From assembly GCA_947650365.1 (NCBI GenBank), contig OX393556.1, forward strand, positions 80,790,579 through 80,854,578: a stretch of 64,000 bases of DNA, read 5' to 3'. Each line of letters opens with the position of its first letter. Position 1 is the first letter of the stretch. Origin of the DNA: Chamaelirium japonicum. Its lineage: Eukaryota; Streptophyta; Magnoliopsida; Liliales; Melanthiaceae. Under the pieces are notes generated by a model. The model saw only the letters and a list, made by a program, of their open reading frames with translations, made no database searches and was not told the origin of the DNA. Of the stretch, positions 1 to 64,000 are shown in pieces. The position numbers and the translations under genes are program-made.

Positions 1-390
1 ACGATCCATTCTAATTCATTCGCATGATCCATTCTAATTCATTCGTACGATCGATTCTAATTCATTCATATGATCCATTCTAATTCATTCGCACGAATGT
101 ATCCATTCTAATTCATTCGTACGATCCATTCTAATTCATTCGCACAATCTATTCTAATTCATTCATACGATCCATTCTAATTTATTCGCACGATCCATTC
201 TAATTCATTCATACGATCCATTCTAATTCATTCATATGATCCATTCTAATTCATTCGCACGATCCATTCTTACTCATTCGTACGATCCATTCTAATTCAT
301 TCGCACGATCCATTCTAATTCATTAAGACGATCCATTCTAATTCATTCGCATGATCCATTCTAATTCATTCACACTCATACGATCTATTG
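1..390 (+). repeat. F block 1
   Basis: Open at the window edge. It ends at tctattgtacgaatg, a truncated monomer joined to R. Confidence 0.9.
93..120 (+). repeat. 28-bp monomer variant, first copy
   Basis: The monomer is lengthened by 5 bp, reading acgaatgtatcc where the usual form reads acgatcc. The variant recurs across the window in both orientations (R form ggatacattcgt), usually once per several standard monomers, so it marks phase in the higher-order repeats. It usually follows cgc, giving attcgcacgaat, an imperfect palindrome. The same palindrome sits at several polarity switches. Confidence 0.92.
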
Positions 391-529
391 TACGAATGAA
401 ATAGAATGGATCGTATGAATGAATTAGAATGCATCGTGCGAATGAATTAGAATGGATCGTACGAATGAATTAGAATAGATAGTGAGAATGAATTAGAATG
501 GATCGTACGAATGAATTAGAATGGATCAT
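391..529 (-). repeat. R block 2
   Basis: Six monomers. It ends at ggatcatacgatcc, an almost perfect palindrome built on the monomer's own gatcgtacgatc. Confidence 0.9.
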
Positions 530-786
530 ACGATCCATTCTAATTCATTCGAACGATTCATTCTAATTCATTCGCACGATCCATTCTAATTCATTCTCAT
601 GATCCATTCTAATTCATTAGCACGATCCTTTCTAATTCATTCGTACGATCTATTCTAATTCTTTTATACGATCCAATCTAATTCATTCATACGATCCATT
701 CTAATTCTTTCGCACGAATATATCCTTTCTAATTCATACGTACGATCCATTCTAATTCATTAGCATGAAAAAACACGATCCACTCA
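530..786 (+). repeat. F block 3
   Basis: Ends in A6 junction element copy 1. Confidence 0.9.
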
Positions 787-787
787 C
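764..787 (+). repeat. A6 junction element, copy 1
   Basis: The element runs from catg through an A6 run to ccactcac. The left flank is F and the right flank is R, so it is itself a polarity switch. This copy has catg where most have cacg. Confidence 0.88.
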
Positions 788-923
788 ATACGAATAAATT
801 AGAATGAATTAGAATGGATTATGTGAATGAATTAGAATGGATCGTATGAATGAATTAGAATGGATCGTGCGAATGAATTTGAATGGATCGTGCGAAGGAA
901 TTAGAATGGATCGTACGAATGAA
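787..923 (-). repeat. R block 4
   Basis: Ends at GAATTC (921-926) in gaattcgaatgtatcc, a switch type that follows most A6 elements by 140-170 bp. Confidence 0.9.
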
Positions 924-1026
924 TTCGAATGTATCCTTTCTAATTCATTCGTACGATCCATTCTAATTCCTTCGTACGATCCATTCTAATTCATTCGTAC
1001 GATCCATTCTAATTCATCCGCACGAT

Positions 1027-1049
1027 CCATTCTAATTCATTCGTACGAT
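1027..1049 (+). repeat. Consensus 23-bp monomer, type copy
   Basis: This copy matches the commonest form at every position: ccattctaatt plus cattcgtacgat. It is given as a reference for phasing; the next monomer starts immediately after it. Two CpGs sit inside the central cgtacg. Confidence 0.95.
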
Positions 1050-1583
1050 CCATTCTATTTCATTCATACGATCCATTCTAATTCATTCATACGATCTATT
1101 CTAATTCTTTCGCACGAATGTATCCATTATAATTCATTCGTACGATCCATTCTAATTCATTCGCACGATCCATTCTAATTCATTCGCACGATCCATTCTA
1201 ATTCATTCATACGATCCATTCTAATTCATTCGTACGATCCATTCTAATTCATTCGTATGATCCATTCTAATTCATTCGCACAATCTATTCTAATTTATTC
1301 GTACGATCCATTCTAATTCATTCGCATGATCCATTCTAATTCATTCATATGATCCATTCTATTTCATTCGTACGATCCATTCTTACTCATTCGTACGATC
1401 CATTCTAATTCATTTGCACGAAGGTATCCATTCTAATTCATTCGTACTATCCAGTCTAATTCCTTCGTACGATCCATTCTAATTCCTTCATACGATCCAT
1501 TCTAATTCATTCGTACGATCCATTCTAATTCATTCGTACGATCCATTCTAATTCCTTCGTATTATCCATTCTAATTCATTCGT

Positions 1584-4143
1584 ACGGTATGATTCATTCT
1601 AATTCATTCGTACGATTAATTCTAATTCAATCCATTCTAATTCATTCGTACGATCCATTCTAATTCATTCATACGATCTATCCTAATTCATTCGCACGAA
1701 TGTATCCATTCTAATTCATTCGTACAATCCGTTCTATTTCATTCGTACGATCCATTCTAATTCATTCGCACAATCTATTCTAATTCATTCATACGATCCA
1801 TTCTAATTTATTCACACGATCCATTCTAATTCATTCATACGATCCATTCTAATTCATTCATATGATCCATTCTAATTCATTCGCATGAATGTATCCATTC
1901 TAATTCATTCGTACGATCCATTCTATCTCATTCGTACAATCCATTCTATTTCATTCGTACGATCCATTCTAATTCATTCGCACGATCCATTCTAATTCAT
2001 TCGCATGATCCATTCTAATTCATTCGTACGATCGATTCTAATTCATTCATACGATCCATTCTAATTTATTCACACGAATGTATCCATTCTAATTCATTCG
2101 TACGATCCATTCTAATTCATTCGCACAATCTATTCTAATTCATTCATACGATCCATTCTAATTTATTCGCACGATCCATTCTAATTCATTCATACGATCC
2201 ATTCTAATTCATTCATATGATCCATTCTTATTCATTCGCACGATCCATTCTTACTCATTCGTACGATCCATTCTAATTCATTCGCACGATCCATTCTAAT
2301 TCATTAATACGATCCATTCTAATTCATTCGCACGATCCATTCTAATTCATTCACACTCATACGATCCATTCTAATTCATTAATACGATCCATTCTAATTT
2401 ATTCGCACGATCCATTCTAATTCATTCACACTCATACGATCCATTCTAATTCATTCGCACGAATGTATCCTTTCTAATTCATTCGTACGATCCATTCTAA
2501 TTCATTCGCATAATCTATTCTAATTCATTCGTACGATCCATTCTAATTCATTCGTACGATCCATTCTAATTCATTCGCACGATCTATTCTAATTCATTCG
2601 TACGATCCATTCTAATTCATTCGTACGATCCATTCTAATTCATTCGTACGATCCATTCTAATTCATTCGCACAATCAATTCTAATTCATTCGTACGATCC
2701 ATTCTAATTCATTCGCACGATCCATTCTAATTCATTCATACGATCCATTCTATTTAATTCGTACGATCCATTCTTACTCATTCGTACGATCCATTCTAAT
2801 TCATTTGCACGAAGGTATCCATTCTAATTCATTCGTACTATCCATTCTAATTCCTTCGTACGATCCATTCTAATTCCTTCGTACGATCCATTCTAATTCA
2901 TTCGTACGATACATTCTAATTCCTTCGTATGATCCATTCTAATTCATTCGTACGGTATGATTCATTCTAATTCATTCGTACGATTCATTCTAATTCAATC
3001 CATTCTAATTCATTCGTACGATCCATTCTAATTCATTCGTACGATCCATTCTAATTCATTCATACGATTAATTCTTATTCAATCCATTCTAATTCATTCG
3101 TACGATCCATTCTTACTCATTTGTACGATCCATTCTAATTCATTCGCACGAATGAATCCATTCTAATTCATTCGTGTGATCCATTCTAATTCATTCGCAT
3201 GAATGTATCCATTCTAATTCATTCGTACGATCCATTCTATCTCATTCGTACAATCAATTCTATTTCATTCGTACGATCCATTCTAATTCATTCGCACGAT
3301 CCATTCTAATTCATTCGCATGATCCATTCTAATTCATTCGTATGATCGATTCTAATTCATTCATACGATCCATTCTAATTCATTCGCACGAATGTATCCA
3401 TTCTAATTCATTCGTACGATCCATTCTAATTCATTCGCACAATCTATTCTAATTCATTCATACGATCCATTCTAATTTATTCGCACGATCCATTCTAATT
3501 CATTCATACGATCCATTCTAATTCATTCATAGGATCCATTCTAATTCATTCGCACGATCCATTCTTACTCATTCGTACGATCCATTCTAATTCATTCGCA
3601 CGATCCATTCTAATTCATTAATACGATCCATTCTAATTCATTCGCACGATCCATTCTAATTCATTCACACTCATACGATCCATTCTAATTCATTCGCATG
3701 AATGTATCCTTTCTAATTCATTCGTACGATCCATTCTAATTTATTCGCACAATCTATTCTAATTCATTCGAACGATCCATTCTAATTCATTCGTACGATC
3801 CATTCTAATTCATTCGTATGATCCATTCTAATTCATTCGCACGATCCATTCTAATTCATTAGCACGATCCATTCTAATTCATTCGTGCGATCCATTCTAA
3901 TTCATTTATACGATCCATTCTAATTCATTCGTACGATCCATTCTAATTCATTCGTACGATCCATTCTAATTCATTCGCACAATCTATTCTAATTGATTCG
4001 TACGATCCATTCTAATTAATTCATACGATCCATTCTAATTCATTCGCACTATCTATTCTAATTCATTCGTACGATCCATTCTAATTCATTCGCACGATCC
4101 ATTCTAATTCATTCATACGATCCATTCTATTTCATTCGTACAA
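1584..4143 (+). repeat. ~1.3-kb tandem periodicity in F block
   Basis: Landmarks repeat at about 1.3 kb: the gtatg cassette at 1584 and 2952, and ttctatctcattcg at 1919 and 3235. The same family occurs at 25.0-25.9, 32.3-33.2 and 59.4-61.3 kb. The copies are more diverged in length than the 3.39-kb HOR. Confidence 0.75.
2952..3017 (+). repeat. gtatg-insertion / 8-bp-deletion cassette, type copy
   Basis: A 28-bp monomer with a different 5-bp insertion (acggtatgattc) is followed by an 18-bp monomer (acgattcattctaattca) and a 20-bp one starting atccattc. The last two together are 8 bp shorter than two normal monomers. The F-sense cassette also starts at 1584, 18424, 25001, 32284, 37148, 47193, 49866 and 60714, with a related form near 39735. 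R-sense copies (aatcataccgtacg) lie near 4796, 29947, 36725, 46800, 61945 and 63708. It is a good long-range marker of the duplicated segments. Confidence 0.9.
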
Positions 4144-5242
4144 TAGATCGTATGAGTGTGAATGAATTAGAATGGATCATGCGAATGAATTAGAATGGAT
4201 CGTATTAATAAATTAGAATGGATCGTACGAATGAATTAGAATAGATTGTGCGAATGAATTAGAATGGATCGTATGAATGAATTAGAATAGATTGTGCGAA
4301 TGAATTAGAATGGATCGTACGAATGAATTAGAATGGATCGTACGAATGAATTAGAATGGATACATTCGTGCGAATGAATTAGAATGGATCGTATGAATGA
4401 AATAGAATCGATCGTACGAATGAATTAGAATGGATCATGCGAATGAATAAGAATGGATCGTGCGAATGAATTAGAATGGATCGTACGAATGAAATAGAAT
4501 GGATTGTACGAATGACATAGAATGGATCGTACGAATGAATTAGAATGGATACATTCATGCGAATGAATTAGAATGGATCATACGAATGAATTAGAATGGA
4601 TTAATTCGTGCGAATGAATTAGAATGGATCGTACGAATGAGTAAGAATGGATCGTACGATTGAATTAGAATGGATTGAATTAGAATGAATCGTACGAATG
4701 AATTAGAATGGATCGTACGAATGAATTAGAATTGATCGTACGAATGAATTAGGATGGATTGAATTAGAATGAATCGTACGAATGAATTAGAATGAATCAT
4801 ACCGTACGAATGAATTAGAATGGATCATACGAAGGAATTAGAATGGATCGTACGAATGAATTAGAATGGATCGTACGAATGAATTAGAATGGATCGTACG
4901 AAGGAATTAGAATGGATCGTACGAAGGAATTAGAATGGATAGTACGAATGAATTAGAATGGATACCTTCGTGCAAATGAATTAGAATGGATCGACGAATG
5001 AGTAAGAATGGATCGTACGAATGAAATAGAATGGATCGTATGAATGAATTAGAATGGATCGTGCGAATGAATTAGAATGGATCGTACGAATGAATTAGAA
5101 TAGATTGTGCGAATGAATTAGAATGGATCGTACGAATGAATTAGAATGGATCGTACGAATGAATTAGATTGGATCGTATGAATGAATTAGAATGGATCGT
5201 GCGAATGAATTAGAATGGATCGTACGAATGTAATAGAATGGA
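4144..5242 (-). repeat. R block 6
   Basis: Diverged relative of the last block of the 3.39-kb HOR. It ends at ggattcgcacgaatg. Confidence 0.9.
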
Positions 5243-6201
5243 TTCGCACGAATGTATCCATTCTAATTTATTCGTACGATCCATTCTAATTCATTCGTAC
5301 AATCCATTCTAATTCATTCGCACGATCGATTCGCATTCACTCAAACGATCCATTCTAATTCATTCATATGAGCCTTTCTAATTCATTCGCACGAATGTAT
5401 CCATTCTAATTCATTCGTACGATCCATTCTAATTCATTTGTACGAATGTATCCACTCTAATTCATTCATACGATCCATTCTAATTCATTCGCACGAATGT
5501 ATCCATTCCAATTCATTCGTACGATCCATTCTAATTCATTCGCACAATCTATTCTAATTCATTCGTACGATCAATTCTAATTCAATAGCATGATCCATTC
5601 TAATTTATTCGTACGACCTATTCTATTCCATTCGTACAATCCATTCTTACTCAATCGTATGATCCATTCTAATCCATTCGCACAATCTATTCTAATTCAT
5701 TCGTACGATCCATTCTATTTCATTCGTACGATCCCTTCTAATTCATACGATCCTTTCTAATTCATTCGTACGATCCATTCTAATTCCTTCGTACGATCCA
5801 TTCTAATTCATTCGTACGATCCATTCTAATTCATTCGCACGATCCATTCTAATTCATTCGTACGATCCATTCTATTTCATTCAAACGATCCAATCTAATT
5901 CATTCATACGATCTATTCTAATTCTTTCGCACGAATGTATCCATACTAATTTAATCGTATGATCCATTCTAATTCATTCGCACGATCCATTCTAATTCAT
6001 TCATACAATCCATTCTAATTCTTTTGCACGAATGTATTAATTCAAATTCATTCGTTTGATCCATTCTAATTCATTCGTACGATCCATTCTAATTCATTCG
6101 CACGATCCATTCTAATTCATGCATACGATCCAATCTAATTCATTCATACGATCCATTCTAATTCATTCGCACGAATGTATCCTTTCTAATTCATTCGTAC
6201 A
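5243..6201 (+). repeat. F block 7 (HOR copy 1)
   Basis: Contains gcattcactcaaacg near 5331. It ends at cattcgtacatgtatgaatg, a near-perfect palindrome centred on ACATGT. Confidence 0.92.
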
Positions 6202-6862
6202 TGTATGAATGAATTAGAATGGATCGTACGAATGAATTAGAGTTGATACATTCGTGCGAATGAATTAGAATGGATCGTACGAATGAATTAGATTGGATCG
6301 TATGAATGAATTATAATGGATCATGCGAATGAATTAGAATAGATCATACGAATGAATTAGAATGGATCGTACGAATGAATTAGAATGGATACATTCGTGC
6401 AAAGGAATTAGAATGGATTGTATGAATGAATTAGAATGGATCGTGCGAATGAATTAGAATGGATACATTCGTGCGAATGAATTAGAATGGATCGTATGAA
6501 TGAATTAGATTGGATCGTATGAATGAATTAGAATGGATCGTGCGAATGAATTAGAATGGATCGTCTGAATGAATTAGAATGGATCGTACTTATGAATTAG
6601 AATAGGTCATACGAATGAAATAGAATGGATCGTACGAAGGAATTAGAAAGGATCGTACAAACGAATTAGAATGGATCGTATGAATGAAATAGAATAGATC
6701 GTACGAATGAATTAGAATGGATCGTATGAATGAATTAGATTGGATCGAATGAATGAATTAGAATGGATTGTACGAATGAAATAGAATAGATCGTACGAAT
6801 GAATTAGAATGGATCGTGCGAATGAATTAGAATGGGTCGTACGAATGAATTAGAATGGATAC
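6202..6862 (-). repeat. R block 8 (HOR copy 1)
   Basis: Ends at gatacacgatccagatcc, where an 8-bp acgatcca remnant separates R from F. Confidence 0.92.
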
Positions 6863-7775
6863 ACGATCCAGATCCATTCTAATTCATTCACACAATCTAT
6901 TCTAATTCATTCGTAGGATCCATTCTAATTCATTACTACGATCCATTCTAATTCATTCATATGATCCATTCTAATTCATTCATACGATCCATTCTAAATC
7001 ATTCGCACGATCCATTCTAATTCATTCATACGATCCATTCTAATTCATTCGTACGATCTATTCTATTTTATTCGTACGATCTATTCTATTTCATTCGTAC
7101 AATCCATTCTAATTCATTCATACGATCCAATCTAATTCATTCATATGATCCATTCTAATTCATTCGTACGATCTATTCTATTTCATTCATACGATCCATT
7201 CTAATTCGTTTGTACGATCCTTTCTAATTCCTTCGTAGGATCCATTCTATTTCATTCGTATGACCCATTCTAATTCATAAGTACGATCCATTCTAATTCA
7301 TTCAAACGATCCATTCTAATTCATTCGTACAATCCATTCTAATTCATTCGTACGATCCATTCTAATTCATTTGCACGAAGGTATCTATTCTAATTCATTC
7401 GTACTATCCATTCTAATTCCTTCGTACAATCCATTCTAATTCCTTCGTACGATCCATTCTAATTCATTCGCACAATCTATTCTAATTCATTCATACGATC
7501 CATTCTAATTTATTCGCACGATCCATTCTAATTCATTCATACGATCCGTTCTAATTCATTCATATGATCCATTCTAATTCATTCGCACGATCCATTCTAA
7601 TTCATTCGTACGATCCATTCTAATTCATTCGCACGATCCATTCTAATTCATTCGCACGATCCATTCTAATTCATTCGTATGATCCATTCTAATTCATTCG
7701 TAAGATCCAATCTAATTCATTCATACGATCCATTCTAATTCTTTCGCACGAATGTATCCATTCTAATTCATTCGT
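6863..7775 (+). repeat. F block 9 (HOR copy 1)
   Basis: Ends at attcattcgtatgaatgaat, a fold-back across the cgtacg-type palindrome. Confidence 0.92.
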
Positions 7776-8630
7776 ATGAATGAATTAGAATAGATTGTGC
7801 GAATGAATTAGAATGGATCGTACGAATGAATTAGAATGGATACATTCGTGCGAATGAATTAGAATGGATCGAATGAATGAATTAGATTCGATCGTACGAA
7901 TGAATTAGAATGGATCATGCGAATGAATTAGAATGGATCGTACGAATGAATTAGAATGGATCGTACGAATGAAATAGAATGGATTGTACGAATGAGATAG
8001 AATGGATCGTACGAATGAATTAGAATGGATACATTCATGCGAATGAATTAGAATGGATCATACGAATGAATTAGAATGGATTCATTCGTGCGAATGAATT
8101 AGAATGGATCGTAGGAATGAGTAAGAATGGATCGTACGAATGAATTAGAATGGATTGAATTAGAATGAATCGTACGAATGAATTAGAATGGATAGATTCG
8201 TGCGAATGAATTTGAATGGATCGTACGAAGGAATTAGAATAGACCGTACGAAGGAATTAGAATAGATCATACGAAGAAATTGGAATGGATCGTACGAATG
8301 AATTAGAATGGATCGTATGAATGAATTAGAATGGATCGTGCGAATGAATTAAAATGGATCGTATGAATGAAATAGAATGGATCGTATTAATTAGAATGGA
8401 TCGTACGAATAAAATAGAATGGATCGTATGAATGAATTAGAATGGATCGTGCGAATGAATTAGAATGGATCGTACGAATGAATTAGAATAGATTGTGCGA
8501 ATGAATTAGAATGGATCGTACGAATGAATTAGAATGGATCGTACGAATGAATTAGAATGGATCGTATGAATGAATTAGAATGGATCGTGCGAATGAATTA
8601 GAATGGATCGTACGAATGAAATAGAATGGA
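7776..8630 (-). repeat. R block 10 (HOR copy 1)
   Basis: Contains one gaatgaatcgtacg short-monomer pair near 8160. It ends at ggattcgcacgaatg, closing the HOR. Confidence 0.92.
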
Positions 8631-9588
8631 TTCGCACGAATGTATCCATTCTAATTTATTCGTACGATCCATTCTAATTCATTCGTACAATCCATTCTAA
8701 TTCATTCGCACGATCGATTCGCATTCACTCAAACGATCCATTCTAATTCATTCATATGATCCATTCTAATTCATTCGCACGAATGTATCCATTCTAATTC
8801 ATTCGTACGATCCATTCTAATTCATTTGTACGAATGTATCCACTCTAATTCATTCATACGATCCATTCTAATTCATTCGCACGAATGTATCCATTCCAAT
8901 TCATTCGTACGATCCATTCTAACTCATTCGCACAATCTATTCTAATTCATTCGTACGATCAATTCTAATTCAATAGCATGATCCATTCTAATTCATTCGT
9001 ACGACCTATTCTATTCCATTCGTACAATCCATTCTTACTCAATCGTATGATCCATTCTAATCCATTCACACAATCTATTCTAATTCATTCGTACGATCCA
9101 TTCTATTTCATTCGTACGATCCCTTCTAATTCATACGATCCTTTCTAATTCATTCGTACGATCCATTCTAATTCCTTCGTACGATCCATTCTAATTCATT
9201 CGTACGATCCATTCTAATTCATTCGCACGATCCATTCTAATCATTCGTACGATCCATTCTATTTCATTCAAACGATCCAATCTAATTCATTCATACGATC
9301 TATTCTAATTCTTTCGCACGAATGTATCCATACTAATTTAATCGTACGATCCATTCCAATTCATTCGCACGATCCATTCTAATTCATTCATACAATCCAT
9401 TCTAATTCTTTTGCACGAATGTATCAATTCAAATTCATTCGTTTGATCCATTCTAATTCATTCGTACGATCCATTCTAATTCATTCGCACGATCCATTCT
9501 AATTCATGCATACGATCCAATCTAATTCATTCATACGATCCATTCTAATTCATTCGCACGAATGTATCCTTTCTAATTCATTCGTACA
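8631..9588 (+). repeat. F block 11 (HOR copy 2)
   Basis: Counterpart of 5243-6201 with a 1-bp deletion near 9240. It ends at ACATGT. Confidence 0.92.
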
Positions 9589-10249
9589 TGTATGAATGAA
9601 TTAGAATGGATCGTACGAATGAATTAGAGTTGATACATTCGTGCGAATGAATTAGAATGGATCGTACGAATGAATTAGATTGGATCGTATGAATGAATTA
9701 TAATGGATCATGCGAATGAATTAGAATAGATCATACGAATGAATTAGAATGGATCGTACGAATGAATTAGAATGGATACATTCGTGCAAAAGAATTAGAA
9801 TGGATTGTATGAATGAATTAGAATGGATCGTGCGAATGAATTAGAATGGATACATTCGTGCGAATGAATTAGAATGGATCATATGAATGAATTAGATTGG
9901 ATCGTATGAATGAATTAGAATGGATCGTGCGAATGAATTAGAATGGATTGTCTGAATGAATTAGAATGGATCGTACTTATGAATTAGAATGGGTCATACG
10001 AATGAAATAGAATGGATCGTACGAAGGAATTAGAAAGGATCGTACAAACGAATTAGAATGGATCGTATGAATGAAATAGAATAGATCGTACGAATGAATT
10101 AGAATGGATCGTATGAATGAATTAGATTGGATCGTATGAATGAATTAGAATGGATTGTACGAATGAAATAGAATAGATCGTACGAATGAATTAGAATGGA
10201 TCGTGCGAATGAATTAGAATGGGTCGTACGAATGAATTAGAATGGATAC
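9589..10249 (-). repeat. R block 12 (HOR copy 2)
   Basis: Counterpart of 6202-6862, ending at gatacacgatccagatcc. Confidence 0.92.
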
Positions 10250-11162
10250 ACGATCCAGATCCATTCTAATTCATTCACACAATCTATTCTAATTCATTCG
10301 TAGGATCCATTCTAATTCATTACTACGATCCATTCTAATTCATTCATATGATCCATTCTAATTCATTCATACGATCCATTCAAAATCATTCGCACGATCC
10401 ATTCTAATTCATTCATACGATCCATTCTAATTCATTCGTACGATCTATTCTATTTCATTCGTACGATCTATTCTATTTCATTCGTACAATCCATTCTAAT
10501 TCATTCATACGATCCAATCTAATTCATTCATATGATCCATTCTAATTCATTCGTACGATCTATTCTATTTCATTCATACGATCCATTCTAATTCGTTTGT
10601 ACGATCCTTTCTAATTCCTTCGTAGGATCCATTCTATTTCATTCGTATGACCCATTCTAATTCATAAGTACGATCCATTCTAATTCATTCAAACGATCCA
10701 TTCTAATTCATTCGTACAATCCATTCTAATTCATTCGTACGATCCATTCTAATTCATTTGCACGAAGGTATCTATTCTAATTCATTCGTACTATCCATTC
10801 TAATTCCTTCGTACAATCCATTCTAATTCCTTCGTACGATCCATTCTAATTCATTCGCACAATCTATTCTAATTCATTCATACGATCCATTCTAATTTAT
10901 TCGCACGATCCATTGTAATTCATTCATACGATCCGTTCTAATTCATTCATATGATCCATTCTAATTCATTCGCACGATCCATTCTAATTCATTCGTACGA
11001 TCCATTCTAATTCATTCGCACGATCCATTCTAATTCATTCGCACGATCCATTCTAATTCATTCGTACGATCCATTCTAATTCATTCGTAAGATCTAATCT
11101 AATTCATTCATACGATCCATTCTAATTCTTTCGCACGAATGTATCCATTCTAATTCATTCGT
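10250..11162 (+). repeat. F block 13 (HOR copy 2)
   Basis: Counterpart of 6863-7775, ending at cgtatg. Confidence 0.92.
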
Positions 11163-12017
11163 ATGAATGAATTAGAATAGATTGTGCGAATGAATTAGAA
11201 TGGATCGTACGAATGAATTAGAATGGATACATTCGTGCGAATGAATTAGAATGAATCGAATGAATGAATTAGATTCGATCGTACGAATGAATTAGAATGG
11301 ATCATGCGAATGAATTAGAATGGATCGTACGAATGAATTAGAATGGATCGTACGAATGAAATAGAATGGATTGTATGAATGAGATAGAATGGATCGTACG
11401 AATGAATTAGAATGGATACATTCATGCGAATGAATTAGAATGGATCATACGAATGAATTAGAATGGATTCATTCGTGCGAATGAATTAGAATGGATCGTA
11501 GGAATGAGTAAGAATGGATCGTACGAATGAATTAGAATGGATTGAATTAGAATGAATCGTACGAATGAATTAGAATGGATAGATTCGTGCGAATGAATTT
11601 GAATGGATCGTACGAAGGAATTAGAATGGACCGTACGAAGGAATTAGAATAGATCATACGAAGAAATTGGAATGGATCGTACGAATGAATTAGAATGGAT
11701 CGTATGAATGAATTAGAATGGATCGTGCGAATGAATTAAAATAGATCGTATGAATGAAATAGAATGGATCGTATGAATTAGAATGGATCGTACGAATGAA
11801 ATAGAATGGATCGTATGAATGAATTAGAATGGATCGTGCGAATGAATTAGAATGGATCGTACGAATGAATTAGAATAGATTGTGCGAATGAATTAGAATG
11901 GATCGTACGAATGAATTAGAATGGATCGTACGAATGAATTAGAATGGATCGTATGAATGAATTAGAATGGATCGTGCGAATGAATTAGAATGGATCGTAC
12001 GAATGAAATAGAATGGA
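11163..12017 (-). repeat. R block 14 (HOR copy 2)
   Basis: Counterpart of 7776-8630. It carries a deleted monomer (gtatgaattagaatgg, near 11.77 kb) and ends at ggattcgcacgaatg. Confidence 0.92.
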
Positions 12018-12976
12018 TTCGCACGAATGTATCCATTCTAATTTATTCGTACGATCCATTCTAATTCATTCGTACAATCCATTCTAATTCATTTGCACGA
12101 TCGATTCGCATTCACTCAAACGATCCATTCTAATTCATTCATATGATCCATTCTAATTCATTCGCACGAATGTATCCATTCTAATTCATTCGTACGATCC
12201 ATTCTAATTCATTTGTACGAATGTATCCACTCTAATTCATTCATACGATCCATTCTAATTCATTCGCACGAATGTATCCATTCCAATTCATTCGTACGAT
12301 CCATTCTAATTCCTTCGCACAATCTATTCTAATTCATTCGTACGATCAATTCTAATTCAATAGCATGATCCATTCTAATTCATTCGTACGACCTATTCTA
12401 TTCCATTCGTACAATCCATTCTTACTCAATCGTATGATCTATTCTAATCCATTCGCACAATCTATTCTAATTCATTCGTACGATCCATTCTATTTCATTC
12501 GTACGATCCCTTCTAATTCATACGATCCTTTCTAATTCATTCGTACGATCCATTCTAATTCCTTCGTACGATCCATTCTAATTCATTCGTACGATCCATT
12601 CTAATTCATTCGCACGATCCATTCTAATTCATTCGTACGATCCATTCTATTTCATTCAAACGATCCAATCTAATTCATTCATACGATCTATTCTAATTCT
12701 TTCGCACGAATGTATCCATACTAATTTAATCGTACGATCCATTCTAATTCATTCGCACGATCCATTCTAATTCATTCATACAATCCATTCTAATTCTTTT
12801 GCACGAATGTATCAATTCAAATTCATTCGTTTGATCCATTCTAATTCATTCGTACGATCCATTCTAATTCATTCGCACGATCCATTCTAATTCATGCATA
12901 CGATCCAATCTAATTCATTCATACGATCCATTCTAATTCATTCGCACGAATGTATCATTTCTAATTCATTCGTACA
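12018..12976 (+). repeat. F block 15 (HOR copy 3)
   Basis: Counterpart of 5243-6201, ending at ACATGT (12974-12979). Confidence 0.92.
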
Positions 12977-13636
12977 TGTATGAATGAATTAGAATGGATC
13001 GTACGAATGAATTAGAGTTCATACATTCGTGCGAATGAATTAGAATGGATCGTACGAATGAATTAGATTGGATCGTATGAATGAATTATAATGGATCATG
13101 CGAATGAATTAGAATAGATCATACGAATGAATTAGAATGGATCGTACGAATGAATTAGAATGGATACATTCGTACAAAAGAATTAGAATGGAATATATGA
13201 ATGAATTAGAATGGATCGTGCGAATGAATTAGAATGGATACATTCGTGCGAATGAATTAGAATGGATCGTATGAATGAATTAGATTGGATCGTATGAATG
13301 AATTAGAATGGATCGTGCGAATGAATTAGAATGGATCGTCTAAATGAATTAGAATGGATCGTACTTATGAATTAGAATGGGTCATACGAATGAAATAGAA
13401 TGGATCGTACGAAGGAATTAGAAAGGATCGTACAAACGAATTAGAATGGATCGTATGAATGAAATAGAATAGATCGTACGAATGAATTAGAATGGATCGT
13501 ATGAATGAATTAGATTGGATCGTATGAATGAATTAGAATGGATTGTACGAATGAAATAGAATAGATCGTACGAATGAATTAGAATGGATCGTGCGAATGA
13601 ATTAGAATGGGTCGTACGAATGAATTAGAATGGATA
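12977..13636 (-). repeat. R block 16 (HOR copy 3)
   Basis: Ends at gatacacgatccagatcc. Confidence 0.92.
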
Positions 13637-14642
13637 CACGATCCAGATCCATTCTAATTCATTCACACAATCTATTCTAATTCATTCGTAGGATCCATTC
13701 TAATTCATTACTACGATCCATTCTAATTCATTCATATGATCCATTCTAATTCATTCATACGATCCATTCTAAATCATTCGCACGATCCATTCTAATTCAT
13801 TCATACGATCCATTCTAATTCATTCGTACGATCTTTTCTATTTCATTCGTACAATCCATTCTTACTCAATCGTATGATCCATTCTAATCCATTCGCACAA
13901 TCTATTCTAATTCATTCGTACGATCTATTCTATTTCATTCGTACGATCTATTCTATTTCATTCGTACAATCCATTCTAATTCATTCATACGATCCAATCT
14001 AATTCATTCATATGATCCATTCTAATTCATTCGTACGATCTATTCTATTTCATTCATACGATCCATTCTAATTCGTTTGTACGATCCTTTCTAATTCCTT
14101 CGTAGGATCCATTCTATTTCATTCGTATGACCCATTCTAATTCATAAGTACGATCCATTCTAATTCATTCAAACGATCCATTCTAATTCATTTGTACAAT
14201 CCATTCTAATTCATTCGTACGATCCATTCTAATTCATTTGCCCGAAGGTATCTATTCTAATTCATTCGTACTATCCATTCTAATTCCTTCGTACAATCCA
14301 TTCTAATTCCTTCGTACGATCCATTCTAATTCATTCGCACAATCTATTCTAATTCATTCATACGATCCATTCTAATTTATTCGCACGATCCATTCTAATT
14401 CATTCATACGATCCATTCTAATTCATTCATATGATCCATTCTAATTCATTCGCACGATCCATTCTAATTCATTCGTACGATCCATTGTAATTCATTCGCA
14501 CGATCCATTCTAATTCATTCGCACGATCCATTCTAATTCATTCGTACGATCCATTCTAATTCATTCGTAAGATCCAATCTAATTCATTCATACGATCCAT
14601 TCTAATTCTTTCGCACGAATGTATCCATTCTAATTCATTCGT
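13637..14642 (+). repeat. F block 17 (HOR copy 3)
   Basis: 92 bp longer than its counterparts (insertion 13851-13942). It ends at cgtatg. Confidence 0.92.
13851..13942 (+). repeat. 92-bp (4-monomer) insertion in HOR copy 3
   Basis: Copies 1 and 2 go directly from a tctattctatttc monomer pair to an acaatcc monomer; copy 3 has four more 23-bp monomers here. Three of the four resemble the run near 12.41-12.48 kb of the same HOR copy (cattcttactcaatcgtatg, then taatccattcgcacaatc). This suggests that the source was internal. Confidence 0.88.
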
Positions 14643-15993
14643 ATGAATGAATTAGAATAGATTGTGCGAATGAATTAGAATGGATCGTACGAATGAATTA
14701 GAATGGATACATTCGTGCGAATGAATTAGAATGGATCGAATGAATGAATTAGATTCGATCGTACGAATGAATTAGAATGGATCATGCGAATGAATTAGAA
14801 TGGATCGTACGAATGAATTAGAATGGATCGTACGAATGAAATAGAATGGATTGTACGAATGAGATAGAATGGATCGTACGAATGAATTAGAATGGATACA
14901 TTCATGCGAATGAATTAGAATGGATCATACGAATGAATTAGAATGGATTCATTCGTGCGAATGAATTAGAATGGATCGTAGGAATGAGTAAGAATGGATC
15001 GTACGAATGAATTAGAATGGATTGAATTAGAATGAATCGTACGAATGAATTAGAATGGATAGATTCGTGCGAATGAATTTGAATGGATCGTACGAAGGAA
15101 TTAGAATGGACCGTACGAAGGAATTAGAATAGATCATACGAAGAAATTGGAATGGATCGTACGAATGAATTAGAATGGATCGTATGAATGAATTAGAATG
15201 GATCGTGCGAATGAATTAGAATGGATCGTATGAATGAAATAGAATGGATCGTATGAATTAGAATGGATCGTACGAATGAAATAGAATGGATCGTACGAAT
15301 GAATTAGAATAGATTGTGCGAATGGATTAGAATGGATCATACGATTGAGTAAGAATGGATTGTATGAATGAAATAGAATAGATCGTACGAATGAATTAGA
15401 ATGGATCATGCTAATGAATTAGAATGGATCGTGCGAATGAATTAGAATGGATCGTACGAATGAATTAGAATGGATCGTACGAATGAATTAGAATGGATCG
15501 TATGAATTAGAATGGATCGTACGAAGGAATTAGAATGGATCGTATGAATGAATTAGATTGGATCGTATTAATGAATTTGAATGGATCTTGCGAATGAATT
15601 AGAATGGATCGTACGAATGAAATAGAATGGATTGTATGAATGAATTAGAATAGATCGTGCGAATGAATTAGAATAGATCGTACGAATGAATTAGAATGGA
15701 TCATATGAATGAATTAGAATGGATCGTACGTATGAATTAGAATGGATCGTGCGAATGAATTAGAATGGATCGTATGAATGAATTAGAGTAGATACATTCG
15801 TACGAAGGAATTAGAATGGATCGTACAAATGAATTAGAATGGATTATATAAATGAATTAGAATGGATCGTACGAATGAATTAGAATGGATACATTCGTGC
15901 GAATGAATTAGAATGGATTGTACGAATAAATTAGAATGGATCGTACGAATGAATTAGAATAGATTGTACGAATGAATTAGAATGGATCGTACG
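14643..15993 (-). repeat. R block 18
   Basis: HOR sequence to about 15293, then a segment shared with 43.4-44.1 kb. It ends at gtacgtctaattc. Confidence 0.9.
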
Positions 15994-16310
15994 TCTAATT
16001 CATTCGTACAATCCATTCTAATTCATTCATACAATTCATTCTACTTCTTTTGCACGAATGTATCCATTCTAATTCATTCGTACGATCCATTCTAATTCCT
16101 TCGTACGATCGTTTCTAATTCCTTCGTACGATCCATTCTAATTCATTCCCATGAATGTATCCATTCTAATTGATACGTACAATCCATTCTATTTCATTCA
16201 TATGATCCATTCTTACTCATTCGTACGATCCATTCTAATTCTAATTCATTCATATGATCCATTCTAATTCATTCGCACGATCCATTCTAATTCATTCGCA
16301 CGATCCATTT
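15640..16310 (+). repeat. Palindrome near 16378, left arm
   Basis: The reverse complement of this segment matches 16447-17118. The mirrored features include gtacgtctaattc (15989) against gaattagacgtac (16.76 kb), ctacttcttttgcacg against gcaaaagaagtag, and attgatacgtac against gtacgtatcaat. One 4-bp difference is visible near 16236. Confidence 0.88.
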
Positions 16311-16440
16311 TAATTCATTCGTACGATCCATTCTAATTCATTCATACAATCCATTCTAATTCATTCGCACGAATATATCCATTCTAATTCATTCGTACGA
16401 TCCATTCTAATTCATTAGCACGAAAAAACACGATCCACTC
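15994..16440 (+). repeat. F block 19
   Basis: Holds the centre of the 16.4-kb palindrome. It ends in A6 element copy 2. Confidence 0.9.
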
Positions 16441-16442
16441 AC
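16419..16442 (+). repeat. A6 junction element, copy 2
   Basis: It contains gaaaaaacacgatccactca. It lies in the spacer of the palindrome centred at 16378. It joins directly to cgaatggatcg without the usual atacgaataaattag tail. Confidence 0.9.
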
Positions 16443-16763
16443 GAATGGATCGTGCGAATTAATTAGAATGGATCGTGCGAATGAATTAGAATGGATCATA
16501 TGAATGAATTAGAATGAATTAGAATGGATCGTACGAATGAGTAAGAATGGATCATACGAATGAAATAGAATGGATCGTACGTATCAATTAGAATGGATAC
16601 ATTCATGGGAATGAATTAGAATGGATCGTACGAAGGAATTAGAATGGATCGTACGAAAGAATTAGAATGGATCGTACGAAAGAATTAGAATGGATACATT
16701 CGTGCAAAAGAAGTAGAATGGATTGTATGAATGAACTAGAATGGATCGTACGAATGAATTAGA
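16441..16763 (-). repeat. R block 20
   Basis: Ends at gaattagacgtacgatcc, the reverse complement of the switch at 15993. Confidence 0.9.
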
Positions 16764-17118
16764 CGTACGATCCATTCTAATTCATTCGTACAATCTATTC
16801 TAATTCATTCGTACGATCCATTCTAATTTATTCGTACAATCCATTCTAATTCATTCGCACGAATGTATCCATTCTAATTCATTCGTACGATCCATTCTAA
16901 TTCATTCATATAATCCATTCTAATTCATTCGTACGATCCATTCTAATTCCTTCGTACGAATGTATCTACTCTAATTCATTCATACGATCTATTCTAATTC
17001 ATTCGCACGATCCATTCTAATTCATACGTACGATCCATTCTAATTCATTCATATGATCCATTCTAATTCATTCGTACGATGCATTCTAATTCATTCGCAC
17101 GATCCATTCTAATTCATT
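16447..17118 (-). repeat. Palindrome near 16378, right arm
   Basis: This is the inverted partner of 15640-16310. The spacer of about 136 bp holds A6 element copy 2. The F part of this arm (16764-17118) recurs directly at 55777-56300, in and around the spacer of the large palindrome. Confidence 0.88.
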
Positions 17119-17241
17119 TATACGATCCAATCTAATTCATTCATACGATCCATTCTAATTCTTTCGCACGAATGTATCCATTCTAATTCATTCGTACGAT
17201 CCATTCTAATTCATTAGCACGAAAAAACACGATCCACTCAC
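16764..17241 (+). repeat. F block 21
   Basis: Ends in A6 element copy 3. Confidence 0.9.
17218..17241 (+). repeat. A6 junction element, copy 3
   Basis: It contains gaaaaaacacgatccactca and is followed by the R tail catatgaataaattag. It marks the F-to-R switch just outside the right arm of the 16.4-kb palindrome. Confidence 0.9.
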
Positions 17242-17402
17242 ATATGAATAAATTAGAATGAATTAGAATGGATTGTGTGAATGAATTAGAATGGATCGTA
17301 TGAATGAATTAGAATGGATCGTGCGAATGAATTAGAATGGATCGTGCGAATGAATTAGAATATGGATCGTACGAAGGAATTAGAATGGATCGTACGAATG
17401 AA
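17242..17402 (-). repeat. R block 22
   Basis: Ends at GAATTC (17400-17405). Confidence 0.9.
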
Positions 17403-17485
17403 TTCGAATGTATCCTTTCTAATTCATTCGTACGATCCATTCTAATTCCTTCGTACGATCCATTCTAATTCATTCGTACGATTCA
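17403..17485 (+). repeat. F block 23 (83 bp)
   Basis: Fewer than four monomers. It ends at gattcatgctaatgaatt, a switch seen only here. Confidence 0.85.
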
Positions 17486-18365
17486 TGCTAATGAATTAGA
17501 ATTGATCGTACTAATGAATTAGAATAGATTGTGCGAATGAATTAGAATGGATCGTATGAATGAATTGGAATGGATACATTCGTGCGAATGAATTAGAATG
17601 GATCGTATGAATGAATTAGAGTGGATACATTCGTATAAATGAATTAGAATGGATCGTACGAATGAATTAGAATGGATACATTCGTGCGAATGAATTAGAA
17701 TGGATCATATAAATGAATTAGAATGGATCGTTTGAGTGAATGCGAATGGATCGTGCGAATGAATTAGAATGGATTGTATGAATGAATTAGAATGGATCAT
17801 ACGAAGGAATTAGAATGGATCGTACGAAGGAATTAGAATGGATAGTACGAATGAATTAGAATGGATACCTTCGTGCAAATGAATTAGAATGGATCGTACC
17901 AATGAGTAAGAATGGATCGTACGAATGAAATAGAATGGATCATATGAATGAATTAGAATAGATCGTGCGAATGAATTAGAATGGATCGTACGAATGAATT
18001 AGAATAGATTGTGCGAATGAATTAGAATGGATCGTACGAATAAATTAGAATGGATCATACGAATGAATTAGAATGGATCGTATGGATGAATTAGAATGGA
18101 TCGTGCGAATGAATTAGAATGGATCGTACGAATGAAATAGAATGGATTGTACGAATGAAATAGATTAGATCGTGCGAATGAATTAGAATAGATCGTATGA
18201 ATGAATTAGATTGGATCGTATTAATGAATTAGAATGGATCGTACGAATGAATTAGAATGGATCGTATGAATGAATTAGAATGGATACATTCGTGCAAAAG
18301 AATTAGAATGGATTGTATGAATGAATTAGAATGGATCGTGCGAATGAATTAGAATGGATACATTC
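17486..18365 (-). repeat. R block 24
   Basis: Contains cgtttgagtgaatgc near 17731. It ends at cattcgaattcattcg, the inverse of the GAATTC switch type. Confidence 0.9.
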
Positions 18366-18758
18366 GAATTCATTCGCACGATCCATTATAATTCCTTCGT
18401 ATGATCCATTCTAATTCATTCGTACGGTATGATTCATTCTAATTCATTCGTACGATTCATTCTAATTCAATCCATTCTAATTCAATCCATTCTAATTCAT
18501 TCGTACGATCCATTCTAATTCATTCGTACGATCCATTCTAATTCATTCATACGATTCATTCTAATTCAATCGTACGATTCATTCTAATTCAATCCATTCT
18601 AATTCATTCATACGATCCATTCTAATTCATTTGCACGAATGTATCCAATCTAATTCATTCATACGATCCATTCTATTTCTTTCGCACGAATGTATCCATT
18701 CTAATTCATTCGTACGATCCATTCTAATTCATTAGCACGAAAAAACACGATCCACTCA
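18366..18758 (+). repeat. F block 25
   Basis: Has a gtatg cassette at 18424 followed by several shortened monomers. It ends in A6 element copy 4. Confidence 0.9.
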
Positions 18759-18759
18759 C
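18736..18759 (+). repeat. A6 junction element, copy 4
   Basis: It contains gaaaaaacacgatccactca with the standard tail atacgaataaattag. The flanks, up to the following GAATTC switch at 18918, repeat those of copy 3 at 17.2-17.4 kb. Confidence 0.9.
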
Positions 18760-18920
18760 ATACGAATAAATTAGAATGAATTAGAATGGATTGTGTGAAT
18801 GAATTAGAATGGATCGTATGAATGAATTAGAATGGATCGTGCGAATGAATTAGAATGGATCGTGCGAATGAATTAGAATATGGATCGTACGAAGGAATTA
18901 GAATGGATCGTACGAATGAA
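18759..18920 (-). repeat. R block 26
   Basis: Near copy of 17242-17402, ending at GAATTC (18918-18923). Confidence 0.9.
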
Positions 18921-19405
18921 TTCGAATGTATCCTTTCTAATTCATTCGTACGATTCATTCTAATTCCTTCGTACGATCCATTCTAATTCATTCGTACGAT
19001 CCATTCTAATTTATTCGCACGATCCATTCTAATTCATGCATACGATCCATTCTAATTCATTCGTACGATCCATTCTAATTCATTCGTACGATCCATTCTA
19101 ATTCATTCGCACAATCTATTCTAATTCATTCGTACGATCCATTTTAATTCATTCGCACGATCCATTCTAATTCATTCATACGATCCATTCTATTTCATTC
19201 GTACGATCCATTCTTACTCATTCGTACGATCCATTCTAATTCATTTGCACGAAGGTATCCATTCTAATTCATTCGCACTATCCATTCTAATTCCTTCGTA
19301 CGATCCATTCTAATTCCTTCGTACGATCCATTCTAATTCATTCGCACGATCCATTCTAATTCATTAATACGATCAAATCTAATTCATTCATACGATCTAT
19401 TCTAA
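18921..19405 (+). repeat. F block 27
   Basis: Ends at attctaattagaat, a perfect palindrome centred on the monomer's AATT; this switch type is seen only here. Confidence 0.9.
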
Positions 19406-20554
19406 TTAGAATGGATCGTACGAATGAATTAGAATGGATCATGCGAATGAATTAGAATGGATCGGGCGAATGAATTAGAATGGATCGTACGAATGAAATA
19501 GAATGGATTGTACGAATGAGATAGAATGGATCGTACGAATGAATTAGAATGGATACATTCATGCGAATGAATTAGAATGGATCGTATGAATGAATTAGAA
19601 TGGATCGTATGAATGAATTAGAATGGATCGTGCAAATGAATTAGAAAGGATCGTACGAATGAATTAGAATGGATCGTATGAATGAATTAGAATGGATTGT
19701 GCGAATGAATTAGAATGGATCGTACGAATGAATTAGAATGGATCGTACGAATGAATTAGAATGGATCGTATGAATGAATTAGAATGGATCGTACGAATGA
19801 ATTAGAATGGATCGTGCGAATGAATTAGAATGGATCGTATGAATGAATTAGAATGGATCGTACGAATGAATTAGAATAGATTGTGCGAATGAATTAGAAT
19901 GGATCGTACGAATAAATTAGAATGGATCGTACGAATGAATTAGAATGGATCGTGCGAATGAATTAGAATGGATCGTACGAATGAATTAGAATGGATTGTA
20001 CGAATGAAATAGAATAGATCGTACGAATGAATTAGAATGGATCATGCTAATGAATTAGAATTGATCGTACGAATTAATTAGAATAGATTGTGCGAATGAA
20101 TTAGAATGGATACATTCGTGCGAAAGAATTAGAATGGATCGTATGAATGAATTAGATTGGATCGTATAAATGAATTAGAATGGATCGTACGAATGAATTA
20201 GAATGGATCGTGCTAATGAATTAGAATGGATCGTGCGAATGAATTAGAATGGATCGTGCGAATGAATTAGAATGGATCGTACGAATGAATTAGAATGGAT
20301 CGTTCGAATGAATTAGAATAGATTGTGCGAATGAATTAGAATGGATCGTACGAATGAATTAGAATGGATCGTGCGAATAAATTAGAATGGATCATATGAA
20401 TGAATTAGAATGGATCGTGTGAATGAATTAGAATATGGATCGTACGAAGGAATTAGAATGGATCGTACGAATGAATTAGAATGGATCGTATGAATGAATT
20501 AGAATGGATCGTGCGAATGAATTAGAATGGATCGTACGAATGAAATAGAATGGA
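19406..20554 (-). repeat. R block 28
   Basis: Mostly regular monomers with few length variants. It ends at ggattcgcacgaatg. Confidence 0.9.
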
Positions 20555-21435
20555 TTCGCACGAATGTATCCATTCTAATTCATTTGTACGATCCATTCTA
20601 ATTCATTCGTACAATCCATTCTAATTCATTCGCACGATCCATTCGCATTCACTCAAACGATCCATTCTAATTCATTCATATGATCCATTCTAATTCATTC
20701 GTACGAATGTATACATTCTAATTCATTCGTACGATCCATTCTAATTCATTTGTTCGAATGTATCCACTCTAATTCATTCATACGATCCATTCTAATTCAT
20801 TCGCACGAATGTATCCATTCCAATTCATTCGTACGATCCATTCTAATTTATTCGCACAATCTATTCTAATTCATTCGTACGATCTATTCTAATTCATTGG
20901 CATGATCTATTCTAATTCATTCGTACGATCTATTGTATTTCATTCGTACAATCCATTCGCACAATCTATTCTAATTCATTCGTACGATCCATTCTATTTT
21001 ATCCGTACGATCCATTCTAATTCATACGATCCATTCTATTTCATTCATACGATCCATTTTAATTCATTCGCACGATCCATTCTAATTCATTCATACGATC
21101 CATTCTAATTCATTCGTACGATCCATTCTAATTTCTTCGTATGATCTATTCTAATTCCTTCGTACGATCCATTCTAATTCCTTCGTACGATCCATTCAAA
21201 TTCATTCGCACGAATCTATCCATTCTAATTCATTCGTACGATCCATTCTAATTCATTCGCACGATCCATTCGAATTCATTAATACGATCCAATCTAATTC
21301 ATTCATACGATCAATTCTAATTAATTCGCACTAATATATCCTTTCTAATTCATTCGTACGATCCAAATTCATTTATCCGTACGATCTATTCTATTTCATT
21401 CGTACGATCCATTCTTATCGTACGATCCATTCTAA
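20465..21435 (+). repeat. Palindrome near 22570, left arm
   Basis: Mirrors 23597-24680. The switch ggattcgcacgaatg (20552) faces its inverse at 24569-24588, and gcattcactcaaacg faces cgtttgagtgaatgc. The arm lacks about 125 bp present in its partner near 21.37 kb. Confidence 0.82.
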
Positions 21436-22445
21436 TTCAATCCATTCTAATTCATTCGTACGATCCATTCTAATTCATTCGTACGATCCATTCTAATTCA
21501 TTCGTACGATTCATTCTAATTCAATCCATTCTAATTCATTCGTACGATCCATTCTGTTTCATTCATACGATCCATTCTTACTCATTCGTACGATCCATTC
21601 GTATCCATTCTAATTCATTCGTACGATCTATTCTAATTCATTCGTATGATCCATTCTAATTCCTTCGTACGATCCATTCTAATTCATTCGTACGATCCAT
21701 TCTAATTCATTCGCACGATCCATTCTAATTCATTCGTACGATCCATTCTATTTCATTCATACGATCCATTCTAATTCATTCATACGATCTATTCTAATTC
21801 TTTCGCACGAATGTATCCATTCTAATTCATTCGTACGATCCATTCTAATTCATTCACACGATACATTCTAATTCATTTATACAATCCATTCTAATTCTTT
21901 TGCACGAATGTATCCATTCTAATTCATTCGTTCGATCCGTTCTAATTCATTCGTACGATCCATTCTAATTCATTCGCACTATCCATTCTAATTCATGCAT
22001 ACGATCCAATCTAATTCATTCATACGATCCATTCTAATTCATTCACACGAATGTATCCATTCTAATTCATTCGTACGATCCATTCTAATTCATTCGTACG
22101 ATCCATTTAAATTCATTCATACGATCCGTTCTAATTCATTTGTACAATCCATTCTAATTCTTTCACACGATTCATTCTAATTTATTCATACGATCCATTC
22201 TATTTCATTCGTACGATCCATTGTTACTCATTCGTACGATCCATTCTAATTCATTTGCACGAAGGTATCTATTCTAATTCATTCGTACTATCCATTCTAA
22301 TTCCTTCGTACGATCCATTCTAATTCCTTCGTACGAATCTATTTCATTCGTACGATCCATTCTAATTCATACGATCCATTCTATTTCATTCGTACGATCC
22401 ATTCTAATTCAATCGCACGATCCATTCTAATTCATTCGCACGATA
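20555..22445 (+). repeat. F block 29
   Basis: Includes the left arm of the 22.6-kb palindrome. It ends at cgatacattcatgc. Confidence 0.9.
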
Positions 22446-24584
22446 CATTCATGCAAAAGAATTAGAATGGATCGTACGAATGAATTAGAATAGATCGTAC
22501 GAATGAATTAGAATGGATCGTACGAATGACTTAGAATGGATCGTTCGAATGAATTAGAATAGATTGTGCGAATGAATAAGAATGGATCGTACGAATGAAT
22601 TAGAAAGGATACATTCGTGCGAATGAATTAGAATGGATCGTATGAGTGTGAATGAATTAGAATGGATTGTGTGAATGAATTAGAATGGATCGTACGAATG
22701 AATTAGAATAGATCGTACGAATGAATTAGAATGGATACGAATGGATCGTACGAATGAGTAAGAATGGATCGTACGAATGAAATAGAATGGATTGTACGAA
22801 TGAATTAGAATGGATACATTCGTGCGAATGAATTAGGATGGATCGTATCAATGAATTAGAATAGATTGTGCGAATGAATTAGAATGGATCGTACGAATGA
22901 ATTAGAATGGATACATTCGTGCAAAAGAAATAGAATGGGTTGTATGAATGAATTAGAATGGATCGTGTGAATGAATTAGAATGGATCATACGAATGAATT
23001 AGAATGGATACATTCGTGCGAATGAATTAGAATGGATCGTGCGAATGAATTAGAATGGATCGTACGAATGAATTAGAATGGATCGTATGAATGAATTAGA
23101 ATGGATCGTGCGAATGAATTAGAATGGATCGTCCGAATGAATTAGAATGGATCGTACGAATGAATTAGAATGGATCGTATGAATGAATTAGATTGGATCG
23201 TATTAATGAATTAGAATGGATCGTACGAATGAATTAGAATAGATCGTACGAATGAATTAGAATGGATACGAATGGATCGTACGAATGAGTAAGAATGGAT
23301 CGTACGAATGAAATAGAATGGATTGTACGAATGAATTAGAATGGATACATTCGTGCGAATGAATTAGGATGGATCGTATGAATGAATTAGAATAGATTGT
23401 GCGAATGAATTAGAATGGATCGTACGAATGAATTAGAATGGATACATTCATGCGAATGAATTAGAATGGATCGTATGAATGAATTAGAATGGATCGTATG
23501 AGTGAATTAGATTGGATACGAAGGAATTAGAATGGATCGTACGAAGGAATTAGAATGGAGAATGGATCGTGCGAATGAATTAGAATGGATCGTGCGATAA
23601 GAATGGATCGTACGAATGAAATAGAATAGATCGTACGGATAAATGAATTTGGATCGTGCTAATGAATTAGAATGGATCGTACGAATGAATTAGAATTGAT
23701 CGTACTAATGAATTAGAATAGATTGTGCGAATGAATTAGAATGGATCGTACGAATGAATTAGAAAGGATATATTCGTGCGAATGAATTAGAATAGATCGT
23801 ATGAATGAATTAGATTGGATCGTATTAACGAATTAGAATGGATCGTGCGAATGAATTAGAATGGATCGTACGAATGAATTAGAATGGATAGATTCATGCG
23901 AATGAATTTGAATGGATCGTACGAAGGAATTAGAATGGATCGTACGAAGGAATTAGAATAGATCATACGAAGAAATTAGAATGGATCGTACGAATGAATT
24001 AGAATGGATCGTATGAATGAATTAGAATGGATCGTGCGAATGAATTAAAATGGATCGTATGAATGAAATAGAATGGATCGTATGAATTAGAATGGATCGT
24101 ACGAATGAAATAGAATGGATCGTACGAATGAATTAGAATAGATTGTGTGAATGGATTAGAATGGATCATACGATTGAGTAAGAATGGATTGTACGAATGG
24201 AATAGAATAGGTCGTACGAATGAATTAGAATGGATCATGCTATTGAATTAGAATTGATCGTACGAATGAATTAGAATAGATTGTGCGAATGAGTTAGAAT
24301 GGATCGTACGAATGAATTGGAATGGATACATTCGTGCGAATGAATTAGAATGGATCGTATGAATGAATTAGAGTGGATACATTCGTACAAATGAATTAGA
24401 ATGGATCGTACGAATGAATTAGAATGGATACATTCGTGCGAATGAATTAGAATGGATCATATGAATGAATTAGAATGGATCGTTTGAGTGAATGCGAATG
24501 GATCGTGCGAATGAATTAGAATGGATTGTATGAATGAATTAGAATGGATCGTACGAATGAATTAGAATGGATACATTCGTGGGA
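22446..24584 (-). repeat. R block 30
   Basis: Contains a local ~531-bp repeat (gatacgaatggatcg at about 22735 and 23266). It ends at gatacattcgtgggaatcc. Confidence 0.9.
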
Positions 24585-25885
24585 ATCCATTCTATTTCAT
24601 TTGTACGATCTATTCTAATTCATTCGCACGATCCATTCTAATTCATTCATACGATCCATTCTAATTCATTCGTACGATCCATTCTAATTCATTTGTACGA
24701 TCCATTCTAATTCATTCGCACAATCTATTCTAATTCATTCGTATGATCCATTCAAATTCATTCGCACGATCCATTCTAATTCATTCATACGATCCATTCT
24801 ATTTCATTCATATAATCCATTCTTACTCATTCGTACGATCCATTCTAATTCATTTGCACGAAGGTATCCATTCTAATTCATTCATACTATCCATTCTAAT
24901 TCCTTCGTACGATCCATTCTAATTCCTTCGTACGATCCATTCTAATTCATTCGTACGATCCATTCTAATTCCTTCGTATGATCCATTCTAATTCATTCGT
25001 ACGGTATGATTCATTCGAATTCATTTGTACGATTCATTCTAATTCAATCCATTCTAATTCATTCGTACGATCCATTCTAATTCATTCGTACGATCCATTC
25101 TAATTCATTCGTACGATTCATTCTAATTCAATCCATTCTAATTCATTCGTACGATCCATTCTTACTCATTCGTACGATCCATTCTAATTCATTCGCACGA
25201 ATGAATCCATTCTAATTCATTCGTATGATCCATTCTAATTCATTCGCATGAATGTATCCATTCTAATTCGTTCGTACGATCCAATCTATCGTATTCGTAC
25301 AATCCATTCTATTTCATTCGTAGGATCCATTCTAATTCATTCGCACGATCCATTCTAATTCATTTGGATGATCCATTCTAATTCATTCGTACGATCGATT
25401 CTAATTCATTCATACAATCCATTCTAATTCATTCGCACGAATGTATCCATTCTAATTCATTCGTACGATCCATTCTAATTCATTCTCACAATCTATTCTA
25501 ATTCATTCATACGATCCATTCTAATTTATTCGCACGATCCATTCTAATTTATTCATACGATCCATTCTCATTCATTCATATGATCCATTCTAATTCATTC
25601 GCACGATCCATTCTTACTCATTCGTACGATCCATTCTAATTCATTCGCACGATCCATTCTAATTCATTAATACGATCCATTCTAATTCATTCGCACGATC
25701 CATTCTAATTCATTCACACTCATACGATCCATTCTAATTCATTTGCACGAATGTATCCTTTCTAATTCATTCGTACGATCCTTTCTAATTCATTCGCACA
25801 ATCTATTCTAATTCATTCGAACGATCCATTCTAATTCATTCGTACGATCCATTCTAATTCATTCGTACGATCCATTCTAATTCAT
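23200..25885. repeat. 7.3-kb-spaced segmental duplication, copy 1
   Basis: Matches 30530-33167 across an R block and into the following F block. Spacing is 7330 bp at the cgtacggataaatg landmark and about 7284 bp after 24.0 kb. The difference is two monomers near 23.9 kb. Confidence 0.88.
23597..24680 (-). repeat. Palindrome near 22570, right arm
   Basis: This is the inverted partner of 20465-21435. It includes cgtacggataaatgaattt (23632), mirror of the aaattcatttatccg site at 21365. It contains about 125 bp (mainly 23660-23800) that the left arm lacks. Confidence 0.82.
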
Positions 25886-26031
25886 TCGCACGATCCATTC
25901 TAATTCATTCGAACGATCCATTCTAATTCATTAGCACGATCCATTCTAATTCTTTCGCACGAATGTATCCATTCTAATTCATTCGTACGATCCATTCTAA
26001 TTCATTAGCACCAAAAAACATGATCCACTCA
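24585..26031 (+). repeat. F block 31
   Basis: 1.3-kb-family sequence with a gtatg cassette at 25001. It ends in A6 element copy 5. Confidence 0.9.
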
Positions 26032-26032
26032 C
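26009..26032 (+). repeat. A6 junction element, copy 5
   Basis: This variant reads caccaaaaaacatg. It lies in the left arm of the palindrome centred at 27491. Its mirror partner is the inverted copy at 28950-28973; the A6 and T6 positions sum to the palindrome axis. Confidence 0.9.
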
Positions 26033-26193
26033 ATACGAATAAATTAGAATGAATTAGAATGGATTGTGTGAATGAATTAGAATGGATCGTATGAATGAAT
26101 TAGAATGGATCGTGCGAATGAATTAGAATGGATCGTGCGAATTAATTAGAATAAGGATCGTACGAAGGAATTAGAATGGATCGTACGAATGAA
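26032..26193 (-). repeat. R block 32
   Basis: Ends at GAATTC (26191-26196); mirror of 28786-28949. Confidence 0.9.
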
Positions 26194-26654
26194 TTCGAAT
26201 GTATCCTTTCTAATTCATTCGTACGATCCATTCTAATTCCTTCGTACGATCCATTCTAATTCATTCGTACGATCCATTCTAATTCATTCGCACGATCCAT
26301 TCTAATTCATTCGTACGATCCATTCTATTTCATTCATACGATCCATTCTAATTCATTCATACGATCTATTCTAATTCTTTCGCACGAATGTATCCATTCT
26401 AATTCATTCGTACGATCCATTCTAATTCATTCGCACGATCCATTCTAATTCATTCATACAATCCATTCTAATTCTTTTGCACGAATGTATCCATTCTAAT
26501 TCATTCGTTCGATCCATTCTAATTCATTCGTACGATCCATTCTAATTCATTCGCACGATCCATTCTAATTCATGCATACGATCTAATCTAATTCATTCAT
26601 ACGATCCATTCTAATTCATTCGCACGAATGTATCCATTCTAATTCATTCGTACA
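26194..26654 (+). repeat. F block 33
   Basis: Ends at ACATGT (26652-26657); mirror of 28328-28785. Confidence 0.9.
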
Positions 26655-27644
26655 TGTATGAATGAATTAGAATGGATCGTACGAATGAATTAGAGTTGAT
26701 ACATTCGTGCGAATGAATTAGAATGGATCGTACGAATGAAATAGATTGGATCGTATGAATGAATTATATTGGATCATGCGAATGAATTAGAATAGATCAT
26801 ACGAATGAATTAGAATGGATCGTACGAATGAATTAGAATGGATACATTCGTGCAAAAGAATTAGAATGGATTGTATGAATGAATTAGAATGGATCGTGCG
26901 AATGAATTAGAATGGATACATTCGTGCGAATGAATTAGAATGGATCGTATGAATGAATTAGATTGGATCGTATGAATGAATTAGAATGGATCATATGAAT
27001 GAATTAGAATGGATCATACGAATGAATTAGAATGGATCGTATGAATGAATTAGAATGGATTGTACGAATGAATTAGAATGGATCGTTTGAATGAATTAGA
27101 ATGGATCGTACTTATGAATTAGAATGGGTCATACGAATGAAATAGAATGGATCGTACGAAGGAATTAGAAAGGATCGTACAAACGAAATAGAATGGATCG
27201 TATGAATGAAATAGAATAGATCGTACGAATGAATTAGAATGGATCGTATGAATGAATTAGATTGGATCGTATGAATGAATTAGAATGGATTGTACGAATG
27301 AAATATAATAGATCGTACGAATGAAATAGAATGGATCGTACGAATGAATTAGAATCGATTGTGCGAATGGATTAGAATGGATCATACGATTGAGTAAGAA
27401 TGGATTGTACGAATGAAATAGAATAGATCGTACGAATGAATTAGAATGGATCGTACGAATGAATTAGAATGGATCGTATGAATGAATTAGAATGGATCGT
27501 GCGAATGAATTAGAATGGATCGTACGAATGAATTAGAATGGATCGTATGAATGAATTAGAATGGATCATAGTAATGAATTAGAATGGATCCTACGAATGA
27601 ATTAGAATAGATTGTGCGAATGAATTAGAATGGATCTGGATCGT
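26655..27644 (-). repeat. R block 34
   Basis: Ends at gatctggatcgtgtatcc, the inverse of the HOR switch at 6863. Confidence 0.9.
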
Positions 27645-28327
27645 GTATCCATTCTAATTCATTCGTACGACCCATTCTAATTCATTCGCACGATCTATTC
27701 TAATTCATTCGTACGATCTATTCTATTTCATTCGTACAATCCATTCAAATTCATTCATACGATCCAATCTAATTCATTCATACGATCCATTCTAATTCAT
27801 TCGTACGATCTATTCTATTTCATTCATACGATCCATTCTAATTCGTTTGTACGATCCTTTCTAATTCCTTCGTACGATCCATTCTATTTCATTCGTATGA
27901 CCCATTCTAATTCATAAGTACGATCCATTCTAATTCATTCAAACGATCCATTCTAATTCATTCGTACGATCCATTCTAATTCATTCACATGATCCATTCT
28001 AATTCATTCATACGATCCAATCTAATTCATTCATACGATCCATTCTAATTCATTCGCACGAATGTATCCATTCTAATTTATTCGCACGATCCATTCTAAT
28101 TCATTCATACAATCCATCTAATTCTTTTGCATGAATGTATCCATTCTAATTCATTCGTACGATCCATTCTAATTCATTCGTATTATCTATTCTAATTCAT
28201 TCGCATGATCCATTATAATTTATTCATACGATCCAATCTAATTCATTCGTACGATCCATTCTAATTCATTCGCACGAATGTATCAACTCTAATTCATTCG
28301 TACGATCCATTCTAATTCATTCATACA
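27645..28327 (+). repeat. F block 35
   Basis: Ends at cattcatacatgtacgaatg, the only inverted copy of the ACATGT switch. Confidence 0.9.
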
Positions 28328-28785
28328 TGTACGAATGAATTAGAATGGATACATTCGTGCGAATGAATTAGAATGGATCGTATGAATGAATTAGATTGGA
28401 TCGTATGCATGAATTAGAATGGATCGTGCGAATGAATTAGAATGGATCGTACGAATGAATTAGAATGGATCGAACGAATAAATTAGAATGGATACATTCG
28501 TGCAAAAGAATTAGAATGGATTGTATGAATGAATTAGAATGGATCGTGCGAATGAATTAGAATGGATCGTACGAATGAATTAGAATGGATACATTCGTGC
28601 GAAAGAATTAGAATAGATCGTATGAATGAATTAGAATGGATCGTATGAATGAAATAGAATGGATCGTACGAATGAATTAGAATGGATCGTGCGAATGAAT
28701 TAGAATGGATCGTACGAATGAATTAGAATGGATCGTACGAAGGAATTAGAATGGATCGTACGAATGAATTAGAAAGGATACATTC
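28328..28785 (-). repeat. R block 36
   Basis: Ends at cattcgaattcattcg. Confidence 0.9.
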
Positions 28786-28951
28786 GAATTCATTCGTACG
28801 ATCCAATCTAATTCCTTCGTATGATCCATATTCTAATTCATTCGCACGATCCATTCTAATTCATTCGCACGATCCATTCTAATTCATTCATACGATCCAT
28901 TCTAATTCATTCACACAATCCATTCTAATTCATTCTAATTTATTCGTATGT
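28786..28951 (+). repeat. F block 37
   Basis: Ends at tttattcgtatgtgagtgg, the inverted A6 element. Confidence 0.9.
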
Positions 28952-28973
28952 GAGTGGATCGTGTTTTTTCGTG
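28950..28973 (-). repeat. A6 junction element, copy 6, inverted
   Basis: This is the only copy in reverse orientation (tggatcgtgttttttcgtg). It lies in the right arm of the 27.5-kb palindrome at the exact mirror position of copy 5. Confidence 0.92.
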
Positions 28974-31868
28974 CTAATGAATTAGAATGGATCGTACGAA
29001 TGAATTAGAATGGATACATTCGTGCGAAAGAATTAGAATGGATCGTATGAATGAATTAGATTGGATCGTATAAATGAATTAGAATGGATCGTGCTAATGA
29101 ATTAGAATGGATCATGCTAATGAATTAGAATGGATCGTGCGAATGAATTAGAATGGATCGTGCGAATGAATTATAATGGATCGTACGAATGAATTAGAAT
29201 GGATCGTACGAATGAATTAGAAAGGATACATTCGTGCGAATGAATTAGAATGGATCTTATGAGTGTGAATGAATTAGAATGGATCGTGCGAATGAATTAG
29301 AATGGATCGTATTAATGAATTAGAATGGATCGTGCGAATGAATTAGAATGGATCGTATGAATGAGTAAGAATGGATCGTGCGAATGAATTAGAATGGATC
29401 ATATGAATGAATTAGAATGGATCGTATGAATGAATTAGAATGGATCGTGCGAATAAATTAGAATGGATCGTATGAATGAATTAGAATAGATTGTGCGAAT
29501 GAATTAGAATGGATCATACGAATGAATTAGAATGGATACATTCGTGCGAATGAATTAGAATGGATCGTATGAATGAATTAGAATCGATTGTACGAATGAA
29601 TTAGAATGGATTATGTGAATGAATTAGAATGGATCGTGCGAATGAATTAGAATGGATCGTACGAATGAAATAGAATGGATTGTACGTATGAGATAGAATA
29701 GATCGTACGAATGAATTAGAATGGATACATTCATGCGAATGAATTAGAATGGATCATATGAATGAATTAGAATGGATTCATTCGTGCGAATGAATTAGAA
29801 TGGATCGTATGAATGAGTAAGAATGGATCGTACGAATGAATTAGAATGGATTGAATTAGAATGAATCGTACGAATGAATTAGAATGGATCGTACGAATGA
29901 ATTAGAATGGATTGAATTATAATGAATCGTACGAATGAATTAGAATGAATCATACCGTACGAATGAATTAGAATGGATCGTACGAATAAATTAGAATGGA
30001 TCGTACGAATGAATTAGAATGGATCGTACGAAGGAATTAGAATGGATCGTACGAAGGAATTAGAATGGATAGTACGAATGAATTAGAATGGATACCTTCG
30101 TGCAAATGAATTAGAATGGATCGTACGAATGAGTAAGAATGGATCGAACGAATGAAATAGAATGGATCGTATGAATGAATTAGAAAGGATACATTCGTGC
30201 GAATGAATTAGAATGGATCGTATGAGTGTGAATGAATTAGAATGGATCGTGCGAATGAATTAGAATGGATCGTATTAATGAATTAGAATGGATCGTGCGA
30301 ATGAATTACAATGGATCGTACGAATGAGTAAGAATGGATCGTGCGAATGAATTAGAATGGATCATATGAATGAATTACAATGGATCGTATGAATGAACTA
30401 GAATGGATCGTGCGAATAAATTAGAATGGATCGTATGAATGAATTAGAATAGATTGTGCGAATGAATTAGAATGGATCGTACGAATGAATTAGAATGGAT
30501 ACATTCGTGCGAATGAATTAGAATGGATCGTATGAATGAATTAGAATGGATCGTACGAATGAATTAGAATAGATCGTACGAATGAATTAGAATAGATACG
30601 AATGGATCGTACAAATGAGTAGGAATGGATCGTACGAATCAAATAGAATGGATTGTACGAATGAATTAGAATGGATACATTCGTGCGAATGAATTAGGAT
30701 GGATCGTATGAATGAATTAGAATAGATTGTGCGAATGAATTAGAATGAATCGTACGAATGAATTAGAATGGATACATTCATGTGAATGAATTAGAATGGA
30801 TCGTATGAATGAATTAGAATGGATCGTATGAGTGAATTAGAATGGATACGAAGGAATTAGAATGGATCGTACGAAGGAATTAGAATGGAGAATGGATCGT
30901 GCGAATGAATTAGAATTGATCGTGCGATAAGAATGTATCGTACGAATAAAATAGAATAGATCGTACGGATAAATGAATTTGGATCATGCTAATGAATTAG
31001 AATGGATTGTACGAATGAATTAGAATGGATCGTACTAATGAATTAGAATAGATTGTGCGAATGAATTAGAATGGATCGTACGAATGAATTAGAAAGGATA
31101 TATTCGTGCGAATGAATTAGAATAGATCGTATGAATGAATTAGATTGGATCGTATTAATGAATTAGAATGGATCGTGCGAATGAATTAGAATGGATCGTA
31201 CGAATGAATTAGAATGGATAGATTCGTACGAATGAATTAGAATGGATCGTATGAATGAATTAGAATGGATCGTGCGAATGAATTAGAATGGATCGTATGA
31301 ATGAATTAGAATGGATCGTGCGAATGAATAAAAATGGATCGTTTGAATGAAATAGAATGGATCGTATGAATTAGAATAGATCGTACTAATGAAATAGAAT
31401 GGATCGTACGAATGAATTAGAATAGATTGTGCGAATGGATTAGAATGGATCATACGATTGAGTAAAAATGGATTGTACGAATGAAATAGAATAGATCGTA
31501 CGAATGAATTAGAATGGATCATGCTAATGAATTAGAATTGATCGTACGAATGAATTAGAATAGATTGTGCGAATGAATTAGAATGGATCGTACGAATGAA
31601 TTGGAATGGATACATTCGTGCGAATGAATTAGACTGGATCGTATGAATGAATTAGAGTGGATACATTCGTACAAATGAATTAGAATGGATCGTACGAATG
31701 AATTAGAATGGATACATTCGTGCGAATGAATTAGAATGGATCATATGAATGAATTAGAATAGATCGATTGGGTGAATGCGAATGGATCGTGCGAATGAAT
31801 TAGAATGGATTGTACGAATGAATTAGAATGGATCGTACGAATGAATTAGAATCGATACATTCGTGCGA
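28952..31868 (-). repeat. R block 38 (2.9 kb)
   Basis: The longest R run. It has the inverted gtatg cassette near 29947 and gagtgtgaatg sites at 29.26 and 30.22 kb. It ends at gatacattcgtgcgaatcc. Confidence 0.92.
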
Positions 31869-33167
31869 ATCCATTCTATTTCATTCGTACGATCCATTCT
31901 AATTCATTCGCACGATCCATTCTAATTCATTCATACAATCCATTCTGATTCATTCGTACGATCCGTTCTAATTCATTCGTACGATCCATTCTAATTCATT
32001 TGCACAATCTATTCTAATTCATTCGTACGATCCATTCTAATTCATTCGCACGATCCATTCTAATTCATTTATACGATCCATTCTATTTCATTCGTACGAT
32101 CCATTCTTACTCATTCGTATGATCCATTCTAATTCATTTGCACGAAGGTATCCATTCTAATTCATTCGTACTATCCATTCTAATTCCTTCGTACGATCCA
32201 TTCTAATTCCTTCGTACGATCCATTCTAATTCATTCGTACGATCCATTCTAATTCCTTCGTATGATCCATTCTAATTCATTCGTACGGTATGATTCATTC
32301 TAATTAGTTCGTACGATTCATTCTAATTCAATCCATTCTAATTCATTCGTACGATCCATTCTAATTCATTCGTACGATCCATTCTAATTCATTCGTATGA
32401 TTCATTCTAATTCAATCCATTCTAATTCATTCGTACGATCCATTCTTACTCATTCGTACGATCCATTCTAATTCATTCGCACGAATGAATCCATTCTAAT
32501 TCATTCGTATGATCCATTCTAATTCATTCGCATGAATGTATCCATTCTAATTCATTCGTACGATCCATTCTATCTCATTCGTACAATCCATTCTATTTCA
32601 TTCGTACGATCCATTCTAATTCATTCGCACGATCCATTCTAATTCATTCGCATGATCCATTCTAATTCATTCGTACGATCGATTCTAATTCATTCATACG
32701 ATCCATTCTAATTCATTCGCACGAATGTATCCATTCTAATTCATTCGTACGATCCATTCTAATTCATTCGTACAATCTATTCTAATTCATTCATACGATC
32801 CATTCTAATTTATTCGCACGATCCATTCTAATTCATTTATACGATCCATTCTAATTCATTCATATGATCCATTCTAATTCATTCGCACGATCCATTCTTA
32901 CTCATTCGTACGATCCATTCTAATTCATTCGCACGATCCATTCTAATTCATTAATACGATCCTTTCTAATTTATTCGCACAATCCATTCTAATTCATTCA
33001 CACTCATACGATCCATTCTAATTCATTCGCACGAATGTATCCTTTCTAATTCATTCGTACGATCCATTCTAATTCATTCGCACAATCTATTCTAATTCAT
33101 TCGAACGATCCATTCTAATTCATTCGTACGATCCATTCTAATTCATTCGTACGATCCATTCTAATTC
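30530..33167. repeat. 7.3-kb-spaced segmental duplication, copy 2
   Basis: Second copy of 23200-25885. The shared order is taggatgg, cgtacggataaatg, the gtttgagtg-like run (here gattgggtg), the polarity switch at 31868, then the gtatg cassette at 32284. It ends where copy 2 reads taattccattcgcac and copy 1 does not. Confidence 0.88.
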
Positions 33168-35538
33168 CATTCGCACAATCTATTCTAATTCATTCGTACG
33201 ATCCATTCTATTTCATTCGTACGATCCATTCTAATTCATACGATCCATTCTATTTCATTCATACGATCCATTTTAATTCATTCGCACGATCCATTCTAAT
33301 TCATTCATACGATCCATTCTAATTCATTCGTACGATCCATTCTAATTTCTTCGTATGATCTATTCTAATTCATTCGTACGATCCATTCTAATTCCTTCGT
33401 ACGATCCATTCAAATTCATTCGCACGAATCTATCCATTCTAATTCATTCGTACGATCCATTCTAATTCATTCGCACGATCCATTCTAATTCATTAATACG
33501 ATCCAATCTAATTCATTCATACGATCTATTGTAATTCATTCGCACGAATATATCCTTTCTAATTCATTCGTACGATCCATTCTAATTCATTCGCACAATC
33601 TATTCTAATTCATTAGTACGATCCATTCTAATTCATTCGTACGATCCATTCTAATTCATTAGCACGATCCAAATTCATTTATCCGTACGATCTATTCTAT
33701 TTCATTCGTACGATCCATTCTTATCGCACGATCCATTCTAATTCATTCGCACGATCCATTCTCCATTCTAATTCCTTCGTACGATCCATTCTAATTCCTT
33801 CGTATCCATTCTAATTCACTCATACGATCCATTCTAATTCATTCATACGATCCATTCTAATTCATTCGCATAAATGTATCCATTCTAATTCATTCGTACG
33901 ATCCATTCTAATTTATTCGCACAATCTATTCTAATTTATTCATACGATCCATCCTAATTCATTCGCATGAATGTATCCATTCTAATTCATTCGTACAATC
34001 CATTCTATTTCATTCGTACGATCCATTCTTACTCATTCGTACGATCCATTCGTATCCATTCTAATTCATTCGTACGATCTATTCTAATTCATTCATACGA
34101 TCCATTCTAATTCATTAATACGATCCAATCTAATTCATTCATACGATCCATTCTAATTCATTCGTATGATCCATTCTAATTCATTCGCACGATCCATTCT
34201 AATTCATTCGCACGATCCATTCTAATTCATTCATACGATCCATTCTATTTCATTCGTACGATCCATTCTAATTCATTCGCACGATCCATTCTAATTCATT
34301 CGCACGAATGTATCCATTCCAATTCATTCGTACGATCCATTCTAATTCATTCGCACAATCTATTCTAATTCATTCGTACGATCAATTCTAATTCATTAGC
34401 ATGATCCATTCTAATTCATTCGTACGATCTATTCTATTTCATTCGTACAATCCATTCTTACTCAATCGTATGATCCATTCTAATCCATTCGCTCAATCTA
34501 TTCTAATTCATTCGTACGATCCATTCTATTTCATTCGTACGATCCATTCTAATTCATACGATCCATTCTATTTCATTAATACGATCCATTTTAATTCATT
34601 CGCACGATCCATTCTAATTCATTCATACGATCCATTCTAATTCATTCGTACGATCCATTCTAATTTCTTCGTATGATCTATTCTAATTCCTTCGTATGAT
34701 CCATTCTAATTCTTTCGTACGATCCAATCAAATTCATTCGCACGAATCTATCAATTCTAATTCATTCGTACGATCCATTCTAATTCATTCGCACGATCCA
34801 TTCTAATTCATTAATACGATCCAATATAATTCATTCATACGATCTATTCTAATTCATTCGTACGAATATATCCTTTCTAATTCATTCGTACGATCCATTC
34901 TAATTCATTCGCACAATCTATTCTAATTCATTAGTACGATCCATTCTAATTCATTCGTACGATCCATTCTAATTCATTAGCACGATCCAAATTCATTTAT
35001 CCATACGATCTATTCTATTTCATTCGTACGATCCATTCTTATCACACGATCCATTCTAATTCATTCGCACGATCCATTCTCCATTCTAATTCCTTCGTAC
35101 GATCCATTCTAATTCCTTCGTATCCATTCTAATTCACTCATACGATCCATTCTAATTCATTCAATCGATCCATTCTAATTCATTCGCATGAATGTATCCA
35201 TTCTAATTCATTCGTACGATCCATTCTAATTCATTCGCACAATCTATTCTAATTCATTCATACGATCCATTCGTATCCATTCTAATTCATTCGTACGATC
35301 TATTCTAATTCATTCGTACGATCCATTAAATTTCATTCGTATGATCCATTCTAATTCCTTTGTACGATCCAGTCTAATTCATTCCCATGAATGTATCCAT
35401 TCTAATTCATTTGCACGAATGTATCCAATCTAATTCATTCATACGATCCATTCTAATTCTTTCGCACGAATGTATCCATTCTAATTCATTCGTACGATCC
35501 ATTCTAATTCATTAACACGAAAAAACACGATCCACTAA
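31869..35538 (+). repeat. F block 39 (3.7 kb)
   Basis: The longest block of the window. It contains a local ~1318-bp repeat (aaattcatttatcc at 33671 and 34989). It ends in A6 element copy 7. Confidence 0.92.
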
Positions 35539-35539
35539 C
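35516..35539 (+). repeat. A6 junction element, copy 7
   Basis: This copy reads cacgaaaaaacacgatcc and then actaac instead of actcac, followed by ataggaataaattag. As in other copies, a GAATTC switch back to F follows about 140 bp later. Confidence 0.9.
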
Positions 35540-35677
35540 ATAGGAATAAATTAGAATAAATTAGATTGGATTGTGTGAATGAATTAGAATGGATCGTATG
35601 AATGAATTAGAATGGATCGTGCGAATGAATTAGAATATGGATCGTACGAAGGAATTAGAATGGATCGTACGAATGAA
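35539..35677 (-). repeat. R block 40
   Basis: Ends at GAATTC (35675-35680). Confidence 0.9.
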
Positions 35678-36067
35678 TTCGAATGTATCCTTTCTAATTC
35701 ATTCGTACGATCCATTCTAATTCCTTCGTACGATCCATTCTAATTCATTCGTACGATCCATTCTAATTCATTCGCATGATCCATTCTAATTCATTCGTAC
35801 GATCCATTCTAATTCATTCGTACGATCCATTCTAATTCATTCGCACAATCTATTCTAATTCATTCGTACGATCCATTCTAATTCATTCGCACGATCCATT
35901 CTAATTCATTCATACGATCCATTCTATTTCATTCGTACAATCCATTCTTACTCATTCGTACGATCCATTCTAATTCATTTGCACGAAGGTATCCATTCTA
36001 ATTCTTTCATACTATCCATTCTAATTCCTTCGTACGATCCATTCTAATTCCTTCGTACGATCCATTC
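35678..36067 (+). repeat. F block 41a
   Basis: Interrupted at 36068 by a short R scar. Confidence 0.85.
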
Positions 36068-36083
36068 GGATACATTCGTGCGA
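36068..36083 (-). repeat. 16-bp R remnant
   Basis: ggatacattcgtgcga is an R piece shorter than a monomer between two F blocks. The same piece is the right-hand tail of the R blocks ending at 31868, 36467 and 46489. Confidence 0.8.
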
Positions 36084-36343
36084 ATCCATTCTATTTCATT
36101 CGTACGATCCATTCTAATTCATTGGCACGATCCATTCTAATTCATTCATACGATCCATTCTAATTCATTCATACGATCCATTTTAATTCATTCGCACGAT
36201 CCATTCTAATTCATTCATACGATCCATTCTAATTCATTCGTACGATCCATTCTAATTTCTTCGTATGATCTATTCTAATTCCTTCGTACGATCCATTCTA
36301 ATTCCTTCGTACGATCCATTCAAATTCATTCGCACGAATCTAT
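36084..36343 (+). repeat. F block 41b
   Basis: Ends at cgaatctatttgaatggg, a switch shared only with 46342. Confidence 0.88.
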
Positions 36344-36467
36344 TTGAATGGGTCGTACGAATGAATATGAATGAATTAGAATGGATCGTTTGAGTTAATG
36401 CGAATGGATCGTGCGAATGAATTAGAATGGATCGTACGAATGAATTAGAATGGATACATTCGTGCGA
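36344..36467 (-). repeat. R block 42
   Basis: Contains cgtttgagttaatgc. It ends at gatacattcgtgcgaatcc. Confidence 0.9.
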
Positions 36468-36608
36468 ATCCATTCTATTTCATTTGTACGATCCATTCTA
36501 ATTCATTCGCACGATCCATTCTAATTCATTCGTACGATCCATTCTAATTCATTCGCACGATCCATTCTAATTCATTCGTACGATCCATTCTAATTCATTC
36601 GCACAATC
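36468..36608 (+). repeat. F block 43
   Basis: Ends at acaatcgatacgaag; the 10-kb partner (46490-46676) is longer by two monomers. Confidence 0.88.
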
Positions 36609-36893
36609 GATACGAAGAAATTAGAATGGATCGTACGAATGAATTAGAATGGATCGTATGAATGAATTAGAATGGATCGTACGAATGAATTAGAATGGAT
36701 TGAATTAGAATGAATCGTACGAATGAATTAGAATGAATCATACCGTACGAATGAATTAGAATGGATCATACGAAGGGATTAGAATGGATCGTACGAATGA
36801 ATTAGAATGGATCGTACGTACGAATGAATTAGAATGGATTGCATGAATGAATTAGAATAGATCGTACGAATGAATTAGAATGGATCGTACGAA
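36609..36893 (-). repeat. R block 44
   Basis: Has the inverted gtatg cassette near 36725 and cgtacgtacgaatg at 36810. It ends at gtacgaaatgtatcc. Confidence 0.88.
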
Positions 36894-37755
36894 ATGTATC
36901 CATTCTAATTCATTCGTACGATCCATTCTAATTCATTCGTATGATCCATTCTTACTCATTCGTACGATCCAATCTAATTCATTCATACGATACATTCTAA
37001 TTCATTCGTACGTTCCATTCTAATTCATTAGCACGATCAATGCTAATTCATTCGTACGATCCATTCTAATTTATTCGTACGATCCATTCTAATTCATTCA
37101 TACGATCCATTCTAATTCCTTCGTATGATCCATTCTAATTCATTCGTACGGTATGATTCATTCTAATTCATTCGTACGATTCATTCTAATTCATTCATAC
37201 GATTCATTCATACGATCCATTCTTACTCATTCGTACGATCCATTCTAATTCATTCGCACGATCCATTCTAATTCATCCGTACGATCCATTCTATTTCATT
37301 CGTAGGATCCATTCTTACTCATTCGTACGATCCATTCTAATTCATTCGCACGAATGTATCCATTCTAATTCATTCGTACGATCCATTCTAATTCCTTCGT
37401 ACAAACCATTCTAATTCCTGCGTACGATCCATTCTAATTCCTTTGTACGACCCATTATATTTCATTCGTATGATCCATTCTAATTCCTTTGTACGATCCA
37501 GTCTAATTCATGCCCATGAATGTATCCATTCTAATTCATTTGCACGAATGTATCCATTCTAATTCATTCGTACGATCCATTCTAATTCATTCGTACGTTC
37601 CATTCTAATTCATTCGTAAGATCCATTCTAATTCATTCATACGATCTATTCTAATTCATTCATACAATCCATTCTAATTCCTTCGTACGATCCATTCTAA
37701 TTCATTCGTACGATCCATTCTAATTCATTCGTACTATACATTCTTACTCATTCGT
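36894..37755 (+). repeat. F block 45
   Basis: gtatg cassette at 37148. It ends by fold-back across cgtacg (37753-37758). Confidence 0.9.
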
Positions 37756-38055
37756 ACGAAGGAATTAGAATGGATCGTACGAAGGAATTAGAATGGATAG
37801 TACGAATGAATTAGAATGGATACCTTCGTGCAAATGAATTAGAATGGATCGTACGAATGAGTAAGAATGGATCGTACGAATGAAATAGAATGGATCGTAT
37901 GAATGAATTAGAATGGATCGTGCGAAAGAATTAGAATGGATCGTACGAATGAATTAGAATAGATGGTGCGAATGAATTAGAATGGATCGTACGAATGAAT
38001 TAGAATGGATCATACGAATGAATTAGAATGGATCGTACGAATGAAATAGAATGGA
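37756..38055 (-). repeat. R block 46
   Basis: Ends at ggattcgcacgaatg. Confidence 0.9.
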
Positions 38056-39029
38056 TTCGCACGAATGTATCCATTCTAATTCATTCGTACGATCCATTCT
38101 AATTCATTCGTACAATCCATTCTAATTCATTCGCACGATCCATTCGCATTCACTTAAACGATCCATTCTAATTCATTCATATGATCCATTCTAATTCATT
38201 CGTGCGAATCCATTCTATTTCATTCGTACGATCCATTCTAATTCATTCGCACGATCAATTCTAATTCATTCATACGATCCATTCTAATTCATTTGCACGA
38301 ATGTATCCATTCTAATTCATTCGTACGATCTATTCTAATTCATTCGTACGATCCATTCTAATTCATTAATACGAGCCAATCGCATTCACTCAAACGATCC
38401 ATTCTAATTCCTTCGTACGATCCATTCTAATTCCTTCGTATGATCCATTCTAATTCATTCCCATGAATGTATCCATTCTAATTCATTCGCACGATCCATT
38501 CTAATTCATTCGCACGATCCATTCTAATTCATTCATACGATCCATTCTAATTCATTCGTACGATCCATTCTAATTCATTCGCACGATCCATTCTAATTCA
38601 TTCGCACGAATGTATCCATTCTAATTCATTCGTATGATCCTTTCTAATTCATTCACACGATCCATTCTAATTCATTCATACAATCCATTCTATTTCTTTT
38701 GCACGAATGTATCCATTCTAATTCATTCGTACGATCCATTCTATTTCATTCGTACGATCCATTCTAATTCATTCGTACAATCCATTCTAATTCATTCGCA
38801 CGATCTATTCGAATTCATTCGCACGAATGTATCCACTCTAATTCATTCATACGATCCATTCTAATTCCATCGTACGATCCATTCTATTTCATTCTTATGA
38901 TCCATTCTATTTCATTCATAATCCATTCTAATTCATTCGCACGATCCATTCTAATTCATTCATACGATCCATTCTAATTCATTCGTATGATCCATTCTAA
39001 TTCATTCATACGATCAATTTTAATTCATA
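38056..39029 (+). repeat. F block 47
   Basis: Carries an attcgtgcgaatcc scar at 38198 where an R tail of a few bases lies between F monomers. It ends at attcatacgaattag. Confidence 0.88.
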
Positions 39030-39150
39030 CGAATTAGAATGGATCGTATGAGTGTGAATGAATTAGAATGGATCGTGCGAATGAATTAGAATGGATCGTA
39101 TTAATGAATTAGAATGGATCGTGCGAATGAATTAGAATGGATCGTACGAA
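39030..39150 (-). repeat. R block 48 (121 bp)
   Basis: Contains gagtgtgaatg. It ends at gtacgaaattctaattc. Confidence 0.88.
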
Positions 39151-40047
39151 ATTCTAATTCATTCGCACGAATGTATCCATTCTAATTCATTCGTACGATC
39201 CATTCTAATTCATTCGCACAATCTATTCTAATTCATTCATACGATCCATTCTAATTTATTCGCACGATCCATTCTAATTCATTCATACGATCCATTCTTA
39301 TTCATTCATATGATCGATTCTAATTCATTCGCACGATCCATTCTTACTCATTTGTACGATCCATTCTAATTCATTCGCACGATCCATTCTAATTCATTAA
39401 TATGATCCATTCTAATTCATTCGCACGATCCATTCTAATTCATTCACACTCATACGATCCATTCTAATTCATTCGCACGAATGTATCCTTTCTAATTCAT
39501 TCGTACAATCCATTGTAATTCATTCGCACAATCTATTCTAATTCATTCTTACGATCCATTTTAATTTATTCGCACGATCCATTCTAATTCATTCATACGA
39601 TCTATTCTAATTCATTCATATGATCCATTCTAAATCATTCGCACGATCCATTCTTACTCATTCGTACGATCCATTCTAATTCATTCGCACGATCCATTCT
39701 AATTCATTCGTATGATCCATTCTAATTCATTCGTATGGTATGATTCATTCTAATTCATTCGTACGATTTATTCTAATTCAATCCATTCTAATTCATTCGT
39801 ACGATCCATTCTAATTCATTCGTACGATCCATTCTAATTCATTCGTACGATTCATTCTAATTCAATCCATTCTAATTCATTCGTACGATCCATTCTTACT
39901 CATTCGTACGATCCATTCTAATTCATTCGCACGAATGAATCCATTCTAATTCATTCGTATGATCCATTCTAATTCATTCATACGATCCATTCTAATTCAT
40001 TCATATGATCCATTCTAATTCATTCGCACGATCCTTTCTTATTTATT
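39151..40047 (+). repeat. F block 49
   Basis: Has a cattcacactcatacg site and a gtatg-like cassette near 39735. It ends at tatttattgtgcgaatg. Confidence 0.88.
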
Positions 40048-40240
40048 GTGCGAATGAATTAGAATGGATCGTACGAATGAGTAAGAATGGATCGTACGAA
40101 TGAATTATAATGGATTGAATTAGAATAAATCGTACGAATGAAATAGAATGGATCGTACGAATGAATTAGAATGGATTGAATTAGAATGAATCGTACGAAT
40201 GAATTAGAATGAATCATACGAATGAAATAAAATGGATCAT
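40048..40240 (-). repeat. R block 50
   Basis: Ends at ggatcataatctaattc, a switch found again at 50395, 52734 and 54864. Confidence 0.9.
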
Positions 40241-41255
40241 AATCTAATTCATTCATACGATCCATTCTAATTCATTCGCACAATCTATTCTAATTCATTC
40301 GTTCGATCCATTCTAATTCATTCACACGATCTATTCTAATTCATTCGTACGATCCATTCTAATTCATTCGCACGAATGTATCCATTGTAATTCATTCATA
40401 CAATCTATTCTAATTCATTCGTACGATCCATTCTAATTCATTCGTACAATCCATTCTATTTCATTCGTACGATCCATTCTTACTCATTCGTATGATCCAT
40501 TCTAATTCATTCGCACGACTGTATCCATTCTAATTCATTCGTACGATCCATTCTAATTCATTCGTACGATCCATTCTAATTCATTCGTCCGATCCATTCT
40601 AATTCATTCATACGATCCATTATAATTCATTCATACAATCCATTTTAATTCTTTCACACGATCCATTCTAATTCATTCGTACGATCCATTCTAATTCATT
40701 CGTACGATCCATTCTAATTCATTCACACGAATGAATCCATTCTAATTCATTCGTACAATCCATTCTATTTCATTCGTACGATCCATTCTTACTCATTCGT
40801 AAGATCCATTCTAATTCATTGGCACGAATGTATCCATTCTAATTCATTCGTACGATCCACTCTAATTCATTTGTACGATCCATTCCAATTCATTCTAATT
40901 CTAATTCATTCGCACGAATGTATCTATTCTAATTCATTCGTACGATCCATTCTAATTCATTCGCACAATCAATTCTAATTCATTCGTACGATCCATTCTA
41001 ATTCATTCGCACGATCCATTCTAATTCATTTGCACGATCCATTCTAATTCATTCATACAATCCATTCTAATTCTTTTGCACGAATGTATCTATTCTAATT
41101 CATTACGAATGAGTAAGAATGGATTGTACGAATGAATTAGAATGGATACATTCGTGCGAATGAATTAGAATGGATCATACGAATGAGTAAGAATGGATCG
41201 TACGAATGAAATAGAATGGATTGTACGAATGAATTAGAATGGATCGTGCGAATGA
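40205..41255 (+). repeat. Palindrome near 42862, left arm
   Basis: Mirrors 44469-45519. The switches ggatcataatc (40234) and cattacgaatgag (41101) face gattatgatcc (45490 end) and ctcattcgtaatg (44623 end) with the same coordinate sum, 85724. Scattered base differences make it look older than the 56-kb palindrome. Confidence 0.85.
40241..41104 (+). repeat. F block 51
   Basis: Ends at attcattacgaatgag. Confidence 0.9.
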
Positions 41256-41672
41256 ATTAGAATGGATCGTACAAATGAATTAGAATGGATCGTACGAAGG
41301 AATTAGAATGGATCGTACGAATGAATTAGAATGGATCGTACGAATGAATTAGAATGGATCAAACGAATGAATTAAAATGGATACATTCGTGCAAAGGAAT
41401 TAGAATGGATTGTATGAATTAATTAGAATGGATCGTGCGAATGAATTAGAATGGATCGTACGAATGAATTAGAATGGATACATTCGTGCGAAAGAATTAG
41501 AATAGATCGTATGAATGAATTAGAAAGGATCGTATGAATGAAATAGAATGGATCGTACGAATGAATTAGAATGGATCGTACGAAGGAATTAGAATGGATC
41601 GTACGAATGAATTCGAATGTATCGTACGAATGAATTAGAATGGATCGTACATACGATCCATTCTAATTCCTT
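40775..41672. repeat. 898-bp tandem duplication, unit 1
   Basis: This F-R-F unit starts at cgtacgatccattcttactc. It contains ccattccaattcattc and two switches (attacgaatgag, gtacatacgatcc). It repeats immediately downstream at an offset of exactly 898 bp at several landmarks. Confidence 0.92.
41105..41651 (-). repeat. R block 52
   Basis: Ends at cgtacatacgatcc; inside unit 1 of the 898-bp duplication. Confidence 0.9.
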
Positions 41673-42002
41673 CGTACGATCCATTCTTACTCATTCGTAA
41701 GATCCATTCTAATTCATTGGCACGAATGTATCCATTCTAATTCATTCGTACGATCCACTCTAATTCATTTGTACGATCCATTCCAATTCATTCTAATTCT
41801 AATTCATTCGCACGAATGTATCCATTCTAATTCATTCGTACGATCCATTCTAATTCATTCGCACAATCTATTCTAATTCATTCGTACGATCCATTCTAAT
41901 TCATTCGCACGATCCATTCTAATTCATTTGCATGATCCATTCTAATTCATTCATACAATCCATTCTAATTCTTTTGCACGAATGTATCCATTCTAATTCA
42001 TT
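41652..42002 (+). repeat. F block 53
   Basis: Spans the boundary of the two 898-bp units. It ends at attcattacgaatgag. Confidence 0.9.
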
Positions 42003-42579
42003 ACGAATGAGTAAGAATGGATTGTACGAATGAATTAGAATGGATATATTCGTGCGAATGAATTAGAATGGATCATACGAATGAGTAAGAATGGATCGTA
42101 CGAATGAAATAGAATGGATTGTACGAATGAATTAGAATGGATCGTGCGAATGAATTAGAATGGATCGTACGAATGAATTAGAATGGATCGTACGAAGGAA
42201 TTAGAATGGATCGTACGAATGAATTAGAATGGATCGTACGAATGAATTAGAATGGATCAAACGAATGAATTAAAATGGATACATTCGTGTAAAGGAATTA
42301 GAATGGATTGTATGAATGAATTTGAATGGATCGTGCGAATGAATTAGAATGGATCGTACGAATGAATTAGAATGGATACATTCGTGCGAAAGAATTAGAA
42401 TAGATCGTATGAATGAATTAGAATGGATCGTATGAATGAAATAGAATGGATCGTACGAATGAATTAGAATGGATCGTACGAAGGAATTAGAATGGATCGT
42501 ACGAATGAATTCGAATGTATCGTACGAATGAATTAGAATGGATCGTACATACGATCCATTCTAATTCCTTCGTACGATC
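41673..42579. repeat. 898-bp tandem duplication, unit 2
   Basis: Direct repeat of the preceding 898 bp with scattered base changes. The equivalent place in the 10-kb-spaced copy (50.9-51.8 kb) has the unit once only, so the duplication is younger than the 10-kb event or was lost from the other copy. Confidence 0.92.
42003..42549 (-). repeat. R block 54
   Basis: Copy of 41105-41651, ending at cgtacatacgatcc. Confidence 0.9.
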
Positions 42580-42982
42580 TATTATAATTCATTCGTACGA
42601 TCCATTCTAATTCATTCGCACGATCCATTCTAATTCATTCGTACGATCCATTCTATTTCATTCATACGATCCATTCTAATTCATTCATACGATCTATTCT
42701 AATTCTTTCGCACGAATATATACATTCTAATTCATTCGTACGATCCATTCTAATTTATTCGCACGATCCATTCTAATTCATTCATACAATCCATTCTAAT
42801 TCTTTTGGACGAATGTATCCATTCTAATTCATTCGTTCGATCCATTCTAATTCATTCGTACGATCCATTCTAATTCATTCGCACGGTCCATTCTAATTCA
42901 TGCATACGATCCAATCTAATTCATTCATACGATCCATTCTAATTCATTCGCACGAATGTATCCATTCTAATTCATTCGTACA
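42550..42982 (+). repeat. F block 55
   Basis: Leaves the 10-kb duplication at 42900. It ends at ACATGT (42980-42985). Confidence 0.9.
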
Positions 42983-44141
42983 TGTATGAATGAATTAGAA
43001 TGGATCGTACGAATGAATTAGAGTTGATACATTCGTGCGAATGAATTAGAATGGATCGTACGAATGAATTAGATTGGATCGTATGAATGAATTATAATGG
43101 ATCATGCGAATGAATTAGAATAGATCATACGAATGAATTAGAATGGATCGTACGAATGACTTAGAATGGATACATTCGTGCAAAAGAATTAGAATGGATT
43201 GTATGAATGAATTAGAATGGATCGTGCGAATGAATTAGGATGGATACATTCGTGCGAATGAATTAGAATGGATCGTATGAATGAATTAGATTGGATCGTA
43301 TGAATGAATTAGAATGGATCGTGCGAATGAATTAGAATGGATCGTACGAATGAATTAGAATGGATCGTACGAATGAATTAGAATGGATCGTACGAATGAA
43401 TTAGAATGGATCGTATGAATTAGAATGGATCGTACGAAGGAATTAGAATGGATCGTATGAATGAATTAGATTGGATCGTATTAATGAATTTGAATGGATC
43501 GTATGAATGAATTAGATTGGATCGTATGAATGAATTAGAATGGATCTTACGAATGAATTAGAATGGATCATACGAATGAAATAGAATGGATTGTATGAAT
43601 GAATTAGAATAGATCGTGCGAATGAATTAGAATGGATCGTACGAATGAATTAGAATGGATCATATGAATGAATTAGAATGGATCGTACGTATGAATTAGA
43701 ATGGATCGTGCGAATGAATTAGAATGGATCGTATGAATGAATTAGAGTAGATACATTCGTACGAAGGAATTAGAATGGATCGTACGAATGAATTAGAATG
43801 GATTATATGAATGAATTAGAATGGATCGTACGAATGAATTAGAATGGATCGTACAAATGAATTAGAATGGATCGTGGGAAAGAATTAGAATGGATTGTAT
43901 GAATGAATTAGAATGGATCGTATGAATGAATTAGAGTAGATACATTCGTACGAAGGAATTAGAATGGATTGTACGAATGAATTAGAATGGATTATATGAA
44001 TAAATTAGAATGGATCGTACGAATGAATTAGAATGGATACATTCGTGCGAATGAATTAGAATGGATTGTACGAATAAATTAGAATGGATCGTACGAATGA
44101 ATTAGAATAGATTGTACGAATGAATTAGAATGGATTGTACG
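42983..44141 (-). repeat. R block 56
   Basis: From about 43.4 kb it copies 15.5-15.99 kb, including a local repeat of gagtagatacattcg (43.75 and 43.93 kb). It ends at gtacgtctaattc. Confidence 0.9.
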
Positions 44142-44620
44142 TCTAATTCATTCGTACGATCCATTCTAATTCATTCATACAATCCATTCTACTTCTTTTG
44201 CACGAATGTATCCATTCTAATTCATTCATACGATCCATTCTAATTCCTTCGTACGATCCATTCTAATTCCTTCGTACGATCCATTCTAATTCATTCCCTT
44301 GAATGTATCCATTCTAATTGATACGTACGATCCATTCTATTTCATTCGTATGATCCATTCTTATTCATTCGTACGATCCAATCTAATTCATTCATACGAT
44401 CCATTCTATGATCCATTCTAATTCATTCGTACGTTCCATTCTAATTCATTAGCACGATCAATGCTAATTCATTCGTACGATCCATTCTAATTCATTCGTA
44501 CAATCCATTCTATTTCATTCGTACGATCCATTCTTACTCATTCGTATGATCCATTCTAATTCATTCGCACGAATGTATCCATTCTAATTCATTCGTACAA
44601 TCCATTCTTACTCATTCGTA
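44142..44620 (+). repeat. F block 57
   Basis: Contains cgtacgttcc and acgatcaatgc. It ends at ctcattcgtaatgaat. Confidence 0.9.
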
Positions 44621-45519
44621 ATGAATTAGAATGGATACATTCGTGCAAAAGAATTAGAATGGATTGTATGAATGAATTAGAATGGATCGTGCAAATGAAT
44701 TAGAATGGATCGTGCGAATGAATTAGAATGGATCGTACGAATGAATTAGAATAGATTGTGTGAATGAATTAGAATGGATCGTACGAATGAATTAGAATGG
44801 ATACATTCGTGCAAATGAATTAGAATTAGAATGAATTGGAATGGATCGTACGAATGAATTAGAGTGGATCGTATGATTGAATTAGAATGGGTACATTCGT
44901 GCCAATGAATTAGAATGGATCTTACGAATGAGTAAGAATGGATCGTACAAATGAAGTAGAATGGATTGTACGAATGAATTAGAATGGATTCATTCGTGCG
45001 AATGAATTAGAATGGATCGTACGAATGAATTAGAATGGATCGTACGAATGAATTAGAATGGATCGTGTGAAAGAATTAGAATGGATTGTATGAATGAATT
45101 AGAATGGATCGTATGAATGAATTAGAATGGATTGGACGAATGAATTAGATTGGATCGTACGAATGAATTAGAATGGATCGTACGAATGAATTAGAATGGA
45201 TACATTCGTGCGAATGAATTAGAATGGATAATACAAATGAGTAAGAATGGATCGTACGAATGAAATAGAATGGATTGTACGAATGAATTAGAATTGATCG
45301 TACGAATGAATTAGAATAGATTGTATGAATGAATTAGAATGGATACATTCGTGCAAATGAATTAGAATGGATCGTACGAATGAATTAGAATAGATCGTGC
45401 GAATGAATTAGAATGGATCGTACGAATGAATTAGAATAGATTGTGCAAATGAATTAGAATGGATCGTATGAATGAATTAGATTATGATCCATTTTATTTC
45501 ATTCGTATGATCCATTCTA
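44469..45519 (-). repeat. Palindrome near 42862, right arm
   Basis: Inverted partner of 40205-41255. It also matches parts of the 52.6-59.5 kb palindrome: direct to 56.5-57.3 kb and inverted to 54.9-55.5 kb. One block (44621-45484) is about 430 bp longer than its counterpart there. Confidence 0.85.
44621..45484 (-). repeat. R block 58
   Basis: Ends at gaattagattatgatcc, the inverse of the 40240 switch. Confidence 0.9.
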
Positions 45520-46342
45520 ATTCCTTCGTACAATCTAATTCATTCATACGATCCATTCTAATTCATTCGCACGAATGTATCCATTCAAATTCATTCGTAC
45601 GATCCATTCTAATTCATTCGCACGATCCATTCTAATTCATTCGTACGATCCATTCTAATTCATTTATATGATCCAATCTAATTCATTCATACAATCCATT
45701 CTAATTCATTTGCACGAATTTATCCATTCTAATTCATTCGTATGATCCATTCTAATTCATTCGCACAATCTATTCTAATTCATTCGTACGATCCATTCTA
45801 ATTCATTCGTACGATCCATTCTAATTCATTCGCACGATCCATTCTAATTCATTCACACTCATACGATCCATTCTAATTCATTCGTACGAATGTATCCTTT
45901 CTAATTCATTCGTACGATCCATTCTAATTCATTCGCACAATCTAATTTAATTCATTCGAACGATCCATTCTAAGTCATTCATACGATCCATTCTAATTCA
46001 TTCGTACGATCCATTCTAATTCATTCGCACGATACATTCTATTTCATTCGTACGATCCATTCTAATTCATTCGCACGAATGTATCCATTCCAATTCATTC
46101 GTACGATCCATTCTAATTCATTCGCACGATCCATTCTAATTTATTCATACGATCCATTCTAATTCATTCATACGATCCATTTTAATTCATTCGCACGATC
46201 CATTCTAATTCATTCATACGATCCATTCAAATTCATTCGTACGATCCATTCTAATTTCTTCGTATGATCCATTCTAATTCCTTCGTACGATCCATTCTAA
46301 TTCCTTCGTACGATCCATTCAAATTCATTCGCACGAATCTAT
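45485..46342 (+). repeat. F block 59
   Basis: Enters the second 10-kb copy at about 46160. It ends at cgaatctatttgaatggg. Confidence 0.9.
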
Positions 46343-46489
46343 TTGAATGGGTCGTACGAATGAATATGAATGAATTAGAATGGATCGTTTGAGTGAATGC
46401 GAATGAATCGTGCGAATGAATTAGAATGGATTGTACGATTGAATTAGAATGGATCGTACGAATGAATTAGAATGGATACATTCGTGCGA
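46343..46489 (-). repeat. R block 60
   Basis: Partner of 36344-36467, one monomer longer. It ends at gatacattcgtgcgaatcc. Confidence 0.9.
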
Positions 46490-46676
46490 ATCCATTCTAT
46501 TTCATTCGTACGAGCCATTCTAATTCATTCGCACGATCCATTCTAATTCATTCATACGATCCATTCTAATTCATTCGTACGATCCATTCTAATTCATTCG
46601 TACGATCCATTCTAATTCATTTGCACAATCTATTCTAATTCATTCGTACGATCCATTCTAATTCATTCGCACGATC
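46490..46676 (+). repeat. F block 61
   Basis: Partner of 36468-36608. It ends at acgatcgatacgagg. Confidence 0.88.
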
Positions 46677-46960
46677 GATACGAGGAAATTAGAATGGATC
46701 GTACGAATGAATTAGAATTGATCGTATGAATGAATTAGAATGGATCGTACGAATGAATTAGAATGGATTGAATTAGAATGAATCGTACGAATGAATTAGA
46801 ATTAATCATACCGTACGAATGAATTAGAATGGATCATACGAAGGGATTAGAATGGATCGTACGAATGAATTAGAATGGATCGTACGTACGAATGAATTAG
46901 AATGGATTGCATGAATGAATTAGAATAGATCGTACGAATGAATTAGAATGGATCGTACGA
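46677..46960 (-). repeat. R block 62
   Basis: Partner of 36609-36893. It ends at gtacgaaatgtatcc. Confidence 0.88.
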
Positions 46961-47792
46961 AATGTATCCATTCTAATTCATTTGTACGATCCATTCTAAT
47001 TCATTCGTATGATCCATTCTTACTCATTCGTACGATCCAATCTAATTCAATCATACGATCCATTCTAATTCATTCGTACGTTCCATTCTAATTCATTAGC
47101 ACGATCAATGCTAATTCATTCGTACGATCCATTCTAATTCATTCGTACGATCCATTCTAATTCCTTCGTATGATCCATTCTAATTCATTCGTACGGTATG
47201 ATTCATTCTAATTCATTCGTACGATTCATTCTAATTCAATCCATTCTAATTCATTCGTACGATTCATTCATACGATCCATTCTAATTCATTCGCACGATC
47301 CATTCTAATTCATTCGTACGATCCATTCTATTTCATTCGTAGGATCCATTCTTACTCATTCGTACGATCCATTCTAATTCATTCGCACGAATGTATCCAT
47401 TCTAATTCATTCGTACGATCCATTCTAATTCCTTCGTACAAACCATTCTAATTCCTGCGTACGATCCATTCAAATTCCTTTGTACGACCCATTATATTTC
47501 ATTCATATGATCCATTCTAATTCCTTTGTACGATCCAGTCTAATTCATGCCCATGAATGTATCCATTCTAATTCATTTGCACGAATGTATCCATTCTAAT
47601 TCATTCGTACGATCCATTCTAATTCATTCGTACGTTCCATTCTAATTCATTCGTAAGATCCTTTCTAATTCATTCATACGATCTATTCTAATTCATTCAT
47701 ACAATCCATTCTAATTCCTTCGTACGATCCATTCTAATTCATTCGTACGATCCATTCTAATTCATTCGTACTATCCATTCTTACTCATTCGT
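46961..47792 (+). repeat. F block 63
   Basis: Partner of 36894-37755. It ends across cgtacg (47790-47795). Confidence 0.9.
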
Positions 47793-48138
47793 ACGAAGGA
47801 ATTAGAATGGATCGTACGAAGGAATTAGAATGGATAGTACGAATGAATTAGAATGGATACCTTCGTGCAAATGAATTAGAATGGATCGTACGAATGAGTA
47901 AGAATGGATCGTACGAATGAAATAGAATGGATCGTATGAATGAATTAGAATGGATCGTGCGAATGAATTAGAATGGATCGTACGAATGAATTAGAATAGA
48001 TTGTGCGAATGAACTAGAATGGATCGTACGAATGAATTAGAATGGATCGTACGAATGAATTAGAATGGATCGTACGAATGAATTAGAATGGATCGTGCGA
48101 ATGAATTAGAATGGATCGTACGAATGAAATAGAATGGA
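47793..48138 (-). repeat. R block 64
   Basis: Partner of 37756-38055, two monomers longer. It ends at ggattcgcacgaatg. Confidence 0.9.
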
Positions 48139-49114
48139 TTCGCACGAATGTATCCATTCTAATTCATTCATACGATCCATTCTAATTCATTCGTACAATC
48201 CATTCTAATTCATTCGCACGATCCATTCGCATTCACTCAAACGATCCATTCTAATTCATTCATATGATCCATTCTAATTCATTCGTGCGAATCCATTCTA
48301 TTTCATTCGTACGATCCATTCTAATTCATTCGCCCGATCAATTCTAATTCATTCATATGATCCATTCTAATTCATTTGCACGAATGTATCCATTCTAATT
48401 CATTCGTACGATCTATTCTAATTCATTCGTACGATCCATTCTAATTCATTAATACGATCCAATCGCATTCACTCAAACGATCCATTCTAATTCCTTCATA
48501 CGATCCATTCTAATTCCTTCGTACGATCCATTCTAATTCATTCCCATGAATGTATCCATTCTAATTCATTCGCACGATCCATTCTAATTCATTCGCACGA
48601 TCCATTCTAATTCATTCATACGATCCATTCTAATTCATTCGTACGATCCATTCTAATTCATTCGCACGATCCATTCTAATTCATTCGCACGAATGTATCC
48701 ATTCTAATTCATTCGTATGATCCATTCTAATTCATTCACACGATCCATTCTAATTCATTCATACAATCCATTCTATTTCTTTTGCACGAATGTATCCATT
48801 CTAATTCATTCGTACGATCCATTCTATTTCATTCGTACGATCCATTCTAATTCATTCGTACAATCCATTCTAATTCATTCGCACGATCTATTCGAATTCA
48901 TTGGCACGAATGTATCCACTCTAATTCATTCATACGATCCATTTTAATTCCTTCGTACGATCCATTCTATTTCATTCGTATGATCCATTCTATTTCATTC
49001 ATATAATCCATTCTAATTCATTCGCACAATCCATTCTAATTCATTCATACGATCCATTCTAATTCATTCGTATGATCCATTCTAATTCATTCATACGATC
49101 CATTCTAATTCATA
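48139..49114 (+). repeat. F block 65
   Basis: Partner of 38056-39029, with the same attcgtgcgaatcc scar near 48284. It ends at attcatacgaattag. Confidence 0.88.
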
Positions 49115-49235
49115 CGAATTAGAATGGATCGTATGAGTGTGAATGAATTAGAATGGATCGTGCGAATGAATTAGAATGGATCGTATTAATGAATTAGAAT
49201 GGATCGTGCGAATGAATTAGAATGGATCGTACGAA
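49115..49235 (-). repeat. R block 66 (121 bp)
   Basis: Partner of 39030-39150 with the same length. It ends at gtacgaaattctaattc. Confidence 0.88.
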
Positions 49236-50181
49236 ATTCTAATTCATTCGCACGAATGTATCCATTCTAATTCATTCGTACGATCCATTCTAATTCATTC
49301 GCACAATCTATTCTAATTCATTCATACGATCCATTCTAATTTATTCGCACGATCCATTCTAATTCATTCATACGATCCATTCTTATTCATTCATATCATC
49401 CATTCTAATTCATTCGCACGATCCATTCTTACTCATTCGTACGATCCATTCTAATCCATTCGCACGATCCATTCTAATTCATTAATACGATCCATTCTAA
49501 TTCATTCGCACGATCCATTCTAATTCATTCACACTCATACGATCCATTCTAATTCATTCGCACGAATGTATCCTTTCTAATTCATTCGTACGATCCATTC
49601 TAATTCATTCGCACAATTTATTCTAATTCATTCTTACGATCCATTCTAATTTATTCGCACGATCCATTCTAATTCATTCATACGATCCATTCTAATTCAT
49701 TCATACGATCCATTCTAATTCATTCGCACGATCCATTCTTACTCATTCGTACGATCCATTCTAATTCATTCGCACGAAATATTCTAATTCATTAATACGA
49801 TCCATTCTAATTCATTCGTACGATCCATTTTAATTCCTTCGTATGATCCATTCTAATTCATTCGTACGGTATGATTCATTCTAATTCATTCGTACGATTC
49901 ATTCTAATTCAATCCATTCTAATTCATTCGTACGATCCATTCTAATTCATTCGTACGATCCATTCTAATTCATTCGTACGATTCATTCTAATTCAATCCA
50001 TTCTAATTCATTCGTACGATCCATTCTTACTCATTCGTACGATCCATTCTAATTCATTCGCACGAATGAATCCATTCTAATTCATTCGTATGATCCATTC
50101 TAATTCATTCATACGATCCATTCTAATTCATTCATATGATCCATTCTAATTCATTCGTACGGTCCATTCTAATTCATTCGT
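49236..50181 (+). repeat. F block 67
   Basis: gtatg cassette at 49866. It ends by fold-back at cgtatg, unlike its partner, which ends at tatttattgtgcg. Confidence 0.88.
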
Positions 50182-50395
50182 ATGAATGAGTAAGAATGGA
50201 TCGTACGAATGAGTAAGAATGGATCGTACGAATGAATTATAATGGATTGAATTAGAATAAATCGTACGAATTAATTAGAATGGATCGTACGAATGAATTA
50301 GAATGGATCGTACGAATGAATTAGAATGGATTGAATTAGAATGAATCATACGAATGAATTAGAATGAATCATACGAATGAAATAAAATGGATCAT
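50182..50395 (-). repeat. R block 68
   Basis: Ends at ggatcataatctaattc. Confidence 0.9.
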
Positions 50396-51298
50396 AATCT
50401 AATTCATTCATACGATCCATTCTAATTCATTCGCACAATCTATTCTAATTCATTCGTACGATCCATTCTAATTCATTCGCACGATCTATTCTAATTCATT
50501 CGTACGATCCATTCTAATTTATTCGCACGAATGTATCCATTCTAATTCATTCATACAATCTATTCTAATTCATTCGTACGATCCATTCTAATTCATTCGT
50601 ACAATCCATTCTATTTCATTCGTACGATCCATTCTTACTCATTCGTATGATCCATTCTAATTCATTTGCACGAATGTATCCATTCTAATTCATTCGTACG
50701 ATCCATTCTAATTCATTCGTACGATCCATTCTAATTCATTCGTCCGATCCATTCTAATTCATTCATACGATCCATTCTAATTCATTCATACAATCCATTC
50801 TAATTCTTTCACACGATCCATTCTAATTCATTCGTACGATCCATTCTAATTCATTCGTACGATCCATTCTAATTCATTCGCACGAATGAATCCATTCTAA
50901 TTCATTCGTACAATCCATTCTATTTCATTCGTACGATCCATTCTTACTCATTCGTAAGATCCATTCTAATTAATTGGCACGAATGTATCCATTCTAATTC
51001 ATTTGTACGATCCACTCTTATTCATTTGTACGATCCATTCCAATTCATTCTAATTTTAATTCATTTGTACGATCCATTCCAATTCATTCTAATTCTAATT
51101 CATTCGCACGAATGTATCCATTCTAATTCATTCGTACGATCCATTCTAATTCATTCGCACAATCTATTCTAATTCATTCGTACGATCCATTCTGATTCAT
51201 TCGCACGATCCATTCTAATTCATTTGCATGATCCATTCTAATTCATTCATACAATCCATTCTAATTCTTTTGCACGAATGTATCCATTCTAATTCATT
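50396..51298 (+). repeat. F block 69
   Basis: Has a doubled ccattccaattcattc motif near 51.03-51.08 kb. It ends at attcattacgaatgag. Confidence 0.9.
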
Positions 51299-51805
51299 AC
51301 GAATGAGTAAGAATGGATTGTACGAATGAATTAGAATGGATACATTCGTGCGAATGAATTAGAATGGATCATACGAATGAGTAAGAATGGATCGTACGAA
51401 TGAAATAGAATGGATTGTACGAATGAATTAGAATGGATCGTGCGAATGAATTAGAATGGATCGTACGAATGAATTAGAATGGATTGTACGAAGGAATTAG
51501 AATGGATCGTACGAATGAATTAGAATGGATCGTACGAATGAATTAGAATGGATCGAACGAATGAATTAGAATGGATACATTCGTGCAAAAGAATTAGAAT
51601 GGATTGTATGAATGAATTAGAATGGATCATGCGAATGAATTAGAATGGATCGTACGAATGAATTAGAATGGATACATTCGTGCGAAAGAATTAGAATAGA
51701 TTGTATGAATGAATTAGAATGGATCGTATGAATGAAATAGAATGGATCATACGAATGAATTAGAATGGATCGTACGAAGGAATTAGAATGGATCGTACAA
51801 ATGAA
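51299..51805 (-). repeat. R block 70
   Basis: Ends at GAATTC (51803-51808); the partner R blocks at 41.65 and 42.55 kb end at cgtacatacgatcc instead. Confidence 0.9.
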
Positions 51806-52310
51806 TTCGAATGTATCCTTTCTATTTCATTCCTACGATCCATTCTAATTCCTTCATACGATCCATTCTAATTCATTCGTACGATCCATTCTAATTCATT
51901 CGCACGATCCATTCTAATTCATTCGTACGATCCATTCTATTTCATTCATACGATCCATTCTAATTCATTAATACGATCTATTCTAATTCTTTTGCAGGAA
52001 TGTATACATTCTAATTCATTCGTACGATTCATTCTAATTCATTCGCACGATCCATTCTAATTCATTCATACAATCCATTCTAATTCTTTTGCACGATTGT
52101 ATGCATTCTAATTCATTCGTTCGATCCGTTCTAATTCATTCGTACGATCCATTCTAATTCATTCGCACGATCCATTCTAATTCATTCGTACAATCCATTC
52201 TATTTCATTCGTACGATCCATTCTTACTCATTCGTATGATCCATTCTAATTCATTCGCACGAATGTATCCATTCTAATTCATTCGTACAATCCATTCTTA
52301 CTCATTCGTA
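51806..52310 (+). repeat. F block 71
   Basis: Leaves the 10-kb duplication at 52184. It ends at ctcattcgtaatgaat. Confidence 0.9.
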
Positions 52311-52734
52311 ATGAATTAGAATGGATACATTCGTGCAAAAGAATTAGAATGGATTGTATGAATGAATTAGAATGGATCATGCAAATGAATTAGAATGGAT
52401 CGTGCGAATGAATCAGAATGGATCGTACGAATGAATTAGAATAGATTGTGCGAATGAATTAGAATGGATCGTACGAATGAATTAGAATGGATACATTCGT
52501 GGGAATGAATTAGAATTAGAATGAATTGGAATGGATCGTACAAATGAATTAAAATTAGAATGAATTTGAATGGATCGTACAAATGAATAAGAGTGGATCG
52601 TACAAATGAATTAGAATGAATTAGAATGGATTGAATTAGAATAAATCGTACGAATGAATTAGAATGGATTGAATTAGAATAAATCGTACGAATGAATTAG
52701 AATGAATCATACGAATGAAATAAAATGGATCATA
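52311..52734 (-). repeat. R block 72
   Basis: Several shortened monomers (gaattagaattagaatg). The large palindrome starts inside it. It ends at ggatcataatctaattc. Confidence 0.9.
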
Positions 52735-53322
52735 ATCTAATTCATTCATACGATCCATTCTAATTCATTCGCACAATCTATTCTAATTCATTCGTACGAT
52801 CCATTCTAATTCATTCGCACGATCTATTCTAATTCATTCGTATGATGCATTCTAATTCATTCGCACGAATGTATCCATTCTAATTCATTCATACAATCTG
52901 TTCTAATTCATTCGTACGATCCATTCTAATTCATTCGTACAATCCATTCTATTTCATTCGTACGATCCATTCTTACTCATTCGTATGATCCATTCTAATT
53001 CATTCGCACGAATGTATCCATTCTAATTCATTCGTACGATCCATTCTAATTCATTCGTACGATCCATTCTAATTCATTCGTCCGATCCATTCTAATTCAT
53101 TCATACGATCCATTCTAATTCATTCATACAATCCATTCTAATTCTTTCACACGATCCATTCTAATTCATTCGTACGATCCATTCTAATTCATTCGTACGA
53201 TCCATTCTAATTCATTCGCACGAATGAATCCATTCTAATTCATTCGTACAATCCATTCTATTTCATTCGTACGATCCATTCTTACTCATTCTTAAGATCC
53301 ATTCTAATTCATTGGCACGAAT
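52735..53322 (+). repeat. F block 73
   Basis: Left-arm block, mirror of 58827-59394. It ends at ggcacgaatgagaatgg. Confidence 0.92.
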
Positions 53323-53517
53323 GAGAATGGATCGTATGAATGAAATAGAATAGATCGTACGAATGAATTAGAATGGATCGTATGAATGAATTAGATTGGA
53401 TCGTATGAATGAATTAGAATGGATTGTACGAATGAAATAGAATAGATCGTACGAATGAATTAGAATGGATCGTGCGAATGAATTAGAATGGGTCGTACGA
53501 ATGAATTAGAATGGATA
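53323..53517 (-). repeat. R block 74
   Basis: Mirror of 58631-58826; HOR-like. It ends at gatacacgatccagatcc. Confidence 0.92.
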
Positions 53518-53678
53518 CACGATCCAGATCCATTCTAATTCATTCGCACAATCTATTCTAATTCATTCGTAGGATCCATTCTAATTCATTACTACGATCC
53601 ATTCTAATTCATTCATACGATCCATTCTAATTCATTCGTACGATCCATTCTAATTCATTCGCACGATCCATTCTAATT
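53518..53678 (+). repeat. F block 75
   Basis: Mirror of 58474-58630. It ends at ttctaattaaatgg. Confidence 0.9.
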
Positions 53679-53713
53679 AAATGGATACCTTCGTGCAAAT
53701 GAATTAGAATGGA
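53679..53713 (-). repeat. R island (35 bp)
   Basis: About one and a half monomers. It ends at GGATCC (53711-53716) inside the perfect palindrome ttagaatggatccattctaa. Confidence 0.9.
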
Positions 53714-53755
53714 TCCATTCTAATTCATTCGTATGATCAATTCTAATTCATTCAT
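53714..53755 (+). repeat. F island (42 bp)
   Basis: Ends at attcatacgaagg, a fold-back across a catacg variant. Confidence 0.9.
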
Positions 53756-54864
53756 ACGAAGGAATTAGAATGGATCGTATGAATGAATTAGAATGGATCG
53801 TACGAATGAATTAGAATGAATCGTACGAAGGAATTACAATGGATCGTACGAAGGAATTAGAATGGATAGTACGAATGAATTAGAATGGATACCTTCGTGC
53901 AAATGAATTAGAATGGATCGTACGAATGAGTAAGAATGGATCGTACGAATGAAATAGAATAGATCGTATGAATGAATTAGAATGGATCGTGCGAATGAAT
54001 TAGAATGGATCGTACGAATGAATCAGAATAGATTGTGCGAATGAATTAGAATGGATCGTACGAATGAATAAGAATGGATCGTACGAATGAATTAGAATGG
54101 ATCGTACGAATGAGTAAGAATGGATCGTACGAATGAAATAGAATGGATCGTATGAATGAATTAGAATGGATACGTGCGAATGAATTAGAATTGATCGTAC
54201 GAATGAATTAGAATAGATTGTGCGAATGAATTAGAATGGATCGTACGAATGAATTGGAATGGATACATTCGTGCGAATGAATTAGAATGGATCGTACGAA
54301 TGAAATAGAATGTATTGTGCGAATGAATTAGAATGGATCGTACGAATGAATTAGAATGGATCGTACGAATGACTTAGAATGGATCGTTCGAATGAATTAG
54401 AATAGATTGTGCGAATGAATTAGAATGGATCGTACGAATGAATTAGAAAGGATACATTCGTGCGAATGAATTAGAATGGATCGTATGAGTGTGAATGAAT
54501 TAGAATGGATCGTGCGAATGAATTAGAATGGATCGTACGAATGAATTAGAATTGATCGTACGAATGAATTAGAATAGATTGTGCGAATGAATTAGAATGG
54601 ACCGTACGAATGAATTAGAATGGATAAATTCGTGCAAATGAATTAGAATGGATTGTATAAATGAATTAGATCGGATCGTATAAATGAATTAGAATGGATC
54701 GTACGAATGAATTAGAATGGATCGTGCGAATGAATTAGAATGGATCGTACGAATGAATTTGAATGGATACATTCGTGCGAATGAATTAGAATGGATCGTA
54801 TGAATGAATTAGATTGTACGAAGGAATTAGGATGGATCATACGAATGAAATAAAATGGATCATA
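53756..54864 (-). repeat. R block 78
   Basis: Mirror of 57288-58394. It carries the private bases used to establish the palindrome. It ends at ggatcataatctaattc. Confidence 0.92.
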
Positions 54865-55298
54865 ATCTAATTCATTCATATGATCCATTCTAATTCATTC
54901 GCACAATCTATTCTAATTCATTCGTACGATCTATTCTAATTCATTCGCACGATCTATTCTAATTCATTCATACGATCCATTCTTACTCATTCGTAAGATC
55001 CATTCTAATTCATTGGCACGAATGTATCCATTCTAATTCATTCATACGATCCACTCTAATTCATTCGTACGATCCATTCCAATTCATTCTAATTCTAATT
55101 CATTCGCACGAATGTATCCATTCTAATTCATTCGTACGATCCATTCTAATTCATTCGCACAATCTATTCTAATTCATTCGTACGATCCATTCTAATTCAT
55201 TCGCACGATCCATTCTAATTCATTTGCACGATCCATTCTAATTCATTCATACAATCCATTCTAATTCTTTTGCACGAATGTATCCATTCTAATTCATT
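54865..55298 (+). repeat. F block 79
   Basis: Mirror of 56853-57287. It ends at attcattacgaatgag. Confidence 0.92.
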
Positions 55299-55776
55299 AC
55301 GAATGAGTAAGAATGGATTGTACGAATGAATTAGAATGGATACATTCGTGCGAATGAATTAGAATGGATCATACGAATGAGTAGGAATGGATCGTACGAA
55401 TGAAATAGAATGGATTGTACGAATGAATTAGAATGGATCAAACGAATGAATTAGCATTGATCGTGCTAATGAATTAGAATGGAACGTACGAATGAATTAG
55501 AATGGATCGTAGAATGGATCGTATGAATGAATTAGATTGGATCGTACGAATGAGTAAGAATGGATCATACGAATGAAATAGAATGGATCGTACGTATAAA
55601 TTAGAATAGATACATTCATGGGAATGAATTAGAATGGATCGTACGAAGGAATTAGAATGGATCGTACGAAGGAATTAGAATGGATCGTATGAATGAATTA
55701 GAATGGATACATTCGTGCAAAAGAAGTAGAATGGATTGTATGAATGAATTAGAATGGATCGTACGAATGAATTAGG
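55299..55776 (-). repeat. R block 80
   Basis: Mirrored to 55702, then spacer. It ends at gaattaggcgtacgatcc. Confidence 0.9.
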
Positions 55777-56447
55777 CGTACGATCCATTCTAATTCATTC
55801 GTACAATCTATTCTAATTCATTCGTACGATCCATTCTAATTTATTCGTACAATCCATTCTAATTCATTCGCACGAATGTATCCATTCTAATTCATTCGTA
55901 TGATCCATTCTAATTCATTCATATAATCCATTCTAATTCATTCGTACGATCCATTCTAATTCCTTCGTACGAATATATCTACTCTAATTCATTCATACGA
56001 TCCATTCTAATTCATTCACACAATCCATTCTAATTCTTTCACACGATCCATTCTAATTCATTCGTACGACCCATTCTAATTCATTCGTACGATCCATTCT
56101 AATTCATTCATATAATCCATTCTAATTCATTCGTACGATCCATTCTAATTCCTTCGTACGAATGTATTTACTCTAATTCATTCATACGATCCATTCTAAT
56201 TCATTCGCACGATCCATTCTAATTCATACGTACGATCCATTCTAATTCATTCATATGATCCATTCTAATTCATTCGTACGATCCATTCTAATTCATTCGC
56301 ACGATCTATTCTAATTCATTCATACAATCCATTCTATTTCATTCGTACGATCCATTCTAATTCATTCGTAAGATCCATTCTAATTCATTCATACGATCCA
56401 ATCTAATTCATTCATACGATCCATTCAAATTCATTAATACGATCCAA
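55703..56447. repeat. Spacer of the large palindrome (745 bp)
   Basis: The non-mirrored centre between the 3-kb arms. It starts R and switches to F at about 55776 (attaggcgtacgatcc). It holds a partial local repeat at a 189-bp offset (atataatcc at 55921 and 56110). It resembles 16.76-17.1 kb directly and 15.5-16.0 kb inverted, so it is ordinary array sequence and no foreign insert. Confidence 0.85.
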
Positions 56448-56852
56448 TCTAATTCATTCATACGATCCATTCTAATTCCTTCGTACGATCCATTCTAATT
56501 CCTTCGTACGATCCATTCTAATTCATTCCCATGAATGTATCTATTCTAATTTATACGTACGATCCATTCTATTTCATTCGTATGATCCATTCTTACTCAT
56601 TCGTACGATCCAATCTAATTCATTCATACGATCCATTCTACGATCCATTCTAATTCATTCGTACGTTCCATTCTAATTCATTAGCACGATCAATGCTAAT
56701 TCATTCGTTTGATCCATTCTAATTCATTCGTACAATCCATTCTATTTCATTCGTACGATCCATTCCTACTCATTCGTATGATCCATTCTAATTCATTCGC
56801 ACGAATGTATCCATTCTAATTCATTCGTACAATCCATTCTTACTCATTCGTA
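55777..56852 (+). repeat. F block 81
   Basis: Spacer to 56447, then right arm. It ends at ctcattcgtaatgaat. Confidence 0.92.
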
Positions 56853-57287
56853 ATGAATTAGAATGGATACATTCGTGCAAAAGAATTAGAATGGATTGTA
56901 TGAATGAATTAGAATGGATCGTGCAAATGAATTAGAATGGATCGTGCGAATGAATTAGAATGGATCGTACGAATGAATTAGAATAGATTGTGCGAATGAA
57001 TTAGAATGGATCGTACGAATGAATTAGAATGGATACATTCGTGCGAATGAATTAGAATTAGAATGAATTGGAATGGATCGTACGAATGAATTAGAGTGGA
57101 TCGTATGAATGAATTAGAATGGATACATTCGTGCCAATGAATTAGAATGGATCTTACGAATGAGTAAGAATGGATCGTACGAATGAATTAGAATAGATCG
57201 TGCGAATGAATTAGAATAGATCGTACGAATGAATTAGAATAGATTGTGCGAATGAATTAGAATGGATCATATGAATGAATTAGATTA
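56853..57287 (-). repeat. R block 82
   Basis: Ends at gaattagattatgatcc. Confidence 0.92.
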
Positions 57288-58394
57288 TGATCCATTTTAT
57301 TTCATTCGTATGATCCATCCTAATTCCTTCGTACAATCTAATTCATTCATACGATCCATTCTAATTCATTCGCACGAATGTATCCATTCAAATTCATTCG
57401 TACGATCCATTCTAATTCATTCGCACGATCCATTCTAATTCATTCGTACGATCCATTCTAATTCATTTATACGATCCGATCTAATTCATTTATACAATCC
57501 ATTCTAATTCATTTGCACGAATTTATCCATTCTAATTCATTCGTACGGTCCATTCTAATTCATTCGCACAATCTATTCTAATTCATTCGTACGATCAATT
57601 CTAATTCATTCGTACGATCCATTCTAATTCATTCGCACGATCCATTCTAATTCATTCACACTCATACGATCCATTCTAATTCATTCGCACGAATGTATCC
57701 TTTCTAATTCATTCGTACGATCCATTCTAATTCATTCGCACAATCTATTCTAATTCATTCGAACGATCCATTCTAAGTCATTCGTACGATCCATTCTAAT
57801 TCATTCGTACGATCCATTCTAATTCATTCGCACAATACATTCTATTTCATTCGTACGATCCATTCTAATTCATTCGCACGAATGTATCCATTCCAATTCA
57901 TTCGTACGATCCATTCTAATTCATTCGCACAATCTATTCTAATTCATTCGTACGATCAATTCTAATTCATTCGCACGTATCCATTCTAATTCATTCATAC
58001 GATCCATTCTATTTCATTCGTACGATCCATTCTTACTCATTCGTACGATCCATTCTAATTCATTCGTACGATCCATTCTTATTCATTCGTACGATCCATT
58101 CTAATTCATTCGCACAATCTATTCTGATTCATTCGTACGATCCATTCTAATTCATTCGCACGATCCATTCTAATTCATTCATACGATCTATTCTATTTCA
58201 TTCGTACGATCCATTCTTACTCATTCGTACGATCCATTCTAATTCATTTGCACGAAGGTATCCATTCTAATTCATTCGTACTATCCATTCTAATTCCTTC
58301 GTACGATCCATTGTAATTCCTTCGTACGATTCATTCTAATTCATTCGTACGATCCATTCTAATTCATTCATACGATCCATTCTAATTCCTTCGT
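57288..58394 (+). repeat. F block 83
   Basis: Contains ccgatc at 57476 and ctgatt at 58124, mirrored in the left arm. It ends at cgtatg. Confidence 0.92.
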
Positions 58395-58436
58395 ATGAAT
58401 GAATTAGAATTGATCGTACGAATGAATTAGAATGGA
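58395..58436 (-). repeat. R island (42 bp)
   Basis: Mirror of 53714-53755. It ends at GGATCC (58434-58439). Confidence 0.9.
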
Positions 58437-58473
58437 TCCATTCTAATTCATTTGCACGAAGGTATCCATTTAA
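58437..58473 (+). repeat. F island (37 bp)
   Basis: Mirror of 53679-53713. It ends at atccatttaattagaat. Confidence 0.9.
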
Positions 58474-58630
58474 TTAGAATGGATCGTGCGAATGAATTAG
58501 AATGGATCGTACGAATGAATTAGAATGGATCGTATGAATGAATTAGAATGGATCGTAGTAATGAATTAGAATGGATCCTACGAATGAATTAGAATAGATT
58601 GTGCGAATGAATTAGAATGGATCTGGATCG
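58474..58630 (-). repeat. R block 86
   Basis: Ends at gatctggatcgtgtatcc, as at 27644. Confidence 0.92.
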
Positions 58631-58826
58631 TGTATCCATTCTAATTCATTCGTACGACCCATTCTAATTCATTCGCACGATCCATTCTAATTCATTCGTA
58701 CGATCTATTCTATTTCATTCGTACAATCCATTCTAATTCATTCATACGATCCAATCTAATTCATTCATACGATCCATTCTAATTCATTCGTACGATCTAT
58801 TCTATTTCATTCATACGATCCATTCT
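58631..58826 (+). repeat. F block 87
   Basis: Ends at ccattctcattcgtgcc, the inverse of the 53322 switch. Confidence 0.92.
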
Positions 58827-59394
58827 CATTCGTGCCAATGAATTAGAATGGATCTTAAGAATGAGTAAGAATGGATCGTACGAATGAAATAGAATGGATT
58901 GTACGAATGAATTAGAATGGATTCATTCGTGCGAATGAATTAGAATGGATCGTACGAATAAATTAGAATGGATCGTACGAATGAATTAGAATGGATCGTG
59001 TGAAAGAATTAGAATGGATTGTATGAATGAATTAGAATGGATCGTATGAATGAATTAGAATGGATCGGACGAATGAATTAGAATGGATCGTACGAATGAA
59101 TTAGAATGGATACATTCGTGCGAATGAATTAGAATGGATCATACGAATGAGTAAGAATGGATCGTACGAATGAAATAGAATGGATTGTACGAATGAATTA
59201 GAATGGATCGTACGAATGAATTAGAACAGATTGTATGAATGAATTAGAATGGATACATTCGTGCGAATGAATTAGAATGCATCGTACGAATGAATTAGAA
59301 TAGATCGTGCGAATGAATTAGAATGGATCGTACGAATGAATTAGAATAGATTGTGCGAATGAATTAGAATGGATCGTATGAATGAATTAGATTA
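58827..59394 (-). repeat. R block 88
   Basis: One monomer shorter than its mirror 52735-53322. It ends at gaattagattatgatcc. Confidence 0.92.
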
Positions 59395-61340
59395 TGATCC
59401 ATTTTATTTCATTCGTATGATTCATTCTAATTCATTCGTACGATTTATTCTAATTCAATCCATTCTAATTCATTCGTACGATCCATTCTAATTCATTCGT
59501 ACGATCCATTCTAATTTATTCGTACGATTCATTCTAATTCAATCCATTATAATTCATTCGTACGATCCATTCTTACTCATTCTTACGATCCATTCTAATT
59601 CATTCGCACGAATGAATCCATTCTAATTCATTCGTATGATCCATTCTAATTCATTCGTATGAATGTATCCATTCTAATTCATTCGTACGATCCATTCTAT
59701 CTCATTCGTACAATCCATTCTATTTCATTCGTACGATCCATTCTAATTCATTCGCACGATCCATTCTAATTCATTTATAGGATCCATCCTAATTCATTCG
59801 TACGATCGATTCTAATTCATTCATACGATCCATTCTAATTCATTCGCACGAATGTATCCATTCTAATTCATTCGTACGATCCATTCTAATTCATTCACAC
59901 AATCTATTCTAATTCATTCATACGATCCATTCTAATTTATTCGCACGATCCATTCTAATTCATTCATACGATCCATTCTAATTCATTCATATGATCCATT
60001 CTAATTCATTCGCACGATCCATCTTACTCATTCGTACGATCCATTCTAATTCATTCGCACAATCTATTCTAATTCATTCGTACGATCCATTCTAATTCAT
60101 TCGCACGATCCATTCTAATTCATTCATACGATCCATTCTATTTCATTCGTACGATCTATTCTTACTCATTCGTACGATCCATTCTAATTCATTTGCATGA
60201 AGGTATCCATTCTAATTTATTCGTACTATCCATTCTAATTCCTTCGTACGATCCATTCTAATTCCTTCGTGCGAATCCATTCTATTTCATTCGTACGATC
60301 CATTCTAATTCATTCGCACGATCCATTCTAATTCATTCATACGATCCATTCTAATTCATTCGTACGATCCATTCTAATTTATTCGTACGATCCATTCTAA
60401 TTCATTCGCACAATCTATTCTAATTCATTCGTACGATCCATTCTAATTCATTCGCACGATCCATTCTAATTCATTCATACGATCCATTCTATTTCATTCG
60501 TACGATCCATTCTTACTCATTCGTACGATCCATTCTAATTCATTTGCACGAAGGTATCCATTCTAATTCATTCGTACTATCCATTCTAATTCCTTCGTAC
60601 GATCCATTCTAATTCTTTCGTACGATCCATTCTAATTCATTCGTACGATCCATTCTAATTCATTCGTACGATCCATTCTAATTCCTTCGTATGATCCATT
60701 CTAATTCATTCGTACGGTATGATTCATTCTAATTCATTCGTACGATTCATTCTAATTCAATCTATTCTAATTCATTCGAACGATCCATTCTAATTCTTTC
60801 GTACGATCCATTCTAATTCATTCGTACGATTCATTCTAATTCAATCCATTCTAGTTCATTCGTACGATCCATTCTTACTCATTCGTACGATCCATTCTAA
60901 TTCATTCGCACGAATGAATCCATTCTAATTCAATCGTATGATCCATTCTAATTCATTCGCATGAATGTATCCATTCTAATTCATTTGTACGATCCATTCT
61001 ATCTCATTCGTACAATCCATTCTATTTCATTCGTACGATCCATTCTAATTCATTCGCACGATCCATTCTAATTCATTCGCATGATCCATTCTAATTCATT
61101 CGTACGATCTATTCTAATTCATTCATACGATCCATTCTAATTCATTCGCACGAATGTATCCATTCTAATTCATTCGTACGATCCATTCTAATTCATTCGC
61201 ACAATCTATTCTAATTCAATCATACGATCAATTCTAATTCATTCGTACGATCCATTCTAATTCATTCATACGATCCATTCTAATTAATTCGTACGATCCA
61301 TTCTAATTCATTCGTATGATCCATTCTAATTCATTCGCAC
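59395..61340 (+). repeat. F block 89 (1.9 kb)
   Basis: 1.3-kb-family sequence. It ends at attcgcacgaatggatc, a fold-back across a cgcacg variant. Confidence 0.92.
59410..61320 (+). repeat. ~1.3-kb tandem periodicity, right-hand region
   Basis: The landmarks of the 1.6-4.1 kb region return in the same order. The ttctatctcattcg site lies at 59695 and 60998 (1303 bp apart), and a gtatg cassette at 60714. The left edge joins the outer end of the large palindrome. Confidence 0.78.
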
Positions 61341-62391
61341 GAATGGATCAAATGAATGAATTAGAATGGATCGTATGAATGAATTAGAATGGATCGTGCG
61401 AATAAATTAGAATGGATCGTATGAATGAATTAGAATAGATTGTGCGAATGAATTAGAATGGATCGTACGAATGAATTAGAATGGATACATTCGTGCGAAT
61501 GAATTAGAATGGATCGTATGAATGAATTAGAATCGATCGTACGAATGAATTAGAATGGATCATGCGAATGAATTAGAATGGATCGTGCGAATGAATTAGA
61601 ATGGATCGTACGAATGAAATAGAATAGATTGTACGAATGAGATAGAATGGATCGTACGAATGAATTAGAATGGATACATTCATGCGAATGAATTAGAATG
61701 GATCATACGAATGAATTAGAATGGATTCATTCGTGCGAATGAATTAGAATGGATCGTACGAATAAGTAAGAATGGATCGTACGAATGAATTAGAATGGAT
61801 TGAATTAGAATGAATCATACGAATAAATTTGAATGGATCATACGAATGAATTAGAATGGATCGTACGAATGAATTAGAATGGATCGTACGAATGAATTAG
61901 AATGGATTGAATTAGAATGAATCGTACGAATGAATTAGAATGAATCATACCGTACGAATGAATTAGAATAGATCATGCGAAGGAATTAGAATGGATCGTA
62001 TGAATGAATTAGAATGGATCGTATGAATGAATTAGAATGGATCGTACGGAGGAATTAGAATGGATCGTACGAAGGAATTAGAATGGATAGTACGAATGAA
62101 TTAGAATGGATACCTTCGTGCAAATGAAATAGAATGGATCGTACGAATGAGTAAGAATGGATCGTACGAATGAAATAGAATGGATCGTATGAATGAATTA
62201 GAATGGATCGTGCGAATGAATTAGAATGGATCGTACGAATGAATTAGAATACATTGTGCGAATGAATTAGAATGGATCGTACGAATGAATTAGAATGGAT
62301 CGTACGAATGAATTAGAATGGATCGTATGAATGAACTAGAATGGATCGTGCGAATTAATTAGAATGGATCGTACGAATGAAATAGAATGGA
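61341..62391 (-). repeat. R block 90
   Basis: HOR-like with an inverted gtatg cassette near 61945. It ends at ggattcgcatgaatg. Confidence 0.9.
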
Positions 62392-62870
62392 TTCGCATGA
62401 ATGTATCCATTCTAATTCATTCGTACGATCCATTCTAATTCATTCGTACAATCCATTCTAATTCATTCGCACGATCCATTCGCATTCACTCAAACGATCC
62501 ATTCTAATTCATTCATATGATCCATTCTAATTCATTCGCACGAATGTATCCATTCTAATTCATTCGTACGATCCATTCTAATTCATTTGTACGAATGTAT
62601 CAACTCTAATTCATTCATATGATCCATTCTAATTCATTCTCACGAATGTATCCATTCCAATTCATTCGTACGATCCATTCTAATTCATTCGCACAATCTA
62701 TTCTAATTCATTCGTACGATCAATTCTAATTCATTAGCATGATCCATTCTAATTCATTCGTACGATCTATTCTATTTCATTCGTACAATCCATTCTTACT
62801 CAATCGTATGATCCATTCTATTCCATTCGCACAATCTATTCTAATTCATTCGTACGATCCATTCTATTTC
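61430..62870. repeat. Partial relative of the 3.39-kb HOR
   Basis: The R block to 62391, the switch ggattcgcatgaatg, and F sequence with gcattcactcaaacg follow the order seen across each 3.39-kb HOR boundary (for example 7.8-9.1 kb). The match is lost near 62870, where gcacgaaggtatcc begins. Confidence 0.78.
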
Positions 62871-63123
62871 ATTTGCACGAAGGTATCCATTCTAATTCAT
62901 TCGTACTATCCATTCTAATTCCTTCGTACGATCCATTCTAATTCATTCGTACGATCCAATCTAATTCATTCGCACGATCTATTCTAATTCATTTGTACGA
63001 TCCATTCTATTTCATTAATATGATCCATTCTAATTCATTCATACGATCCATTCTAATTCATTCGCACGATCCATTCTAATTCATTCATACGATCCATTCT
63101 AATTCATTCATACGATCCATCCT
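62392..63123 (+). repeat. F block 91
   Basis: Ends at tccatcctaatgaattag, where the taa/aatgaatta overlap joins the strands. Confidence 0.88.
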
Positions 63124-64000
63124 AATGAATTAGAATGGATCGTATGAATGAATTAGAATAGATTGTGCGAATGAATTAGAATGGATTGTATGAATGAATT
63201 AGATTGGAACATATGAATGAATTAGAATGGATCGTAGGAATGAGTAAGAATGGATCGTACGAATGAATTAGAATGGATCGTACGAATGAATTAGAATGGA
63301 TACATTCGGGTGAATGAATTAGAATGGATCGTATGAATGAATTAGAATCGATCATACGAATGAATTAGAATGGATCATGCGAATGAATTAGAATGGATCG
63401 TGCGAATGAATTAGAATGGATCGTACGAATGAAATAGAATGGATTGTACGAATGAGATAGAATGGATCGTACGAATGAATTAGAATGGATACATTCATGC
63501 GAATGAATTAGAATGGATCATACGAATGAATTAGAATGGATCGTACGAATGAGTAAGAATGGATCGTACGAATGAATTAGAATGGATTGAATTAGAATGA
63601 ATCGTACGAATGAATTAGAATGGATCGTACGAATGAATTAGAATGGATCGTACGAATGAATTAGAATGGATTGAATTAGAATGAATCGTATGAATGAATT
63701 AGAATGAATCATACCGTATGAATGAATTATAATGGATCATACGATGGAATTAGAATGGATCGTACGAATGAATTAGAATGGATCGTACGAATGAATTAGA
63801 ATGGATCGTACGAAGGAATTAGAATGGATCGTACGAAGGAATTAGAATGGATAGTACGAATGAATTAGAATGGATACCTTCGTGCAAATGAATTAGAATG
63901 GATCGTACGAATGAATTAGAATGGATACATTCGTGCAAAAGAATTAGAATGGATTGTATGAATGAATTAGAATGGATCGTGCGAATGAATTAGAATGGAT
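63124..64000 (-). repeat. R block 92
   Basis: Open at the window edge. It has an inverted gtatg cassette near 63708. Confidence 0.9.

Follow-up and report, generated by a model that had tools for sequence, protein, structure and literature searches.

Probable fold-back origin of a near-identical 3-kb palindrome in centromere-type satellite DNA of Chamaelirium japonicum

Introduction

Chio1/Chio2 is the CENH3-bound holocentromere satellite of Chionographis (Chamaelirium) japonica and is made of a major 23-bp monomer and a minor 28-bp monomer, Chio1 corresponding to Chio2 with a 5-bp deletion and a 1-bp substitution; the available text also describes an 8-bp dyad, higher-order repeats, mCpG-rich arrays in which forward and reverse blocks are mixed, and 100 centromere units in the assembly (PMC10264360). 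A 9-bp motif common to Chio and Chama, TTCGTACGA, has been named, and hairpin-driven breakage and repeat turnover have been raised as an idea for these plants (PMC12722358). Outside plants, human fold-back inverted duplications are marked by a spacer present in one copy and by short inverted homology where that spacer ends, the spacers in the portion of the report available ranging from 766 to 70,466 bp (PMC3907307).

The way in which centromeric satellites expand and change orientation is not settled. Direct copies are the sole product of unequal crossing-over. The stretch of DNA analysed here (the window, 64 kb) appears to hold both the before and the after state of one inverted duplication, with the probable pairing repeat visible; what is new is that the unduplicated form survives in the same window as the palindrome.

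Satellite content of the window

The window fits a block of Chio1/Chio2-type centromeric satellite, matched on text descriptions rather than on consensus letters, and probably lies within a centromere unit. Specifically, among anchor spacings of at most 60 bp, 2100 of 2577 equal 23 bp and 289 equal 28 bp, and the commonest 23-mer (ATTCTAATTCATTCGTACGATCC) differs from the commonest 28-mer (ATTCTAATTCATTCGCACGAATGTATCC) by a 5-bp indel and a 1-bp substitution, matching the published contrast between Chio1 and Chio2 (PMC10264360). The 9-bp motif occurs in 480 copies on one strand and 387 on the other, and TCGTACGA, which we infer to be the published 8-bp dyad of Chio, in 860 copies. The array changes polarity 91 times across 64 kb, the frequent alternation described for Chio arrays, and the switches group into 18 (+-) and 7 (-+) junction families (single linkage at 88% identity, within the window).

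No encoded function is proposed for the palindrome. Coding, tRNA or known-RNA content of the window was rejected, each search returning zero (ORFs of at least 120 aa with ATG, GTG or TTG starts under table 11; tRNAs; Rfam matches at the gathering score). Kinship with prokaryotes, phages or plasmids was likewise rejected, as words of 22, 29 and 30 bases had no exact match in viral_contigs or genome_contigs and positions 56442-59249 had no blastn match among plasmids or phages.

Architecture and age of the palindrome

The palindrome consists of two arms in inverted relation around a spacer (Table 1), and the coordinates proposed in the sequence-only reading proved near base-exact. The longest exact inverted match found spans 1235 bp (53735-54969/57181-58415). 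The longest such match in 20 monomer-shuffled control arrays measured 136-172 bp, and chance likeness of satellite blocks was rejected on this ground. The eight mirrored polarity switches described earlier were found in each arm.

Table 1. Positions of the palindrome, its paralogs and its edges in the window
Feature	Coordinates	Strand	Remarks
Left arm (arm 1)	52645..55702	+	3058 bp, eight polarity switches
Spacer, proposed retained loop	55703..56447	.	745 bp; adjoins arm 1 sequence in the paralog at 43-45 kb
Right arm (arm 2)	56448..59482	-	3035 bp, inverted copy of arm 1 minus one 23-bp monomer
23-bp monomer	53016..53038	+	In arm 1 and paralogs 40k, 45k, 50k; missing from arm 2
Nucleating inverted repeat, left half (proposed)	55652..55702	+	51 bp, perfect
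Nucleating inverted repeat, right half (proposed)	56448..56498	-	Would contain the derived junction
Unduplicated paralog, one half of perfect 54-bp inverted repeat	43417..43470	+	745-bp spacer to partner
Unduplicated paralog, partner half of 54-bp inverted repeat	44216..44269	-	
Unduplicated paralog, arm 1 inner part and spacer	43334..45080	-	39/1716 columns differ; lowest ~90 bases fall outside the shared part
Unduplicated junction, second copy	15475..15575	-	101 bp, no difference from 43388-43488
Outer edge of arm 1	52614..52704	+	38 bp repeated perfectly in tandem, 2.4 copies
Outer edge of arm 2	59440..59530	+	Contiguous in paralogs

The arm alignment spans 3035 columns and contains four substitutions (52843, 53190, 53734, 54970) in addition to the 23-bp monomer. 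The four substitutions are missing from the sequence-only reading. The monomer is indeed the only length difference, as had been claimed; what was taken for an extra unit in the left arm was more likely lost from the right arm, given that all three paralogs aligned there carry it. The claim of shared private variants holds only for longer contexts: the short words AATCAG, GATCGG and TTACAAT are not private, occurring at 5, 8 and 9 places in the window, whereas GAATCAGAATAG and TTAGATCGG are confined, within the window, to the two arms.

Arm divergence is 0.13% (4/3035), with sharp edges, whereas the 11 other pairs compared differ by 0.80-3.62%; the arm value is compatible with a single recent event. 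All four substitutions are transitions, three of them at CpG; decay at CpG as the source of every arm difference was rejected, the count being three rather than four of four. In most other pairs, CpG transitions account for fewer than half of the differences (for example 9/50, 7/27, 19/53 and 27/77). At the two substitution sites where paralogs are informative, one change falls in each arm. Recent inverted duplication and ongoing arm-to-arm conversion had both been offered as explanations; the former is favoured by the low divergence and by the derived-looking junction between the spacer and arm 2, whereas the latter is neither needed nor demonstrated.

The outer edges do not fit a simple one-step event, the edge that is contiguous in paralogs being that of arm 2 and the unique one that of arm 1. 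Specifically, a gapless comparison finds nothing close to the arm 1 edge in the rest of the window, and the arm 2 edge recurs with one mismatch at 39763 and with two each at 25029, 49894 and 63599.

The unduplicated form

At 43.3-45.1 kb the inner arm and the spacer are present and the second arm is absent, and a 54-bp inverted repeat occupies the positions of the palindrome's inner edges, with a spacer of 745 bp in both. The order there is the inner part of arm 1, the spacer, a 51/54-bp inverted copy of the arm 1 end and then other satellite; part of this order recurs at 15-16 kb, where the spacer is shared only in part around the junction, while the palindrome instead continues as inverted arm 1 after the 51 bp. 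For the 101-bp junction common to these two loci, the next best match in a gapless search has 8 mismatches. The junction between arm 1 and the spacer has an identical 101-bp counterpart at 44178(-). Conversely, the junction between the spacer and arm 2 lacks such a counterpart, its best gapless match (23110) having 4/101 mismatches and lying in a region that is only 86.8% identical over 400 bp, among the matches listed. Within the window, the unduplicated junction is found at two loci and the palindrome junction at one, and comparison with the unduplicated paralogs makes the junction between the spacer and arm 2 look derived.

Ranked by length among exact inverted matches of at least 30 bp, the 54-bp repeat comes first of 51 in 42990-45100, third of 131 in 42600-45400 and fourteenth of 296 in 42000-46000, its rank varying with the stretch searched, the ends of which were picked by the analyst. 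In 42990-45100, the 34,049 in-phase base pairs of opposite polarity whose partners are separated by no more than 2500 bp include 54 (0.16%) that belong to an exact inverted match of at least 51 bp. Short inverted repeats abound, with at least 918 exact inverted matches of at least 60 bp in each of the 20 shuffles. The 43k copy, 2.27% divergent, is only a proxy for the ancestor. Its junction and the one at 15k may not count as separate lines of evidence, in that recent copying between the loci could explain their 101-bp identity. This identity sits inside otherwise clearly diverged loci, so that the 43k copy could conceivably be a palindrome that lost its second arm; the presence of the unduplicated junction at another locus, 15k, speaks against such a loss.

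Other inverted structures

The view that a palindrome built from inverted blocks is unusual was only partly right: Chio arrays of mixed orientation are published (PMC10264360), and at least two more inverted duplications are present in the window, which makes the palindrome the longest near-identical case of a kind. Among exact matches of at least 175 bp, inverted ones are almost as frequent as direct ones, at 30 against 37. A second palindrome has a loop of 264 bp (27383-27646), which resembles the loop of a small inverted repeat (9953-10190/10454-10691, spacer 263) in the 3.4-kb unit; the alignment is interrupted by a 115-bp gap, and the second palindrome is suggestive only as a replicate of the fold-back mechanism. 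Moreover, the TCGTACGA register hosts 4 of the 18 (+-) switch families (binomial p 0.007) and the GATC register 2 of the 7 (-+) families (binomial p 0.03), a weak case for polarity switches located at monomer dyads that was set aside because other dyad registers were examined too.

Fold-back duplication and its alternatives

The assembled palindrome is best explained, with a probability of about 0.65, as a recent fold-back inverted duplication that began at an existing short inverted repeat and kept its loop as the spacer. The order without the second arm would represent the older state. A broken or stalled strand with its end in or near the distal repeat would fold back, anneal to its complement 745 bp upstream and prime the copying of the ~3 kb of arm 1; the loop would persist as the spacer, and the new end would be rejoined to the satellite on the right. 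Later, arm 2 would have lost one monomer, one or more point mutations would have arisen in each arm and the flank outside arm 1 would have been rearranged. As expected of such events, a non-duplicated 745-bp spacer, paralogs of which exist elsewhere in the satellite, separates the arms, and inverted homology lies at its edge, as read from the 43k paralog as ancestor proxy. Fold-back would be easy in this satellite because many existing inverted blocks supply pairing partners, and it would result in array growth and in alternating repeat orientation within the probable centromere unit.

An older inverted pair homogenised by arm-to-arm gene conversion, in the style of Y-chromosome palindromes, would likewise yield 0.13% divergence and sharp tract ends; the 43k copy would then have lost its second arm, and copying could have spread the unduplicated junction that 43k and 15k have in common. 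This is unlikely: the 23-bp loss and four scattered transitions form no patchwork of converted and unconverted tracts over the 3 kb, and conversion is superfluous since the palindrome can simply be younger than paralogs that lack the second arm and stand 2.27% away (43k) or, in the spacer, further (15k). Somewhat less probable still is a second arm pasted from another array through inter-array conversion, eccDNA re-integration or inversion between copies. The window is indeed mosaic in make-up, its long exact copies lying tens of kilobases apart in both orientations, and inter-locus conversion or eccDNA has been proposed for array spread (PMC10264360), but a pasted arm would not predict an inner edge on the 54-bp inverted repeat, which ranks first by length among 51 in 42990-45100, next to an unchanged 745-bp spacer. 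Lastly, artificial palindromes are known from long reads after whole-genome amplification (PMC6218980), and a fold-back chimeric read or mis-joined satellite could produce the structure; this is very improbable, as the arms differ by a monomer and four transitions, three at CpG, with one change per arm at the two paralog-informative sites, the flanking sequences are unlike on the two sides, and the published assembly, if the same, was built from 58.5x HiFi reads of high-molecular-weight DNA (PMC10264360).

Significance and comparison with known systems

It is possible, though we consider it less than even odds, that fold-back copying at pre-existing inverted repeats is a main engine of Chio array growth. 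If so, it would account for holocentromere arrays that change orientation at intervals of a few hundred bases to a few kilobases, in contrast with the consistently oriented arrays reported for the monocentric sister Chamaelirium luteum; every polarity switch would offer pairing partners for the next fold-back, and therefore inversion would beget inversion. The idea of hairpin-driven breakage and turnover of repeats (PMC12722358) becomes countable across the 100 reported centromere units.

The window resembles the published accounts of Chio1/Chio2 in monomer lengths, indel and substitution, 9-bp motif, 8-bp dyad, mixed blocks and higher-order repeats, whereas kilobase near-identical palindromes and their junctions, present here, are absent from the text available (PMC10264360). 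In the Tribolium macro-dyad symmetries, kilobase inverted sub-arrays of (peri)centromeric satellite with recurring inversion junctions are likewise described (PMC13081366), and the 18 (+-) and 7 (-+) switch families of this window follow the same pattern of sub-arrays and recurring inversion sites; the arms here, however, are more than blocks of opposite polarity, corresponding at every base level like a recent copy, and the repeats of the two systems have no known relation. ODIRA yields inverted triplications in the available account (PMC10766183), whereas only two near-identical copies are present here. Human fold-back duplications with a disomic spacer share with this locus the adjacent inverted copy, the single-copy spacer and the inverted homology at its edge, according to the part of the report available (PMC3907307). 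In contrast to them, the duplication here measures 3 kb rather than megabases, lies entirely inside satellite and is interstitial, with no terminal deletion seen, and its homology of 51-54 bp compares with 2-8 bp at 13 human junctions and about 300 bp at three (PMC3907307).

Satellite composition and identity

Tandem Repeats Finder describes the window as a single satellite from end to end. Among 2577 anchor spacings of at most 60 bp, 2100 measure 23 bp and 289 measure 28 bp, and the path of a two-orientation HMM through the window matches the 23-bp consensus at 92% of bases; no ORF of at least 120 aa, tRNA or Rfam match at gathering score was found in the window. NCBI taxonomy lists Chionographis japonica as Chamaelirium japonicum (Melanthiaceae), and the published satellite monomers of this plant, Chio1 (23 bp) and Chio2 (28 bp), are reported to differ by a 5-bp deletion and a 1-bp substitution, to contain an 8-bp dyad, to form arrays of mixed forward and reverse orientation, to combine high mCpG with CENH3 binding, and to be without similarity to known sequences (PMC10264360). 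The motif TTCGTACGA is described as common to the monomers of Chio (23 bp) and Chama (60 bp), the latter from Chamaelirium luteum; Chio arrays alternate orientation often, and Chama arrays are consistently oriented (PMC12722358). The window fits Chio in all four sequence features tested, and its satellite is very likely Chio1/Chio2, as matched by the published description and not by consensus letters.

The array changes polarity 91 times along the HMM path, and exact markers give the same count. These switches group into few junction families (18 from + to -, 7 from - to +), which suggests that many of them spread through later duplication. Within the common 28-bp monomer lies a mini inverted repeat, CATTCG-CA-CGAATG, with 61 plus 50 perfect copies in the whole window; this repeat may have arisen as a small fold-back insertion of its own.

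A near-identical palindrome

The arm coordinates and spacer length proposed by the sequence-only reading are exact, as are the eight polarity switches that it counted in each arm (HMM path). The arms align over 3035 columns with 4 substitutions, all transitions and three of them at CpG, and one 23-bp gap. The longest exact inverted match of the window (1235 bp) lies within them, compared with 136 to 172 bp when monomers were shuffled within polarity to rebuild the array 20 times. Similarity falls steeply just beyond the arms: an alignment extended past them has 45 mismatches and 9 gaps, of which 41 and 8, respectively, fall outside the arms.

Comparison with paralogs places the change at 52843 in arm 1 and that at 53190 in arm 2, the other two substitutions having no paralog in the polarising search. 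A single length change, previously described as an extra monomer in arm 1, stands as a 23-bp gap between the arms, but it is better read as a loss from arm 2 (3/3 paralogs). Because changes are found in both arms, they speak against a read artefact; the palindrome is real in the sequence of the window.

Coordinates of the palindrome, the candidate pairing repeat and other duplications in the window
Feature	Position	Description
Arm 1	52645-55702	
Arm 2	56448-59482	
Spacer	between arm 1 and arm 2	745 bp
Perfect inverted repeat, 43k locus	43417-43470 and 44216-44269	54 bp each, 745 bp apart
3.4-kb higher-order unit	~4695-14960	three direct copies; pairs differ by 0.80-1.63%; several polarity switches inside
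Direct duplication	36500-39859 / 46568-49990	offset near 10.1 kb; 1.59% divergent
Second palindrome, more diverged	24859-27382 / 27647-30100	264-bp spacer
Small inverted pair	51107-51479 / 52129-52501	373 exact bases; 2.21% over longer alignment

Other duplications in the window

The palindrome had been called unusual, and it does hold the longest exact inverted match, but further inverted duplications share the window. Exact matches of at least 175 bp number 30 inverted and 37 direct, with none in 20 shuffles. The arm divergence of 0.13% is the lowest among 12 comparisons, shorter exact copies (such as the 373-bp pair or a 560-bp direct one) not being rankable in age against the palindrome. 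The second palindrome diverges by 3.13% over a span slightly different from that tabulated and by 1.38% in its core; its loop is similar to the one in a small inverted repeat inside the 3.4-kb unit, the third copy of which carries 92 bases that the first two lack. The small inverted pair lies near arm 1's rearranged outer edge. Within arm 1, the 222 bp at 53324-53545 match 10055-10276 and 13443-13664 without a difference, at distances of 43.3 and 39.9 kb; this stretch begins where the homology of arm 1 to the blocks near 40 and 50 kb stops, at 53323, so arm 1 seems to have been a mosaic already when it was duplicated.

Origin of the palindrome

The palindrome is best read as a fold-back inverted duplication: a short inverted repeat would have paired within one strand, and arm 1 would have been copied, inverted, as arm 2. 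Inner arm 1 and the spacer recur inverted at 43334-45080 (the 43k locus; 39 of 1716 columns differ), with no continuation into a second arm. The arm 1/spacer junction (55640-55740) is matched there base for base over 101 bp, and the spacer/arm 2 junction (56430-56530) has no identical counterpart in the window, its best gapless match (4 mismatches) falling within a stretch just 86.8% identical over 400 bp. The unduplicated junction at 43388-43488 equals 15475-15575 over 101 bases (next best match, 8 mismatches), at a locus that shares the spacer only in part. The state lacking arm 2 is inferred to be the older one; since the two loci have otherwise diverged, their identity may stem from recent copying, which would make them one witness and not two.

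The 54-bp repeats of the 43k locus sit where the palindrome has its inner edges, and their spacing equals its spacer length. They are the longest among 51 exact inverted matches of at least 30 bp in 42990-45100, a rank that falls to 3rd of 131 in 42600-45400 and to 14th of 296 in 42000-46000. Of the 34,049 in-phase base pairs of opposite polarity at most 2500 bp apart in 42990-45100, 54 belong to an exact inverted match of at least 51 bp. This is taken as evidence that pairing of these repeats initiated the inverted copy. A similar inner junction would result from template switching at a fork (PMC10766183), which is here indistinguishable from break repair.

The outer edges do not fit neatly with a fold-back. 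The sequence across that of arm 2 (59440-59530) runs uninterrupted in other copies, with 1 mismatch at 39763 and 2 at 25029, 49894 and 63599, and a rare variant 49 bp past arm 2 (59531) has just two further occurrences in the window, at 40107 and 50239. For the outer edge of arm 1, every gapless match elsewhere in the window has at least 27 mismatches in 91 positions; this edge also contains a perfect 38-bp tandem duplication. On the simplest reading, the arms originally extended further and the flank of arm 1 underwent a rearrangement once the duplication had formed; alternatively, an exchange between the arms that flipped the spacer is a possible account of these edges.

Comparison with known systems

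Mixed orientation of Chio arrays is already in print (PMC10264360, PMC12722358), and macro-dyad symmetries of satellite arrays are described in Tribolium, according to the authors the only genus in which they are documented (PMC13081366). Among the papers listed by literature searches, which covered few subscription titles, none describes a recent fold-back palindrome in a satellite array beside its unduplicated form. A centromeric satellite of short monomers is a setting in which fold-back events could explain the alternation of polarity, the present evidence being one event in one window. In yeast, fold-back inversions are reported to proceed via hairpins with small or large loops (PMC7467729), and inverted repeats up to 30 kb apart to be able to interact in single-stranded DNA (PMC10164571). 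In human inverted duplications, attributed to intrastrand fold-back after a break, the spacer is single-copy, measures 766-70,466 bp and has short inverted homology at its edge (PMC3907307); the palindrome shares with them both the single-copy spacer and the inverted homology.
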